Assembly: GCF_014652415.1 (NCBI RefSeq)
Contig: NZ_BMYT01000006.1
Span: 124,447-188,446, forward strand
Direction: 5' to 3'
Origin: Affinundibacterium macrobrachii
Lineage (GTDB): Bacteria; Pseudomonadota; Gammaproteobacteria; Burkholderiales; Burkholderiaceae_D
Length of the DNA: 64,000 bases
The notes under the pieces are model-generated. The model saw only the letters and a list, made by a program, of their open reading frames with translations. It had not been told where the DNA came from and did no database searches. Positions 1-64,000 of the stretch are shown piece by piece. The translations under genes and the position numbers were made by a program. How positions within the stretch are numbered: position 1 is the first letter of the stretch; every line of letters begins with the position of its first letter.

Positions 1-534
1 GGCCGGTGCTAATTTCCACGCCGCCATCAAGATAGGGAAATTCCAAGGGATGATTTGACCGACTACGCCGAGTGGCTCGTGATAGTGATATGCGACGGTG
101 GTTTCATCGAGTTCAGACAATGCACCTTCTTGCGCACGAATACAACCAGCGAAATAACGGAAGTGATCGATAGTGAGTGGGATGTCTGCATTGAGTGTTT
201 CGCGTATCGCCTTACCATTGTCGACGGTTTCGGCATACGCCAATAATTCGAGGTTCGCTTCGATGCGATCGGCGATTTTGTTGAGTATATTCGCGCGCTC
301 AGTTGGTGAAGTTTTGCCCCACGCATCTGCCGCTGCGTGCGCGGCATTAAGCGCCAATTCGATGTCTTCTGCGCCTGAACGCGCCGCTTGCGTATAGACC
401 TTACCGCTAATCGGTGTAATCACGTCAAAGTATTGTCCCTTTACTGGCGCAGTCCACTTGCCGCCGATGAAATTGTCATAACGTGCTTTGTATTGAATTT
501 TGGCGCCTGCTGCACCTGGTGCTGAATAGATCAA
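1..534 (-). CDS. NAD-dependent aldehyde dehydrogenase, ExaC/AcoD type (partial)
   Basis: This is the first 178 codons of an aldehyde dehydrogenase of about 506 residues; the rest lies beyond the left edge. It would oxidise acetaldehyde or a similar aldehyde to the acid in the cytoplasm using NAD. The N-terminus ([10 protein letters not shown], then NFIGGKW) and the segments NADIPL, FRYFAGC and [14 protein letters not shown] are typical of the ExaC/AcoD branch. The catalytic Cys is not in the window. I start it at TTG (532-534) because an AAGGAG ribosome-binding site sits 6-7 bases upstream and no ATG gives the family N-terminus. A sigma-54 promoter lies 128 bases upstream and the divergent AcoR-like activator is the obvious regulator. 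Confidence 0.93.
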
Positions 535-661
535 GGTGGTCTCCTTCTGTTATTTGTGATTGACACTTTTTTGTTGGGCTTTTGTCGAGCTTTTGTCGAA
601 CAACGGCAACGCGATGATGCTGATACAAGCTTGCATTGTGGGCGTTACTGTTTTGAGTAAT

Positions 662-678
662 TGCAAATGGCATGCCAT
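662..678 (-). promoter_or_regulatory. sigma-54 (-24/-12) promoter of the aldehyde dehydrogenase
   Basis: Read on the minus strand this is ATGGCATGCCATTTGCA. It matches the sigma-54 consensus TGGCAC-N5-TTGC at all invariant positions, with GG and GC at the correct spacing. It lies between the dehydrogenase and a divergent sigma-54 activator gene, which is strong contextual support. It leaves a 5' leader of about 115-120 nt. Confidence 0.85.
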
Positions 679-820
679 GTTTGAGGGCTGCGTATTGATA
701 ATTGCATTGTTGCGCTGCAACCTCCTATGAGATTGCGTAGGCAAAATGTGATGATGAACTTTTTGAAAAATATCTTGGCATTCTGGCTGTGAATTTCGTC
801 CTCAATGATTGTCAAAAAAA

Positions 821-894
821 GTGACAGCAGTGTCACATAAGGCGATGCAAAAAAGTGACAGGTGTAACATTTTGAGACAGTGAAATGAGGTCTC
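821..894. promoter_or_regulatory. Probable upstream activator sites for the AcoR-like protein
   Basis: Three inverted-repeat elements lie 145-230 bp upstream of the sigma-54 promoter: GTGACA-GCAG-TGTCAC at 821-836 (perfect), a related imperfect copy GTGACA-GG-TGTAAC at 855-868, and GAGAC/GTCTC at 874-894. Position and dyad symmetry fit enhancer sites of a sigma-54 activator. Assignment to this regulator is inference from proximity. Confidence 0.6.
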
Positions 895-1124
895 GAACTG
901 ATCGCCATCACAAGTCTGTGCCTACACAGAATCGAAGCCGCACGCAACTGTTAAACTAAGTTAGACTGAGAAAAACAAAGCGATAGAAATCACGGCAATG
1001 TGGGCATGAGCACGATTTGCACCATTGGCATTGATGATATTGATGTACATGAGGTCATTTCGGTTCATTTCGCGTTATTGAGTATCATTGCGATTGTTCT
1101 CGACCCAATATAGGAGACAAGTTC

Positions 1125-3107
1125 ATGCGCCACCAAGCCATACTTCCTGCTTTACATTTAAAGCAGGCGCGTCTGCAATTTGTTGAGCGTGGAATTACGC
1201 CTACGTCCGGCATCGATTTGCGCTTGGCGCAATCATGGCAACGAAGTTTGTCGGCTGGATTGTCGCCCGTTGGTCGAGCTGATTGTGCAGACAATTTGAG
1301 TTCGGCAAATCTGCAATATGCGCGTGATTTTAATCATGAATTAATTAGTCATTCAGAGCCCGTGATTGAATATCTATTTGATCAGGTGAAGCATAGTCAT
1401 AGCATGGTGATTCTTGCCGACGCACAAGGCGTACTCATGCATACATTGGGTGACTTAGATTTTTTAAGTAAGGCAGAGCGCGTTGCCTTAAAATGCGGGG
1501 CGAACTGGGCAGAAAATCAACGCGGTACAAATGCGATAGGAACCGCGCTAGCCGAAGCGGCAGAAATTGAAATCAATGGTGCCGAACACTATCTCGAACC
1601 GAATGAATTTCTGACATGTGCGGCTGCGCCTATCTTATCCGCACAAGGTCATCTGCTCGGCATACTCGATATCTCTGGAGATCAACGTAGTCGTCATCCG
1701 CACACCTTGGGTTTGGTATCGACTGCTGCACAAATGATAGAAAATAGTATGGTGTTGGGAAGTTGCCAGCATCCTATTTTGTTACAACTGCATACCCGCG
1801 CCGAAGGTATTGGTAGCGTCGCTCAAGCAATCTTAGTTTTTTCAGAAGATGGCTATTTGCTTGGTGCCAATCGTCGCGCATTAGCGTTGCTGAACTTAGG
1901 CTACAGCGATTTGGCGCGTATCGATTGGCGTCAATTATTTGATCAAGACTTGCATGCCTTCATGTCACGTCAACGTCGTTCGACTAGTCATCCCGAAGCT
2001 TTGATTTGTCGTGATGGCAGACGTTTGTTTGCCCAATTTCATCCACACAGCAAATCGTTGAACACGATTACTACTCAATCTCAAGTAGTGCAGGATGCAG
2101 TGATCCCCAGTAGTGAGTTAGATCGTCAGTGGCAAACGGCAGCGGACAAGGCGCGCAAGTTAATTGATAAAGGGATTCCCTTGCTTTTGCATGGCGAGTC
2201 TGGCGTTGGTAAAGAAGTTTTCGCGCAAGCAGTTCATCATAGTTCTCAACGGCGAGAAAAAGCATTTGTTGCGGTGAATTGTGCGGCGATACCTGAGCAT
2301 TTGATTGAATCGGAATTATTCGGCTATGTCGCTGGTGCATTCACGGGAGCATCGCGTCATGGCGTACTTGGTCGGCTTCGTGAAGCCCACGGTGGCAGCT
2401 TATTTCTGGATGAGATCGGCGATATGCCCTTAATGCTGCAAACCAGATTGCTGCGTGTTTTGCAAGAGCGCAAAGTCACGCCTTTAGGAAGTAGTAGTGC
2501 GATTCCGGTTGACTTCAATTTGATTTGCGCAACTCATCGCGATTTGAAGGAAAGTGTCACAGAAGGCCGATTCCGTGAAGATTTGTTTTACCGAATTAAT
2601 GGGCTAACTTTAGATCTACCGCCTTTGCGACAACGTACTGACTTTGCCGCGCTGTGCCGCAATTTATTACGCGAAATTTCTCCGCATTCGCTAGTGCATA
2701 TTGATGCCGACGTACTGTCTGCGATGCAGCTCTATGCTTGGCCAGGTAATCTACGTCAACTCAGCCATGTTTTGCGTGCGGCAGCTGCATTGTTAGATGA
2801 GGGAGAAACCGAGATTGGGTGGGCGCATTTGTCGCAGGATTTGGTTGAGGATTTACGTCGATCGGTTGCACAAATAGACGATCTACATCAGCGCACTAAC
2901 TCTGCTGCCGGAACTGTGCCTGAGTCCGTAATCATGAGGCAAGGTCAAAAAAATCTTGTACCGAATATACAGCAGAACACCTGGCAATTGATACAGCAAG
3001 CCTTACAAGAAACTCAGGGGAATGTTTCTGCGGCAGCGCGAAACTTAGGGATTAGCCGCCAAACCTTGTATCGAAAATTGCAAGAACACGTCTCGACCAA
3101 ACAATAA
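1125..3107 (+). CDS. acoR: Sigma-54-dependent transcriptional activator, AcoR family
   Basis: A 660-residue enhancer-binding protein that would activate sigma-54 RNA polymerase at the divergent aldehyde dehydrogenase promoter. A GAF-like sensor region occupies roughly residues 60-190 and a PAS-like region about 215-285. The AAA+ domain follows, with Walker A GESGVGKE near 357, the sigma-54 contact loop GAFTGA near 404 and Walker B LFLDEIGD near 426. A Fis-type helix-turn-helix ends the protein ([20 protein letters not shown]). The start ATG has a GGAG site 8 bases upstream. The family usually senses acetoin, alcohols or aldehydes; the ligand here is unknown. The symbol rests on family resemblance. 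Confidence 0.9.
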
Positions 3108-3179
3108 GCTGCAAACTTCGTAGGTAGCATATGAAATTGCAGCATTTATCGAAATAGATGATTTCTGCTGCGATGTTGG

Positions 3180-3202
3180 TGCGTAGCTTCACGCATTTTT
3201 TT
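3180..3202 (+). terminator. Rho-independent terminator after acoR
   Basis: Stem TGCGT / ACGCA with a six-base loop, followed by seven T. It lies 73 bases after the acoR stop. Confidence 0.7.
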
Positions 3203-3215
3203 ACGCACAAAAACT

Positions 3216-3245
3216 CAGGGCAGATGCATCGCTGCATCTGCCCTG
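3216..3245. repeat. Perfect 13-bp inverted repeat between convergent genes
   Basis: CAGGGCAGATGCA and its exact complement are separated by TCGC. There is no T tract on either side. It probably helps end transcription from both convergent genes (acoR and the small HTH gene). Confidence 0.6.
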
Positions 3246-3289
3246 ATGGTATTACTAAAGCTTTGAAGCGAATCTAAGATTACAAATGA

Positions 3290-3571
3290 TTACAGCTGAT
3301 CCGGCATGCGGAATTTTTCTCTGCGGTCGCCCATCAGATTACGAATTTCTCGGATACTCAAACCAGATTCTTCATGCATACGAATTAATAGCGATGGGCC
3401 GACTGGCAAAATTTTGTGACGGATTTTGCTGATCACTGGTGGAGCAACTTCTAAAGCACGTGAAAGCGCAGCATCGTTTTTTATGCCCAAAGTTTTAATC
3501 AATGTATCAAGCAAATTATTTGGATCGTATTGAAACTCTTCGGAACTTGGGATGTCGAGGATATTAGCCAT
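3290..3571 (-). CDS. Small HTH (Cro/CI-like) regulator, 93 aa
   Basis: A short DNA-binding-type protein. Residues about 29-55 (NDAALSRALEVAPPVISKIRH) read as a Cro/CI-like helix-turn-helix, followed by a second helical segment (LLIRMHEESGLSIREIRNLMG). I know similar conserved hypothetical proteins from Oxalobacteraceae; their target is not established. It stands alone, with a 570-bp non-coding region upstream. A possible AGGA ribosome-binding site lies 12 bases before the ATG, which is long spacing, so the start is only moderately certain. Confidence 0.75.
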   Translation of the reverse strand: MANILDIPSSEEFQYDPNNLLDTLIKTLGIKNDAALSRALEVAPPVISKIRHKILPVGPSLLIRMHEESGLSIREIRNLMGDRREKFRMPDQL

Positions 3572-4140
3572 AGATATGATGAATCCTAATTAAGTGGTTT
3601 ATGTGAAAAAACTTTAACTTCTGATTCGGTTTAATCTTGTAAATCAATACAGCCACTATTGCACTTGCACTTTAGGGCAATCACCTTTTTCTTCAGGGCT
3701 TTGCCCTTTCACTTCAATGAACTCTCAGTACTAGTTCAAGATCTTTTTTGATTTAGCACTTCGATAATGTTAATGTATTCACCAGAGGTTGATATTTCAA
3801 GGTAAATTATTAAGTCTTTTTATTTTGATCAAATTGACTCGATATTTCGGGTCAAAAAGTGTTGCAAAATGGTTCAAAGAATAGGGTGTTGCAAATAGTT
3901 CTAATTTAAAAAACACTTCAGATAATTAAAAAATAGCGCTGCTGGTATTTCGACATACGAGCCTGTCTATACACTATTGTAGGATATTTTGGAAAGAGCA
4001 ATTGTCAAACATTGTCTCGTGATTTTGCAGTGCACATAAACTGCAAATGTGGCGTGAGAGGTAGCGACACGGATAGCCGCTTTTGTACTATCCGTGCTTG
4101 ATTTGGTAAATCTGGATTGGTATCAGTTTGGCGATGATGC
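3572..4140. other. Intergenic region, 569 bp, no gene seen
   Basis: AT-rich. It must hold the promoter of the small HTH gene on the minus strand. A small hairpin AGGGC-TTT-GCCCT is at 3695-3707, and a 9-bp stem (CACGGATAG / CTATCCGTG, 4068-4096) lies 45 bases past the stop of the short-chain dehydrogenase and may act as its terminator, though without a T tract. Confidence 0.6.
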
Positions 4141-4983
4141 TCAGATTGGAAGCAAAGTTGGTGCGCGTCCTTGCAAGATATCTTCGCTACGAATAGCCAC
4201 TGCCGCTTTGGTTTCAGGATGCGTCAAAATATAAAACGTATTGTTCTTTATCGCATTGATGACATCATGCGCCACTTGCTGCGGTGCGATCCCCGCTTCT
4301 ACTGCTTTGTTAATCGCAGCGCCAGTTTTTAAGCTTACCTTTTCTAGCTGTTCGACTTGAATACGATCTTCTGTTTTGCGATTGCGTTCGGCATCGGTGA
4401 TGCGGGTTTTTACCCAACTCGGGCACAATACGGATACGCCAATTTTTGCTTGGCGTAAGTTAAGGTCATGCTGCAAACTTTCGCTCAGTGCGACCACCCC
4501 AAACTTACTTACATTGTATGCAGCGAGTGCAGGCTCGGCGATTAAGCCCGCTACTGATGCGGTGTTGACGATGTGTGCGACTTCGTTGCTGGCTAACATG
4601 CGCGGTACAAAAATACGAATTGCATGGGTGATGCCGTAGAGGTTAATTCCCATGATCCACTCCCAATCTTTGGCAGTCGTTTCCCAAGCCGATTTAGCAA
4701 AAGCGACACCTGCATTATTGACGAGTAAATGCACTTGACCAAACTGTGTGTAGGCCTGATCCGCTAAGGCTTGTATCTCGTTTTCTTTGGATACGTCTGT
4801 TACTACACCGATCACTTCGGCACCAGTTTGGCGTAGTTCGGTGACGGTTTTATCGAGCAGTTCTTGATAGATATCGGCGAGTACCAGTCGCATACCTTCC
4901 GCTGCTGCGGCTACCGCGATTGCTTTGCCTATGCCTTCTGCTGCGCCTGTGATAACAGCCACTTTTGCTTTGAGGTCTTGCAT
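4141..4983 (-). CDS. Short-chain dehydrogenase/reductase (SDR)
   Basis: A 280-residue classical SDR. The N-terminal nucleotide-binding motif TGAAEGIG lies near residues 13-20, an acidic Asp follows beta-2 (LADI, suggesting NAD preference), NNAG is near 90, and the catalytic YNVSK follows an upstream Ser. The substrate is not evident. It is the last gene of a four-gene minus-strand operon with an acyl-CoA dehydrogenase, an APH-like kinase and a histidine phosphatase, which points to acyl-CoA or hydroxy-acid metabolism. TTGGAG precedes the ATG. The C-terminal tail of about 30 residues beyond the core is longer than in minimal SDRs. Confidence 0.9.
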   Translation of the reverse strand: MQDLKAKVAVITGAAEGIGKAIAVAAAAEGMRLVLADIYQELLDKTVTELRQTGAEVIGVVTDVSKENEIQALADQAYTQFGQVHLLVNNAGVAFAKSAWETTAKDWEWIMGINLYGITHAIRIFVPRMLASNEVAHIVNTASVAGLIAEPALAAYNVSKFGVVALSESLQHDLNLRQAKIGVSVLCPSWVKTRITDAERNRKTEDRIQVEQLEKVSLKTGAAINKAVEAGIAPQQVAHDVINAIKNNTFYILTHPETKAAVAIRSEDILQGRAPTLLPI

Positions 4984-5049
4984 TTACTACTCCAATTTTT
5001 GAGTGCGTTATAAACGGATATGGTGTTTTGTTTGTTCTATAAATATCTA

Positions 5050-5784
5050 TCAGCGATAGCTAATTAATTCTGGACGTTGATAGATCTCTAAGTGAGCGGG
5101 GTTGTTTAAATAATTCAAGCGTGTTCGATTTCTACCCACGGTCAGTTTGCTGACACCAGAATTAATTAAGCTCGCGTTTAGATCGAAGATCTGTTGATCA
5201 GGAATCCCTAATACAGATTGAATCAAGGTCGAAATCGTGCCACCAGAAGTAAATACCCAATAGGTTTGCTGGCTTGCTTCATTTGAGTTAGCTTCATTTT
5301 CAGCTGTCTCGCTTATGCGCGCTAAGGCAGCGCGACAGCGTTGTTGAAACTCTATCCAGCTCTCGCTGTAGTCCGCGTAGTCGCCACTGATCCAGCGTTG
5401 GATTGCCTCTGTGAAGACTTGTTGAAAAGCGCGTTGAGGCTGGGCTTGCTTGTTTAAGAATTGTTTGAGTGAGGCGAAGTCGCTAAATTCGGAACAGTGC
5501 CTGAGCACCACTTCTTCGTGATCAAATTCGTTAAAGCCTGGATCAAGCAACCAATCTTGTTCCGCTAGTTGTTGTGGTGTGCTTCTAAATTGTTGTAGAC
5601 AATGTTGCGCTGTTTGTCGATGACGACGATTGCCGCCAATAACGATTTTATCGGCCGATTGGCCGCTGTGTTTAAGCCAAGCACCTAATAGTCGCGCTTG
5701 TTCTTCTCCTAGTGTGGAGAGTTGATCATAATCGTCGGCATCAAAGCTGGCTTGACCGTGTCGGATTAAATAAATGTGTCGCAT
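5050..5784 (-). CDS. Histidine phosphatase (phosphoglycerate mutase superfamily)
   Basis: A 244-residue protein with the family signature IRHGQASF at residues 6-13; the His becomes phosphorylated in catalysis. The second catalytic region (TSGGTIS, about 185) has Gly where a His often stands, which is seen in some branches. A conserved EFDH near 90 fits the acid residue. It sits 12 bases downstream of the APH-like kinase gene. This kinase-phosphatase pairing beside ACAD11-like genes recurs in proteobacteria, but the physiological substrate is unknown. Confidence 0.85.
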   Translation of the reverse strand: MRHIYLIRHGQASFDADDYDQLSTLGEEQARLLGAWLKHSGQSADKIVIGGNRRHRQTAQHCLQQFRSTPQQLAEQDWLLDPGFNEFDHEEVVLRHCSEFSDFASLKQFLNKQAQPQRAFQQVFTEAIQRWISGDYADYSESWIEFQQRCRAALARISETAENEANSNEASQQTYWVFTSGGTISTLIQSVLGIPDQQIFDLNASLINSGVSKLTVGRNRTRLNYLNNPAHLEIYQRPELISYR

Positions 5785-5796
5785 AGTTTGTTTGCT

Positions 5797-6873
5797 TTAT
5801 AAGCTGGATGCTTTGATCAGACGTAGGCATCGTTTTTCAAGATAATTACTGAATTTGCCAAACTCGGCAAACGCGGGATTTGTAGTTTGACCATGGAAGT
5901 AGCGATAGTAGATTTGTTGCACAATCACCGCTAAGCGGAACAAGCCAAAGATCGCGTAGAAGTCAAAATTATCGACACGGTAGCCGGTTTTCTCACCGTA
6001 GTACGCGATCACTTCTTGGCGCGTTAGCATGCCCGCTAAATGCGTCGGCTGGCGTCGTACCGATTGAAATACCGCGTCATCGTCGGCTTGTACCCAATAG
6101 GCGAGGGTATTACCTAAATCCATTAGAGGATCGCCGAGTGTCGCCATTTCCCAATCGAGCACGCCGATGACTTCAGTTGGATTTTCCGGATTCAAAACGA
6201 CATTATCAAAACGGAAGTCATTATGGATGAGGCAGGTGGCGAGATCTTGCGCGGGCATTTTCTCGTGCAGCCACTGCATAACGTTTTCAAAATCGCCGAC
6301 ATCCTCGGTTTTTGCTTGACGATAGCGTTCGCTCCAACCTGCGACTTGGCGTGCCACATAGCCCGCACCTTTGGCGATTGAGGCGAAACCTGCTTGTTGA
6401 TAATCGATCTGGTGTGCCTCTATCATTTTGTCGATGACGTTCAGACACAAACGGCGTGTGTCTTCGACCGAAAGCACTAAATCTTTGGGGAGATTTTGTC
6501 GCGGAATAATTCCGTGCAGGCGCTCCATCACGTAGAAGTCACAATCCATGATAGCGGGATCGCTGCAAGTGGCAATCACGCTGGGCACATAGCGATACAC
6601 AGGCTTGAGTGCGCTCATGATATTGGCTTCGCGCAGCATGTCATGCGCTGATTTGGCGCGGTGCCCGAACGGCGGACGACGTAAGATGAGATCGCGTTCT
6701 GGATAACGCAATAGGTAAGTTAGATTCGATGCGCCGCCAGCGAATTGCTCGATGACAGGCTCGCCCGTTAAGTTGGGTAAATGCTGGTGAATAAATGCGC
6801 CAACTTTTTGGCGCTCAAGCTCTTCGCCAGCGCGTACTGCGCTTGCTGTATCCAGTAATTGATTCATGCTCAT
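5797..6873 (-). CDS. APH-like phosphotransferase of the ACAD10/11 kinase type
   Basis: A 358-residue aminoglycoside-phosphotransferase-fold kinase. HNDFRFDNVV (about 213-222) is the catalytic loop and GVLDWEMATLGDPLMDLG holds the metal-binding Asp. This branch is fused to acyl-CoA dehydrogenase in animal ACAD10/11, where 4-hydroxyacyl-CoAs are phosphorylated before dehydrogenation. Here the two activities are separate adjacent genes, 11 bases apart, so a role in 4-hydroxy-acid catabolism is a reasonable inference. It is very unlikely to be an antibiotic-resistance enzyme. Two candidate ATGs (6873 and 6867) both lack a good ribosome-binding site. Confidence 0.87.
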   Translation of the reverse strand: MSMNQLLDTASAVRAGEELERQKVGAFIHQHLPNLTGEPVIEQFAGGASNLTYLLRYPERDLILRRPPFGHRAKSAHDMLREANIMSALKPVYRYVPSVIATCSDPAIMDCDFYVMERLHGIIPRQNLPKDLVLSVEDTRRLCLNVIDKMIEAHQIDYQQAGFASIAKGAGYVARQVAGWSERYRQAKTEDVGDFENVMQWLHEKMPAQDLATCLIHNDFRFDNVVLNPENPTEVIGVLDWEMATLGDPLMDLGNTLAYWVQADDDAVFQSVRRQPTHLAGMLTRQEVIAYYGEKTGYRVDNFDFYAIFGLFRLAVIVQQIYYRYFHGQTTNPAFAEFGKFSNYLEKRCLRLIKASSL

Positions 6874-6884
6874 ACTTATTTTAT

Positions 6885-8111
6885 TTAATTAGAAATACCG
6901 AGGCGTTTAGCTTGTCGTTTCAATTCGAGCTTGGCGATCAAGCCGCGATGTACTTCATCTGGACCATCGGCAATCCGCAACACACGTGCATACGCATACA
7001 AAGCGGTCAGTGGAAAATCATCAGATAAACCGGCGCCACCATGCATTTGCATCGCGGCATCAATCACTTGGGTGGCGACATTCGGCGCAATTACTTTGAT
7101 TTGGGAAATCTCGCTCATCGCGCCTTTGACACCGACCGTATCCATCATCCACGCCGCTTTCAAGGTCAGTAACCTCGCTTGTTCTATCGCCATCCGTGCA
7201 TTGGCGATGATGTCGGCATTGCCACCGAGTTTGGCTAAAGGTTTGCCAAAGGCGACGCGTTGCATTGCGCGTTCACACAATAATTCCAATGCAAATTCTG
7301 CTGCGCCTATTGCACGCATGCAGTGATGAATGCGTCCTGGTCCTAAACGCCCTTGGGCGATTTCGAAGCCACGACCTAAACCACCGATGATCGATGAGAG
7401 AGGCATGCGCACATTGGTAAAGCTAACTTCGCCATGTCCATACGGTTCGTCTAATGTGTGAAATACGGGTAGCATGCGCTCGATTTTGACACCGGGGGTA
7501 TCGAGTGGTACCAGTATCATCGAATGCTGTTGATGTTTGTCTGCGCTGGTGTTGCTCAGTCCCATAAAGATCAGCACTTTGCAGTTCGGATGGCCGATGC
7601 CTGAACTCCACCATTTGCGACCGTTTAACACGACTTCGTCACCTTCCAAGATCGCGCTTGCTTGCATATTCGTCGCATCACTCGATGCGACTTCTGGTTC
7701 TGTCATGCAAAAAGCGGAGCGGATTTCACCTGCCATTAAAGGCTTGAGCCAGCGCTGCTTTTGTTCTTCACTGCCGTATTTGACTAGCACTTCCATATTG
7801 CCGGTGTCGGGCGCATTGCAGTTGAAGACTTCGGGCGCGATCATGGAACGTCCGGTGATTTCTGCAAGAGGTGCGTAATCAACATTGGATAAACGCGCAC
7901 CGTCTTCCGGTAAAAATAAATTCCATAAGCCAGCAGCACGTGCTTTGGCTTTTAACTCTTCCATCACTGGCGGTTGTTGCCACTGCGTCCAATCGGCACC
8001 ACCACGCAATTGTGCTGCGTAGGTTTGTTCGGCAGGGATCACATGCTCTTGCATGAAGGACTGCATTCGTGCAATCAAACTAGTGGCGTTATCGGAGTGG
8101 GCGAAGTTCAT
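6885..8111 (-). CDS. Acyl-CoA dehydrogenase, ACAD11-like
   Basis: A 408-residue flavoprotein that would oxidise an acyl-CoA to the enoyl-CoA. The FAD-contact segment [15 protein letters not shown] (about 135-149), [20 protein letters not shown] and the C-terminal [14 protein letters not shown] and DGPDEVH are all family hallmarks. It is first in the four-gene operon (dehydrogenase, kinase, phosphatase, SDR). A LysR gene diverges upstream with an operator-like palindrome between them, so the operon is probably under its control. Confidence 0.92.
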
Positions 8112-8191
8112 GGTGGGCTTTCACATGTCAGGTGTAGAGCTGCATCGCAGATGCATTTATGTTGTAGCAGCATACGACCTCGGTATGAATT

Positions 8192-8212
8192 ATTCAAATG
8201 AATGATTTGAAT
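8192..8212. promoter_or_regulatory. Palindromic operator between the acyl-CoA dehydrogenase operon and its LysR gene
   Basis: ATTCAAAT and its exact complement ATTTGAAT are separated by 5 bases, 18 bp upstream of the LysR start. A dyad in a divergent LysR intergenic region is the classic position for autoregulation and activation of the divergent operon. Confidence 0.65.
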
Positions 8213-8229
8213 ATGCCATAATTCATTTC

Positions 8230-9144
8230 ATGCATTTATCTCGTACCGATCTCAATCTATTTGTGGTGCTTGACGCAATCTATAGTCAAGGCAGCATCAC
8301 GCGTGCAAGCCAGGTTTTGAATTTAAGTCAGCCTGCGCTCAGTCATGCCTTGGCGCGTTTACGCACCATGTTTGATGACCCTCTATTTGTGCGACAAGGC
8401 GCAGCGATGGTTCCTACCTCATTTACCCGTGGAATCATTACGCAGGTGAGACAGGGTTTGCAATTGTTTGAAGCCAGCTTGCAAACTGATCAAAGTTTTC
8501 ATCCCGCACAAACGCAACGACGATTTCACTTGGGTTTGCGCGACGTATTCGAAGCGACCATCTTGCCGCCGCTGGTACAGAAAATTAGCGAACAAGCGCC
8601 GGGTATCACTATTGCAAGCGTGCGAGTGGATCGACGCGAGATTGAAACAGCCTTAAGTAGCGGTGATCTTGATATGGTTTTAGAAGTGCCGATCCCACTC
8701 AGTAATCAAATTCGGCAGCAACGTGTCTCGCGTGATCGTTTAATTGTGTTGTCGCGCAAAGGGCATCCACAGATGCCGAAGAAAAAAAATCAAGTACTTG
8801 ATCTCGACATCTATTTGCAGCAAGCGCATGTCTTGGTGTCTTCGCGGCGTCAAGGTGTAGGACTAGAAGATTTTGAATTGAATCGTGAGGGTTTGCGTAG
8901 ACAAATCAGTTTGCGCTGCCAGCATTACTTTGCTGCTTGTCGTGTTGTTAGTGAAACCGATTTATTGCTGACCATGCCTGAGCAATATGCAAGTATCGCC
9001 AATGCACAGTTTATGAATCGGATTGACCCATTTCCTTTAGCTACTCAACCTATCGATGCCCATTTGTATTGGCATAGCAGCGCAGATAATGACCCTGCAA
9101 ATAGTTGGTTGCGTGAACAATTGCTGAATTTAATGCATCCTTAA
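8230..9144 (+). CDS. LysR-family regulator, divergent from the acyl-CoA dehydrogenase operon
   Basis: A 304-residue LysR protein. The winged helix-turn-helix occupies residues 1-65 (SITRASQVLNLSQPALSHALARLR then FDDPLFVRQG, the NodD/SyrM-like signature), and the substrate-binding domain runs from about 90 to 300. It diverges from the dehydrogenase operon across a 118-bp gap with a palindromic site, so local regulation is likely. No ligand can be inferred. A clear ribosome-binding site is not visible before the ATG. Confidence 0.9.
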   Translation: MHLSRTDLNLFVVLDAIYSQGSITRASQVLNLSQPALSHALARLRTMFDDPLFVRQGAAMVPTSFTRGIITQVRQGLQLFEASLQTDQSFHPAQTQRRFHLGLRDVFEATILPPLVQKISEQAPGITIASVRVDRREIETALSSGDLDMVLEVPIPLSNQIRQQRVSRDRLIVLSRKGHPQMPKKKNQVLDLDIYLQQAHVLVSSRRQGVGLEDFELNREGLRRQISLRCQHYFAACRVVSETDLLLTMPEQYASIANAQFMNRIDPFPLATQPIDAHLYWHSSADNDPANSWLREQLLNLMHP

Positions 9145-9378
9145 TCTAAAGTTTTTGCTGATTATTTGCATCGATCACTTTTCTTGTAATGCACTACAAT
9201 GACTCAGCACGTACACATTTCAGCCTAGCGACTTATATCCCAATTATGTTGACGTAAATCACATTCAATTACCTTTACTGGATTAATTTAGTTAAAATTT
9301 ATCGAATGGATAAATTTAATTGAGTTGATCTATCAAAGTTTGATCTCTAGAATCAATTCCGTAGTCGTTTTGAACTAA

Positions 9379-11607
<2,229 letters not shown>

Positions 11608-11617
11608 TTTTGATATG

Positions 11618-11644
11618 GATGCACTGTAATAAAATCAGTGCATC
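11618..11644 (+). repeat. Inverted repeat just after katG
   Basis: GATGCACTG and its exact complement with a 9-base AT-rich loop, 10 bases past the katG stop and just before the main terminator. It may be a 3' stabilising hairpin. Confidence 0.6.
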
Positions 11645-11668
11645 GCTATTGAAATTAATTTGGACGAG

Positions 11669-11701
11669 TCCCCGATGAATATGCTTCATCGGGGATTTTT
11701 T
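11669..11701 (+). terminator. Strong Rho-independent terminator of katG
   Basis: An 11-bp stem (TCCCCGATGAA / TTCATCGGGGA) with loop TATGC, followed by six T. Confidence 0.9.
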
Positions 11702-11866
11702 CATTCTAAGGTTCCACTATGCATGCTACTTATGTCGCTGCCTTCGATTGCTAGACCTGCGAATAAATATACAGGGTAGCTAAATCAGTTTATCGTCAAT
11801 CGGCCATAATTTTTTGCTTGGAATTTTATTGATTGTTTGAAGTTCGCGAACATACAGTGAGGCGTA

Positions 11867-11889
11867 ATTATTCAAAATATTTGAATAAT
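11867..11889. promoter_or_regulatory. Perfect palindrome upstream of the pirin gene
   Basis: ATTATTCAAA and its complement TTTGAATAAT flank ATA, 118 bp upstream of the pirin start. The half-site ATTCAAA also forms the LysR-type box at 8192-8212, with a different spacer, and TTTGAATAAT recurs after the DoxX gene. Probably an operator for a regulator of the pirin-DoxX pair. Confidence 0.6.
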
Positions 11890-12007
11890 GAAGTCAAATT
11901 CATTCAATCAAAAGCAATTCACGCTAGCGCATAATCTCACTTATGACATCTAGTCAAACGCAGTACACAAACGATATTGCTGCGTACTATTCAATAAGGA
12001 GAAAACC

Positions 12008-12709
12008 ATGTTGACATTAAGAAAATCCCAAGACCGTGGCTACGCGGATCACGGTTGGCTAAAGAGCTTTCATAGCTTTTCTTTTGCAAATTATTACGAT
12101 CCTGAACATGTCGGCTGGGGTAATTTGTTGGTGATTAATGAAGATCGTATCGCTGCTGGTACCGGTTTCGGTACCCACGGACATCGTGATATGGAAATCA
12201 TCAGCTATGTTTTGTCAGGAGAGCTGGCGCACAAAGATAGTATGGGCAACGTCAAAGCAATTCCACCAGGTGATGTGCAACGCATGAGTGCCGGTACGGG
12301 TGTTAGACATAGTGAGTTTAATCATGCGGAAGGGAAGCAAACGCATTTTCTACAAATTTGGATACGTCCAAATCAACTAAATGTGGAGCCTAGTTATGAA
12401 CAAAAGACGATTCCTGCAATGAAAAAACGTGGCGCTTTGTGTCTAGTCGCATCGCCAACGGGTGATGCAAATGCGGTGGCGATGCATGCTGATGCGGCTT
12501 TGTATGCTGGACTGTTTGATGGCGTAGAACAAGCAGGGCTTGATTTGAATCCTGCGCGTAAAGCTTATGTGCATTTGATTCGTGGCGAATTGACTGTCAA
12601 TGGACAGCGATTACATAGCGGTGATGCGCTACGCATTGAGCACGAACAGCATTTGCATCTCAGTCAAGGTATTGACGCTGAAGTTTTGGTATTTGATTTG
12701 GCGGCTTAG
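12008..12709 (+). CDS. Pirin family protein (YhaK/quercetinase-like bicupin)
   Basis: A 233-residue bicupin. The metal site of the N-terminal cupin is visible: GTHGHRDME (His, His) and GVRHSEFN (His, Glu) near residues 56-62 and 98-105. Bacterial pirins bind iron and some have quercetin 2,3-dioxygenase activity; others act in redox signalling. The exact role here is open. AAGGAG lies 7 bases upstream of the ATG. A DoxX-family membrane gene follows 73 bp downstream, a common pairing in proteobacteria that respond to electrophile or redox stress. Confidence 0.93.
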   Translation: MLTLRKSQDRGYADHGWLKSFHSFSFANYYDPEHVGWGNLLVINEDRIAAGTGFGTHGHRDMEIISYVLSGELAHKDSMGNVKAIPPGDVQRMSAGTGVRHSEFNHAEGKQTHFLQIWIRPNQLNVEPSYEQKTIPAMKKRGALCLVASPTGDANAVAMHADAALYAGLFDGVEQAGLDLNPARKAYVHLIRGELTVNGQRLHSGDALRIEHEQHLHLSQGIDAEVLVFDLAA

Positions 12710-12782
12710 TTTTGCTACTTAAGTTGCACACATAAGCTAGATATAAATATCCCATTCTCGAATTTATTTTTAAGGAAAAACC

Positions 12783-13190
12783 ATGTTTACTCAATTGCAA
12801 AATCCACTCACCTTCGTCGGTCGTTTATTACTTGCTGCGCTCTTTCTGCCAGCCGGGATTGCAAAAATTACCGGCTTTGCTGGCACCGTTGGATACATCG
12901 AATCTGTTGGCTTACCAATGGCCACTCTTGCAGCGATCGCTGCGATTGTGCTGGAAGTTGCTGGAGGCATTGCTTTGATCATCGGCTTAGGTACACGTTT
13001 TGCCGCGCTCGCTTTAGCGTTTTTCACGCTGGTCGCATCGTTTATTTTTCATGCTTATTGGGCGGTACCGGCTGATCAGGCGTATGTGACACAACTTTTG
13101 TTCTTCAAAAATATCGCCGTTGCTGGTGGTTTGATGAGCTTGGCGGCGTGGGGTGCTGGTGGATGGAGTTTGGATGCGCGCCGCGCTTGA
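12783..13190 (+). CDS. DoxX family membrane protein
   Basis: A 135-residue protein with four hydrophobic helices (about 12-32, 46-66, 72-92, 105-125) and the family start GRLLLAALFLPAGIAKITGF. DoxX proteins are inner-membrane proteins tied to redox or thiol metabolism; the name derives from a terminal oxidase subunit but most members have no proven reaction. AAGGA sits 8 bases upstream of the ATG. It is probably co-transcribed with the pirin gene. Confidence 0.9.
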   Translation: MFTQLQNPLTFVGRLLLAALFLPAGIAKITGFAGTVGYIESVGLPMATLAAIAAIVLEVAGGIALIIGLGTRFAALALAFFTLVASFIFHAYWAVPADQAYVTQLLFFKNIAVAGGLMSLAAWGAGGWSLDARRA

Positions 13191-13209
13191 TAAGGCGCTG
13201 CATCTTGTA

Positions 13210-13264
13210 TGATCCGAATTATTGAATCTGTAAAGCAAGTAATTGATTTGAATAATTCGGATCA
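13210..13264. repeat. 14-bp perfect inverted repeat after DoxX
   Basis: TGATCCGAATTATT and its exact complement are separated by 27 bases. It lies 20 bp after the DoxX stop and before the convergent ynfA. There is no T tract, so it may be a Rho-independent end in neither direction, an RNA-stabilising stem, or an operator pair. The inner part contains TTTGAATAAT, the same half-site as the palindrome upstream of the pirin gene. Confidence 0.6.
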
Positions 13265-13307
13265 GGCGAAAGAGTTGGCGAGCGTCTTCGTTCAACAGTG
13301 AAGACGC

Positions 13308-13640
13308 TTAAGAATTTTTTGGTGCAAACATAATGATTGCCATACCGAGTAAAGCAACACCGGCACCGATAAGATCCCAAGTACTTGGTTTGATGCCATC
13401 AATCACATAGAGCCACAACAGTGCCACCGCGATATACACGCCACCATAAGCGGCATATACGCGGCCAGCCGCCGCTGGGTGCAGCGACAGTAACCAAGCA
13501 AATAGTGACAAACATAGCGCCGCTGGTACTAATAGCCACATACTCTTATTCTCTTTTAGCCAAAGATATGGCAGATAGCAACCGAGAATCTCGGCGATAG
13601 CGGTTAGGAAAAAGAGGGCGATAGTTTTTAACTCGAACAT
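13308..13640 (-). CDS. ynfA: YnfA family (UPF0060) membrane protein
   Basis: A 110-residue protein with four hydrophobic helices, the usual length for the family (about 108). Characteristic segments are [34 protein letters not shown] and [17 protein letters not shown]. YnfA resembles small multidrug resistance transporters in fold; a transport role is inferred. I use the internal ATG at 13638-13640 because the family begins there and the upstream extension is not hydrophobic or conserved. No strong ribosome-binding site is visible. Confidence 0.88.
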
Positions 13641-13930
13641 ACGATACAAAATAATTTGTGAAGAAAAATTACTGCGCCATCTTTGTGTTCCAAGATTGGT
13701 GTACATAGATTAGACGACAAGTATAGGCTAGTGCTTGTGTTAGTACCAAAAAAAGATGAGCTAGTTCTGTCAAGTTGTTGATGTAAGCTTTGTCCGTGTT
13801 GTGACTGATCCTGTGGCTAACGATACTGACCAAAAAAAAGACATTAGAGCTTAACATGATGGAGCGCCTTGCACGACATGATCACTAAGACAATCACAGG
13901 CGCTAATCAATTCAAGAATGAGAGGTAAGA

Positions 13931-14875
13931 ATGACTTCTGCACGCGATGTATTAACACCAGCTTCTCTCTCGATGTTGCAAATGATTGCAAATGCAGGAA
14001 GTTTTGCGGCGGCGGCACGAAACTTAGATATGGTACCCAGCGCTTTGACTTATCGTGTCAGACAGATTGAAGATGCCTTAGATGTTTTATTGTTTGATCG
14101 TTCTTCGCGCCAAGCGAAGTTGACGCCAGCGGGTACGGAATTATTGCGAGAAGGGCAGAATTTATTATTGGAAGTTGATGCGATTGCGAATCGCGTTAAG
14201 CGCGTCGCCACAGGATGGGAGCCACAATTGACGATTGCTGTTGATAGTATTATCGATCGCAGTACGGTGATGGAATTATGTGAGAGCTTTTATCAGCTAA
14301 ATCCTCCCACTCGTTTAAAGCTACGTGGCGAAACTTTATCGGGAACCTTAGAAGCTTTGACTTCGGGGCAAGCTGATTTGGCGCTTGGTGCGGTGATGGA
14401 TGGCAGTGGAACTACGGGTTTGCAAAGAGAAAAATTAGGAACCGTTTATTTCGCCTTTGCGGTCGCACCACATCATCCACTGGCGGATGTACAGCAAGCT
14501 TTGTCGGATCAATTGATACGCGCATATCGCGCGGTCGCAATTGCCGATAGCGTGCAACGTGGTAGTAGTGTATCCATCGGCTTACTGCACGGACAGGACG
14601 TGTTCACTGTCGCGGATTTGCCATCCAAACTTGATGCGCAAGTACGCGGCTTGGGCATTGGTTTTTTACCGACCTGTGTAGCACAGTCATATATCGACAG
14701 TGGTCGCTTGGTAGAAAAGAAAGTCGAGCGTGCGTAACAGCAAGTGCAAAGCTACTATGTTTGGCGTCAAACAAAAGCTTCTCAGCAAGGACGCGCTTTG
14801 CAATGGTGGCTAGAGCAATTGCAGTCGCCGACAACACGTGCCGCATTGCTTGGCCAACGTGCTCGCTTGCCGTGA
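13931..14875 (+). pseudogene. LysR-family regulator interrupted by an in-frame stop
   Basis: The intact part encodes 268 residues with a normal LysR helix-turn-helix (SFAAAARNLDMVPSALTYRVRQIE) and most of the effector domain. A TAA at 14735-14737 then stops it, yet the same frame continues for 45 further sense codons (QQVQSYYVWRQTKASQQGRA and on) to a TGA at 14873-14875. The full reading of about 314 residues is the usual LysR length, and the continuation looks like a genuine LysR C-terminus, so a nonsense mutation (for example CAA to TAA) or a sequencing error is likely. The truncated protein would lack only the last 15% and might keep DNA binding. GAGG precedes the ATG. Confidence 0.8.
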
Positions 14876-14984
14876 TTCGTCGTAGAAGCATAGAAGATTG
14901 AATCGCAATTTGTACGGCAAAAAAACACAGTAAGTCAGTAGTTTGTTGTGTTGATTAATTGTGCAGGCTTGGTCTGCAAGAAAA

Positions 14985-15578
14985 TTAATCGGATTCTTTT
15001 AAACCAGCCCAACGCGGAGCTAGCTGGTGTTCGATTTGAAATAAGTCTAGTACTCTAGCTAAACTATGATCGACCATATCCTCGATACTGGCAGGACGAT
15101 GATAAAAATTCGGCAGTGGTGGGAACACAATTCCCCCCATTTCTGTGACTGCGGTCATATTGCGCAAATGCGCCAAATTAAACGGGGTTTCTCTGACCAT
15201 TAAGACTAGCCGACGGCGTTCTTTTAAGACTACATCCGCCGCACGTGTAATTAAATTGTCGGCAAAACCGTGCGCAACAGCTGCCAAGGTTTTCATTGAG
15301 CAAGGAGCGATGATCATGCCGTCAGATTGAAACGAACCACTGGCAATCGTGGCTCCTACATCGCGCACAGAATGCACAACATCTGCCATCGCTTCAATAT
15401 CTTTGCGTTTTAGATCGAGTTCTTGATGGATGTTAAGGACACCTGCGTCAGAGATCAGTAGGTGACTTTGTAGATGGGGAATATCGCGTAAATGCTGCAA
15501 TAAGCGTACGCCGTAAATAGCGCCAGTCGCTCCGGTGATGGCAATAATGATGCGTTTCGGCGCGACTGGATTTGACAT
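14985..15578 (-). CDS. ubiX: Flavin prenyltransferase UbiX
   Basis: A 197-residue enzyme that prenylates FMN to make the cofactor of UbiD-type decarboxylases, in ubiquinone synthesis. The N-terminal flavin-binding motif AITGATGAIYGVRLL, the SDAG segment, the SGSF motif (about 81-84), APCSMKTLAAVAHG and the Arg-rich RRRLVLMVRETP match the family. It lies 7 bp downstream of grxD on the same strand and is probably co-transcribed. ATG start at 15578. Confidence 0.96.
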   Translation of the reverse strand: MSNPVAPKRIIIAITGATGAIYGVRLLQHLRDIPHLQSHLLISDAGVLNIHQELDLKRKDIEAMADVVHSVRDVGATIASGSFQSDGMIIAPCSMKTLAAVAHGFADNLITRAADVVLKERRRLVLMVRETPFNLAHLRNMTAVTEMGGIVFPPLPNFYHRPASIEDMVDHSLARVLDLFQIEHQLAPRWAGLKESD

Positions 15579-15585
15579 GGTGGAA

Positions 15586-15897
15586 TTAGCCCTTGATCAA
15601 AGCTTGCAATTCACCACTTTCAAACATTTCATTCATGATGTCTGAACCACCAATGAATTCACCGTTGATGTACAACTGTGGAATGGTCGGCCAGTTCGCA
15701 TAGTCTTTGATACCCTGACGAACGACTGGGTCTTCCAGCACGTTAATTGTCACTAAATTTTCAGCGCCACTGGCTTTCAATAATTGAATTGCACGACCAG
15801 AAAAGCCGCATTGTGGAAATTGCGCCGTGCCTTTCATAAATAGCACGACTGGGTTGCTAGTAACGGTTTCTTTAATCCAAGCTTGTACGTCGCTCAT
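15586..15897 (-). CDS. grxD: Monothiol glutaredoxin Grx4
   Basis: A 103-residue monothiol glutaredoxin with active site CGFS (about 29-32), KGTAQFPQCGFS before it, and the glutathione-binding WPTIPQLYI and GGSDI. It carries and delivers [2Fe-2S] clusters as a homodimer or with BolA. It is upstream of ubiX, 7 bp away. The ATG start is preceded by GGAAAC-type purines. Confidence 0.96.
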   Translation of the reverse strand: MSDVQAWIKETVTSNPVVLFMKGTAQFPQCGFSGRAIQLLKASGAENLVTINVLEDPVVRQGIKDYANWPTIPQLYINGEFIGGSDIMNEMFESGELQALIKG

Positions 15898-16220
15898 GAT
15901 GTTTCCTTCAATGATAAAAATCGATGGTGTGCATTATAAAGGAAACTGCATAAACATTTTGGCGGCAGAAGAACTAGGGCAAGTGACTAGGCGCTAGTCA
16001 ATTTAATATTTAATATCATTTCGATAAAATTTGGCGTGCAGGTGATACCAAGAAGCGCAGCGATGTGCTTACGCAAACTTCCAGTTGTCTCTTGTTGTTC
16101 ATGATATTCGCGCCTTATATCAACCACTCGCGCCGTGATTGCTTGGCCTAGTCGCAAAATCTCCCTAGCTAGATTTCACACAACTACCATGCAAACCTAC
16201 TTAATCAATTAGGAGGTCGT
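15898..16220. other. Intergenic region, 323 bp
   Basis: Holds the divergent promoters of grxD (minus) and the DUF2141 gene (plus). I see no further gene, hairpin or repeat worth naming. Confidence 0.6.
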
Positions 16221-16646
16221 ATGAAATCAATAGCAACTTTGTTAAGCGCAGCGGCATTAGGTTTGAGCCTAACTAGTGGTGCAGCGCAGGCTGGTGAATT
16301 AAGCGTGGAAGTGCAGGGATTGACCGAAATGAAGGGCAATTTATTGGTTGCGGTGTTTAATCAAAAAGGACAATGGTTAAAACAAGCAACATTGAATAAG
16401 AAGACAGAAGTCACGCAAAAAGTGATGAGTGTGCAATTTGATAATTTGCCTGAGGGTGAATATGCGGTGTCGGTTTTTCATGACTTAAATGGAAACGGCC
16501 GCCTCGACAGTAATCCAGTTGGTATGCCAATTGAACCGTATGGATTCAGTAATAACGCGCCTAGTAATTTTGGTCCGCCATCCTACGATGCCGCCAAAAT
16601 TACGCTTGATCAAGCGAAGACAGTAATCAGTATCCGCGTTAATTAA
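16221..16646 (+). CDS. DUF2141 secreted protein
   Basis: A 141-residue exported protein with a clear signal peptide (residues 1-25, cleavage after AAQA) followed by a beta-rich DUF2141 domain (LSVEVQGL, VAVFNQKGQW, NLPEGEYAVSVFHDLNGNGRLD, GFSNNAP). DUF2141 proteins are periplasmic and often lie beside carotenoid or apocarotenoid genes, as here; their function is unproven. AGGAGG lies 5 bases before the ATG. The carotenoid oxygenase starts 61 bp downstream. Confidence 0.9.
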   Translation: MKSIATLLSAAALGLSLTSGAAQAGELSVEVQGLTEMKGNLLVAVFNQKGQWLKQATLNKKTEVTQKVMSVQFDNLPEGEYAVSVFHDLNGNGRLDSNPVGMPIEPYGFSNNAPSNFGPPSYDAAKITLDQAKTVISIRVN

Positions 16647-16690
16647 TTCGTTAATTCATTAATTCATTAATTCATTAATTAATTCGTTAA
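16639..16690. repeat. 8-bp tandem repeat between the DUF2141 and carotenoid oxygenase genes
   Basis: Six imperfect copies of the unit TTAATTCA, beginning inside the stop region of the DUF2141 gene and filling most of the gap to the next gene. Three central copies are identical. It ends just before the GGAG ribosome-binding site of the carotenoid oxygenase, so a copy-number change would alter intergenic spacing. Confidence 0.85.
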
Positions 16691-16707
16691 TCATTCGGAG
16701 TTTGATC

Positions 16708-18222
16708 ATGAATCGTCGAAACTTCTTTCAATCTTTAGGCGCAGTTGCTGCTTCTGGTATCGCCTTACCTACTTGGGCAACTCAAACTGGTTTGCAGCAG
16801 ACGGGTGGTATTGGTAAAGCCAAGCCCTTATTTCGCGCTAACCCGAGACTAACTTGTTTGCGTGGTTATCAAGGTCAAGATGTTAGTTGCGACAGCGCTT
16901 GGATAGAAGGCAAAATTCCTAGCGATTTACGCGGCGATTTTTATCGTAATGGTCCTGGTTTATTTGAGCGTGGTAATCAACGCTATCACCATTGGTTTGA
17001 TGGTGATGGCATGGTGCACGCCTGGCGTTTTGGCGAGCAAGGTGTGTCGCATCAAGCACGCTTTGTACGGACAAAAAAATTCCTTGCAGAACAACAGGCA
17101 GGTGAGTTCTTGGTTCCGGCTTTTGGTACACCTATAGAAGCCAAAATCCCGATGCGCTCGTCAGATACGATGAATACTGCGAACACCAATGTGATTCAAT
17201 TGGATGGACGTTTATTGGCGCTGTGGGAAGGTGGATCAGCGCATGCGATGGATGCCAGCAGTTTGCAAACACATGGCATCGTCTCTTGGGCGCCTGAACT
17301 AGCAGGCATGCCGTTTTCAGCGCATCCCAAAGTCGAAGCCGATGGAACCATGTGGAACTTTGGCACCATGATGGATAGGTTGGTGATGTATCAAATTTCT
17401 GCACAAGGAAAACTGATTAAACATCATGTCATGAAGTGCCCAAGAACTGCGATGGCGCATGATTTTGCGATCTCACAAAAGCATTTGATCTTTTTACTTT
17501 CGCCGATCGCTTTAAACATGGATTTGCTGCGAGCAGGACGTAGCATGGTCGATTCTATGGAGTGGAAAGCCGAAGAATCCACCAAAGTATTGATTGTAGA
17601 AAAAGCCGATTTCACTAAGAGTCGCATTCTCGAAATTCCGGCACTGATGTTGTTCCACTTTGGTAATGCGTGGGAAGAAAACAATATCATTCATCTCGAT
17701 TTTGTGAAGAGCAATGATCTAACTAATTTTAATACTTGGATGCCAAAAATCATGCGTGGTGAGGATGTCGCTTCAGAGCCATCGAATCCGGCATTTCTTC
17801 GCATCGATTTAAATACCAACAAAATTAGGTTGACGGAACGGCTTGAAAATGCTGAGTTTCCGCGAGTCGATCCGCGTGTAGTTGGGCAAAGAAATCAGTT
17901 TTTGTACTACCCGCATGCAGTGAACAAACGGGATAACAATGCCTTTAATGGTGTGATGCGCTTACATGTCGACAGCGGCAAGAAAGATGTCTTCGATTTT
18001 GGTGAGCGTTACCGTTTAGAAGAACACGTCGTCGTGCCAAAACGCGGCTCACGAAATGAAGGCGAGGCATGGTTAGTTGGCGTAGGATTTGATGTGGATA
18101 GACAAACTAGTTTTGCCAGTGTGTTTGATGCGCAAAATCTATCGGCAGGGCCAGTTGCATTAGCGCATTTGCCGTATTGGCTGCCACATTGTTTTCACGG
18201 GAATTTCTATTCTCGTGCATGA
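16708..18222 (+). CDS. Carotenoid oxygenase (RPE65 family), Tat-exported
   Basis: A 504-residue retinal-pigment-epithelial-type carotenoid cleavage oxygenase that would split a carotenoid or apocarotenoid double bond using Fe(II). Four iron-binding His lie in FSAHPK, MAHDFAI, the LMLFHFGNAWEE region and the C-terminal PHCFHGNF. The N-terminus NRRNFFQSLGAVAASGIALPTWA is a twin-arginine signal, so the protein should be exported folded. I start at the ATG 16708 because GGAG is 7 bases upstream; a TTG two codons earlier is possible. It pairs with the DUF2141 gene. Confidence 0.92.
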   Translation: MNRRNFFQSLGAVAASGIALPTWATQTGLQQTGGIGKAKPLFRANPRLTCLRGYQGQDVSCDSAWIEGKIPSDLRGDFYRNGPGLFERGNQRYHHWFDGDGMVHAWRFGEQGVSHQARFVRTKKFLAEQQAGEFLVPAFGTPIEAKIPMRSSDTMNTANTNVIQLDGRLLALWEGGSAHAMDASSLQTHGIVSWAPELAGMPFSAHPKVEADGTMWNFGTMMDRLVMYQISAQGKLIKHHVMKCPRTAMAHDFAISQKHLIFLLSPIALNMDLLRAGRSMVDSMEWKAEESTKVLIVEKADFTKSRILEIPALMLFHFGNAWEENNIIHLDFVKSNDLTNFNTWMPKIMRGEDVASEPSNPAFLRIDLNTNKIRLTERLENAEFPRVDPRVVGQRNQFLYYPHAVNKRDNNAFNGVMRLHVDSGKKDVFDFGERYRLEEHVVVPKRGSRNEGEAWLVGVGFDVDRQTSFASVFDAQNLSAGPVALAHLPYWLPHCFHGNFYSRA

Positions 18223-18226
18223 GTGT

Positions 18227-18274
18227 ATGTTTGAGTAGATGTTTGATCCGATGTTTGCATAGATGTTTCAATCA
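18227..18274. repeat. 12-bp tandem repeat after the carotenoid oxygenase
   Basis: Four units in exact 12-bp register, each starting ATGTTT (ATGTTTGAGTAG, ATGTTTGATCCG, ATGTTTGCATAG, ATGTTTCAATCA), beginning 5 bp after the stop codon. Confidence 0.8.
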
Positions 18275-18319
18275 AACGGAAGACCGACACCCATTTTGAT
18301 TCGCACATCGGTAAGTATT

Positions 18320-18369
18320 GCAGCGCAAATCACAATGCAATTAGCTATGTGATTTGCGCTGCTTTATTT
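18320..18369. terminator. Terminator between carotenoid oxygenase and tex (convergent)
   Basis: A perfect 15-bp stem (GCAGCGCAAATCACA and complement) with a 13-base loop, followed by TTTATTTC on the plus strand. It serves the plus-strand gene and probably the convergent tex gene too. Confidence 0.85.
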
Positions 18370-18389
18370 CTTAGAGTGCAGCTATTTTT

Positions 18390-20747
18390 TTAGCGCTTTA
18401 GTTTTGCAAAAGCAGAGGCCATTGCGCTATTCATCGGCGATGCTGGTTGGGCGTGTTGTGATTGATTGCGATGCTGATTGAGACGCTTTGCATCATCGCG
18501 ATCTGCACGTTGCTCTGGTTTGCTACCCGCTTGTGGCGCTGAATCAGTTAAACGCATCGTCAAGGCAATGCGTTTGCGTTTTTCATCGACTTCTAAGACT
18601 TTAACTTTGACCACTTGACCCGCTTTCACTACCGTGTGCGGATCTTTGACGAAGGTGTTAGACAGTGCAGAGATATGCACCAAACCATCTTGATGCACGC
18701 CGATATCAACGAAAGCACCAAAGGCAGCGACGTTGGTGATCACACCTTCCAAAATCATATCGGGACGTAAGTCCTTGATCTCTTCCACACCATCTTTGAA
18801 TGTCGCCGTGGTAAATTCTGGTCGTGGATCGCGACCAGGTTTTTCCAATTCTTTCAAAATATCGGTGATGGTTGGAATCCCGAATTTTTCATCGGCATAT
18901 TTAGACGGACTAATGCTTTTTAAGACACTGCTATCACCAATAATGGTTTTCACATCCTTCTTAATATCGGCAAGAATTTTCTCAACCAAAGGATAGGATT
19001 CAGGATGAACTGCAGAGGCATCAAGTGGATTGTCACCATTCATAATGCGTAAGAAACCCGCAGCTTGTTCAAAGGTTTTGTCGCCTAAACGTGGTACCGA
19101 ACGCAAATCGGAACGTGATTTAAACATGCCTTTGGCATCACGATAATTGACGATGCTTTGCGCTACGCTACTAGATAAACCAGACACACGCGCCAACAAG
19201 GGAGCAGAAGCTGTATTGACGTCGACACCGACCGCATTCACGCAATCTTCTACCACTGCATCGAGCGAACGTGCCAATTGAGATTGCCCAACATCATGCT
19301 GGTACTGGCCTACACCAATCGATTTTGGATCGATCTTGACTAGCTCTGCCAAAGGATCTTGCAAACGACGTGCAATCGATACGGCACCGCGTATCGTGAC
19401 GTCTAAATCAGGTAATTCTTTGGAGGCGAATTCGGAAGCGGAATAAACTGACGCGCCAGCCTCAGAGACCACGATCTTGGTCAGTTTTAATTCCGGCTTC
19501 AATTTGATTAAATCTTGCGCCAATTTATCGGTCTCGCGAGATGCGGTGCCGTTGCCGATGGAAATCAGCGATACATTATGTTTAGCTGCCAACTGTGCCA
19601 ATACATGCAAGGAACCGTCCCAGTCATTACGTGGCTGATGTGGATAAATCGTTGCGTGTTCTACCACTTTACCGGTCGCATCGACAATCGCGACTTTGAC
19701 ACCAGTACGTAAACCAGGATCAAGACCCATGGTTGCACGTGGTCCAGCAGGTGCGGCGAGTAATAAGGCTTTCAGATTACGCGCAAATACATTGATCGCT
19801 TCAACTTCGGCTTGTTCGCGCAAATTGGTCATCAATTCGGTTTCCATGTGCATAAATACTTTGACACGCCATGCCCAACGCACGGTGTCACAAAGCCATT
19901 TGTCTGCTGCACGATTTTTGTTGCTGACACCAAAATGCGCGGCGATACGGCTTTCGCATGGATTGAGTGGCGCATCCCATTTTGGTTTTTCTTCTTCGGT
20001 ATCGAGACGCAAGTTAACTGTTAAGAACTCTTCACGGCGTCCACGGAAAATCGCTAAAGCGCGATGCGAAGGAATTGTTCCTAATGTTTCTGAGTAAGCG
20101 AAATAATCGCTGAACTTCGCGCCAGCCTCTTCTTTGCCAGCGACGACGGCAGTTTCAACGATGCCGTGATCAAGCAGATATTCGCGAATCGATTGCAGTA
20201 AAGTCGCATCTTCAGAGAAGCGCTCCATCAAAATTTGGCGAGCGCCATCAAGCGCTGCTTTCACATCTGCGACGCCTGGATTGTCGCCCGCAGCGGTGGT
20301 GAATGCTGGCTTCAAATAGGCTTCCGCAACGGTTTCGGGAACCAAAGTTGGATCAGCCAATAAAGCGTCTGCTAGTGGTTGGAGGCCTGCTTCGACCGCA
20401 ATTTGCGCTTTGGTGCGACGTTTTTGTTTGTAAGGCAAATACAAATCTTCTAAGCGTGTTTTGTCTTCCGCCAGACTGATCGCAGTCAGCAATTCTGGCG
20501 TCATTTTGTTTTGCTCTTCGATAGAGGCAATAATCGCAGCACGTCTATCTTCTAATTCACGCAGATAGCGTAGACGTTCTTCTAATAAACGTAACTGTGT
20601 GTCATCGAGTCCACCAGTGACTTCTTTACGATAGCGAGAGATAAACGGCACGGTAGCGCCTTCGTCTAGCAAGGCGACAGCAGCGGCAATTTGATTCGGT
20701 TTAGCGGCAAGTTCTACGGCGAGACGTTGTTCTATAGAAGGCAACAT
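18390..20747 (-). CDS. tex: Tex-type RNA-binding transcription accessory protein
   Basis: A 785-residue Tex protein. The N-terminal helical Tex/YqgF region starts [40 protein letters not shown], the YqgF/RNase H-like fold is in the middle ([16 protein letters not shown]), a helix-hairpin-helix region follows ([20 protein letters not shown]), and an S1 RNA-binding domain lies near 650-725 ([24 protein letters not shown]). A low-complexity Gln/His/Arg tail ends it. Tex is a nucleic-acid-binding factor that affects transcription. It is monocistronic, convergent with the carotenoid gene. Confidence 0.96.
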
Positions 20748-20839
20748 AGGGTGTTTAGAATTGAAGTAAAGTTAAATGAAGCCCGTGATCATACGCAATC
20801 TGTGCGATTGCGCCAGTCTTGACAAGGACGAAATTGACT

Positions 20840-20879
20840 GTGATTGGGCGTTATTGGGTGCGAATGGGTGTGATTCAGG
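20840..20879. repeat. 10-bp tandem repeat upstream of tex
   Basis: Four units in 10-bp register (GTGATTGGGC, GTTATTGGGT, GCGAATGGGT, GTGATTCAGG) in the 170-bp gap between tex and the GNAT gene, about 95 bp upstream of the tex start. Confidence 0.75.
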
Positions 20880-20917
20880 CGCCTAAATGCATATTTTGTA
20901 CAGGAATGACATTAAAC

Positions 20918-21349
20918 TTATGTTTTTGCCACGTGTTTTGCATAGATATTTGGCACATTGATTTCCATCATGATGTCGGGATTGGCCAATTGGCGAAAGC
21001 CAAATCCTTGGTACAAGCCACGTGCATTACTGCTCGCCAACATAAAACGTCGCAAGCCTTGTAGTTGCGGATGCGCGATAACTGCTTTGAGTAATTGTAA
21101 GCTGTGACCGCGTCCTTGATGTTCAGGTAACACAAAGACATCCATTAAATAAGCAAAAGTAGCGTAATCGCTGACCACGCGCGCGAATGCGATTTGTTGA
21201 TGATTCTCATAACCACCAAAACACAATGAATTGGCGATCGAGCGCTCAACGACTTCGCGAGGAATACCGATTGCCCAAGTACTTTGGGTTGATAAGAATC
21301 GATGAATCACATCAAGCTGTAATCTTGATTTGTCGTGACTTATTTCCAT
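20918..21349 (-). CDS. GNAT family N-acetyltransferase
   Basis: A 143-residue GNAT protein. The acetyl-CoA loop is VLPEHQGRGHSLQLL (about 72-86), preceded by the beta-4 strand YLMDVFV and followed by LYQGFGFRQL. The acceptor is unknown. I start at the ATG 21347-21349, which overlaps the 3' end of prmC by 10 bp and has GGTGG 4 bases upstream; a TTG seven codons earlier is possible. It is the third gene of a dsbB-prmC-GNAT operon with overlapping ends, so expression is probably translationally coupled. Confidence 0.88.
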   Translation of the reverse strand: MEISHDKSRLQLDVIHRFLSTQSTWAIGIPREVVERSIANSLCFGGYENHQQIAFARVVSDYATFAYLMDVFVLPEHQGRGHSLQLLKAVIAHPQLQGLRRFMLASSNARGLYQGFGFRQLANPDIMMEINVPNIYAKHVAKT

Positions 21350-22176
21350 TGTCCACCCGTTACGCGCCAAATACCGGCAAGGTCTTGCCAGCTTTGCACC
21401 GCGCTAAACCCACGCGCTTGCAAAAGTGCCTGCACATCTTGCGATTGATGGTAACCATGTTCCATCAATAAGTAGCCATTTGCTGTCAAATAGTTGGGTG
21501 CATTATCGATGATCTTGCGATAGGCACTCAAACCATCCGCATGGTCGGTTAAGGCATCGATAGGCTCAAAGCGCAAATCACCTTGGCTCAAATGACTATC
21601 GTCTTTGACGATGTAGGGTGGGTTGCTAACGATCGTATCAAATCGTTTTGGTGGAATTTGTTGATACCAATCGCTTTCATAGAATGTGATAGGCGAGCGA
21701 TGCGGCAGTAGTTTGTTCGCATTAAATTTGGCGATATCGAGCGCCGCCACGCAGATATCGCAGGCATGGATATCGAGATCATCTCGTTGTGCGGCGATGC
21801 TAATTGCAATTGCGCCAGAACCTGTTCCCATATCTAATAAACTGGCATTTTGCGGTGTCAATCGCAGAGCGAGCTCGACCAATAATTCAGTATCCGGACG
21901 CGGAATTAATACCGCAGGGCTCACCTTGAAGTTCAGCCCATAAAACTCACGCTCACCAAGCAAATACGCTAAAGGGTGGCCATCCAATCGTTTTTGGACT
22001 AATTGATTTAATTCTGCAACTTGTGTGGCGCTTAAATACCGCTCATGTTGAGTGATTAACTGTACTCTGCTCAATTGACCCACATGAGATAACAACATGC
22101 GGGTTTCTAATGCATCTAAGGGAGACTTTTGTTGACAAGCAGCGAGATTATCGTCAACTGAAAACCAAGTATTCAT
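21340..22176 (-). CDS. prmC: Peptide chain release factor N5-glutamine methyltransferase PrmC
   Basis: A 278-residue methyltransferase that methylates the Gln of the GGQ motif in release factors. The N-terminal helical domain covers residues 1-85; the SAM-binding motif I is LLDMGTGSGAIAISIA (about 118-133) and the catalytic NPPY lies in VSNPPYIV (about 187). I use the ATG at 22174-22176, which overlaps the dsbB stop (TAATG), and discard an upstream extension that lies inside dsbB. It is often next to prfA; here it is in a dsbB operon instead. Confidence 0.95.
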   Translation of the reverse strand: MNTWFSVDDNLAACQQKSPLDALETRMLLSHVGQLSRVQLITQHERYLSATQVAELNQLVQKRLDGHPLAYLLGEREFYGLNFKVSPAVLIPRPDTELLVELALRLTPQNASLLDMGTGSGAIAISIAAQRDDLDIHACDICVAALDIAKFNANKLLPHRSPITFYESDWYQQIPPKRFDTIVSNPPYIVKDDSHLSQGDLRFEPIDALTDHADGLSAYRKIIDNAPNYLTANGYLLMEHGYHQSQDVQALLQARGFSAVQSWQDLAGIWRVTGGQWK

Positions 22177-22676
22177 TACAGCTTGTTCGCAAAAATGCTT
22201 TGTTCTTTCGGTTTGTTCACGAGTAAATAGATAGACCCAATTGCGAACACGACAAACCAAACACAAGCCCAAGCTGGAATCGATAAGCCCAAAATTGGAT
22301 CATAAGGTGTTTCGCATAAGCCATTGGCTTGGAACATCGTTGGAAATAGTTTTGCAATAAAGAAGCTATTTAGTGGGCCAGAAAGTGGATCAACACCGCA
22401 GGAACCCATCGGTTGTGCAATAACCCAGAGTTGATAACCAGTAAGACCACCGCCAATCAAGCTAAACAATAAACTCGCCGACATCGCAGCGCGTTTGAGC
22501 TTGGGCACGATTAGAGTCAGTAAGCAAGCCAAAGCAATCAGAGCAAATGCATAACGCTGCATCACGCACAGTGGACAAGGCAACATATCTAACACCAGTT
22601 GTAAGTACATGGCAAAGCCAAGCAAACCGAGGCAGGCAAGAATGATGGTGACTAAGATGGCATTTGTACGATTCAT
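22176..22676 (-). CDS. dsbB: Disulfide bond formation protein DsbB
   Basis: A 166-residue inner-membrane protein with four helices. The first periplasmic Cys pair is CPLC (about 34-37, in MLPCPLCVMQRYAF); the second pair is in GSCG and GLCETPYDP. It reoxidises DsbA and passes electrons to quinone. I chose the ATG at 22676 because GGA lies 7 bases upstream; an ATG four codons earlier lacks one. The stop overlaps the prmC start. Confidence 0.93.
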   Translation of the reverse strand: MNRTNAILVTIILACLGLLGFAMYLQLVLDMLPCPLCVMQRYAFALIALACLLTLIVPKLKRAAMSASLLFSLIGGGLTGYQLWVIAQPMGSCGVDPLSGPLNSFFIAKLFPTMFQANGLCETPYDPILGLSIPAWACVWFVVFAIGSIYLLVNKPKEQSIFANKL

Positions 22677-23013
22677 GGCGTGTTCCATTCGCTTCGGTGG
22701 TAATCAATAATCTAAAAACACTTCCACTACAGCGCATAAGAAGGGTTCAGATCAAGCGGGCGTAAGCATACTAGATTTCATCTGCTTTACGCAAAGTTAT
22801 CCGAGCTTTCTTTTGTAGCTTTGGCATGCTTGCAGCGATGGACTACGTGATTCGGCAAAAGTTCCTGTTTTGCTCGCTGGCAGAGTTTGTTGAAGCAGTC
22901 TATCATCACGTTATCAAGCCGAAATGAATGCTGATGATGGGTGATGAGCGCTACCTCATTCGTCCATTCGGTCGCCAAATCCTCTAAATGATTGTAGAAA
23001 CAAAGGAAGTACC
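22677..23013. other. Intergenic region, 337 bp, divergent promoters
   Basis: Between dsbB (minus) and the molybdopterin oxidoreductase (plus). I see no gene, hairpin or repeat that I can support. Confidence 0.55.
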
Positions 23014-25092
23014 ATGTCTAGTAATGTTGTTCGTGCTGTTTGCCCTCATGATTGCCCTGATACTTGTGCCTTGTTAGTGACGGTGCAAGATGGTGTTGCC
23101 ACTGAGGTTAAAGGCGATCCCGATCATCCGACGACGGCTGGGGTTTTATGTACCAAAGTGGCACGTTACACTGAGCGTACTTACCACCCAGATCGTTTGT
23201 TATATCCGCAAAAGCGTATTGGCAAAAAAGGCGAAGGGAAGTTTGAGCGCATTAGTTGGGATGAAGCGATTGAAACCATCGCCTATCGTTTAAAAGAAAT
23301 TGCGGCACGTAACCCACTAGCGATCATGCCTTACAGTTACGCTGGTACGATGGGATTGGTACAAGGCGAGAGTATGGCTGCGCGTGTTTTGCATAAACTC
23401 GGCGCGTCTTTTTTGGATAGAACAATTTGTGCCTCGGCTGGTGGGGTTGGCTATAAATATACCTTAGGCGATCGGATTGGTACGGATGTTGAACAAACGC
23501 AGAATGCACGTTTGATCATTATTTGGGGCGGTAATCCGATTGCATCGAATTTACACTTTTGGACTCGGGTACAAGAAGCCAAGCGTAATGGTGCCAAGAT
23601 TATTGCGATTGATCCGTATCGCTCCTTAAGTGCTGAAAAATGCCATCAGCATATTGCGGTGCGTGCTGGGACGGATTCGGCACTCGCTCTTGGCATGATG
23701 CATGTACTGATCAAAGAAGATTTGCTCGATCATGATTACATCGCGCAATACACCTTGGGATTTGAGCAATTACAACAACGCGTCGCCGATTGGACTCCAG
23801 AAAAAGTAGCGGAAATTTGCGGGATCAGTGCCGAAGAGGTGATTGGATTAGCGCGTGATTATGGCGAAGGCGCTAAGCGTGGTGAGCCTAGTTTGATTCG
23901 TATGAATTATGGTGTGCAACGTACCCATGGTGGCGGTATGGCGGTGCGGAATATTTCTTGTTTGCCTGCCTTGGTTGGTGCTTGGCGTCATGCCGCTGGC
24001 GGCGTCTTATTATCTTCATCAGGTGGTTTTGTGAAGAATTCAGATGCCTTAGCGCGTCCAGACCTTTTCCCAACAAATCAGCCTAGCCGTACCTTAAATA
24101 TGAGTGATGTCGGCAATACTTTGCTGCATCCGGGCTCAGATGAATTTGGTCCCAAAGTAGAGGCCGTGATTGTTTATAACTCTAATCCAGTAGCGATTGC
24201 TCCCGAATCTGCGGTGGTTGCGCAAGGTTTTGCACGTGATGATTTGTTCACCGTGGTGTTGGAACACTTTCAGACTGATACCGCTGATTATGCCGATATT
24301 TTGCTGCCAGCAACCACACAGTTAGAGCATCTGGATGCGCATTCTGCTTATGGTCATCGCTATATGATGGCGAGTAATCCAGCGATTGCGCCACTCGGTG
24401 AAGCGAAGCCGAATACCGAAATCTTCCGCTTATTAGCAAGGGCCTTGGGCTTCACGGAAGCGTGTTTTACTGAAAGCGATGATGAATTAGGTGCGCTGGC
24501 GTTTAATTATCAACATGCGCGCACCCAACACACGAATTGGGAACAGTTAAAGCAAACAGGTTGGTCAAAATTAAACATGCCTGAAATTCCATTCGCGCAA
24601 GGCGGGTTTACCACGCCATCTGGCAAGTGTGAATTTTATAGTCAGCAAATGTTGGATGCAGGTTTAGATCCCTTGCCAGCTTATATTCCACCTTATGAAT
24701 CGGTGATCAGTAATCCACAATTGGCGGCGAAATATCCCTTAGCTATGATCTCTCCACCTGCACGTAATTTCTTGAATTCGACTTTTGTGAATGTGAAGAG
24801 CTTACGTGATACCGAGGGCGAGCCACATATTGATTTACATCCTGAGGATGCCACAGCACGTCAAATTGCAGCAGGCGATATGGTCAGAATCTTCAACGAT
24901 CGCGGTAGCTTTGTGGCGAAAGCAAGAGTTACCGAAAAGGCCAAGCCAGGCTTGGTTGTCGCATTGTCGATCTGGTGGAAGAAGCTTGCGTCGGATCAGA
25001 AAAACGCCAATGAAGTGACTAGTCAGCGATTAACCGACATGGGTGGTGGGCCAACTTTTTATGATTTATTGGTGCAAGTAGAAAAGCTGTAA
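23014..25092 (+). CDS. Molybdopterin (bis-MGD) oxidoreductase with [4Fe-4S] site
   Basis: A 692-residue molybdoenzyme of the formate dehydrogenase / nitrate reductase superfamily. Four Cys for a [4Fe-4S] cluster are at the N-terminus (CPHDCPDTC, then C in GVLCTK). The bis-MGD-binding core follows (IIIWGGNPIASN, DPYRSLSAEKC, RAGTDSALALGM), with a C-terminal cofactor domain (IDLHPEDATARQIAAGD and FNDRGSF). The Mo ligand is probably the Cys of RTICASAGG near 145. There is no signal peptide, so it is cytoplasmic. No partner subunits adjoin it, so it is probably a single-subunit enzyme of unknown substrate. AAGGAAG lies 5 bases before the ATG. Confidence 0.9.
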   Translation: MSSNVVRAVCPHDCPDTCALLVTVQDGVATEVKGDPDHPTTAGVLCTKVARYTERTYHPDRLLYPQKRIGKKGEGKFERISWDEAIETIAYRLKEIAARNPLAIMPYSYAGTMGLVQGESMAARVLHKLGASFLDRTICASAGGVGYKYTLGDRIGTDVEQTQNARLIIIWGGNPIASNLHFWTRVQEAKRNGAKIIAIDPYRSLSAEKCHQHIAVRAGTDSALALGMMHVLIKEDLLDHDYIAQYTLGFEQLQQRVADWTPEKVAEICGISAEEVIGLARDYGEGAKRGEPSLIRMNYGVQRTHGGGMAVRNISCLPALVGAWRHAAGGVLLSSSGGFVKNSDALARPDLFPTNQPSRTLNMSDVGNTLLHPGSDEFGPKVEAVIVYNSNPVAIAPESAVVAQGFARDDLFTVVLEHFQTDTADYADILLPATTQLEHLDAHSAYGHRYMMASNPAIAPLGEAKPNTEIFRLLARALGFTEACFTESDDELGALAFNYQHARTQHTNWEQLKQTGWSKLNMPEIPFAQGGFTTPSGKCEFYSQQMLDAGLDPLPAYIPPYESVISNPQLAAKYPLAMISPPARNFLNSTFVNVKSLRDTEGEPHIDLHPEDATARQIAAGDMVRIFNDRGSFVAKARVTEKAKPGLVVALSIWWKKLASDQKNANEVTSQRLTDMGGGPTFYDLLVQVEKL

Positions 25093-25443
25093 GTTGATTT
25101 TATTTGGTGAAGAAATCGGTAAATTTACTCTGTAAATTTATGTTGCGTCGCAAAAATTCCTAGAGAGCTTATTCAGTTTCAGCTGTTTTTGCGCGGCTAA
25201 TTTGCACCAGCAATAGTCATAGCGCAAGGCTTGGTGTATCGTGTGGGGGCTTGATGTTTTTAGTATTTTGATAGAAATCGCAAGCAGAAAATAGCCTGCT
25301 TGCATCTTGATTTGACTTGAATAACATCGTTGAGATCGCTAGTGAATTCACTGCGATTCGCTGTAGGTGTATGCAAAGAGATGGCCGGGGTTAGAGTGTT
25401 CATCAATAATTTAACGACCATATAAAAAAATTGGAGACAACAA
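25093..25443. other. Intergenic region, 351 bp, upstream of fadD
   Basis: Must hold the fadD promoter. AT-rich, no gene found, and no terminator for the molybdoenzyme that I can support. Confidence 0.55.
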
Positions 25444-27141
25444 ATGACGACAATAAATACAGATAAATTTTGGCTCAAACATTACCCGCCAAACGTTCCA
25501 GCGGAGATCGATGTTACCCAATACAAATCCCTAGTACATTTATTGGAAGAAGCCTTCAAAACATTTGCTGATCGCAATGCGTATGTCTGCATGGATAAGT
25601 TTTTGACTTATCGCGAAGTGGATGTGATGTCGAAAAAAGTTGGCGCATGGTTGCAAAGTCGCGGCTTACAACGCGGTGCTCGCGTTGCTGTGATGATGCC
25701 GAATGTCTTGCAATATCCTGTCGTTTTGGCAGCGATTTTGCGTGCTGGCTATGTTGTGGTTAACGTCAATCCTTTGTACACGCACCGTGAACTTGAGCAT
25801 CAATTAAAAGATTCTGGGGCAGAAGCAATTTTTGTATTAGAAAATTTCGCGACAACCTTGGAACATTCAATCGCCAATACCGATGTGAAGCATGTCGTGG
25901 TGTGCGCGATGGGTGATTTGTTGGGTGGATTAAAAGGCACGATCGTCAATTTCGTTGTGCGCCATGTCAAAAAATTGGTGCCAGCTTTTTCTTTACCAGG
26001 TTCATTCCGTTTCAATGATGTCGTCGCACAAGGCGCGTCCATGAAGTTTCAACCAGTTGAGATCAAGCTTGAGGACGTCGCTTTCTTGCAATACACAGGT
26101 GGTACCACTGGTGTTTCGAAAGGCGCGGTATTGAGCCATCGCAACGTGGTTGCTAACGTATTGCAAAATCATGCTTGGCTCAAACCAAGTATGGATGCGC
26201 ACAAAGAGACACCACAGTTAGTATTTGTTTGTGCTTTACCGCTATATCACATCTTCGCACTGACAGTATGTAATATGGTTGGTACGCGCATCGGTGGTTT
26301 GAATCTCTTGATTCCAAATCCGCGCGATATCCCCGGCTTTGTTAAAGAATTGAAGAAGTACAAGATCAATATTTTCCCTGCGGTGAATACCTTGTATAAC
26401 GCCTTGTTGAATAATCCAGAATTTGCAAATACCGATTTCTCTGGCTATTTGTGCTGTACCGGTGGTGGTATGGCGGTGCAAAAAGCTGTCGCAGAACGTT
26501 GGAAGGCAGTGACGGGTTGTGCGATTGCAGAAGGTTATGGTCTCTCTGAAACATCGCCAGTTGCGACTGCTAATTACGCTGATTCTAAAGAGTTCACAGG
26601 TAGTATAGGCTTGCCAATTTCGTCGACAGAAATTGCGATTTTGGATGATGATGGTAAGCCAGTGCCGCTAGGTGAAAGTGGCGAAATCGCGATTCGCGGC
26701 CCACAAGTGATGATGGGATACTGGAATCGCCCTGACGAAACCGCGAATGCCTTCACCCCTGATGGTTTCTTTAAATCCGGTGATATTGGCATCATGGACG
26801 AGCGTGGATTCACTAGAATTGTCGATCGCAAGAAAGACATGATTTTGGTTTCTGGCTTTAATGTGTACCCAACAGAAATCGAAGGCGTAATTGCAGGTCA
26901 CCCTGGTGTTTTGGAATGTGCATGCGTTGGTGTACCAGATGAAACTTCGGGCGAAGCTGTCAAACTGTACGTCGTCAAGAAAGATCCGGCATTAACAAAA
27001 GAAGCATTGATGGCATTCTGTAAGGAAGAGTTCACTGGTTACAAAAAACCGAAGTACATTGAATTCCGCACTGAACTGCCAAAAACGAATGTAGGCAAAA
27101 TTTTGCGTCGTGCATTGCGGGACGAAAAACAAAGTACCTAA
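25444..27141 (+). CDS. fadD: Long-chain fatty acid-CoA ligase FadD
   Basis: A 565-residue AMP-forming acyl-CoA synthetase. The P-loop is YTGGTTGVSKGAVLSH (about 218-233), the adenine-contact motif EGYGLSETSP is near 360, and the hinge and C-terminal Lys region is SGDIGIMDERGFTRIVDRKKDMI then TNVGKILRR. It activates fatty acids at the membrane for beta-oxidation. GGAG is 9 bases upstream of the ATG. It is monocistronic with a strong terminator. Confidence 0.95.
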   Translation: MTTINTDKFWLKHYPPNVPAEIDVTQYKSLVHLLEEAFKTFADRNAYVCMDKFLTYREVDVMSKKVGAWLQSRGLQRGARVAVMMPNVLQYPVVLAAILRAGYVVVNVNPLYTHRELEHQLKDSGAEAIFVLENFATTLEHSIANTDVKHVVVCAMGDLLGGLKGTIVNFVVRHVKKLVPAFSLPGSFRFNDVVAQGASMKFQPVEIKLEDVAFLQYTGGTTGVSKGAVLSHRNVVANVLQNHAWLKPSMDAHKETPQLVFVCALPLYHIFALTVCNMVGTRIGGLNLLIPNPRDIPGFVKELKKYKINIFPAVNTLYNALLNNPEFANTDFSGYLCCTGGGMAVQKAVAERWKAVTGCAIAEGYGLSETSPVATANYADSKEFTGSIGLPISSTEIAILDDDGKPVPLGESGEIAIRGPQVMMGYWNRPDETANAFTPDGFFKSGDIGIMDERGFTRIVDRKKDMILVSGFNVYPTEIEGVIAGHPGVLECACVGVPDETSGEAVKLYVVKKDPALTKEALMAFCKEEFTGYKKPKYIEFRTELPKTNVGKILRRALRDEKQST

Positions 27142-27226
27142 TATTTTTGTATGTTTAGCTTGTGACAGGGTAGCAATACCTTTGCTGCAAATCAGTTAGA
27201 AGCTAGCTGGAATTCGCTGCAAAATC

Positions 27227-27257
27227 AAAAGCTCGGTTTAAACGCCGAGCTTTTTTT
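27227..27257 (+). terminator. Rho-independent terminator of fadD
   Basis: Stem AAAGCTCGG / CCGAGCTTT with an 8-base loop and a run of seven T. Confidence 0.9.
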
Positions 27258-27294
27258 ATGCCTGCATTGAGATGCAGACGATTACAAGAGCTGT

Positions 27295-28086
27295 TTATTG
27301 TTTTGATTTGAGCGAAGGTGTGGCGGGTAATGTCGGCGAGATTTGTCGTCGATATTTTTGTTCGATTTTCATAAAGGTTTTATCTTGCTTCATTTGTTCT
27401 AGCGCTTGATTCCATTGCTCGACGATGTGTTTATCGGTGTTTTTCGAGGCGGCAATGTATAACTCACTTTTGAATAATTCAAAAATCAGTTTGACGTCAC
27501 TTGCTTGATAGCCTGAGGCAATCGCTAGGCTTTCGACGCCGAGTTTGGAATCGGTGTAAGCGGGAATGCGTCCCATCATTAATTTCTTAAAGCTAGAGAT
27601 ATTCGAGCTTGCGCGATCAAGGTTGGTGAACCCCAGCCGAGTTAAAGTTTGATCGCGAATATCATTTCTATAGACACCAATTAAACTAAGTTGTTTGGCT
27701 TCTTCAATACTATGAATGCGTAAGTTAGAGTCCGCTTTGGCATACAGCCCATAGATATTCGACATAATCGGACCTATCCATTGATAAGCGTCTTCACGCT
27801 CAGGGGTGCGTGCCATACTAAATAAGAGCGTGTTGGGATTATTATTGATCTTATCTAAGCCACGCGCCCAAGGAACCACTTGGATTCGGTCTTTATTGCC
27901 AACACGTTTTTGGATTTCTTGCACGATTTCGATAGTAAAGCCAGTTAGCTTGCCATCGGTGCCATAAAACTGTAGAGGACGATCTTCTTCGCAATACAGC
28001 GCTAAGTTTTGTGCCATACAAGAACCACTCAGTAGCAAGCTACAGAGTGCAATTAAGCGCAAATTAAATTGAAACAGTTTTAGCAT
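27295..28086 (-). CDS. Periplasmic substrate-binding protein (SBP_bac_3 type)
   Basis: A 263-residue exported protein with a hydrophobic N-terminal signal (about residues 8-26, cysteine-rich, ending MAQN) and a family-3 solute-binding fold (LQFYGTDGKLTGFTIEIVQEIQKRV, then PWARGLDKI, TPEREDAYQWIGPI). This branch, with short sequences and no transport partners, often occurs singly in Oxalobacteraceae and may bind amino acids or another small ligand. The ATG at 28086 is the most likely start; a TTG seven codons earlier is possible and neither has a clear ribosome-binding site. Confidence 0.8.
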   Translation of the reverse strand: MLKLFQFNLRLIALCSLLLSGSCMAQNLALYCEEDRPLQFYGTDGKLTGFTIEIVQEIQKRVGNKDRIQVVPWARGLDKINNNPNTLLFSMARTPEREDAYQWIGPIMSNIYGLYAKADSNLRIHSIEEAKQLSLIGVYRNDIRDQTLTRLGFTNLDRASSNISSFKKLMMGRIPAYTDSKLGVESLAIASGYQASDVKLIFELFKSELYIAASKNTDKHIVEQWNQALEQMKQDKTFMKIEQKYRRQISPTLPATPSLKSKQ

Positions 28087-28429
28087 TGGATTAGAGATAT
28101 TAGCCAAAGAACTAAAGATCTAACGAACCTAAACAATCAATTGTGCTGCTGAACTTGGTATGTCTGAAGCTACTACGGTGGTGTATTGAAAATTTCTGTG
28201 TCGATTGTATTGTGTAAAAATAGAAACAGGCTAGTGATAGCTACAATCGAGTAAGCTGATAATGCCATTAGTCAGTGTCTCTGTCTATGCTGGTGAGTGG
28301 AACGAGTGTGCAGCACCAAAGCGTATCCGTACAATTTGAACCGCTTTGTTTGCACAACTATCTTAGTTGAGAGGCGGAGTAAGATGGCTCCGCTTCATTA
28401 ACTTATTCGGTTGGAATAGTTGGTGTGAT
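28087..28429. other. Intergenic region, 343 bp
   Basis: Between two minus-strand genes. A small stem GCGGAG / CTCCGC (28374-28393) about 40 bases past the metalloprotease stop could be its terminator but lacks a T tract. Otherwise nothing is seen. Confidence 0.5.
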
Positions 28430-29641
28430 TTATTTGCGCAATACCGCTTGGATCATGGTTTCGTTATATGCAGTCGAACTACGATCGCTCTCATCCATGA
28501 GCTTTTTCCATAGTTGTAAAACGTCGGTGTTGTAGCTTTTGAAGCGTTTAAATCCGCATGCATACGCGATACGTACAGAATCTTTGGTGTTGTCACATTC
28601 TTTGATTAACTTCTCTTCAAATTCGGTAACTGCTTCTTTTGACCATAACCCAGTTCTAAGTAGGGTCTCTGTGGTAATCGCGTCAGCACCACCTTCATTG
28701 ATCCATGATTCGGGGAATGAAGTCCAAGCGCGATTGGGAATCGATTGCCAGATATGCGCTAGCTCATGCGCGATCATATAAGTGAAACGATTGCGGCTTT
28801 CGGGTTTGTCGATAATGCTTTCGTTGCCTGCTAATCGATAAGCCAATTGACCAGGTAAGGCGCCACCGCTGATGGAGTAACCTTTTAAATGCAAGTCACG
28901 GATCGCAAAGAAAATCATTGCTGGCTCGCTTGGTATGCGTTCAAATGATTTAGCATAAGACGCGGTTACCCGTTCGGTGGTGTTTGCCAAGACTTCGCGC
29001 ATCCATGCCGGTGTAAGTGGGTCAAGCACCAAGATGCCGTGCGAGGCAACGATAGGTTCTTGTGGGCCAAAATACGCAAATAGGCCAACACCTTCCTGCG
29101 CCTTTTGTGGCAAGACGATTTTTTCACCAGGTAATCCATGCGCTATAAATCGAGTCTTGAGCGGACGACTCACACCAGCTATGCTGACTTGACCAGTTAG
29201 ATGTCCTAAAAACAGTGCGACTCCGCCATCAGAAAAGTGAATCATCGGCACATATTGATTATGTGAGAATGGGTGATACGATTTGACCTCAATCGTCGCG
29301 CGTTGAAAGCGACCTTGCTCATGCTGTAATACTTCGCTGCCAGCCTTGCTGATAATTTTCATCGCTGGGGTGCTCGGCTTCCATGCATCTTGTCGGAACT
29401 GAACTACTGGTGGACCAAAATCAAAGGCATCGATCTCTTGTGAGAACTGATATTCGAATTCCCAATCATCCTTGCTTAAACGTTTGATAGTAATCGTCGC
29501 AGTCACGGTTTGTTGGGATTGTGCTTGCTCGTCTTGCTGTTTTGTAGCTTGGTTCGAAACCGTATCAGCGGCTTTGCTATATAAGCTGCTTAGGCTGGTG
29601 AAGCACAAGATGATGCCTGCAATGATGCTAAATCGATTCAT
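28430..29641 (-). CDS. Exported M1-like (gluzincin) zinc metallopeptidase
   Basis: A 403-residue secreted protein, with a signal peptide at residues 1-25 (cleavage near SKAAD) and a Gln-rich linker after it. The catalytic motif HELAH is near 285 and, 20 residues later, the third ligand is in WINEGGADA, the HExxH...E arrangement of the M1/gluzincin clan. The N-terminal half (about 45-180) is beta-rich and unlike standard aminopeptidase N. It is much shorter than M1 aminopeptidases (about 850 residues). Function is probably periplasmic peptidase; substrate unknown. An AGGAG site is 5-6 bases before the ATG. Confidence 0.82.
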   Translation of the reverse strand: MNRFSIIAGIILCFTSLSSLYSKAADTVSNQATKQQDEQAQSQQTVTATITIKRLSKDDWEFEYQFSQEIDAFDFGPPVVQFRQDAWKPSTPAMKIISKAGSEVLQHEQGRFQRATIEVKSYHPFSHNQYVPMIHFSDGGVALFLGHLTGQVSIAGVSRPLKTRFIAHGLPGEKIVLPQKAQEGVGLFAYFGPQEPIVASHGILVLDPLTPAWMREVLANTTERVTASYAKSFERIPSEPAMIFFAIRDLHLKGYSISGGALPGQLAYRLAGNESIIDKPESRNRFTYMIAHELAHIWQSIPNRAWTSFPESWINEGGADAITTETLLRTGLWSKEAVTEFEEKLIKECDNTKDSVRIAYACGFKRFKSYNTDVLQLWKKLMDESDRSSTAYNETMIQAVLRK

Positions 29642-29910
29642 AGTTAACTCCTCTGTTTGGCTATTCGATTGCGATGGTGGTTGAGATGAACCATGCTCAA
29701 AGTGAGCATCGACTCTCGACGATAGCGAGAAAAGTTTGGATCGTAGCGTCGATTGGTGTGAGGCGCGTTTAGTTTGCGATACAGCGACAAATTAGAGGAA
29801 TAGTCTGCACAATCGATGCACGTATTGTGCGGATCTGTAAATTGAAATGACTATGTAGAGGATGGAATCCGAGCTGTGAATAAAATCGAAACAGCGGAAG
29901 CGGTGCTTCA

Positions 29911-29947
29911 ATCAAAGCGGTCGAGATTGAATCACGACTGCTTTGAT
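29911..29947. repeat. 13-bp inverted repeat after the thioesterase gene
   Basis: ATCAAAGCGGTCG and CGACTGCTTTGAT pair with one mismatch around an 11-base loop, 20 bases past the thioesterase stop (minus strand). No T tract. It may be a terminator-like stem; the rest of the 326-bp gap 29642-29967 shows nothing else. Confidence 0.55.
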
Positions 29948-29967
29948 AGAGAATAAATCCAAGCGAT

Positions 29968-30375
29968 TTACAGTAAGTCTAATGGTGGAATCGCGCGAGG
30001 TTTGCGATGTTCGTCAGTTGCTACATACGTTAATGTGGCTTCGGTGACTTTGACGGTATCTGCTTGTAGTCGATTACGTTCTGCATATACCTCAACCGAT
30101 ACGGTGATTGAGGTATTGCCGACCTTGATAACCTCTGCGTAGAAAGACAATAAATCACCGACAAACACCGGTTGTTTAAATAAGAATGAATTCACCGCAA
30201 TCGTCGCCACCCGTCCATTCGCGCGGCGTGCAGCCGGCACAGCACCAGCAATATCGACCTGCGCCATAATCCATCCGCCGAACACGTCGCCATGAATATT
30301 GGCATCCGACGGCATAGGCATGACGCGTAAGGTCGGCATGCAATTGGGTAATGAAGTTTTTGAGCTTTCTGACAT
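29968..30375 (-). CDS. Acyl-CoA thioesterase, YciA-like hotdog protein
   Basis: A 135-residue hotdog-fold thioesterase that hydrolyses acyl-CoAs in the cytoplasm. The catalytic segment is SDANIHGDVFGGWIMAQVDIAGAV (about 24-47), with the conserved Asp; NSFLFKQPVFVGDLLSFYAEV and the C-terminal beta strand fit YciA. I use the ATG at 30375 because it fits the family length and has purine-rich AGAGAAAG upstream; a 25-codon extension is not conserved. Confidence 0.9.
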   Translation of the reverse strand: MSESSKTSLPNCMPTLRVMPMPSDANIHGDVFGGWIMAQVDIAGAVPAARRANGRVATIAVNSFLFKQPVFVGDLLSFYAEVIKVGNTSITVSVEVYAERNRLQADTVKVTEATLTYVATDEHRKPRAIPPLDLL

Positions 30376-30522
30376 GGCTTTCTCTCTAAGATCGATTGAA
30401 CGCGATACAATCGCATGAATATACTTTGTAGACTTGATTCTCATACGCATTGCCCCAACATCAAGTCAACACGTCTTCGTATCTATTTCTATTGCTAGGC
30501 ATCGCTAGTAAATAAATGGCTT

Positions 30523-30613
30523 GCATTGATTGCTTGCACTAATCATTTGCATTAGTTATTAACATTAGTTATTAGCATTAATTATTAGTGCTAATAATTT
30601 GTATTAATTGCCA
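30523..30613. repeat. Seven-unit 13-bp degenerate tandem repeat
   Basis: Seven consecutive units in exact 13-bp register, consensus GCATTAGTTATTA: 30523, 30536, 30549, 30562, 30575, 30588 and 30601. The central three differ at one or two positions and the outer ones decay. It fills the divergent promoter region between the thioesterase and ABC exporter genes. Confidence 0.85.
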
Positions 30614-30689
30614 AATCATTTATCGCATTTATCATGCTGTGGCGCAATAAAGTTGAATAATATAGTAAATCCTTTTTTGATGGTAAGCC

Positions 30690-32531
30690 ATGCGTCGCGA
30701 CTCTCGTCCTTCTTCTCCTGCTAGTCCTAATGCCGTTCGCGGTGATTGGTCCACTGTAAAGACCTTATTGCCTTATTTATGGGCATACAAATGGCGTGTG
30801 TTATTAGCGCTGAGTTTTTTGGTTGGAGCTAAGTTAGCCAATGTCGGCGTGCCTTTAGTTCTAAAAGAATTGGTTGATCGCTTAACGGCAAATCCTAGTA
30901 GCCCAGTGAGCTTAATGGTATTGCCGGTGAGCGTGTTAATCGCTTATGGCGTGTTGCGTTTATCTACCACCTTATTTACAGAATTACGTGAATTTGTATT
31001 TGCCAAGGTAACGCAAAGAGCAGTGCGCACCATCGCTTTGAAGGTGTTTAGGCATTTGCATGCCTTGTCTTTACGTTTTCATTTAAATCGACAAACCGGC
31101 GGAATGACGCGCGACATCGAGCGTGGTACGCGGGCGATTTCTTCTTTGGTGTCATTTGCTTTATTTAGCATTGTGCCGACTTTATTAGAAATTGGTTTGG
31201 TATTGACTTACTTATTTCTGCAATACGATAAATGGTTTGCGATTATCACAATCGCTGCCTTGATTATTTACATCGTGTTCACGATTGCGGTCACTGAGTG
31301 GCGCACGAATTTCCGTCGCACTATGAATGATCTCGATTCAAAAGCCAGCACCAAAGCAATTGATTCACTACTCAATTATGAGACCGTGAAATATTTTGTC
31401 AACGAAGAATACGAAGCACAGCGCTACGATCAAGGTTTGCAGAGTTACGAAAAAGCCGCAGTCAAATCGCAAACAACTTTGTCGATGTTAAATGCGGGCC
31501 AATCTTTGATTATCGCCACCGCAGTCACTTTAATTTTATGGCGTGCCGCGCAAGGTGTGATCGACCAAACGATGACGCTTGGCGACTTAGTATTGGTCAA
31601 TGCTTTTATGATTCAGTTGTATATCCCCTTGAACTTTTTGGGAGTCTTATATCGCGAGATCAAACAAAGCTTGGCGGATATGGAAAAGCTATTTAGCTTG
31701 CTCGATCAAAACAAAGAAATTGCCGATAAGCCAGCAGCACCAGTATTGCAATTGGCTGGCAATGCATCGCCAGAAGTGGAATTTAAGCGCGTGAATTTTA
31801 GTTACGAAGAGAAGCGTCAAATTCTATTTGATCTTGATTTCACGATCGCTGCTGGAACCACGACAGCTGTGGTCGGGCACAGTGGTTCAGGCAAGTCAAC
31901 GCTGTCGCGTTTGCTGTTTCGCTTCTACGATATTCAATCTGGCAGCATTCATATTGGCGGTCAAAACATTATGGATGTGACGCAGCATTCTTTGCGCCAA
32001 GCAATTGGCATCGTGCCGCAAGATACTGTCTTATTCAATGACACCATCGGTTACAACATCGCTTATGGCAAACCCGGCGCAACGAAAGAAGAAGTGATTG
32101 CAGTTGCTAAGGCTGCGTATATTCATGATTTTATCGAGAGCCTGCCAGATGGCTACGAAACCATGGTCGGTGAGCGTGGCTTAAAATTGTCTGGCGGTGA
32201 AAAACAACGTGTCGCGATTGCGCGTACTTTACTCAAGAATCCGGTGGTAATGATTTTTGACGAAGCGACTTCGGCACTTGATTCAAAATCGGAACAAATG
32301 ATACAAGCGCAATTAAAGCAAATTGCCAAGAGCCGCACCAGCTTAGTCATCGCGCATCGCCTATCGACAATCGTCGATGCACAGCAAATTTTAGTGATGG
32401 ACAAAGGGCGCATTATTGAACGTGGTACGCATACAGAATTGATGGCACTCGCAGGTGCGTATGCGCAAATGTGGGAGCGACAACAGCATAGTTATGATAC
32501 GGCTAGCAATGCAATTGAAGCTGAATCTTAA
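30690..32531 (+). CDS. Atm1-type ABC exporter (fused TMD-NBD)
   Basis: A 613-residue half transporter. Six transmembrane helices lie in residues about 35-325, including the family signature HLHALSLRFHLNRQTGGM and the intracellular DSLLNYETVKYFVNEEYE that marks the Atm1/HMT1 branch. The ATPase domain has Walker A GHSGSGKS (about 392), signature LSGGEKQR and Walker B MIFDEATSALD. It works as a homodimer in the inner membrane; relatives export glutathione-linked metal or sulfur species. No partner is adjacent. Confidence 0.93.
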   Translation: MRRDSRPSSPASPNAVRGDWSTVKTLLPYLWAYKWRVLLALSFLVGAKLANVGVPLVLKELVDRLTANPSSPVSLMVLPVSVLIAYGVLRLSTTLFTELREFVFAKVTQRAVRTIALKVFRHLHALSLRFHLNRQTGGMTRDIERGTRAISSLVSFALFSIVPTLLEIGLVLTYLFLQYDKWFAIITIAALIIYIVFTIAVTEWRTNFRRTMNDLDSKASTKAIDSLLNYETVKYFVNEEYEAQRYDQGLQSYEKAAVKSQTTLSMLNAGQSLIIATAVTLILWRAAQGVIDQTMTLGDLVLVNAFMIQLYIPLNFLGVLYREIKQSLADMEKLFSLLDQNKEIADKPAAPVLQLAGNASPEVEFKRVNFSYEEKRQILFDLDFTIAAGTTTAVVGHSGSGKSTLSRLLFRFYDIQSGSIHIGGQNIMDVTQHSLRQAIGIVPQDTVLFNDTIGYNIAYGKPGATKEEVIAVAKAAYIHDFIESLPDGYETMVGERGLKLSGGEKQRVAIARTLLKNPVVMIFDEATSALDSKSEQMIQAQLKQIAKSRTSLVIAHRLSTIVDAQQILVMDKGRIIERGTHTELMALAGAYAQMWERQQHSYDTASNAIEAES

Positions 32532-32662
32532 TTTTATGCGATCGAATTTTGCAGGCTGTTCACAATAGATTCACGATTTGTGGAGCGCACTTCAGTGTGT
32601 TTTGTGTTGTCAGTGTCAATGTTTGAGTCTAACTTTTAATATTATTTATCTCAAAATAATCT

Positions 32663-33622
32663 ATGGAAACCAAATGGCTAGAAGATTTCGTCTCCTTGGC
32701 GGAAACCAATAGTTTTAGTCGTTCTGCCGAATTGCGGCACGTAACGCAGCCTGCGTTTTCGCGACGCATACAATCCTTAGAAGCCTGGTTAGGCGCTGAT
32801 TTGATTGATCGAACTTCTTACCCAACGCGCTTAACAAATGCGGGTGAAATATTCTTTGAACAAGCGATTGCAATGCTGGGGCAAATCAACAATGCACGCG
32901 CCTTATTGCGCGGCAAGCGCACTTCGATTCAGACTACCGTCGACTTTGCAGTGCCGCATACTTTGTCCTTAACCTTTGTACCGAAATGGCTGAGTGAATT
33001 GCATAGCAATTTTGGCGAGATCAATAGCCGATTGTTAGCTTTGAACGTACATGATGCGGTGATGAGTTTGGTAGAAGGTGGTTGTGATCTTATGCTTTGC
33101 TATCACCATCCACAACAGCCCTTGCTGTTAGATCCTGCACAATACGATATGATCAGCATGGGAACTGAAACCTTACGTGCTTACGCGCGCTGTGATAAAG
33201 CAGGTCAGCCAGATTTCATTTTGCCTGGCACTATTGAAGAACCCTTACCGTTTTTGGCATACGCTAATAACGCGTATCTTGGACGCATGGTGGATTTGAT
33301 TCTGACGCAAACCAAGCAAGCACTGCATCTCGACAAATGCTACGAGACCGACATGGCAGAAGGTCTCAAAATGATGGCGCTTGAAGGTCGAGGCATTGCG
33401 TTTCTTCCAGAATCTGCGGTAACACGTGAGCTAAAGCAAAAGCAGTTAGCACGCGCGGATGGTGGTGCAGATGCATGGGAAGTACGTATGGAAATCCGCT
33501 TGTACCGTGAGCGTCCATCAGAACAAAAGCCCGGTAAGCCAGTCGTCGCTAAATTATGGGATTATTTGACGCAAATGAGTGCGTTAGCGAGCAAATCAAA
33601 GACAGTACGCTCACAACGTTAG
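32663..33622 (+). CDS. LysR-family regulator
   Basis: A 319-residue LysR protein. The helix-turn-helix is SFSRSAELRHVTQPAFSRRIQSLE (about 17-40) and the effector domain runs from about 95 to 300. Its short N-terminus (METKWLEDFVSLAETNSFSRSAEL) is the HdfR/YjiE-like form, a branch that includes hypochlorite-response regulators, but the assignment is weak. It is followed immediately by a 15-bp tandem repeat and then rnk. Confidence 0.88.
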   Translation: METKWLEDFVSLAETNSFSRSAELRHVTQPAFSRRIQSLEAWLGADLIDRTSYPTRLTNAGEIFFEQAIAMLGQINNARALLRGKRTSIQTTVDFAVPHTLSLTFVPKWLSELHSNFGEINSRLLALNVHDAVMSLVEGGCDLMLCYHHPQQPLLLDPAQYDMISMGTETLRAYARCDKAGQPDFILPGTIEEPLPFLAYANNAYLGRMVDLILTQTKQALHLDKCYETDMAEGLKMMALEGRGIAFLPESAVTRELKQKQLARADGGADAWEVRMEIRLYRERPSEQKPGKPVVAKLWDYLTQMSALASKSKTVRSQR

Positions 33623-33683
33623 ATCGTGCCACGTTAGATTGTGCAATGTTAGATTGTTTATGCAGTCGATGTTAGACTAAGCC
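33616..33683. repeat. 15-bp tandem repeat between LysR and rnk
   Basis: Three perfectly phased units beginning at the LysR stop: ACGTTAGATCGTGCC, ACGTTAGATTGTGCA, ATGTTAGATTGTTTA (33616-33660), and a fourth copy, ATGTTAGACTAAGCC, after an 8-base offset. The repeat overlaps the TAG stop codon. Confidence 0.85.
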
Positions 33684-33716
33684 AAATCAAATTTGAATGT
33701 AGTAAAGGAGAAAAGT

Positions 33717-34139
33717 ATGACCCCGCAAACGCTGAGTAGACCTAAGATTGTTGTTTCCACATTAGATGCGGAGCGCATCGAGCAATTGCTGGATGGTCTT
33801 CCACACAATGCAGCAATTAAAGACGAATTAGAAGCAGAGTTGCTGCGTGCCGATGTCGTTGAACCGACCGAGATTCCAGCCAATGTGGTGACGATGAACT
33901 CCACCGTCAGATTTAAAGTCGCATCTTCACCGGAAGAATTCGAATTAACTTTGGTATACCCAAAAGATCTCGACGCCAGCGGCAAGAAAATTTCAATCCT
34001 TGCCCCAATCGGCAGCGCCTTACTCGGTTTAACACAAGGTGACCAAATCCAATGGCCAACACCAGACGGCGGCGTGCAACAGGTAACGATACAAGAAATC
34101 ACCTATCAGCCAGAACGAAATGGTGAGTATCACCGCTAG
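33717..34139 (+). CDS. rnk: Nucleoside diphosphate kinase regulator Rnk
   Basis: A 140-residue GreA/GreB-related protein that binds RNA polymerase secondary channel. It has the N-terminal helical pair (AERIEQLLDGLPHNAAIKDELEAEL) and the C-terminal FKBP-like GreA domain (VTMNSTVRFKVASSPEEFELTLVYPKD, ILAPIGSALLGLTQGD). AAAGGAG precedes the ATG at 33717, so I reject an earlier start eight codons upstream. It marks the right edge of the ordinary chromosomal region. Confidence 0.93.
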   Translation: MTPQTLSRPKIVVSTLDAERIEQLLDGLPHNAAIKDELEAELLRADVVEPTEIPANVVTMNSTVRFKVASSPEEFELTLVYPKDLDASGKKISILAPIGSALLGLTQGDQIQWPTPDGGVQQVTIQEITYQPERNGEYHR

Positions 34140-34216
34140 CCAGAGATTAATTCTTACCTGAGTTAATAAGGCGACCGCTCTCAGTTTGCCCACACAATCA
34201 GGCCGGCAAAGTTTTT

Positions 34217-35086
34217 TTAAAGCATAGCCTGTTGTGTTTGAATCTCTTTGAGAGTTCGACCCGCTGAATCTTTCCACTCGATCCGTCCATTGGCGCTGCG
34301 TCCTAATACGATGGCCGCTGCTGTCGATGGGCTGCTGAAACTGTAGTCTTGTGTGAACACGTAGTCTTCGCCAGCTTTATTCAGTACACCGTTTGACATT
34401 AAATCTTCGCGTAGATCCAAGATGCCGCGCATTTGATCGCGCATTGATGGTGTGATTGAGCCGCTTGCTTGTGAATTTGTTTTGACGATGAAGCCTTGAT
34501 TGGATTCGTAGCCTTCTGCCTTAAGACCTTTTCCAGAGCAAAAGAGCTTCGTCAATTTTTGCGACTCCGTCGTGTTTGTGCGAGCTATCTCGAAGGCGCT
34601 GATGCCGAGTACTGGCAGCATACTCAACATATGATCTAGAAACACCATCATGTCTGCACGATCAGCCTCGGAGAGTGTGGGTTCGTTCTCTGCTTTGATG
34701 TTTTCCAAACGAATGCGTTTGGCGTCTTTGGCGCGTTGAATTAATTGTGCTTCCAAAAATTGCACATGTGCTTTGTTGAGATGACCCGGTCCAGCGACGA
34801 AAAATACTGCACGTGTCCAGAAATCTTTATTGCTGTAATGGCTTTCTAAACGAGGTTTTACTGGATCACCTTCTCCGATGTACATCATCTCACCATCAGC
34901 ATCCGGTCTTGGTCCCATCAAGATGTAAATGCCGGTCTGTGCGAACTCATCTCTCTGTTTGATGGACGGTAACAGGCCTCTTGGAAAGACGAGTGCTTTG
35001 CCTATCCAGTTGCTACGTTCAACGATGCGAAGGCCGTCTGGGTCGCCTGTGGATACGAATATTTTTAGGGAAAATGGTGGGGACAT
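34217..35086 (-). CDS. GIY-YIG nuclease family protein with DUF4357 C-terminus
   Basis: A 289-residue protein. A GIY-YIG-like fold is at about 50-140 (TGIYILMG then MYIGEGDPVKPRLESHY, a nuclease motif) and the C-terminal 60 residues (STAAAIVLGRSANGRIEWKDSAGRTLKEI) match DUF4357. Proteins of this build are frequent in defence islands beside restriction or toxin systems; whether they cut DNA is unknown. AGGA lies 9 bases before the ATG. It is 91 bp downstream of komC on the same strand, perhaps co-transcribed. Confidence 0.78.
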   Translation of the reverse strand: MSPPFSLKIFVSTGDPDGLRIVERSNWIGKALVFPRGLLPSIKQRDEFAQTGIYILMGPRPDADGEMMYIGEGDPVKPRLESHYSNKDFWTRAVFFVAGPGHLNKAHVQFLEAQLIQRAKDAKRIRLENIKAENEPTLSEADRADMMVFLDHMLSMLPVLGISAFEIARTNTTESQKLTKLFCSGKGLKAEGYESNQGFIVKTNSQASGSITPSMRDQMRGILDLREDLMSNGVLNKAGEDYVFTQDYSFSSPSTAAAIVLGRSANGRIEWKDSAGRTLKEIQTQQAML

Positions 35087-35176
35087 AAATGAATTCCTCT
35101 ACCGCTTTGATTTAGAAAAGTTGTTATTTTTAATGGAAAAGGAGATCGACCATGTCGCTATCTATTCAAGGCTCAG

Positions 35177-35965
35177 TTAAACGAAATTTTTTAGGAAATC
35201 CGCAAGTGCCTCTCCTGGATCATCAATTTCAGAGGACAGCATATTGATACCCCACTGATCAAGAATCGCTTCTTGGATGGGATTTGGATTTGGTGAAAAA
35301 ATATATGATCTCGGCTGGGTGCCACCGCTATCATTTGTCTTCCAGAGTTTTGACAGTTTATAGAACAGGAGTCTTATGTTGATGTCTGTCAAGCTATAAC
35401 CAATAAATAAGACGGACTTCCCAAGGACATCTGATCTAAGTTTTATGTCTAGTGGTGTTTCAAACCCCAATCTTTCAAAATAACTTGTCTCATCGAGAAC
35501 AATGGATTTATCGTCGTCGAAGTCACCATGAAATTTTACAATTTGTGTGCCTTTTCCACTAATGCTCGTTAAGTCAGCGACAGATACAATTTTTTTATAT
35601 GGCTTCTTGTAGTGATCAAACGCTAGTTCAACCCAGCGATCATAATTTGTCGTGTAAATAATGGGAAATTTTGAATTTGCAATATGTTCGTGAACTTTGG
35701 ATGTCTCCACTTTAATGTCGGGAGAATGCCAGGTTCTATCCATCCAGCTTCGAAGTTTTCCTAAGCTTCCTTTTTTCACTCGATAGTATTCAGCCAACGC
35801 CAAGTCAGTCCCTAGTGTTTTATAAATTTCAGGATCGTATTCGAGTTCAGTCGCGATTTTTTCGATTAGTTGCTTCCAAGATGGCAGACCTAAATTCATC
35901 GACACACCAGCGCCAATGAAAAGAATAACGTTACCTTGCTTGTATGATGAAATGAGTTGCTCCAT
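35177..35965 (-). CDS. komC: SIR2-family effector of a Kongming-type defence system (KomC)
   Basis: A 262-residue SIR2-fold protein, probably an NADase that kills or stalls the infected cell. The NAD-binding GAGVS is near residue 19, TTNYD is near 104, the catalytic-His motif KFHGDFDD is near 145, and FIGYSLTD near 186. It lacks the zinc-ribbon of true sirtuins, as in defence SIR2 proteins. Its start overlaps the komB stop (TAATG), so it is coupled to the HAM1 gene. Order komA-komB-komC matches Kongming, where KomB and KomC form the sensor-effector complex. Confidence 0.85.
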
Positions 35966-36522
35966 TACTCGTCTACCTTCTTAAGAAATTCTTTAAATTT
36001 GTCGAAAGCTATTTTTCGCATCGAAATTTCATTCTTTCGAATTGTCCCCATTTCTGCAAAGCTTTCGGATTCACCTTCTGGAATGAAAACACAGTCCCAT
36101 TGAAATTTCTGCTGACCTTTTGGCGAGCTTGGTATCGTGCCTCTAATACTGCCCTCGAATAAGTGAATTTTTTTTGAGTCGCAGTAGCCAATGACTGTTT
36201 TTGCGACTAGCGTTGTATTCGGTCCTTGTCCGAAGAGTTCAGTAAATCTTACGGCTTCCAATTTATCCCAAAATATTTGCGTAAGCCCCCCAGGAAATTC
36301 GTTTAAACTCTCGATGTAAAGACCGGTATGTTCGACGAAAACGGGTTTTCCGGTTATGTGAAAAGCTTTGAGTAGTTTGTCCCTGACGAGTTTGTCAACA
36401 TCTTCTGTTTGAATTTCATCGATGGATTTTGGAACCGGAATTACTTCAATATTTGAGTCCGCAAGAATAGCTTTTACCTCATCTATCTTATGGGGGTTTT
36501 TTGAGATGAATCGTAGTTTCAC
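35965..36522 (-). CDS. komB: HAM1/ITPase-like sensor of a Kongming-type defence system (KomB)
   Basis: A 185-residue HAM1-family (RdgB/ITPase) protein. The fold signature is present: [28 protein letters not shown] and [10 protein letters not shown]. Two catalytic-site residues differ from active enzymes: the Asp of the ED-T-G-L motif (Asp69 in E. coli RdgB) is His here (VEHTGL), and the SHR motif is SMR. That fits a protein that binds an inosine nucleotide as a signal rather than hydrolysing it. GTG start at 36522 overlaps the komA stop (GTGA). In Kongming, KomB senses dITP. Confidence 0.85.
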
Positions 36523-37502
36523 GTTAGTCCTTTAATAAAGCTGTATTTCTTTTGTTTTTCAAACATATTTTGAAGATGTTCTAAATTTTCTGTTTCATTG
36601 TAGAAGCACAAGTAATCATCACTCAGTCCTGATGCGTGAATTGATGGGTTGTCGGAGCAAATGACAAAAGGTACGCCCAATTTGATGAATTCGACGACAG
36701 GGTGTTTCTCATTTTCTTCGATCGCACCAGTTCGACGATTGCTGATTGGACATACTTCAACGCAAATATCATTTTTTTGTAACAATTCCATGACTGCAGC
36801 GGATTTATATGCGGCCGTGCCATGCCCAATACGGTCGGCTTTGAACCTAACAATTGCATCCAAAATATTACCGGCATTTCCAGTTTCTCCCGCGTGGATA
36901 GTAATGTTTAACCCAAAATCATTTTTTGCTTTTTCGAAGAGATACCCTAGTTCCAAAGGTGAAGTTGTATCCTCGTATCCTGCAAGATCGATTCCGACTA
37001 CAAAATCAGGGCGATCCAAGTTCTTGAAAGCCTCAAGTAGCGCGCTCAGATGTGTACAAGCAAAATTACCTCTAGACACGGTAAGGATGAGCCCAGCTTT
37101 AATTTTGTATTTGGACGAAGCATTTTTTATTTCGTCAATCAACCAAGATAGGGCGGTTTCGACGTCGACATTATTGAGTTTAGACAGATAAAGAACACTG
37201 CTACGCAATTCGACGAACTGTATGTTTTGTTCCTTCAAATTGCTAAATGCGTTATCAACGATCATGGCTAAATTAGCTCGACTCTTTGGAATTAGTCTAA
37301 GCACTTCCCATGGTTTCAGATATGTCTCCAAATTTCTTGCAGGCGTTAATATTACGAGGTCCTGGTTCAAGTCGAATCCAGGTGGTATTGATGTGTATTC
37401 TTGATGCAGTAGCTTTCTTACTATGTCTGTACTCACAAGGCCATTTAAATGAACATGTAATTCACCTTTTGGATAGTGTTTAAACAAATTTTGCGTTTTC
37501 AT
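36519..37502 (-). CDS. komA: Adenosine deaminase of a Kongming-type defence system (KomA)
   Basis: A 327-residue adenosine deaminase-fold protein that would turn dAMP or a related nucleotide into its inosine form, the signal precursor in Kongming. Metal ligands: HVHL near residue 17, HAGE near 195, VGIDLAGYE, and DRIGHGTAA. In the Asp-Asp-Pro motif the second Asp is Asn (CSDNPSIHA near 281), so purine contact may be changed. I use the ATG at 37502; it has no good ribosome-binding site, and a TTG 15 codons earlier is an alternative. Three genes overlap by a few bases each, a tight operon. Confidence 0.85.
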
Positions 37503-37617
37503 TAATTTATGATTAAACCGTATGCTTTGAACTGAAAATGAAGTCAATCCAGTAACGCCTTACTTTGACAACTGATGTGCCAGTAAAACTCGCTTGTTTT
37601 TGAAGAAATTGAAGTTC

Positions 37618-38079
37618 TTATTCACCAATAATTTCTCTCATCCGAAAACGTGCTAAAGCAAGCGTTGCTGTCGCTGTCGCGGATGAAAGAATGCCAGCCA
37701 CCAAGATTGCTATTGCCAGTTGTGGCTTGGAATCGGTGCTAACCATGAAAAAGGCGATAAATGCTAGGAGAGATCCCATTACACACCAAAGAAAAATTGC
37801 TAAAACTCTCGCCTTTATCATTGGGTAATCGGGCCATTCTAGAATGATTTTTTTTGCGCCGGTTGGTGCTAACAAATCCAACCCTTCTTTGTAGCAAAAG
37901 CCAAGTAGCCCCAATGGGATCATTGCGGCGCCAAGCCCAAAACCGATGCTTTCTTTTATCGGTTTCACAAAGACATCAGCTAATGACGGTTGAAAAGTGT
38001 AAATAAGAAAAGGAAGACAACCAATCAGCAATTCTGGCGAAATAATTGTCAGTCTCAAGATGTCCTTAAATTGTTTCAT
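37618..38079 (-). CDS. Four-helix membrane protein, partner of the upstream unknown gene
   Basis: I do not recognise this 153-residue protein. It has four hydrophobic segments, about residues 10-29, 45-65, 90-113 and 119-143, with a charged loop between helices 2 and 3 (GAKKIILEWPDYPMIKAR). Its ATG overlaps the stop of the 300-residue gene upstream (ATGA), so the two are translationally coupled. In defence islands a soluble protein coupled to a small membrane protein often forms a sensor plus membrane-disrupting effector; that is only an inference here. Confidence 0.72.
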   Translation of the reverse strand: MKQFKDILRLTIISPELLIGCLPFLIYTFQPSLADVFVKPIKESIGFGLGAAMIPLGLLGFCYKEGLDLLAPTGAKKIILEWPDYPMIKARVLAIFLWCVMGSLLAFIAFFMVSTDSKPQLAIAILVAGILSSATATATLALARFRMREIIGE

Positions 38080-38978
38080 GGATGTTCTAGGCCTCGTTCT
38101 TCAGTGTGTCTTCTAAACACATCGACTGCATGCTGGTAGAGTAATTTCGGGTTTGGCTCACCCTCAAACATGAAGCTCTTTTGGTTTTCACTTGTGCGGA
38201 TAACGACATCGCGTGCTTCTTCTATACCCTTGATGCGTGCGTGGCCGTAGCCGTCGGCCGCCATGAGTAAAGCCGCATCACCGACCCCGTCGAGTAAAGG
38301 TTCCATAAGCTCGACCATGTTCTTTGATGTGTTATCGTCGAGAACCGCAACGGCGATACTTTTCAAATTGGTTTCGATTCCACTCGGTGCGGTTTCCTTG
38401 AACGATGCTTCTACTAATTTACGTTTTAGTAGGTACTCAGAAAGCGATTTCCAACAAGGGCCAAATAGAGGATTTGGAGGTTTCACCGTTGCATTGAGCT
38501 CGGTAATTTTGTCGAGTTTTGAGAGTCTAGCTACAAACGTTCTTAGATCGACGATTGGTTCAATATCGCAGCCTACAAAAAATTTCTGATGACGCATTTC
38601 GACCAGTTCTTTGAATACTTTCTCAAATTGCTCACTAGGAAAAACACCCCAGATATGTCGATAGGTAATTCCGCTAAAGCCAGGAATATAAACGAAGGCA
38701 CTCGCGGCATCTATTCGATTTAAAACTGGCGTTTCTGCGGATGTATGTTGTGCCTCTTGGACAACCTCTACTGCTCCGAGTTGCTTGTACTTAGCAATTT
38801 TTGCGAAGTAACCAATTTCTTGACCAGGGCCATCAAATTTTTCAAAATCAATGAAGCTGTATTTGGTACCTCGATATTCAATAATGATGGGATTCTGCAT
38901 TGCCTCCACAATTTTCTTGGAAGTCATCTCGCCTCGTTTTAAGACTCGGCCCAAGTAATAACGTGTTAGTTTTCCCAT
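38076..38978 (-). CDS. Unrecognised 300-residue protein of the defence island
   Basis: I cannot assign a family. It is a soluble, mixed alpha/beta protein. Residues 1-25 are basic (LTRYYLGRVLKRGEM), the middle has FVYIPGFSGITYRHIWGVFPSEQF and the segment near 150-165 reads DLRTFVARLSKLDKITELNATV. The C-terminal part carries ALLMAADGYGHARIKG near 235-250. The general build, with ELNATVKPP and later GYGHA, faintly recalls abortive-infection DUF proteins, but I would not name one. AGGA lies 9 bases before the ATG. It is coupled to the four-helix gene, and lies between Kom and type I RM genes. Confidence 0.75.
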   Translation of the reverse strand: MGKLTRYYLGRVLKRGEMTSKKIVEAMQNPIIIEYRGTKYSFIDFEKFDGPGQEIGYFAKIAKYKQLGAVEVVQEAQHTSAETPVLNRIDAASAFVYIPGFSGITYRHIWGVFPSEQFEKVFKELVEMRHQKFFVGCDIEPIVDLRTFVARLSKLDKITELNATVKPPNPLFGPCWKSLSEYLLKRKLVEASFKETAPSGIETNLKSIAVAVLDDNTSKNMVELMEPLLDGVGDAALLMAADGYGHARIKGIEEARDVVIRTSENQKSFMFEGEPNPKLLYQHAVDVFRRHTEERGLEHP

Positions 38979-39101
38979 CTTTTACTTTCCTTACTTTTGA
39001 AGTGTAATCGCAAAATTAAAGAACAAATTGTTTAGCTAGCTTGCATTTCTAATTAGGCTTAGTTTCTGAATTGATAGGGACTTGCTCGACCAGTTTGAGA
39101 G

Positions 39102-40847
39102 TCATCTTGTGGGAGCATGCTCAATCAGGACGTCGGCAAGTTTTTGTTGAGATCGGCGCATGTTGGTGATGCGTGATTTTAGTTGATCACATAAGACCAT
39201 TAGTTGGCCTACTTTGGATACTATCCTGTGTTGTTCATTAATCGGTGGAACCGGAATTGGCAAGTTGTTTGATACAGCTAAGTATAGGCACGGCTGCGCG
39301 TTCTGTTTTACGCCGGCCCAAATAGTTTTCTGCAGAGAAGGACTACGCAAAGCCATCGTTAGGTATCGAATATTGATCAGTAAAGGTTTGACTAACGTGA
39401 CACTTCTAACAATTACCATGTCACGATGATCCTCAATCATTGTTAGTCTTCCAATTGTCGCTCCAACAGAGACGATTAGAATGTCATTGGGTTCTGGTTT
39501 GCAGCGATTCCAGCACTTGGATGCAACATCAAAATCCACAAAGTCTGTGGTTGTATAATCCATGCTACCGTCACGAACGTTCTTCGCTGTGATAAGCGGT
39601 ATCTTCGTATTGTCAGTTGTTCGTTCAGGAGTTAAATGTTCACCATCTGTGATTTGCTTAGCACAATTTATCATTCGGGTCCAACTCCACCCACTTGGCA
39701 ATTTAAACAGCTCCTCGCTGTCGCTAACCGTCGCAAGAGCCTTATCTTTCTTGATCTTTCCCTCAGCAACCAACTTCGCTTTCTCAGCCTGTATCCGTTT
39801 AAGCAACTCACTCGCCGGTTCATCATTCGGATCTTGTCGTACGAGTTTGCCCATGACGGCGAGTTGGAGGATGGTTTGTTTTAGGGCTTCTATGCAGGAT
39901 TCTGTGGTGAAGAGTGTGTCGAAGTGATCGGCGATGCGTTGCCAGTTGGCGTTGAAGTCGTCGGGGTCTTGTGATTGCGTGAGTGTGCCGAGCAAATGGC
40001 TGACCAGTTGCTCGTGTGCTTCTGCTGCGTTGTTGTGTTGATGTTCTAGTTGATCACATAGCACCATGAGTTCGTCTATTTTGGCGACTATGCGGTGTTG
40101 TTCGGCTAGGGGGGGCGTAGGTATGCAATATTGTAACAGTTCATCTTGTCGAATTCCTGCAACGGTCATTCCGCTACCAATAATCTTTAAGGTCCCGTAG
40201 AAATTTATAAAGTAATCGATATCAAGGAATGATGTAACTTTGAGGGCCTTGAGGTCTTGATTTATTGCGACATTCATCGCGGCAATCGCTATCTTTCCTA
40301 GTCCCATTCTTGTGCAGATAATTAGATCGCCCTTTTGCGCAAGTTTACTTCCCGCATCTAGCCCTTTCTGAGTAATGAAATCTTGAGTAGATTCAAGAAA
40401 TTTTTCTACATTCAAGTCTTTAACACTCGCCCAAGGTATGTCGCCGTTCCAGAATTCGGAATTGTTTTTACTTGGCGTTCCGCCGCTGATTATGTTCAGA
40501 ACAAAATCATTTAACCTTGCCCACTCCCAACCATATGGCAATTTAAATGGTTTCTCTTCGGTGGTTATTTCTGGTAGCGGCTTGCCTCCCTTAATCTTTC
40601 CATCTGCGATCAACTTAGCTTTCTCAACCTGAATCCGCTTCAACAATTCACTAGCAGGCTCATCATTCGGATCTTGCGGCACCAACTTTCCGCGCACCGC
40701 GAGCTCCAAAATCAACTCGCGCAGTTTTTTAATGCCATACACGCTGTTCGCACTTCCAGAAACGCGGCCACGGCCTGACTTCTTTTCAGTATCCGCTGCT
40801 GTCCAAATTTCGAGATGATCTGTGATCAGTTTGTGTACTGCGCTCAT
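39102..40847 (-). CDS. hsdS: Type I restriction-modification specificity subunit HsdS
   Basis: A 581-residue HsdS with two target-recognition domains, at about residues 100-265 (after KLPYGWEW) and 390-550 (after KLPSGWSW), joined by helical spacers. A conserved block is duplicated: ...PNDEPASELLKRI near residue 60 and again near 340, followed by EKAKL and a basic GKI stretch. The direct duplication is typical and can recombine to swap recognition domains. Length fits type IB (EcoAI, about 589). Its start abuts the hsdM stop (0 bp gap). Confidence 0.94.
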   Translation of the reverse strand: MSAVHKLITDHLEIWTAADTEKKSGRGRVSGSANSVYGIKKLRELILELAVRGKLVPQDPNDEPASELLKRIQVEKAKLIADGKIKGGKPLPEITTEEKPFKLPYGWEWARLNDFVLNIISGGTPSKNNSEFWNGDIPWASVKDLNVEKFLESTQDFITQKGLDAGSKLAQKGDLIICTRMGLGKIAIAAMNVAINQDLKALKVTSFLDIDYFINFYGTLKIIGSGMTVAGIRQDELLQYCIPTPPLAEQHRIVAKIDELMVLCDQLEHQHNNAAEAHEQLVSHLLGTLTQSQDPDDFNANWQRIADHFDTLFTTESCIEALKQTILQLAVMGKLVRQDPNDEPASELLKRIQAEKAKLVAEGKIKKDKALATVSDSEELFKLPSGWSWTRMINCAKQITDGEHLTPERTTDNTKIPLITAKNVRDGSMDYTTTDFVDFDVASKCWNRCKPEPNDILIVSVGATIGRLTMIEDHRDMVIVRSVTLVKPLLINIRYLTMALRSPSLQKTIWAGVKQNAQPCLYLAVSNNLPIPVPPINEQHRIVSKVGQLMVLCDQLKSRITNMRRSQQKLADVLIEHAPTR

Positions 40848-42317
40848 TTATTCCTCACCTTTCAATGCTTTGGTTAGGATGTCTTTGAGTTGATGGCGCA
40901 GATCGCTGATCTCGTTTTGCATTTGCGCGTATTGCGCTAACAATTCTTCTGGATCGTGTTGTTCTTGTTCGCCAACGTGAGGGTTCTTACAATCGAGGTT
41001 GTAGTTGCGTTCTTTGATCTCGGCGATGCTAACTTTCCACGCTTGTGGTGTTTCTGTACGTTGTGCATAGCCGTCCGCCTCGCTTCCCCACCATGCTTTT
41101 TCGGTGGCGAATTCTTCGATGCGCATGGGTTTGGATTTGTTGTAACTCTTCACGCCTTCAGGGTAGGGGTGTTCGTAGAACCATGTCTCTTTGGTTGGCG
41201 TGCCTTTGGTGAAGAAAAGCAGATTGGTTTTGATGCCGGTGTAAGGCGCGAAGACGCCGTTGGGCAAGCGCACAATGGTGTGCAAGTTACATTCTTCTAA
41301 AAGCTTTTCTTTGATGCGGGTTTTGATGCCTTCACCAAATAAGAAACCGTCTGGCAAAACGAGGGCGGCGCGGCCATTGGCTTTGAGAAGCTGCATGATC
41401 AGCACGACGAACAAGTCGGCGGTTTCTCGGGTGCGAAAGGCGCTGGGGAAGTTGGTTTCAATGCCGTCTTCTTCCATGCCACCAAAAGGCGGATTAGTGA
41501 CGATGACATCGACACGTTCTTTTGGGCCCCAACTGATCAAAGGGCGCGATAAGGTGTTGTCGTGACGAATATTGCTGGGCACATCGATGCCGTGCAGTAT
41601 CATATTGGTGGTGCAGAGTAAATGCGGTAGCGGTTTTTTCTCGATACCGAAAATGCTGTTTTGCAGTTGCGCTTCATCGTCGACAGTTTTCACATCTTGT
41701 TTGCGAATATGTTCGATGGAGCACGATAGAAAGCCGCCGGTACCACAAGCAGGGTCCATGACTTTCTCACCCAAGCGCGGGTTGGTCATCTGCACCATAA
41801 ATTCGGTGACGGCGCGTGGCGTGTAAAATTCGCCCGCATTGCCTGCGGCTTGCAAATCACGCAGCAGTTGCTCGTACATGTCTCCAAACAAATGGCGCTC
41901 TTGTGCCTTGTTGAAGTCGATGCCTTCTTGGATTTTGTTGATGACTTGACGTATCAACTGGCCGGACTTCATGTAGTTGTAGGCGTCTTCAAAAACAGAA
42001 CGAATCACATAGGCGCGTTGATCGCCACCTTTGGCTTCCAAAGTTTGTAGGGCAGGGAAGAGATCATTGTCTAAAAACTGCTTGAGTTCGTCGCCTGTCA
42101 TGCCCTCGGGATTAGCAGCCCAATTGCGCCAGCGGTATTTTTCAGGTAGCGGTGATTGGTAGTTGTCTTGTATGAGTTCCCACTCGGTTTCGCGGTCGTC
42201 AAAAATTTTGAGAAACAACATCCACACGAGCTGACTTAAACGCTGGGCGTCGCCGTCGACACCTACGTCTTTGCGCATGATGTCTTGAATGGATTTGATG
42301 GTGCTTGAGATGCTCAT
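40848..42317 (-). CDS. hsdM: Type I restriction-modification methyltransferase subunit HsdM
   Basis: A 489-residue N6-adenine methyltransferase. The SAM motif DPACGTGGF lies near 188-196 and the catalytic NPPF in VTNPPFGG near 277. The N-terminal helical domain begins SISSTIKSIQDIMRKD. The length equals that of EcoAI/EcoEI HsdM, pointing to type IB. It assembles as two HsdM with one HsdS. It lies between hsdR and hsdS. Confidence 0.96.
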   Translation of the reverse strand: MSISSTIKSIQDIMRKDVGVDGDAQRLSQLVWMLFLKIFDDRETEWELIQDNYQSPLPEKYRWRNWAANPEGMTGDELKQFLDNDLFPALQTLEAKGGDQRAYVIRSVFEDAYNYMKSGQLIRQVINKIQEGIDFNKAQERHLFGDMYEQLLRDLQAAGNAGEFYTPRAVTEFMVQMTNPRLGEKVMDPACGTGGFLSCSIEHIRKQDVKTVDDEAQLQNSIFGIEKKPLPHLLCTTNMILHGIDVPSNIRHDNTLSRPLISWGPKERVDVIVTNPPFGGMEEDGIETNFPSAFRTRETADLFVVLIMQLLKANGRAALVLPDGFLFGEGIKTRIKEKLLEECNLHTIVRLPNGVFAPYTGIKTNLLFFTKGTPTKETWFYEHPYPEGVKSYNKSKPMRIEEFATEKAWWGSEADGYAQRTETPQAWKVSIAEIKERNYNLDCKNPHVGEQEQHDPEELLAQYAQMQNEISDLRHQLKDILTKALKGEE

Positions 42318-42383
42318 GGTGTTCTTTTCAGGTTCGAATGATTGTTGATTTTTGTGCTTCTTTAGAATTCGGTGCTCTTAAAA

Positions 42384-42426
42384 CTCCCCTCTACCGCAAG
42401 CGGGAGAGGGGTTGGGGGTGAGGGCG
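42384..42426 (-). repeat. REP-like palindrome, copy 1
   Basis: On the minus strand this is CGCCCTCACCCCCAA followed by CCCCTCTCCCGCTTGCGG..., a stem around GCTTGC. With copy 2 it forms an inverted pair in the 256-bp gap between hsdR and hsdM. This family (CCCTCTCCCGCTTGCGGGAGAGGG type) is widespread in proteobacteria. Confidence 0.85.
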
Positions 42427-42498
42427 TTCGAGAAATTAGATTTGATATTCATGTGCTTGTTTGTATCGTTATTCTTTATGCTTTGTGCGCGACTCAGG

Positions 42499-42538
42499 CT
42501 CCCTCACCCCAGCCCTCTCCCGCTTGCGGGAGAGGGAG
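42499..42538 (+). repeat. REP-like palindrome, copy 2
   Basis: CTCCCTCACCCCAGCC followed by a perfect stem CCCTCTCCCGC / GCGGGAGAGGG. It is in opposite orientation to copy 1, 72 bp away. The head-to-head arrangement resembles a REPIN, which RAYT transposases move. Confidence 0.85.
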
Positions 42539-42573
42539 TTAGAAGCAATTCGCTTTGTTTTTTTGTTGACAGT

Positions 42574-44940
42574 CTAGGCATATAAGTTTTGTTCCAATTC
42601 AGCTAGTGCCTCCATATAGGCTTGCTTTCCACCAAACGCAGAGACAAGCTCTGTGGCGCTGCCCATATTCTTGAATGGGTCGAGTGTAAGAATTTTGATG
42701 TCTTCGATATTCTCAATCCCCGTATCCGCATATTTTTCTAATAGAGTCTCTAAGACTTTGCGTGCTTGCTCACTATATTTCGCGAAGTAATTACGCTTTT
42801 TGACGTTGTTGGCACGCTCTTTTCTGGTGAGTGGTGGCTGGTCGAATGCGACGTGGCAGATTAGGTCAAAGGCATCGAGTTCTTTGCCGACTTCTTCTGC
42901 TAATGGTTCAAACAATACGCCATGTTGTTCTAACTCTTTGATGATAGCGGCCTTACGTTCGGCGCTTGTCCAGCGCTTTAAAAATTGATCGAGTGAAGTG
43001 TAATCTTTACGTACGGTGTTACGGGTGTAATCTTTGAGCGATTCGGTCATGAGTTTGCCGTCGCTGCCGTAGTATTGAACTCGTTCCGCGATCACGTGCA
43101 CCGTTACGTCACCGAGAACGTACTTGATACGTCTGCCACCACCACTGATATCTGATCCAGGGATTTCATCATCGTCGATGGCATTATCTTTGTCGCTATC
43201 AGTTGATTGTGGGTCAGGCGTCACGTCAATATCATCGGGCGGCACCGGTGGTTCATCTTCCTTGGGTTCGTAGATCACCACGGGTTCGCCATCAAAATCT
43301 TTGTCGGCAAAAAGCTCGGTGGCTTTTTTAAAGTCCATGATGGTGAACCAGTATTTGTCGTAGTCTTCGTTGATGCGCGTACCGCGACCGATGATCTGTT
43401 TGAACTCGGTCATGGATTTGATGTGTTGATCCAGTACGACTAACTTACAGGTTTGTGCATCGACACCAGTTGTCATTAACTTGGACGTGGTGGCGATCAC
43501 GGGATAGCGCTCTTCTGGGTTGATGAAGTTATCGAGTTCGGCTTTGCCTTCTTGTTCATCACCCGTAATTCGCATCACGTATTTGCGGTTTTCTTTGACT
43601 CGCTCTGGATTCAAATTGACGAGTGCTTGACGCATGCGTTCTGCGTGGTCGATGTCGTCGCAGAATACGATGGTTTTAGCAAAAGGATCGCTGGCTTTGA
43701 GAAAATCGGTGATCTTTTGCGCGACTAGCTCTGTGCGTTTTTCTAGTACCAAGGTGCGATCCATGTCGCTTTGGTTAAACACGCGGTCTTCGATTTCTTG
43801 TCCATATTTATCGAGCTGCCCTTTACGCGGACGCCAGCCTTGTAAATCGCGGTCGATATCAATACGCACGACTTTATATGGTGCGAGGAAGCCGTCTTCA
43901 ATACCTTGTTTTAAGGTGTAGCTGTAAACGGGGTCACCAAAGTAGGTGATGCTGGAGACATCTTTGGTTTCTTTTGGTGTGGCGGTAAGACCAACGTGGG
44001 CCGCATTACTGAAATATTCAAGCACTTCGCGCCAAGCGGAATCTTCGGCAGCGCTACCACGATGACATTCATCGATTACGATGAGGTCAAAGAAATCTGG
44101 CGAGAATTGTTTATAGATGTTTTTCTCATCTTCATTTCCAGTCACTGCTTGATATAGGCTCAGATAAATCTCGTAGCTTTTATCGATTTGGCGTTTGCTG
44201 ATTTTGGTCATCGCTGCGCCAAAGGGTTTGAAATCATTATTCTTGGTTTGGTCCACCAGAATATTACGGTCTGCTAAAAAGAGAATACGTTTCTTAGTGC
44301 CCGATTTCCACAAACGCCAGATGATCTGAAATGCAGTGTAGGTTTTACCTGTGCCAGTTGCCATGACTAGCAATACTCGTTGTTGGCCTCTGGCGATCGC
44401 CTCTACAGTATTGTTAATCGCATTGGCTTGATAGTAGCGAGGCGCGCGACCTGTGCCGTCGTCGTAGTAAGGCATTTCTATGGTCTGGACAGCCTCAGCA
44501 GTCGCGATGCCTTTCCAAACGCAATAGCGTTGCCAAAGTTCTGCTGGCGATGGGAATTGGTTAAGGCCTATTTCGGTCTCTGTCTTTGCAGCATTGCCTG
44601 TGCGGTCGTGAAATAGGAATGCATCGCCATTTGAACTAAACACAAATGGCACACCCAAGGTCTCGGCATAATTTAAAGCTTGTTGCATGCCATCGCCAAT
44701 ACTGTGCTTGTTGTCTTTGGCTTCGATGACGGCGATCGGAATATTTTTCTTGTGGTACAGGATGTAATCTGCACGCTTCTGTTCACCGCGTGTATGCAAT
44801 TTGCCGCGCACGATAATGCGACCTTTGGTGAAGCTGACTTCTTCTCGGATTTGGGTATGCAAATCCCAGCCTGCTTCGAGGATGGCTGGGGTAATGTATT
44901 TGCTGCAGATATCGCGTTCAGTAAGGCTCTTTTTATCCAT
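42574..44940 (-). CDS. hsdR: Type I restriction endonuclease subunit HsdR
   Basis: A 788-residue motor-nuclease subunit. The N-terminal nuclease domain has RADYILY...VIEAKD (the D...ExK motif near 57-76). The helicase domain carries Walker A MATGTGKT (about 195), DECH (about 290), TATP, and QIIGRGTRI (about 510). The C-terminal region ends near [10 protein letters not shown]. The short length fits the EcoAI/EcoEI (type IB) branch. hsdR is first in the operon, with two REP repeats between it and hsdM. Confidence 0.95.
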
Positions 44941-45553
44941 CGACTAATCCACTGTCCACCAAAATGAGGAGTGATGATTGTACTGTAGTCTCTATAGAAA
45001 ACAGGCGATTTTTGCGGGGTTTAATAGCTTATAGGTGATCTTTTTTCGAGCGTGTAAATTTACATGTAAAAAGCATTCTTGAATTTGTTGATGTTAATCA
45101 GTTAAACGCCATGATCCCGTTTGTTCCTTAGTTTGAAATATCAATAACGCGATTTGAATTCCCCCAAAACTTCCGAAAACCGGAACTTCGTTATTCCCCG
45201 CATGAGTGATCATGTTGATGTTCAGTTTTTCTGAACGTTCCATTCCTTCGCCTTGCATTGTGGTTGATTCACCTGCCTAGGCATCAACATCACATCGACG
45301 CACTCGCGCAGTGTTCGGGGAATTTTTGGTGTCTGTAAAAATATGCTAGTCAATAACTCATATAACTCATTTCAGGTAATCCCCGCATCTGTAGGTGAAA
45401 TATTCCTTGAGGCAATAATTTTTTCTATTGATTCTGATCTGAACTGTGACTTTGCTCTACGCATTAACAGATGAAACAGGGAGCAGATTTCAATGTTGTG
45501 TACCCAGAATATGGACTTTGTAAGTTCCGCTTTTTGGCGAAGATAATCCCGTT
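44941..45553. other. Intergenic region, 613 bp, hsdR/hipBA divergent promoters
   Basis: AT-rich. A short hairpin GTTCAG-TTTTT-CTGAAC is at 45220-45236. I see no convincing gene; a 69-codon minus-strand frame at 45372-45581 lacks a ribosome-binding site and overlaps operators. The hipBA operators follow immediately. Confidence 0.6.
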
Positions 45554-45654
45554 TAACAATGTTTATGTTGCAACTCCTCATTACAATGTATAGATTGTAA
45601 TTCGCAAATACAACTTTTATGTTGTATTGTTGAAATACAATGCTAAACTTGTAG
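45554..45654. promoter_or_regulatory. Four hipB operators with 27-bp periodicity
   Basis: Four 20-bp dyads of 7-6-7 pattern, centred at 45563.5, 45590.5, 45617.5 and 45644.5. The second (TTACAAT-GTATAG-ATTGTAA) and third (ATACAAC-TTTTAT-GTTGTAT) are perfect; the first and fourth are degenerate. The exact 27-bp spacing and the position just upstream of hipB indicate cooperative autorepression by HipB, as in E. coli hipBA, which also has four operators of a different sequence. Confidence 0.85.
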
Positions 45655-45683
45655 GCGATTTAAATTGTCAGGAGCAGGAGCGC

Positions 45684-46133
45684 ATGGAATATCGAATCCA
45701 AACACTCAATCAACTAAAACCACTTGTTCAAGGCTTTAGGCGAAAATCCGGCTTGACGCAAGCGGCGATGGCTGAGCGATTAGGGGTGTCTCAGCAAGCC
45801 TACGCACAGATCGAGTCAAACTTATCTAGCACAAGTGTTGAACGACTGTACACAATACTTAGGTTATTGAATATCGATATTAATTTTACGAGCCATGCAG
45901 AAGTCCAATCAACAGCAGTAGAGATCGCTAGCATTTCATCGAAAAATCTGGTCACTCCGAATAAAGTTAAAAAACCTCAGAGCTTCAAAGTAGAACTAGG
46001 TACTAAAAAACTAGTCTCCAGAAAAAAGCAGTCAAATACTTTATCGAGCAAAGAAACAACTAGCGCAAACAAAAAACGAACCTTGGCCTCACCTGCAAAA
46101 CTAAGTAAGCGCTCAGACACGACGAAATGGTGA
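45684..46133 (+). CDS. hipB: HipB-type antitoxin (XRE helix-turn-helix)
   Basis: A 149-residue Xre-family protein that would bind the operators upstream and neutralise HipA. The helix-turn-helix is residues about 15-55 (GFRRKSGLTQAAMAERLGVSQQAYAQIES). Beyond residue 70 is a Ser/Thr/Lys-rich tail of about 80 residues, much longer than in E. coli HipB (88 residues). I start at ATG 45684 because GGAG is 6 bases upstream; an earlier ATG overlaps the operators. The stop is 3 bp before hipA. Confidence 0.9.
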   Translation: MEYRIQTLNQLKPLVQGFRRKSGLTQAAMAERLGVSQQAYAQIESNLSSTSVERLYTILRLLNIDINFTSHAEVQSTAVEIASISSKNLVTPNKVKKPQSFKVELGTKKLVSRKKQSNTLSSKETTSANKKRTLASPAKLSKRSDTTKW

Positions 46134-46136
46134 TGC

Positions 46137-47471
46137 ATGGCACGTAGATCAAAGCAAAATACGCTTAATGTTTGGTTCAACGGCACTCCCGTTGGTCAAT
46201 GGAGAAACAAGGCAAATTCTTCTACTTTCACTTACTTTAATGAGTGGTTAGAGGACGAGAGCGGACGTCCATTGTCATTGTCGATGCCATTTACGGCAAA
46301 TAATGATGCCTATTCCGGTCAGGTAGTCATAAACTATTTCGATAATTTATTGCCAGACAGCGACATCATTCGACGTCGGCTTGCCATGCGCCACAATACA
46401 GGTGGCACATCTCCGTTTCAACTACTTGAGGCAATCGGTAGAGACTGCGTGGGCGCCGCCCAAATACTCCCTGAAGATGTGCAGCCCGAAGACTTGTTTT
46501 CTATCCGCAAACGCCCACTAGACGAACAAGCGATAGCCAAATTATTGCGTGATACTACTAACTCAAACCCGTTTGGACACACCGATGATGATCAAGATTT
46601 TCGAATTTCCATCGCTGGTGCTCAGGAAAAAAATGCTCTCCTATACCATCAGGGAGGTTGGTACCTACCAATTGGAAGTACACCAACCACACATATATTG
46701 AAATTGCCGCTCGGATTGGTCGGAAGTATGCGCGCGGATATGAGTACATCGATAGAAAATGAATGGCTGTGTTCTATCATTCTTGAAGAATTTAATCTGC
46801 CGATTGCGAAGACAGAAATTCTGCAGTTTGAAGAACAAAAAGTGCTTTCCGTAGAAAGATTCGATCGGAAGTATTCCGATGACAGAAGTTGGATTGTTCG
46901 TCTTCCGCAAGAAGATATGTGCCAAGCCTCGGGATGTTCACCGCTCAATAAATATCAGAGAGATGGTGGACCAGGGATTGAAGCGATTATGCGGCTATTG
47001 TTAGGCTCCGAAAGCGCGGCAAAAGACAGACGAAACTTCTTTAAAACCCAAATCATCTTTTGGTTGCTTGCGGCAATCGATGGGCACGCAAAAAATTTCA
47101 GTATTTTCTTGCAGCCGAAAGCTCGATATCAGGCAACGCCAATTTATGACGTGTTATCTGCACACCCAGTTATTGGTACAGGACCTAATATGATTTCGCC
47201 ACAGGACGCTAAACTCGCCATGGCAGTCCGAGGAAGCACTAACTACTATCATATCCAACGTATCCAACGCCGACATTGGTCTAGTATGGCAAAACAGGTG
47301 GGCCTAGGTGCGATAACTGCTGAGGAAATTATCGAAGAGGTACTTGCGCAGGTTCCAAAAGTTGTTGAGTCTGTGTATGGAAGATTGCCCGCAAACTTTC
47401 CCTCATCTCTTGCCGAGTCGATAATTAAGGGGCTACAAAAACAAGCGGCCATTCTTGCCAATCAGTGTTGA
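46137..47471 (+). CDS. hipA: HipA-type serine/threonine kinase toxin
   Basis: A 444-residue HipA-fold kinase. The N-terminal HipA domain begins NTLNVWFNGTPVGQW; the auto-phosphorylated-Ser loop is RISIAGAQEK (about 158), VERFDRKY (about 242) is typical, and the catalytic Asp-His is in AIDGHAKNF (about 317). E. coli HipA phosphorylates glutamyl-tRNA synthetase to induce persistence; the substrate here is not known. It directly follows hipB. Confidence 0.92.
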   Translation: MARRSKQNTLNVWFNGTPVGQWRNKANSSTFTYFNEWLEDESGRPLSLSMPFTANNDAYSGQVVINYFDNLLPDSDIIRRRLAMRHNTGGTSPFQLLEAIGRDCVGAAQILPEDVQPEDLFSIRKRPLDEQAIAKLLRDTTNSNPFGHTDDDQDFRISIAGAQEKNALLYHQGGWYLPIGSTPTTHILKLPLGLVGSMRADMSTSIENEWLCSIILEEFNLPIAKTEILQFEEQKVLSVERFDRKYSDDRSWIVRLPQEDMCQASGCSPLNKYQRDGGPGIEAIMRLLLGSESAAKDRRNFFKTQIIFWLLAAIDGHAKNFSIFLQPKARYQATPIYDVLSAHPVIGTGPNMISPQDAKLAMAVRGSTNYYHIQRIQRRHWSSMAKQVGLGAITAEEIIEEVLAQVPKVVESVYGRLPANFPSSLAESIIKGLQKQAAILANQC

Positions 47472-47617
47472 CGCGCATCCCCGGTAGGTCAAATTTGAGT
47501 GTGCACCGACTCATTACAGCAAGAGCAGACGCGGGGGATCAGGTAAATCGAACCAAATAGTCGTGAGATGGAAAGATACCAAAAATGTGGGATCGCGGAG
47601 CAAGCAAGAAATTGCTG

Positions 47618-47651
47618 AACAAAACAAAACGGCCCACATCGCTGTGAGCCG
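47618..47651 (-). terminator. Terminator after the tRNA-Phe 3' end
   Basis: On the minus strand CGGCTCACA-GCGA-TGTGGGCCG, then TTTTGTTTT. It follows the tRNA 3' fragment by 10 bases and looks like the tRNA's own terminator. Confidence 0.85.
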
Positions 47652-47660
47652 CATTATTCT

Positions 47661-47706
47661 TGGTGGCCCGGGGCGGAATCGAACCACCGACACAAGGATT
47701 TTCAAT
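47661..47706 (-). repeat. Displaced 3' fragment of tRNA-Phe (attachment-site copy)
   Basis: The minus strand reads ATTGAAAATCC (anticodon GAA), through the variable loop and T arm (GGTGG-TTCGATT-CCGCC), the acceptor strand and CCA. It is 46 bp, beginning within the anticodon arm; the next base does not fit tRNA-Phe. There is no 5' half here. It is the classic remnant left by integration into a tRNA 3' end. Because its own terminator follows on the left, the element extends to the right and the intact tRNA should lie beyond 64 kb. Confidence 0.88.
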
Positions 47707-47983
47707 GAAGAATCATCGTGTTTCCTGTCCGACCTTAAAACGCAAATCCTATATAAATCATGCACTTAACCGCACCGATGCGCAGTCAAACGCAGCTGTC
47801 CGCACTTTCAACTGTCAGTAAACTGTCAGTGAAATCGACGGTGGCATCTTAAGTTGAATTTTCTTACTTAGCAACTCATTTCTAAAAAAAGTGTCCTTAA
47901 ATTTCCGCAAATACTGGATTTTAGAACCATCGATAAATATTGATTCCTATAAGAATCCTGATGACTTTTTTGAGGATTTTGAA

Positions 47984-48181
47984 ATGGAAATATTAGCGAA
48001 GGATGTTGTGTGTGAGATGTTAGGCGTGTCTGTACGGGGCTTAGAAATGATGGTCAACCGCGAAGAATTCCCTCCAGGGAAGCGAATTGGGAAAAAGGTC
48101 TTTTGGTGCGTTGAGGCCGTCGAAAACTGGGAAAAACGAATGTTTGACGCTCAACGCAATTGGAAACCTCGTCGTCTCTAA
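47984..48181 (+). CDS. AlpA/excisionase-like small regulator
   Basis: A 65-residue winged-helix protein of AlpA type: VVCEMLGVSVRGLEMMVNREEFPPGKRIGKKVFWCVEAVENW shows the MerR/Xis-like HTH_17 pattern (helix, recognition helix, basic wing, Trp). AlpA proteins regulate integrase genes and excision of elements. I start at ATG 47984, with GAGG 8 bases upstream, rather than a GTG 31 codons earlier. It is next to the left attachment site, its usual position in integrated elements. A terminator follows. Confidence 0.8.
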   Translation: MEILAKDVVCEMLGVSVRGLEMMVNREEFPPGKRIGKKVFWCVEAVENWEKRMFDAQRNWKPRRL

Positions 48182-48211
48182 TTTAACCCCATATTATTCA
48201 AAAATGCCGAT

Positions 48212-48250
48212 AAAAATCGCCATGGAGAAAACTTCTTCATGGCGATTTTT
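48212..48250 (+). terminator. Terminator after the AlpA-like gene
   Basis: A 13-bp stem (AAAAATCGCCATG and complement) with a 13-base loop; the stem itself supplies the T run. Confidence 0.85.
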
Positions 48251-48431
48251 GTCTTACCCCGCGTAGTTTGTGCGTCGTACGTGAATCGATAATCAACAAT
48301 TTTTTCAAGCAAGAGCCCTCAAGACGTATTTGCAAATATCGGGTAAAAAAAACACGTCGCCAATTTCCCTTTAGGAAAACAACAGACCCATCGATAAACT
48401 TTGCTTCCCTTTAACTCACTTGGAGCAGAAA

Positions 48432-48581
48432 ATGTCCAAAACTTCTAAATCTACCTCAAAATCATTAAATCAGCGCTCAGACGCCCGCAACCCTAATCGT
48501 GGGACAGCTGGCAATAATCCCACAAACGCAGCAAACAACGGTAATCGTGGCAAGCAATTAAATCCGAACCAAAAAAATTAA
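48432..48581 (+). CDS. Small Asn/Ser/Arg-rich protein, 49 aa
   Basis: A short reading frame with a good GGAG site 8 bases upstream of its ATG. The product begins MSKTSKSTSKSLNQRSDARN and continues low-complexity: Asn, Ser, Gly and Lys/Arg-rich with no hydrophobic core, ending NQKN. It resembles small hypothetical proteins annotated in proteobacterial elements, of unknown role. Followed 49 bp later by the 526-residue gene. Confidence 0.6.
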   Translation: MSKTSKSTSKSLNQRSDARNPNRGTAGNNPTNAANNGNRGKQLNPNQKN

Positions 48582-48630
48582 CTACATCGCTCTAGCCTAA
48601 CGGCTAGGGCATTTTCCTTAAATTTAGTAT

Positions 48631-50211
48631 ATGAACATGAATGTAGGTTTCCCAAAGGTGGGTGAAATAATCCAATTTGCATATGATGCGGCAGGTGTGC
48701 TGCCTCGTAAGCACGCATTGGAAAAAGATTTTGATGAGACAGCAAAAAAGACTCTTCAGAAAGCACTTTCAAGGCTGGCAAAAGAAGAAGGTGACCTTGG
48801 CGAGAGTATCCAGCAACTCATCAAAAAGCTTGGATATTTGGTTGGAGGTTACCTAACAAATCCAAGAGTCGCTATCCCAGTCGGTGATGTGTTAATGGAC
48901 CTTTTGGAGATGTATCAAATGGCTCTGAGGGGCAATGGCACTTATCTGGATAAAAAGGGCACCATCAAATGGTTTATTGTTGATTGTCTCGTTGGACAAC
49001 TCTCACTTTCTGTGAAAAGAAAAATATTGAGATTCAATATAGAGGCTGAAAACTACAAAACTCCCGAGGGTTGCTGGTTTCTGCCAAGTGTTGAAGAGAA
49101 TAGACTTGTATTTCCACTTGAAAAGGCGATGTCATGGATTTACGCAGAATGTCGCCTCTCTCAAAGAGAGTTCCATTGCCCAGATAAGACTGACAGCATG
49201 ACTTTCGCTCAACAACAAAATTTAGAGAGCGCTAAATACTGGATAAAAGAAAGCGTAGTTCCCTCGGTTCCAGTGCTTTTCTGGAATTTCAGGAGGTCAT
49301 TAGAGTCTATCAATAAGACGAGCAACTTGAACATTAAGCGGACTATCAATAGTCACCAAATTGACAATTTCCTAGTTATTCTCTTTATTGCAAGGATAAG
49401 TACCTTTGTCAGTAAGAAGATTTTGGAAAATTTTGGACAACCATTTCTGCTGGATGTGTGCGAGCAATTTGTTCTCCAATATGGTTTTGTTTCAAGTGAT
49501 TTTTCTGGTTTCGAAACCGACTTGAGAAATCGATTAAAGACTATACCCTTTCGGAAATCTTATGCCAATAAGGTCTGGGAAGAACAAACTCTCAATTTTT
49601 GTGATTTCTATGACCATGTCCAGAGCGAATTTGAAGGCACTTTGAAAATGATGGGTGAAGAAGGGCGAATTGAAATCTTTCAAAACCCATTTGAGGTCAA
49701 TAAATTCTGTGGGCAATTTGGGAAGTTCTTCCCTTTATCATTCGCCATGCGAGTCCAACGGCCAGAGTTACATGACCTGCCTGTAAACTTTCCTGAGATT
49801 TTGTCTGAAGGCTTAGACTTGAAAAACCGTCCAAATACATCTGTTGAGGAAATTGAATCTTTTGAAAATGCGTTGTCCAATAGCGGAATAGAACCTTTGC
49901 TTCCTTGGATTTTGCCATGGATTAAGGGCACATTTCATTATCGCAGGCAGGAATATGATTTGGCATTCCCTTTTTTGACGGACGCATTTGATAGCGCGAA
50001 GTACTGCGCTGGTGGCCAACAGTACAAATTGGTAAATCAATTCGTGGAACTAGCTGCTAAGAATGACAAAAAAAGTGACTTCGAAAGAGGAATTAGCTGG
50101 GCACGTTATGTTGGAGTTGAGATTCGACATTTGAGGTCGAACGAAATGACCGAGGTAAATTTGAACTCTGTATTTGAAATTATGAAAAAGGCTGTTTATG
50201 CAACACTTTGA
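48631..50211 (+). CDS. Unrecognised 526-residue cargo protein
   Basis: I do not recognise it. It is a mostly helical soluble protein with no signal peptide or transmembrane helix. Notable segments are LIKKLGYLVGGYLTNPRVAIPVGD (about 65-88), SLSVKRKILRFNIEAENY, and a C-terminal TPR-like helical stretch (LPWILPWIKGTFHYRRQEYDLAFPFLTDAFDSAKY, about 430-465). Its position at the left edge of the integrated element, downstream of the AlpA-like gene, is where many elements carry accessory (often anti-phage) cargo. The start ATG has no clear ribosome-binding site; another ATG lies two codons later. Confidence 0.7.
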   Translation: MNMNVGFPKVGEIIQFAYDAAGVLPRKHALEKDFDETAKKTLQKALSRLAKEEGDLGESIQQLIKKLGYLVGGYLTNPRVAIPVGDVLMDLLEMYQMALRGNGTYLDKKGTIKWFIVDCLVGQLSLSVKRKILRFNIEAENYKTPEGCWFLPSVEENRLVFPLEKAMSWIYAECRLSQREFHCPDKTDSMTFAQQQNLESAKYWIKESVVPSVPVLFWNFRRSLESINKTSNLNIKRTINSHQIDNFLVILFIARISTFVSKKILENFGQPFLLDVCEQFVLQYGFVSSDFSGFETDLRNRLKTIPFRKSYANKVWEEQTLNFCDFYDHVQSEFEGTLKMMGEEGRIEIFQNPFEVNKFCGQFGKFFPLSFAMRVQRPELHDLPVNFPEILSEGLDLKNRPNTSVEEIESFENALSNSGIEPLLPWILPWIKGTFHYRRQEYDLAFPFLTDAFDSAKYCAGGQQYKLVNQFVELAAKNDKKSDFERGISWARYVGVEIRHLRSNEMTEVNLNSVFEIMKKAVYATL

Positions 50212-50298
50212 CATTGGCGGGCTGAACATATGGCCAAGACGTTAATTTGGTTGAGAAATTTTTCTGAGAATGGTTAGTCTGCATTTTTTTTTATCTTT

Positions 50299-50346
50299 CC
50301 AACTAAGACGTCTTGTAGAGCGTCTTAGTTGGAGCGATTTTTTAGA
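50299..50346 (+). terminator. Terminator after the 526-residue gene
   Basis: A perfect 12-bp stem (CCAACTAAGACG and complement) with a 10-base loop, then AGCGATTTTTTAG on the plus strand. Confidence 0.8.
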
Positions 50347-50348
50347 TT

Positions 50349-51365
50349 TCAATTTGGATGATGTCGATTCTTTCGTACTGCATAAATGACCGCTCGTTTT
50401 ACTTCAGATAAAGGTAATCTACGAAAAGCAGCGAGGATGTCAATTATTTCGACCTCACCTCGATTGATATCTATTCCTACGGACTCACACCAAGAGCGAA
50501 TTCCGTATTCGCAGCTACCAGACTGCCGTGCATCATCTAAACTCACATTTGTTTTAATGCTTGAATACTTTTCGATAAATTTTTCGATAGAAAGTTTCAG
50601 GTCTTTGTCGGTCGGTATTACATTTTCTTTCTTTCGTAATCCTGCGATTGCAGCTTCGATTGTTGGCGCATGAAAGTGAGCATTGTTAGAGATTGCAATA
50701 AAACCTCGTTCGACTTTGACAGAATATCCGCGCTGCTGAACAACCCATGTAGCTGCATATATTTCCATATTTCCATTTGATTCTAAACGAGCAGCATCAA
50801 GTGTTAGCATCCCTCCAAGCTCAGCAAGTCCTTTCTTCAGAACGCGCGTTCGCCAGTCTGCAGGGAAACAAATACAGTGGTGGTCTGAGTTGGCCGGCCA
50901 TTTTTTAGATTGCCCGCGAAAAAAATTGAAAACTTTATCTAACACGATTTTGTAATCGACTTCGCAATTTGACATCGCGAACTTTGTTGTGATGTAGGTT
51001 CCTGCAGGAGCTCCCCGGCGAACTAACTTAAATGCGTATTCTTTAAACACATCTTTTCGGAGGTTTTCTAGTCGCGATGTTAGTGTAGTTTTCGGGCTTA
51101 ACGAACGTAGCTGGCTGCGAGCACGGCGTAACGCATAAATTTCCTCTTTGATATTCTTTACATTCTTGAGATTTACTGTTGATGCAGTTAAACCATTCGC
51201 TTTCAATATCTCTCTTAAAGTTTTGTTTAGCTTATTTTTTCCAGTCAGCGCGCATTTTATGAATGCTAACCCTCTCGCAGAAGCTTCATTCTTCGATAAT
51301 GCTTTTGCTCTTTTACCCGTTGATTCTAAGACTGCGATTGCAACTGAATTTGACACTTTATTCAT
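50349..51365 (-). CDS. Unrecognised element protein, 338 aa
   Basis: I do not recognise this protein. It is basic, with an N-terminal helical region (residues 1-120, Lys/Arg-rich) and a mixed core around 140-260 (HHCICFPADWRTRVLKKGL, YSVKVERGFIAISNNAHFHAP). No catalytic motif is evident. I start at ATG 51365, which has TTGGAG 6 bases upstream. It is followed on the same strand by no gene; the convergent 526-residue gene ends nearby. Confidence 0.7.
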   Translation of the reverse strand: MNKVSNSVAIAVLESTGKRAKALSKNEASARGLAFIKCALTGKNKLNKTLREILKANGLTASTVNLKNVKNIKEEIYALRRARSQLRSLSPKTTLTSRLENLRKDVFKEYAFKLVRRGAPAGTYITTKFAMSNCEVDYKIVLDKVFNFFRGQSKKWPANSDHHCICFPADWRTRVLKKGLAELGGMLTLDAARLESNGNMEIYAATWVVQQRGYSVKVERGFIAISNNAHFHAPTIEAAIAGLRKKENVIPTDKDLKLSIEKFIEKYSSIKTNVSLDDARQSGSCEYGIRSWCESVGIDINRGEVEIIDILAAFRRLPLSEVKRAVIYAVRKNRHHPN

Positions 51366-51437
51366 TTTTAACTCCAATACGTTTAACTAAGGAGTTATGT
51401 ATAAGCATCTAAAAACATCTAAAATCGATGCATCGTT

Positions 51438-52214
51438 CTAAATTTTAGAAGCTTCAATTGAATCAAAATTTATTGTGTCGGTATCGGCTACTTCTCGAAT
51501 TTTTGTCACATCAATTAGTCTCGGTTTGGCCTCTATTTCAGTTTTCTCAATCCATTCCGATAGATTGACCGTGGAGGCCTTAAATCGGCGCACGTAAGGC
51601 AAAATCGTTGGGACGTCAGGAAATGCAGCGGACGGTCGGGAACGTGCCCATTCCGCTTTGAATAACGCCATGAGTTTTCCTACTTGACTACGACATTGTG
51701 AAAATCCTGGCGTGTGATAGAGGCTATGGATTGTTTGTCGAATTTTTTGGTCGTTCCCATTTCGGCATGTTTGAATGACGCGTATTCGCCACGCTTCGTA
51801 GTTGGAAATCTGCATTCGCCATGTCCAAGAAGGTTTGGATGAGCCTCTTCGCGTGTGACGCACCAGCTCATAGCCAGTCAGGACAAGCCGTCCGTTCGGC
51901 TCATGCGCATTGCGAAGTTTTTCCATATGATGAGCCGGGTGCTCGCCATTCGACACCAATAGGACCCAAGTGAGTATCCCAGGAGCTGATTCCCACAGAA
52001 GCAAACTCGCACATCCATCTCCGAGCTTTTTTGCTTGGAATCGCTCGTTTTTATTTTGTGCAACAAAATAATTTCGCTGGAATTTTCGAACAAGGTCATG
52101 TGCTTTTTTTCGTTGAACCGTTCCCATAGCGTAATGTTGGTAGCCGACGCGCACCCAATCAGCGGCCCGCTGCATGAGTGCGGTTTTACTTTTAAAAATT
52201 TCTGAATCGGGCAT
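51438..52214 (-). CDS. Unrecognised element protein, 258 aa
   Basis: I do not recognise it. It is a basic protein, rich in Trp and Arg in the middle (LLLWESAPGILTWVLLVSNGEHPAHHMEKL, TWRMQISNYEAWRIRV), with a helical C-terminus (LPYVRRFKASTVNLSEWIEK). It could act in replication or mobilisation, since it sits next to the replication genes, but no motif proves it. I start at ATG 52214 because GGAG lies 7 bases upstream; an earlier in-frame start lacks one. It diverges from the structured RNA region. Confidence 0.7.
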   Translation of the reverse strand: MPDSEIFKSKTALMQRAADWVRVGYQHYAMGTVQRKKAHDLVRKFQRNYFVAQNKNERFQAKKLGDGCASLLLWESAPGILTWVLLVSNGEHPAHHMEKLRNAHEPNGRLVLTGYELVRHTRRGSSKPSWTWRMQISNYEAWRIRVIQTCRNGNDQKIRQTIHSLYHTPGFSQCRSQVGKLMALFKAEWARSRPSAAFPDVPTILPYVRRFKASTVNLSEWIEKTEIEAKPRLIDVTKIREVADTDTINFDSIEASKI

Positions 52215-52349
52215 CTCTTTTCTCCATGAGTTAAACCAGATGAAAGCTGTTTGCCTGTACTGGTTATAGAGTGTAGAAACCAACCCTTGGAGTGCACATT
52301 AATAAGGATTCCAGTTACAACCGAATACATGAATGAATGAGGTTTCTAT

Positions 52350-53349
52350 ACCATTAAGCTCGTGTGCATTTGCACCGGGGTATGCGAACCTGCCAAATTT
52401 TGAAGCGGGGCGCCAACCCCAGCTTTGTTCTCGCTAAAACCGGAAGGTTTTAAAGCGTCAGTTGCCAACTGATGCTAGACAGCGGAAGCCGCGTGCACGT
52501 AATTGTGCTGGCGCGGCTACAACGGGGCGCTGGAGGGTGAGAATCCCTCCTTCGACCCCATTTAAAGAATGTGTTGGATTGGGCGACACGGACACGGATG
52601 GAGGTAGGAAATGACCTCTAATTCCTGTCAATGATTGAGTATGTAAAATCATACCCTCGGGGGGCTGGAGATGGTTCAACGAGTGCTGCACGGATGGCTG
52701 TTGAGATGTTAGAAATAGCATAGGGTCGCAAGGGAGACTGGCGCGACTGCTAGGGCAAGGGGCAACCTTTGACCAGCACTGTATAGCTCAAACCGGAAAG
52801 TGCGCCGCAGAGGCGTATTGCAGATTGTGATGCGTGTGGCGAGAGGAACTCTCGCTAGTCGAATCGTGATGAAATTTTTAGGGAGTAGACGAGCCGTTTT
52901 GGAATCCTGGGCCGTTGAAAACCTGGCTGTAATCGGGTGAGATTCTTAGAATCAGAAAATCTTAAAAATAGAGCGAGCACGCTAAGCAATTAGCATCATT
53001 GAATAACGTGGGAACCACTCACCCTGGTGCAGCTGGCACTGCGCATAACAGGAAGTGGGGGAGATTCGTTGAGTAGAGTTGAAAGCGACTGCAGATTCGA
53101 TGGATGTGGAAGTGAGTATCGAAAGACGAAAGCTGTTGAATCAAGCGATATAGCCTTGGCAGGCGACAAAGCAAATGTTCGGACAGATTCTGGACAACAC
53201 TCACATCTTTGTTGGCGCGAAGATGAAAAACCTGGATGAAACCGGGTGGAGTGGCAAGAGCAGAACTGAGTCAAGAGTAAAAAATTGGATGATTAATTTA
53301 TTCGTGATTCATTAGCGAGGCCCCAAATTTTTTTGGGGCCTTTCTTTTT
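52350..53349 (+). ncRNA. Candidate giant structured non-coding RNA (about 1 kb)
   Basis: No frame on either strand gives a credible protein through this region, yet it is dense in plus-strand hairpins. Examples: AAGCGGGG/CCCC-A-GCTT (52403-52425), TAAAACC-GGAA-GGTTTTA (52435-52452, GNRA loop), a 9-bp stem GCGTCAGTT/AACTGATGC (52455-52475), AGCCGCG/CGCGGCT enclosing GCAC/GTGC (52487-52518), GGGG/CCCC enclosing GGAGGG/CCCTCC (52524-52559), GAGGT/ACCTC, GTATG/CATAC, GCGAGAG-GAA-CTCTCGC (52839-52855), and GATTC-TTA-GAATC. It is more GC-rich than both flanks. A motif GAAAACCTGG...CGGGTG recurs at 52917 and 53225. It ends in a strong terminator. Size and context (integrated element) recall GOLLD, ROOL or OLE RNA; I cannot assign it. 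The 5' end is approximate. Confidence 0.72.
53318..53349 (+). terminator. Terminator of the large non-coding RNA
   Basis: A 10-bp stem (AGGCCCCAAA and complement) with loop TTTT, then TTCTTTTT. It follows the structured region and there is no protein gene immediately upstream on the plus strand, which supports a plus-strand RNA transcript. Confidence 0.9.
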
Positions 53350-53448
53350 GATTGTTTTTCCATGACAGTTATATGTTCTCGGAACTCATTTCGCTTTTTT
53401 TGGAAATAAGTATTTTGCTGTGATTATCTCTCTTGGTAAGGGCTTAAG

Positions 53449-53479
53449 ATGTTGGGAGGGCCTCAAGCCATCCCAACAT
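53449..53479. repeat. 9-bp inverted repeat between the RNA and repC
   Basis: ATGTTGGGA and its complement with a 13-base loop, 75 bp past the repC stop. It may end repC transcripts, though without a T tract. Confidence 0.5.
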
Positions 53480-53553
53480 TACGAGGATGCTTTTTGTTAA
53501 GAATAGTAAGAGTAAAATTATTCATGTAACGTATTGATTTTAAAAACCTTATT

Positions 53554-54393
53554 TCATTGTGGGTGTCGTCGCTTTGCCGGGGATTTGTTGTCGCTATGCC
53601 GTGACACAGAAACGATTTTTTTCTCAGCTTTGATGGACCAGTCTTTTTGTGTCATTTCAGCTAGTGCGCAAGCCAATTTCGCCTTGCGGCTACGAAAAGT
53701 ACTACCGATGGCATTTCCACCCCATACAGCACGTTCTAAACTGGTCCAATTAAAGCTGTGCTCTTTCCCGGGCCTTATAACACCGGAGAGAAAAGCGTGC
53801 AGAGCCATTCCTGGATGGCTTGTTAGCGCAAGTCGCTCGCTCATACAAATTTTCACATATTGTGTCTCACCCCAGGCAGCACTGGCTAAGCAGGTATTCA
53901 ACGCAACACGAGTATTTCCTGAGCGGCTCAAAACAACCGATAGCAGCCTTGAGGAAGCCTCATAATCACGCGTGCGTATCCAGACGGTGATTTCCGCAAG
54001 ACGACGCAACATCTGCTTTACCTGTTCAAGATTAGCACCTCCGCAATCAACGTATCCGCAAAGTCTGGCAAGTTCAGACAAGCTAGTGCGAATGCTAGCC
54101 GTCTCACCAGCAAACATCTCGCCTTCACTCATTAACGCTTGACGTAGTTGCTTACCGATGGGGCTCGTTGCTTGTTGCGATAATCTTTGCATGCCAGGGC
54201 CTGCTAAAGACATCAAGGCAAGCAAAAGGGTCTGTTCGGGCACACCTGGGGCAACAGGCGCAACCCACTCAAAGGTTACACCTTTAAATTGTTGCGTTAC
54301 GCTTAAGCGTGGACGTTCCTGACGAGCTTGCAATGGTCGAAAAAGGCCTGACAACGCGATAGCAGGCTCATACCTAACAATCCTATCAGTCAT
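53554..54393 (-). CDS. repC: IncQ-type replication initiator RepC
   Basis: A 279-residue protein with the RepC-type layout of IncQ plasmids. The N-terminus (YEPAIALSGLFRPLQA...RPRLSVTQQFKGVTFEWVAP) parallels RSF1010 RepC, and LMSLAGPG, LRQALMSEGEMFAGE, SLSELARLCGY and the winged-helix C-terminus (GNTRVALNTCLASA, SERLALTSHPGMALHAFLSG) follow. RepC binds origin iterons and opens DNA. It overlaps repA by 8 bp, downstream of it, as in IncQ. A basic tail ends it. Confidence 0.82.
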   Translation of the reverse strand: MTDRIVRYEPAIALSGLFRPLQARQERPRLSVTQQFKGVTFEWVAPVAPGVPEQTLLLALMSLAGPGMQRLSQQATSPIGKQLRQALMSEGEMFAGETASIRTSLSELARLCGYVDCGGANLEQVKQMLRRLAEITVWIRTRDYEASSRLLSVVLSRSGNTRVALNTCLASAAWGETQYVKICMSERLALTSHPGMALHAFLSGVIRPGKEHSFNWTSLERAVWGGNAIGSTFRSRKAKLACALAEMTQKDWSIKAEKKIVSVSRHSDNKSPAKRRHPQ

Positions 54394-55267
54394 ATTGCAC
54401 GCCTTTTCTTGAGCTTGAACTTTTCGGTAACTGCGTCTTTGTTAGTACTCCGCCAGGCAATCGTCGTAACCAAACCGGGGCTTGAGGCGCACCGTAATTT
54501 GTTTTAGATATCGCAAAAGTCACATAGAAACGGGCATCATCAATTGGAATATTTTGTGCTTCTGCAAATTTGGGTGTCATTGTGGAAAGGTTTGCTTGCC
54601 AGCGGACGCCATCAGTTAGCGCGCTTGAACCGCGGGCTGCTTGTTGAGACTCGCTCTGACCATTGAACGCTGCAGCCTTGCTTGTGTGATGCGCGACCAA
54701 AACAGCCGCATTCGTGTGCGTGGCGATACGCTCCAAGGATTGGACAAGTTGCGTCATTGCGCCGCTATCGTTTTCATCACCGTCATGCAATCTGCGGAGT
54801 GGGTCTGCAATAATCAGCCGGCAACCTTCACCAAGTCTGGAAATTTCCTTCATGACTTTAGTGTCGTAGCCATCGTCTATTAGGCGTACGTCTTTACCGC
54901 TAAGTGGAAATAATTTCAATCGGTGTTGCAGCTCATTTATTACTGATGCTCGCGTTTTAGCAGGAAATAATTCATCTCCAATAATCCAATGCACAATATC
55001 GTGCAGTCGTTGGCGTAAGATGACTTCTTGCTCTTCTGCGGCGAGAAAGAGGACTTCTTCCGGCGCTGCTTCTGGGAAAAGTCCACCAAACGAAGGTAGG
55101 CCTAGGCATCGACAGACGGCGAGTTGAAGCAAGAACTGCGTTTTACCTGTCGCGCCAGGGGCGACTAAATTGCCGACTGTGGCTATTGGCAAGCCTGGCA
55201 GAACTAAATCTAAGATTGGCCGTGGCGATGTCAGTGCATCAGAAATGTTCATAGATGCCCAAGTCAT
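54386..55267 (-). CDS. repA: IncQ-type RepA hexameric helicase
   Basis: A 293-residue RecA/DnaB-fold helicase. Walker A is PGATGKTQF (about 37-45), Walker B is RLIIADPLRRLH near 145, and HHTSKAAAF, QQAARGSSALTDGVRWQ and KTNYGAP match RSF1010 RepA over its length. It unwinds the origin together with RepC. AGAGGTG lies 4-10 bases before the ATG. IncQ replication proteins inside an integrated element are unusual and suggest autonomous replication after excision. Confidence 0.85.
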   Translation of the reverse strand: MTWASMNISDALTSPRPILDLVLPGLPIATVGNLVAPGATGKTQFLLQLAVCRCLGLPSFGGLFPEAAPEEVLFLAAEEQEVILRQRLHDIVHWIIGDELFPAKTRASVINELQHRLKLFPLSGKDVRLIDDGYDTKVMKEISRLGEGCRLIIADPLRRLHDGDENDSGAMTQLVQSLERIATHTNAAVLVAHHTSKAAAFNGQSESQQAARGSSALTDGVRWQANLSTMTPKFAEAQNIPIDDARFYVTFAISKTNYGAPQAPVWLRRLPGGVLTKTQLPKSSSSRKGVQYD

Positions 55268-55452
55268 TTGGCACCTCTAAAACAGTTAGTGCAAGTTACA
55301 GAAGAAATGACAGTATCCGGTGCGTTTTGCAAATGTATATTTGAAAGATAGGCGCCTGATGGAGTCGAGTCCGTATTCCGCCAAACATTTTGATGGATAA
55401 TTTCGATGCGTAGTGAAGAAGCAGAACTGGGCTGCTGAGTGTCAATGTACAT
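55264..55452 (-). CDS. Small ORF at the repF position, 62 aa
   Basis: A 62-codon frame ending in ATGA, overlapping the repA start. In IncQ plasmids a small repressor gene (repF) precedes repA in this way. The sequence (with CTNC near the end) is not like RepF, and no ribosome-binding site is visible, so a real gene is uncertain. Confidence 0.3.
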   Translation of the reverse strand: MYIDTQQPSSASSLRIEIIHQNVWRNTDSTPSGAYLSNIHLQNAPDTVISSVTCTNCFRGAK

Positions 55453-55673
55453 AAGTAATCAATCAGATAGATTATGGAGATACATTGGTACAGCAACGCT
55501 ATTTATATTCTCTATAAAAACAGTTCTTGAAGTAAGTCGTCTATTGATAAGCGCCTGCCAATGTGAAAAATAAATGCTAATTTTAGACATCGCCGAATGA
55601 TAGAACTGAGTTTTGTTTGAAATAAAACTCAGTCTGTGATTGACGATAGAACTTAGCCGGAAAGCTAAATTTT
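55453..55673. other. Intergenic region upstream of the rep operon
   Basis: AT-rich, 221 bp. It probably holds the repA promoter. Direct half-repeats of AAACTCAGT/AGAACTGAG occur near 55602-55632. I see no gene. Confidence 0.45.
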
Positions 55674-56099
55674 CTATGTTGATTGGCTAGCGCGCCACGG
55701 TTCTAGACAAGGTAAATGTTCCACTTTTCGATATCTTCCAATCCACTCTGCTTCGATGCCTTTTGATGACCAAGCAGTAACCTCGAACGAACGATTTTCT
55801 TCTACTCGGCCGTTAACTGCCTCCATGCCGGTGAAAATAACGTACGGGTCGTCACTGTCATCATCGAACATTAATTCGAAACAATCATTCCCGTAATATC
55901 TGCCACGAGTGATTATGCATTCTTGCCCAGTTGCCATATCTAATAGTTCTTCCAATTGATTGTCTGGTACAAGGATACGCAAAGCTGATGCGTTCCAAGA
56001 AAAGAAGAATATTCCCGCCTGAGCAAGTTCGGTTTCAAAATAGTTCGTTCCGCTAATCAGTACGCCATTATTGACGATGATAATCGTATTATTTTGCAT
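55674..56099 (-). CDS. Unrecognised acidic element protein, 141 aa
   Basis: I do not recognise it. It is a beta-rich, acidic protein with no signal or membrane segment (NNGVLISGTNYFETELAQAGIFFFSWN, then CFELMFDDDSDDPYVIFTGMEAV near 75-97). Start ATG at 56099, with AAAGGAAAG upstream. No neighbours explain its role. Confidence 0.6.
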   Translation of the reverse strand: MQNNTIIIVNNGVLISGTNYFETELAQAGIFFFSWNASALRILVPDNQLEELLDMATGQECIITRGRYYGNDCFELMFDDDSDDPYVIFTGMEAVNGRVEENRSFEVTAWSSKGIEAEWIGRYRKVEHLPCLEPWRASQST

Positions 56100-56422
56100 T
56101 GTTAGTATCTTTCCTTTGTAAGTAGATTTCGTAAAAATGAGTTTTCTTTAAATTCGAATTTGATGCACTGTCATGACGAGAACAGATTATTCGTTTTTCA
56201 GAATTGACGAAATCGGAAAGTTCATAAAACTGTGTCGCGCAGCACAGTTTTTATCAAATAAATGAAAGAGCTCCTGCCTTGCGAACGAGATATTTATTCT
56301 TAAAGCTCTATTGCTGTTTTTTTCGAAGATGCACCGACATTAATTTACGTATTTTCTTGAATAAGAAAAGGAAATATAAAAATCACTCGCTATACAAAGT
56401 AGGTCAACTTTGAAAGGTTTAT
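56100..56422. other. Intergenic region, 323 bp
   Basis: AT-rich and divergent between a minus-strand and a plus-strand gene. No gene, repeat or hairpin that I can support. Confidence 0.5.
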
Positions 56423-56554
56423 ATGGCCTATGCGTTTGAGATTATTTGGTGTTTGAGCTCGGTACTAGTTGCAGTTCTCGTGATTGACTACTGTATTGAA
56501 AGCGTTTTGATTTTTATAAAATCATTGCTCGACTTTATTAAGAGCAAGAAATAA
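56423..56554 (+). CDS. Small membrane protein, 43 aa
   Basis: A short frame with AAAGG 5 bases before ATG 56423 and a strong terminator right after its stop. The product has one or two hydrophobic stretches (AFEIIWCLSSVLVAVLVIDY, SVLIFIKSLLDFI) with a Lys-rich end. Its gene-plus-terminator layout resembles a small hydrophobic peptide, such as a toxin or regulator, but function is unknown. Confidence 0.6.
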   Translation: MAYAFEIIWCLSSVLVAVLVIDYCIESVLIFIKSLLDFIKSKK

Positions 56555-56569
56555 TTATTTTCATATTTT

Positions 56570-56600
56570 GGGACTCTGTATGTTGGAGTCCCTTTTTTTT
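56570..56600 (+). terminator. Terminator after the 43-aa membrane protein
   Basis: A 7-bp stem (GGGACTC / GAGTCCC) with a 9-base loop and eight T. Confidence 0.9.
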
Positions 56601-56868
56601 ACTTGAGTATTTGGGTGCGACAAACTACTAACGGGCGATTTTTAGAATAAGAGTATTCAACTGCGAGCTCACAATTCGATTGGGCACGCAAACTCCATCG
56701 TGAGGCTTACCAATTGAACGAGATAAATAGTTGGCGTGCCATGACTGGCATTGAATCTGCTTTTTAAGCAGGATACTAGAGGAAAATTTGGCTCTGCCGC
56801 GTTCGAGTCAATAGAGCTTGAGCGACTCAGATTTAAAATTGTAGTGAGGTTGTGAAAGCTGTTAACGC
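56601..56868. other. Intergenic region, 268 bp
   Basis: Between the 43-aa gene and a minus-strand terminator. I looked at a stretch near 56670-56710 that faintly resembles tRNA arms but it does not fold. No gene is supported. Confidence 0.5.
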
Positions 56869-56907
56869 GAAAAATTGGCTGCACGGAAAAAATCTGTGCA
56901 GCCAATT
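56869..56907 (-). terminator. Terminator for the 62-aa minus-strand gene
   Basis: A perfect 12-bp stem (AATTGGCTGCAC and complement) with an 11-base loop; on the minus strand the stem runs into TTTTT. Confidence 0.8.
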
Positions 56908-56918
56908 CTTAATTATTT

Positions 56919-57107
56919 CTATTGGTTGTGACTCCTATCCTCCGCCAGTATTTCCGTAATCTCTGCGTCCGTTATCTCATTCTCTTCGTCAGCAAGAGTC
57001 AGTAAGCGAATATCAATTTCAATCTTAATTTCGACCAATACACACTTTAGTCGAGACGCTTCGATTGTCATTTGTGTGTGACTTAACCTCATATTGTCGA
57101 TGTTCAT
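56919..57107 (-). CDS. Unrecognised acidic protein, 62 aa
   Basis: I do not recognise it. It is a short protein with a hydrophobic/beta middle (SRLKCVLVEIKIEIDIRLL) and an acidic helical end (DAEITEILAEDR). GGAG lies 8 bases before its ATG and a strong terminator follows, so it is a real transcription unit. Size and acidity would fit an anti-restriction or antitoxin-type protein, but this is only a possibility. Confidence 0.65.
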   Translation of the reverse strand: MNIDNMRLSHTQMTIEASRLKCVLVEIKIEIDIRLLTLADEENEITDAEITEILAEDRSHNQ

Positions 57108-57192
57108 GCAAGCTCTCCTTAAATCCTCAACATCTCCAAATAAACAAATTTCATTGGAGTCCTTCAGGGTATAGAGAACTGCTTAACGATAG

Positions 57193-57474
57193 TTAGTCGA
57201 ACGAAGAGCCAGAAATGTCACAGCTAGAGAAATCATTGTCGAAGCTCGAATCGTCATAAGCCAATGAATTGAATTCGTGCGTGACATTTTCGTTGTGTGA
57301 ATCGTTAAATCCATAACTATTGCCGGCGATGTCGATACCGCCAATCCCATCTACCATCGGCAATCCAGACGCAGGATTGATGTCGACGTTAGGCGATACT
57401 TGATGCTGATTGAGATTACCAATCTCTTTTGTGTCTGAAAAAAAATGATTTGAAAGCCAAGTGAATAAATTCAT
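57193..57474 (-). CDS. Unrecognised Asp/Ser/Asn-rich protein, 93 aa
   Basis: I do not recognise it. After a hydrophobic N-terminus (LFTWLSNHFFSD) the protein is low-complexity, rich in Asp, Asn, Ser and Gly (DGIGGIDIAGNSYGFNDSHNE, then DSSFDNDFSSCDISGSSFD). There is only a weak AGG-type site before the ATG. It lies just upstream of the 62-aa gene. Confidence 0.5.
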   Translation of the reverse strand: MNLFTWLSNHFFSDTKEIGNLNQHQVSPNVDINPASGLPMVDGIGGIDIAGNSYGFNDSHNENVTHEFNSLAYDDSSFDNDFSSCDISGSSFD

Positions 57475-57624
57475 TTTTGAACCTTTTTTATTTTTGTTTT
57501 TGGGTAGACCAATTTAGATTTTTACGTTTTGAAAGTCAACTGAATTTTGAACAGAGTGATGTTGAATCTGTTGATTAACAGTTGCCTAAATGAGGTCGCC
57601 AGAGTCGAATAAAAATTATTTTGT

Positions 57625-57763
57625 AAAAAAGTGATATTTTTCGGCGCGAGAATTGTCTAATAGAGTTGGTCAAAATTTTTGATTCGCATTGATTCATTTA
57701 TTTTTAAAATAAATTCAAAATAATTGAAAAAAAGTGATATTTTTTTCGCGCTCGATTGTCTAA
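57625..57763. repeat. Two 36-bp direct repeats upstream of the Sel1 gene
   Basis: Copies at 57625-57660 and 57727-57763. Each begins with A6-7 then GTGATATTTTT and ends ATTGTCTAA, with CGCG near the middle. They lie 66-204 bp upstream of the Sel1 gene, so they may be paired regulatory sites or part of an origin. Confidence 0.75.
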
Positions 57764-57828
57764 AGAAGTAAGCACAAGAATCTTGTTGCTAAATCGTAGT
57801 TCACTTAACTTTAGAGAAGAGGTAAAAC

Positions 57829-58602
57829 ATGAGCATCTCGAATATTAATCAAAATCAGCATTACAAACCGACGGCATCGTTTACTCCATTAAACATTCCA
57901 GGGGCTGCGCACACGCAGTCAAAGGGCGGAGAAAAAGCACTCGAACACTCATATAGTATTGAGTTTGAAAAGTCGCGAAATATAATTCAATCAGATAGTT
58001 CGGATGCTGAAGAAGTCAGAGCTGCTATGGAGAAGTTATGTTTTCTCGGAAGGGAAAAATATGCTCCAGCTGAGTACTTTTTAGGAACCGTATTTATGCG
58101 TGTAAAAAGTGATGAAAGTCAAAAGGAGGGAATACGTTTGATTCAATGTGCTGCTAATCGAGGATATGCTCCTGCACAGTCCGATGTTGGTAGACTTCAT
58201 CTTCATGGGTTGTTCGGTAAGACTAAATCTGTAATTCAAGCACGGAAGTGGTTCACGCTTTCAGCGAACCAGGGATGCGCTGAGGGCCAAAATAATTTGG
58301 GAATTCTTTACCTGGAAGACAATGAGATTGAGAGAGATTATTTTAAGGCAGCTAATTTGTTCAAAAGTGCCGCGCTCAAAGGAAATCTTTTCGCACAGTT
58401 TCAGTTGAGCATGATGTATGAGTATGGAATGGGGGTTGCAATTGACCGGAAGGCGTCTTTTTATTGGATTAAGAAAGCGGCTCTTGGAGGGTATATTCCT
58501 GCGCAGCTTAATATGCTGGGGAAAATGGTGAGTACTAATAGTACAGAATTTGATGGCGAGCCCGATGTAGAATTGGTTCGGAAATACGAAATGATGAATT
58601 GA
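57829..58602 (+). CDS. Sel1-repeat (TPR-like) protein
   Basis: A 257-residue protein with about four Sel1-like repeats from residue 80 (AEYFLGTVFM...KEGIRLIQCAANRGYAPAQSDVGRLHLHG, then KTKSVIQARKWFTLSANQGCAEGQNNLGILYL, then ANLFKSAALKGNLFAQFQLSMMYEYGMGV). The N-terminal 70 residues are polar and lack a signal peptide. Sel1 proteins act as scaffolds; here the partner is unknown. GAGG is 7 bases before the ATG. Terminator follows. Confidence 0.8.
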   Translation: MSISNINQNQHYKPTASFTPLNIPGAAHTQSKGGEKALEHSYSIEFEKSRNIIQSDSSDAEEVRAAMEKLCFLGREKYAPAEYFLGTVFMRVKSDESQKEGIRLIQCAANRGYAPAQSDVGRLHLHGLFGKTKSVIQARKWFTLSANQGCAEGQNNLGILYLEDNEIERDYFKAANLFKSAALKGNLFAQFQLSMMYEYGMGVAIDRKASFYWIKKAALGGYIPAQLNMLGKMVSTNSTEFDGEPDVELVRKYEMMN

Positions 58603-58693
58603 CTTAGGTCGATGGCGGACAAATAGTAATCGTTTTCTGTAACTCAAATTTTTGAACTAATGCATCAATTTCATTATCGACTTTTTTGGTCAC

Positions 58694-58720
58694 AACAACG
58701 CCTCGGTAGGAGGCGTTGTT
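58694..58720. terminator. Bidirectional stem between convergent genes
   Basis: An 11-bp stem (AACAACGCCTC and complement) with a 5-base loop between the Sel1 gene and the 89-aa gene. The minus-strand side continues GTGACCAAAAAAG, so the T tract is modest. Confidence 0.65.
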
Positions 58721-58734
58721 GTTCAAATCAGGGT

Positions 58735-59004
58735 CTAATGTTTTGTCGCCTCACTTGCTTCGCGCAACATAAAAAATTCCTCGCTAAAAAATGGAGCACA
58801 GAGGGCTAATTTTGAGTTCCTTGGCTCTATTCGCCAAAACAAAGCATCACACATTGGATGCTGCAATGCTCCGGCTACATGTTCTATTCTGATATATGCA
58901 TCGTGTTCATCAGTGGCTTCAAGAATCGCAATTGGAATATCATTATCTGCTACTGAAATTTCGAATCTTGGCCGTTTTTCTTGTGCTAATTTCCTCTTCT
59001 TCAT
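58735..59004 (-). CDS. Unrecognised element protein, 89 aa
   Basis: I do not recognise it. N-terminus is basic (MKKRKLAQEKRPRFEISVAD), followed by a mixed region with DEHDAYIRIEHV. GGAG lies 8 bases before its ATG. Upstream lies the GCATAC-repeat region. Role unknown. Confidence 0.6.
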   Translation of the reverse strand: MKKRKLAQEKRPRFEISVADNDIPIAILEATDEHDAYIRIEHVAGALQHPMCDALFWRIEPRNSKLALCAPFFSEEFFMLREASEATKH

Positions 59005-59435
59005 ATAAGTTCTCCGCGGTTAAATCACTGCAATTCGTATAGCGACTGTGATTAAACGACCTTCTTGGTAATCTTGTCATCTCTCAATCTCGGAGCTTAA
59101 TTTTCCGAAGATTAATTTCATGCCGAGCATTCAGCTTGATGAATTCCATTTGTGCGTATGTCGTCAAATAAATGTCCGCATGCGGTTTATTGACTTTATG
59201 TATGGGTTACGTTTTACGCCGCATACAACATTAATATTTCTGCATACGGCACTTCTTTTGTAACGCATACCTGTCACCGAAAATCACATATTGATTTCTG
59301 AAGATATCTTTTCTGCAGAGAATGGCAGTGTGCTGCATACACATACTATTTCAAGGCATACAACCTCTATCGGTTCCGCATACATATAAATCTACAGCCT
59401 ATACGAATTTCACCAATTAAATAAAGGATTTAAGA
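59005..59435. promoter_or_regulatory. Iteron-like region: repeated GCATAC, candidate origin or operator array
   Basis: GCATAC occurs at 59221, 59242, 59265, 59335, 59356 and 59378 (all plus-oriented). Spacing is 21, 23, 70, 21 and 22 bp, so the sites fall on one face of the helix in two groups of three. A palindrome CCGCATGCGG is at 59176-59185. The region is AT-rich otherwise and lacks a gene. It is a good candidate for RepC iterons or for a multi-operator promoter of the next gene. Confidence 0.6.
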
Positions 59436-59831
59436 ATGCAAATTCGTAATCGCAATGGAAAACTTCAGCTTATTCGAACCGTCTACGACCCGTCCATCAA
59501 ACGAGGGAAAAGCGTGCTTATTGGAACAATTCCAAGTTATGTCAGAGCTGTTTCAAATGATTTAAATGAAAAACTAACTGCGCTTGAACGAACGCAGTTG
59601 CAAACCTTCTTGGATAAAACCGCGTCTGAGCTTGATGCATTTCGCCAGGAGTATGCGGCTCGTGAATTACCGGCAACTTTGAGACTTGTTACTAAGTGGT
59701 ACCTTGAATCTGATAAAGCATCCATTGATTTAAATCAGTTGGCTGAGGACAGTAGGTCCGAATTTACAGCGCTTTTGGCTGCGATGGTGAAAGCTGGCGT
59801 TGGCCGCAGGCGTAATCGAAAATCTAAATGA
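59436..59831 (+). CDS. Unrecognised element protein, 131 aa
   Basis: I do not recognise it. It begins with short beta segments (QIRNRNGKLQLIRTVYDPSIKRGKSVLIGT) then becomes helical and charged (LNEKLTALERTQLQTFLDKTASELDAFRQEY) and ends basic (GRRRNRKSK). AAGGA lies 9 bases before its ATG. It follows the GCATAC region and might be a DNA-binding protein encoded next to an origin. Confidence 0.6.
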   Translation: MQIRNRNGKLQLIRTVYDPSIKRGKSVLIGTIPSYVRAVSNDLNEKLTALERTQLQTFLDKTASELDAFRQEYAARELPATLRLVTKWYLESDKASIDLNQLAEDSRSEFTALLAAMVKAGVGRRRNRKSK

Positions 59832-60027
59832 GCGTTACTTCCAATTCATTTCCGAACCTTGATTGCCAAGTTGGTTGATGTGTAGCTCTTACTCTCGCAT
59901 TGGCAGGTGGCCTTTGCGAAGGTGAGAGGTGTCAAATGGAGGAGTAGGAGTTAGATTTTTTTTGAAGTCGCTATACGTTTGTAGGATTCTTTTATTTTGA
60001 TTTTTTAACCGCAGATTAGAGGCTCAT
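59832..60027. other. Intergenic region, 196 bp
   Basis: Contains a loose hairpin near 59894-59930 (CTCTCGC...GCG...GAGAG). Otherwise nothing clear. Confidence 0.4.
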
Positions 60028-60447
60028 ATGACAATCATTCAGGCGTACACATTTATTCGTCAGGCAATTGAACAAGACAACCATGAATCAGCAGCAAAAT
60101 GGAAAAAGCGATGTGCAAATGGCGGTTTTAATCCCCACACCAATATTTTTACACCGTTTAGGGATATATCCAATTGCGGCGAGTATGTAGTTCTTGATTC
60201 AATTGCCGCAGCGGTTGAGTCTGGCATTATTGATACAGATAATTGGGTTGCGCAGATATTTGATTCAGTCGAGGTTTTTGAAACCTTTTTAGCCCAGCTA
60301 GAAGAGTTTGATTATTACAGAATCAACGACCGATGGTATACGGCCCTATTTTCGATAGCCCAAGTTGGTGACGAAGAAGGATTTGTCACTTGCCAAGAAA
60401 TTGCTGATTCACTGCGTACTGCGGCAGAAGACACTGGACAAATTTGA
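60028..60447 (+). CDS. Unrecognised element protein, 139 aa
   Basis: I do not recognise it. Acidic and helical (IQAYTFIRQAIEQDNHESAAKW, VLDSIAAAVESGIID, FDSVEVFETFLAQLEEFDYY), no membrane or signal segment. The start ATG lacks a strong ribosome-binding site. A strong terminator follows, so it ends a transcript. Confidence 0.6.
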   Translation: MTIIQAYTFIRQAIEQDNHESAAKWKKRCANGGFNPHTNIFTPFRDISNCGEYVVLDSIAAAVESGIIDTDNWVAQIFDSVEVFETFLAQLEEFDYYRINDRWYTALFSIAQVGDEEGFVTCQEIADSLRTAAEDTGQI

Positions 60448-60471
60448 AATCTCACTTTGTCCATTTGATTC

Positions 60472-60503
60472 AAATACGCCCCTTTCCCGAGGGGCGTATT
60501 TTT
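60472..60503 (+). terminator. Terminator after the 139-aa gene
   Basis: An 11-bp stem (AATACGCCCCT and complement) with a 6-base loop and a T run. Confidence 0.85.
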
Positions 60504-60795
60504 CATTATTTGGTCATAAATGACCATGCTTGATTATTTGTTGATATTAGGCAATAATTCCTTGGCGCAACTAATAGAAGTTTCTGCTCTTTTAAAATTC
60601 GAAAATCGAATCCCCTTCGTGGTAGTAAGTTTGCCAATCAGTGGACAGGTGACTGTCAAAATCCAGATTTGTCTTGTTAGTGATTCGTGCCGCATCGCGG
60701 CCGACCCGGTAGGGTTCTTTTCCGACAACGGAAGAGTCCAAGCCCATTAACAGAGGCGATAACAAAGTTATCCCTCATTTGTAAGGACAATAAAA
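60504..60795 (+). other. Leader region upstream of the helicase gene, possibly structured
   Basis: Between a terminator and the helicase start, 292 bp. Small hairpins lie near 60698-60742, including TTTTCCG-ACAA-CGGAAGA (60717-60734), and GATAAC-AAA-GTTATC at 60756-60770, just upstream of the start. A 76-codon frame (60520-60750) has no ribosome-binding site. It may be a regulatory leader, but evidence is thin. Confidence 0.4.
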
Positions 60796-62487
60796 ATGAC
60801 AACAGAAAACGTCGATACTTTGGAATTCAACCCTATTAGTGCAGCGTCTCGAAACGGAGGCTATGTGGCATTAGGGACACTAGGCGGCAAATGTGTAGTT
60901 CTCAGTAATCTCTCCAAAAACGTCGTCAAGCTATCTCCATCAGACATGAAAGAGATGGATTTGAAGACTGTTTGCGGTGCGGATTGGTGCGATGATAATT
61001 ACACATACTTCCACCCAAAGCAGGAGGTTATGGTCTTTGACCTGCGTCGTCTTGCAACAGACATCATTCGCGAATGTCAGGTCAAAGGGGTTTACGTTGA
61101 GTCGTACGAACGTAAATCAGGCGTCTGGTTGATGCCGGATGGAGGTTTAGCGGTGAATAGCCGTAAGTTGTGGCGTCCTGATGGCACGGTGCTTGAGCAT
61201 GGTATCCACGCGGAGCGAATTTATTCGGCGAGCGGAGATATTGGGTTTGACCTCGATACTCCAGCTGCAAATGATGACGAAGTTCAGTGCGTCCTCAATG
61301 CATTTGGCGGTATTAACTGGCGCAATAATTTGGGTGCTGAAATGCTACTGGGTTGGTTTGGCGTGGCGATTGCATCGGTGGCGATGCGTCGTCGCCCGCA
61401 CATGCTATTGACTGGTGCTGCGGGTGTTGGTAAATCGACAGCCTTGGAAATGATGAAATGGCTGTCAGGGAAGTTGGCCTACGCAAGTACCGGTCCGCAA
61501 ACCATGGCAGCGTTTTATCAAGCTTTGGCTGGTACAAGCCGTGCGGTTATCCTTGATGAATTTGAGGCTGACCCATCGCGACGTCATTCGAGAGATACGC
61601 TGGAAATCGCGCGTATGTCATACAGCCTGCAGGAAGGGGATGAAGGGATTGTTAGAGGAACGCCAGGTGGAACGGCGCGCAGTTATACGTTCTACTCACC
61701 GTTTTTAGCCGCTTGCATCAACCCAGCTAAGTTTGAACCAGCTGATGTGACACGCTGGGTAGTCCTTGAGGCTATTTCGCGCAAACCTGATGCGGTGGCT
61801 CTAAAAGAAGCGGAAGCGCGTGTTATTGGTCCTCGTCTTGCTCGTCGCTTCATCAATCGCTGGGCAAATTTTCAAAAAAACGAAGCGATTGTTCGGAAGC
61901 ATATTATCGATGCAGGTGGTGATGGTCGAATGGCCGATACGGTGGGCGTATTACTAGCTTCGTATTGGACATTTGTTTCAGCATTACCAGCAACAGATAG
62001 TGAAGCGGCAAAGCTGGTTGAGTTGCTTGATATCCAAGACCGCATAGCATTACATGCGATTACGGATGAGCAACGCTGCCTAGAGGCGATGATGTCGAAG
62101 GTGCTGCCATTTAAATTTATGGATGGCATTGCTCTCGTCACACGTAATTTGTCGATTGCAGAGGCAATTCAGCGCATCTGTGACGACCCTACTGGCAATC
62201 TCGAAATCACAATGCGCCTAGCTCAGTTGGGTATGCGCGTCGGATGTGTTCAAGGTACATGGCGTATGTTCGTTGCCAACTCCCCAGAACACCAAGAGTT
62301 GCGTAAGGTATTTGGGGGGACTAAGTGGGCATCTGGCGGCTGGTCTACTGTTCTGCGCCGTCTACCAGGCGGTACAGAGGGTACTCAACGTATTGGGGCT
62401 GGCTTTGGGGCCGCAAAAGTGACGATTTTCAATATGCCGGCAGACTTATTACCGGCAAATGATGGAAGTGCACTACTAGCAGCGTAA
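60796..62487 (+). CDS. DUF927-like helicase / primase-type ATPase
   Basis: A 563-residue ATPase of the phage/plasmid DUF927-type superfamily. N-terminal part (1-200) resembles the DUF927 beta-rich module (GGYVALGTLGG, LRRLATDIIRECQVKGVYVESYERKSGVWLMPDGG). The ATPase core has Walker A TGAAGVGKST (about 211-220), Walker B VILDEFEAD (about 251-259) and a sensor-like SPFLAACINPAKFEPADVTRW (about 297-317). It would serve as replicative helicase. AAGGA is 9 bases before the ATG. The pairing with repA-repC is unusual. Confidence 0.8.
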   Translation: MTTENVDTLEFNPISAASRNGGYVALGTLGGKCVVLSNLSKNVVKLSPSDMKEMDLKTVCGADWCDDNYTYFHPKQEVMVFDLRRLATDIIRECQVKGVYVESYERKSGVWLMPDGGLAVNSRKLWRPDGTVLEHGIHAERIYSASGDIGFDLDTPAANDDEVQCVLNAFGGINWRNNLGAEMLLGWFGVAIASVAMRRRPHMLLTGAAGVGKSTALEMMKWLSGKLAYASTGPQTMAAFYQALAGTSRAVILDEFEADPSRRHSRDTLEIARMSYSLQEGDEGIVRGTPGGTARSYTFYSPFLAACINPAKFEPADVTRWVVLEAISRKPDAVALKEAEARVIGPRLARRFINRWANFQKNEAIVRKHIIDAGGDGRMADTVGVLLASYWTFVSALPATDSEAAKLVELLDIQDRIALHAITDEQRCLEAMMSKVLPFKFMDGIALVTRNLSIAEAIQRICDDPTGNLEITMRLAQLGMRVGCVQGTWRMFVANSPEHQELRKVFGGTKWASGGWSTVLRRLPGGTEGTQRIGAGFGAAKVTIFNMPADLLPANDGSALLAA

Positions 62488-62492
62488 GGAGG

Positions 62493-62527
62493 TGGCGCGG
62501 GTTCAATTGGACTCGCGCCATTTTTTT
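62493..62527 (+). terminator. Terminator after the helicase gene
   Basis: Stem TGGCGCG / CGCGCCA with a 14-base loop and seven T, 6 bases past the stop. Confidence 0.85.
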
Positions 62528-62555
62528 ATTTCTATTATCAATAAACTACCAGGTT

Positions 62556-62582
62556 GTTACCTCTGTTACCTCTGTTACCCCT
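62556..62582. repeat. 9-bp tandem repeat (GTTACCTCT)
   Basis: Three tandem units: GTTACCTCT twice and GTTACCCCT once. Located between the helicase gene and the convergent HNH-like gene; possible iteron or simple slippage array. Confidence 0.7.
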
Positions 62583-62625
62583 TCTGCATAATACATACAA
62601 GCTTTTTGTTACTGTTCGATGCTTG

Positions 62626-62652
62626 AAATCTTCCCTACACTAGGGAAGATTT
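62626..62652 (-). terminator. Perfect 12-bp hairpin after the HNH-like gene
   Basis: AAATCTTCCCTA and its complement with a 3-base CAC loop, 16 bases past the stop of the minus-strand HNH-like gene. The stem ends in T or A runs, so it can act as its terminator. Confidence 0.7.
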
Positions 62653-62668
62653 AATACATGAAAAATGG

Positions 62669-63703
62669 TTATTTATTTGCTTTGTTGCGTTCGCCCACCG
62701 CCCAAGTGTTTATCAACTGCTGATGGCTCACCTCTCTCTGAAATTTGAGATGTAATTGTTGTAGCATTGCGGTTATGGCTGGTTTGCTTAGCATATACCA
62801 CTCAGCGAAGCTTCTAAACAAGTCGGTACGAAGCCACGCCGACGGAGCAAATTCCTCTTCCTCAACAGCTTTATTCAGCTGGACCATAAAGTCCTGAAAG
62901 AGTTTTTCCGCTTGACCGGATTTTCTCGTCGCATCTAACCATCTTGCGCTACCCGTTCCTATATTTCTGTCAGTGCATAATTTTAATAGCAGTAGTTGGA
63001 CTACTTGTGATTCTGACGTAAATATTCTATGACTTGGATAAGTGGAAAGGGGAATCAAATAGGGGTCCCTATCGCCGTTATAGGCATTCCACGCGCCGTA
63101 CATTAAACAAGTGAGTCTCGCCCATTCAATCGCTGTCAGACCATCGCTATCTTGTTCGGAAAGCGCTAATTCAAAAATTTCCTCGAATGATTTGTCCGCC
63201 TTCGCACGATTGACACGTTGGGTTACTACCACCAGATTTGCGACAGCATATGTGCCGTCATTGTATAAGCGGTCTATGGACGGATTCGATGGATGTTGAC
63301 CAGATAACGTAAACCTAGTCAGTGAGACAGGGCAGTACTCGCCTGTTATTTGTTGAATGGTTTCTGGTGTAACGTCCCCATTAAGCACGAGGCCACGCTT
63401 GACGGCATTGAGCCGCAAGCTAAGCCACTTTCGTTCAAAATAATCAGGAAAGCTCTTTGGGCCGCGATATGCCTGAAAAGAGTTTCGAAATGATTCAGGT
63501 GTTTTTTTGTCGAGCCGCATTTTTGCGGCTGCGCACGCTGTACCAAGAGATGCGCATTCCTCGTTCAAAAGAATCTGCGCATGTACAGTATCCGCAACGC
63601 TATTCACGGACAACCAGCCTTGCATGAGTTGGTCTTTGTATAGAACATTGTTGAAATATAAGTTGAATTCAGATGCTTTCTTTTCATTTAAATTTTCTCG
63701 CAC
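62669..63703 (-). CDS. HNH-like endonuclease, element-encoded
   Basis: A 344-residue protein with a degenerate HNH signature around residues 129-175: CPVS, then SNPSIDRLYNDGTYAVANLVVVTQRVNRAK, which fits the PSIDR...GY...N pattern of HNH nucleases with one Cys. The rest is helical and unassigned. Starts with GTG (63701-63703) preceded by AGG 6 bases upstream. It may be a phage-defence or mobility nuclease; substrate unknown. Confidence 0.68.
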   Translation of the reverse strand: MRENLNEKKASEFNLYFNNVLYKDQLMQGWLSVNSVADTVHAQILLNEECASLGTACAAAKMRLDKKTPESFRNSFQAYRGPKSFPDYFERKWLSLRLNAVKRGLVLNGDVTPETIQQITGEYCPVSLTRFTLSGQHPSNPSIDRLYNDGTYAVANLVVVTQRVNRAKADKSFEEIFELALSEQDSDGLTAIEWARLTCLMYGAWNAYNGDRDPYLIPLSTYPSHRIFTSESQVVQLLLLKLCTDRNIGTGSARWLDATRKSGQAEKLFQDFMVQLNKAVEEEEFAPSAWLRTDLFRSFAEWYMLSKPAITAMLQQLHLKFQREVSHQQLINTWAVGERNKANK

Positions 63704-64000
63704 TGAACCTACGCCAGAATCTGGCTACTGTCAGGTTCGAGTAATGAGGCTAGTACGTGCATTGCACAAATTGGATACTTAGTTTAACTGAAAGAAGGTG
63801 ACTATTAGTAGCCTATGCAAGATATTAGAGTGGTTTGGAATTGCATAATTCCGATTGCTATGTCTTATCTGGTATTGAAGAGTATTGAATAGATTCGCAA
63901 TAAAAAATTTAGCCGCTTTGCAATTGTTTTGTGAAGTAACCAAAATATGGTTCAGGCTTTTTTGATTTGTTGCGTGAAAATCCCGTAAATAGGTACTGAC
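63704..64000. other. Right-edge region, 297 bp
   Basis: AT-rich; upstream of the HNH-like gene. No gene or repeat seen. The element continues beyond the window and the integrase and intact tRNA-Phe should be there. Confidence 0.5.

Follow-up and report, generated by a model that had tools for sequence, protein, structure and literature searches.

A probable circularly permuted group II ribozyme encoded by an integrated plasmid-like element, and its predicted maturase-like neighbour AcpG

Circularly permuted (CP) group II ribozymes, which were first named T-large, were introduced by Roth et al. (2021; PMC8637638), and the following description relies on the sections of that paper used here. 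According to these sections, CP group II RNAs are noncoding, ~900 nt long and encoded on chromosomes and often on plasmids, with domains D5 and D6 located upstream of D1. D5 is characterized by an AGC triad, five pairs and a UN bulge, and D6 by a bulged branch-point A and a conserved internal loop; D2, D3, D4 and three special pseudoknots are also present. The 3' splice site follows the consensus NU (section 12), and the linker is bound at its 3' end, by base pairing, to EBS1 within D1. For five members, biochemistry established that back-splicing yields a circle as well as a branched RNA. The gene acpG is frequently, albeit not universally, found nearby. In the same sections, CP group II ribozymes had no known role and their partner protein was without known relatives.

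The locus described here is part of a stretch of 64,000 nt from Affinundibacterium macrobrachii (contig NZ_BMYT01000006.1, positions 124,447 to 188,446), which is referred to as the window. The initial annotation of positions 52350–53349 had proposed a giant structured RNA encoded on the plus strand and lacking a credible protein frame. Indeed, the fold predicted for 52365–53345 has a minimum free energy of -366.3 kcal/mol (z -6.1), which was reached by none of 20 dinucleotide shuffles, and the largest listed open reading frame inside the region comprises at most 92 aa. Further elements of that proposal are likewise recognizable: the GNRA-capped stem near 52435–52452 appears in the predicted fold with a GGAA loop, the RNA ends in a hairpin followed by a T run, and the recurring motif is represented by two GAAAACCTGG-like stretches. 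The second of these, at 53225, falls inside a segment (53120–53316) that has no counterpart among the homologues seen; the conserved part of the RNA, as delimited by nhmmer homology, spans ~52364–53119. The picture of a GC-rich region among AT-rich genes holds to a mild degree only, as G+C is ~0.49–0.50 in the RNA region, 0.37–0.49 directly upstream and 0.40–0.51 directly downstream. When the whole window was compared with Rfam 15 no family matched at the gathering score, and at E-values up to 10 nothing meaningful was obtained over 52200–53600, GOLLD, ROOL, OLE and HEARO included, in keeping with the failure of the initial annotation to place the RNA in one of these classes. The best Rfam E-value (0.0017) belonged to CsrC, yet this match was rejected, as its score of 19.9 bits stayed below the cut-off, which is 61.

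We assign the RNA, with a probability of roughly 0.88, to the CP group II ribozymes, residing on an integrated plasmid-like element. All local CP group II features that were examined are present, namely D5, D6, the splice sites, the position of the linker, the EBS1-IBS1 complementarity and an adjacent acpG gene (see table). The domains follow the order D5-D6-linker-D1 and the splice sites are reversed, i.e. the 3' site precedes the 5' site.

Features of the CP group II RNA locus and the integrated element. Coordinates refer to the window unless prefixed with L024.
Feature	Coordinates	Strand	Basis
CP group II RNA, approximate transcript	52365..53345	+	nhmmer homology to plasmid RNAs, covariance model match, fold z; ends approximate
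D5: AGC triad (52487-52489), five pairs, UG bulge (52509-52510), GUAAUU loop	52487..52518	+	alignment, covariation, fold
D6: conserved CGCU/UUCG internal loop, predicted bulged branch-point A at 52555	52524..52559	+	alignment, covariation
3' splice site (NU; here AU), predicted	52560..52561	+	final AT invariant in 62 aligned sequences
Linker, predicted 19-nt excised circle	52562..52580	+	splice-site rule
IBS1 GGATT	52576..52580	+	3' end of linker
5' splice site GGGCG and D1 start (GGGCGACACGG), predicted	52581..52585	+	alignment; GGGCGACACGG in collecting pattern
EBS1 AATCC in D1, complementary to IBS1 GGATT	52903..52907	+	best column of complementarity scan
Intrinsic terminator, hairpin and T run	~53318..53349	+	sequence, fold
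acpG, divergent upstream of RNA	51438..52283	-	similarity to RNA-neighbour proteins; predicted fold with palm and thumb as in group II intron RT/maturase
RepC-type plasmid replication protein	53554..54393	-	PF06504, E 5e-30
RepA-like AAA protein	54386..55267	-	PF13481, E 1.1e-31
Left att repeat, 50-bp copy of tRNA-Phe 3' end	47657..47706	.	direct repeat
Right att copy, in tRNA-Phe gene, beyond window	L024:13132-13181		direct repeat
Integrase	L024:11481-12842		beside right att copy

Covariation supports the assignment. The nested helices drawn by the initial annotation coincide exactly with D5 and D6, and they covary across homologues. In the alignment, which took in 62 of 73 anchored loci, 98.0% of the 1363 cells of the D5/D6 helices are paired, and 18 of the 22 pairs have changed on both sides. 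Altogether 254 cells are doubly changed, as compared to a mean of 62 in shuffles, with slid controls giving no more than 52, and none of 500 shuffles reached the observed value in any of five measures. Most of the 62 sequences were collected with a pattern demanding CAAT and GGGCGACACGG. Since both are part of this pattern, the conservation of their letters is partly selected; the D5/D6 helices lie outside of it, except for one C. Downstream of the D1 start, in the region of D2–D4, overall homology only was seen, to ~53119. EBS1 was located by a complementarity scan covering D1 and beyond: at this column the 5-mer is fully complementary to the linker of its own locus in 51% of 72 loci, while shuffling yielded 30% on average and 40% at maximum (200 shuffles). 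A covariance model detects the RNA of pPNAP05 at E 2.3e-30, and the splice-site rule, when applied to pPNAP05, predicts a linker of 32 nt, which equals the published predicted circle length. According to the sections of PMC8637638 used here, the species concerned is one of the five that were assayed. The window RNA itself scores 110.6 bits with this model, of which it is a part. Taken together, the window RNA is presumably a catalytic relative of group II introns that undergoes back-splicing, the catalysis being extrapolated from the assayed members.

Homologous RNAs are distributed widely on plasmids. In blastn searches the window RNA matched 15 plasmid records and queries from two relatives matched 38 and 32, respectively, the sets overlapping; phage records contained no match to the RNA. 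Carriers comprise E. coli, Acinetobacter, Azotobacter, Halomonas, Paraburkholderia, Pandoraea, Thiothrix, Thermus, Pseudoalteromonas (pMtBL), acetic acid bacteria and others. Among 5426 E. coli genomes 21 carry the RNA, and all 23 places are plasmid-borne. In iterated nhmmer searches most loci align over most of the RNA, those of Acinetobacter, Deinococcus and Thermus in part only. The pattern scan returned 75 loci in genome contigs and one in viral contigs, 63 of which (out of 76) were confirmed by profile. The other 13, including L074 and L089, have no RNA by profile and score 16.7–23.5 bits with the covariance model; they indicate that the collecting pattern alone arises by chance and were removed before counts were made. 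A match in genome G001 was taken as chance as well, the region looking coding. Several carriers deserve mention in their own right. In Pandoraea plasmid pPO70-4 a transposase gene of the IS256 family, with annotated coordinates 6697-7962, interrupts the CP RNA (6445-8587). Plasmid pTunz1 of Thiothrix unzii harbors two copies (~1281-2006 and 16662-17402), each followed by a replication-initiation gene, the second one at a distance of ~1.3 kb. Acinetobacter plasmid pACI-235c carries the CP RNA and acpG beside annotated macrolide-resistance genes. In the ~3-kb E. coli plasmids the RNA takes up at least a quarter of the length, and these plasmids provide a convenient place to learn the function of the RNA.

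The element carrying the window RNA is ~27.5 kb in length and inserted at tRNA-Phe, with the integrase beside the tRNA gene. Together, att repeats and integrase substantiate the integrated-element setting suggested initially. Genes for the RepC-type protein and for an AAA protein, which we read as RepA-like, adjoin the RNA. The element also encodes an IrrE-like protein and a 1947-aa NACHT-domain protein (L024:1952-7795), perhaps a defence gene. No relaxase or secretion genes were found among the element proteins scanned, which comprised all but a few short open reading frames. To the left of the element, at 34217-47471, type I restriction genes, genes for SIR2-like and adenosine deaminase-like proteins and a HipBA pair are located. 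The host genome yielded no GIIM match.

Upstream of the RNA and divergent from it lies acpG. Its product resembles the neighbour of the RNA on Thermus plasmid pTF62 (21%, E 5e-6) and the neighbour of the pPNAP05 RNA (33%, E 2e-34); designation of these two proteins as AcpG is based on their position and on what the sections of PMC8637638 used here report on TTHC007. Of 59 fetched loci at which the RNA match is long, 44 encode AcpG within the stretch examined, 40 of them divergently upstream, and the window adds one more case. Across these 44 loci AcpG and RNA distances correlate with a rho of 0.35, any contribution of shared host descent included, and none of 2000 permutations reached this value. 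In the host's order, 33 of 399 genomes have AcpG and 25 have the RNA, two of the latter (G123 and G202) being weak matches. Strong RNA and AcpG co-occur in 23 genomes; strong RNA without AcpG is found in none, weak RNA without AcpG in two, and, at the threshold used, AcpG only in 10 (Fisher p 7e-30; 2e-27 with weak matches counted). According to the listed coordinates, AcpG is encoded within 2 kb of all 26 strong RNA copies in these genomes. The 10 genomes with AcpG only were judged by nhmmer, because weak covariance matches (at most 22.2 bits) were no better than the discarded pattern loci. By this means, a divergent RNA was detected at the expected place in three (L119, L123 and L124) and a weak trace in one (L122); four further ones have just a partial AcpG or a contig end, and in G405 and G214 no RNA was found beside a full-length AcpG.

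AcpG is not always required. The RNA is found on seven ~3-kb E. coli plasmids. A profile scan of two of them revealed no AcpG, and blastn found acpG to be absent in six of the seven strains. The exception is strain FHI_NMBU_11, where a small CP RNA plasmid lacking acpG is accompanied by a larger plasmid with acpG (NZ_CP045715 and NZ_CP045717). Novacetimonas hansenii likewise has paired plasmids (NZ_CP062148/NZ_CP062149), which belong to the same strain as deduced from the accession numbers. Such pairs suggest that AcpG may be supplied in trans. An AcpG homologue is also encoded by a hypothetical open reading frame (71-817) of pMtBL, the Antarctic vector plasmid.

Predicted structures point to the origin of AcpG. 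When two AcpG models were ranked by VIA, the top nine and the top eight rows, respectively, were group II or group-II-like (G2L4) RTs, and the palm-thumb fold of group II RTs is recognizable in the models. The aligned part of the window AcpG model begins at residue 21-25, as compared to ~101-155 of group II RT chains, and the fingers (RT-0 to RT-2), which precede the palm, are absent. Any xDD motif of the kind sought occurs in 7 of 45 AcpG proteins, at scattered places, versus YADD or YIDD in 8/8 canonical intron-encoded proteins. Viral polymerases, which share the palm fold, also appear in the VIA ranking, lower down. Foldseek rows (quorum-sensing receptors, HMG-CoA reductase, viral polymerases and others) were set aside, because VIA places group II RTs first. 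We infer from these models that AcpG and the intron-encoded RT/maturase are related, AcpG being a degenerate form that would have kept palm and thumb and lost the fingers and YxDD. On balance, we lean towards AcpG having descended from a group II RT, lost fingers and catalytic activity and been retained as trans-acting maturase of the permuted ribozyme, which would make it a counterpart, in bacteria and on plasmids, of Prp8 with the RNA core of the spliceosome. Two points are new: the maturase-like nature predicted for AcpG, and how strongly AcpG is linked to the RNA.

The principal competitor, to which we concede perhaps half the weight of the maturase reading, accepts the CP group II RNA and regards AcpG as unrelated to maturases, i.e. 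as a plasmid accessory protein that simply accompanies the RNA, for example of the DNA-binding or partition type. At the sequence level no similarity to RTs is apparent: when AcpG was aligned to 8 canonical intron-encoded proteins, hhalign returned 0.2-0.3%, which is no detection, comparison of AcpG with the window's mixed proteins gave nothing, and no Pfam family was found in more than one of the 45 AcpG proteins. The E. coli strains lacking acpG and the two full-length AcpG genes without detected RNA also fit an accessory protein, as does the warning in the sections of PMC8637638 used here that association need not mean interaction. However, constant proximity to all strong RNA copies in the 399 genomes and the leading position of group II RTs for both models argue against it and for the maturase reading.

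It is improbable that the window RNA is the relic of a group II element that has lost its catalysis. Its D6 end is unusual (GACCCCAT instead of the common GACCCAAT) and the 3' extension is unmatched, as might be expected of a relic. In contrast, AGC triad, five-pair spacing, UN bulge, branch-point A, both splice sites and the 5-bp EBS1-IBS1 complementarity are intact, the extra base in D6 has a partner (G52524-C52559), and acpG is still an open frame.

By analogy with the five assayed members, the bulged A52555 would attack the 5' splice site before G52581, and the freed linker end would then attack the 3' splice site after U52561, which should yield a 19-nt RNA circle and a T-shaped RNA with a 2'-5' branch. 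If the structure models hold, AcpG may fold or stabilise the RNA in trans in the manner of a maturase. As to the purpose, we favour the possibility that the branched RNA targets RNA or DNA by a reverse-splicing-type action, an idea raised earlier in the discussion of PMC8637638 as far as that text was used here. Data on replication are available for two carriers, in each case from parts of the sources. The published minimal origin of pMtBL comprises 1918-2759, if numbered as in the record (PMC6848147, PMC10033558), and the CP RNA lies apart from it, from ~3119 onward; a vector with the origin only did not attain the stability of the whole plasmid, with which ParAB is restored too (same sources). 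In pTT8 nearly the whole RNA could be deleted with replication kept, a chromosomal copy being still present (cited in PMC8637638).

Another reading, which we consider still less probable than a dead relic, envisages a transfer or maintenance machine, in which the branched RNP would reverse-splice into plasmid DNA where the replicon has no protein relaxase. Carriers are almost all typed as non-mobilizable (15/15, 37/38 and 32/32 in the RNA sets, 27/28 and 26/26 in the AcpG sets, all overlapping and redundant), and several also have genes for type IV secretion or coupling, some of them adjoining the RNA. This typing may be meaningful or merely reflect small size: small plasmids are commonly typed non-mobilizable anyway, and so are 50 of 148 plasmids with VirB4 relatives, RNA carriers included. 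Moreover, among the 25 of 58 families listed, TrwB_AAD_bind occurs in 4 and TraG-D_C in 3 of 56 neighbouring proteins, which represent 55 of 88 candidates (some, mostly shorter, omitted) and one E. coli gene. The scanned proteins of the window element include neither a type IV secretion system nor a relaxase. A flawed search for the circle junction as DNA target yielded none: the 6+4-nt junction exceeded those of other loci by 0.089 +/- 0.059, which is not significant, and the longer versions are biased by the unmasked native linker.

The original suggestion of a new class of giant ornate RNA, which like GOLLD, ROOL and OLE would assemble as multimers, is in keeping with size, structure, mobile setting and the missing Rfam match, but it is refuted as a class claim: the RNA is clearly homologous to the CP group II RNAs, one from an assayed species among them, and has their splice-site anatomy. 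The suggestion has next to no probability left; the class has been known since 2021.

If AcpG is a degenerate maturase, CP RNA and AcpG would form an RNP resembling a stripped group II intron particle, both halves of which could be tested together, and acpG would have its first testable job. It would represent a bacterial case of an RT reduced to an RNA-splicing cofactor, the step that is thought to have led to Prp8. Plasmids and integrative elements would then have domesticated a retroelement machine, which no longer copies itself and instead makes circles and attacks RNA or DNA in trans.

Compared with known systems, the window RNA shares with GOLLD, ROOL and OLE that it is a very large structured bacterial RNA, and GOLLD and ROOL are often found on mobile DNA; however, it matches none of the Rfam covariance models of GOLLD, ROOL, OLE and HEARO. 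AcpG is small and bacterial, and it is less like Prp8 than like group II RTs. With canonical bacterial group II introns the system has in common the type of D5/D6, the branch-point A and EBS1-IBS1, and the AcpG models resemble palm and thumb of the canonical RT. It differs in the permuted order with D5-D6 before D1, in the absence of any listed open reading frame above 92 aa inside the RNA, and in that the putative RT relative is encoded separately and lacks YxDD. From other CP group II RNAs the window copy deviates by its 19-nt linker, the extra D6 pair, the unmatched 53120-53316 before the terminator and its residence on a tRNA-Phe integrative element, whereas size, domain order, D5/D6 traits, the succession NU-linker-GGGCG, EBS1-IBS1, the plasmid-like setting and the divergent acpG are shared with them.
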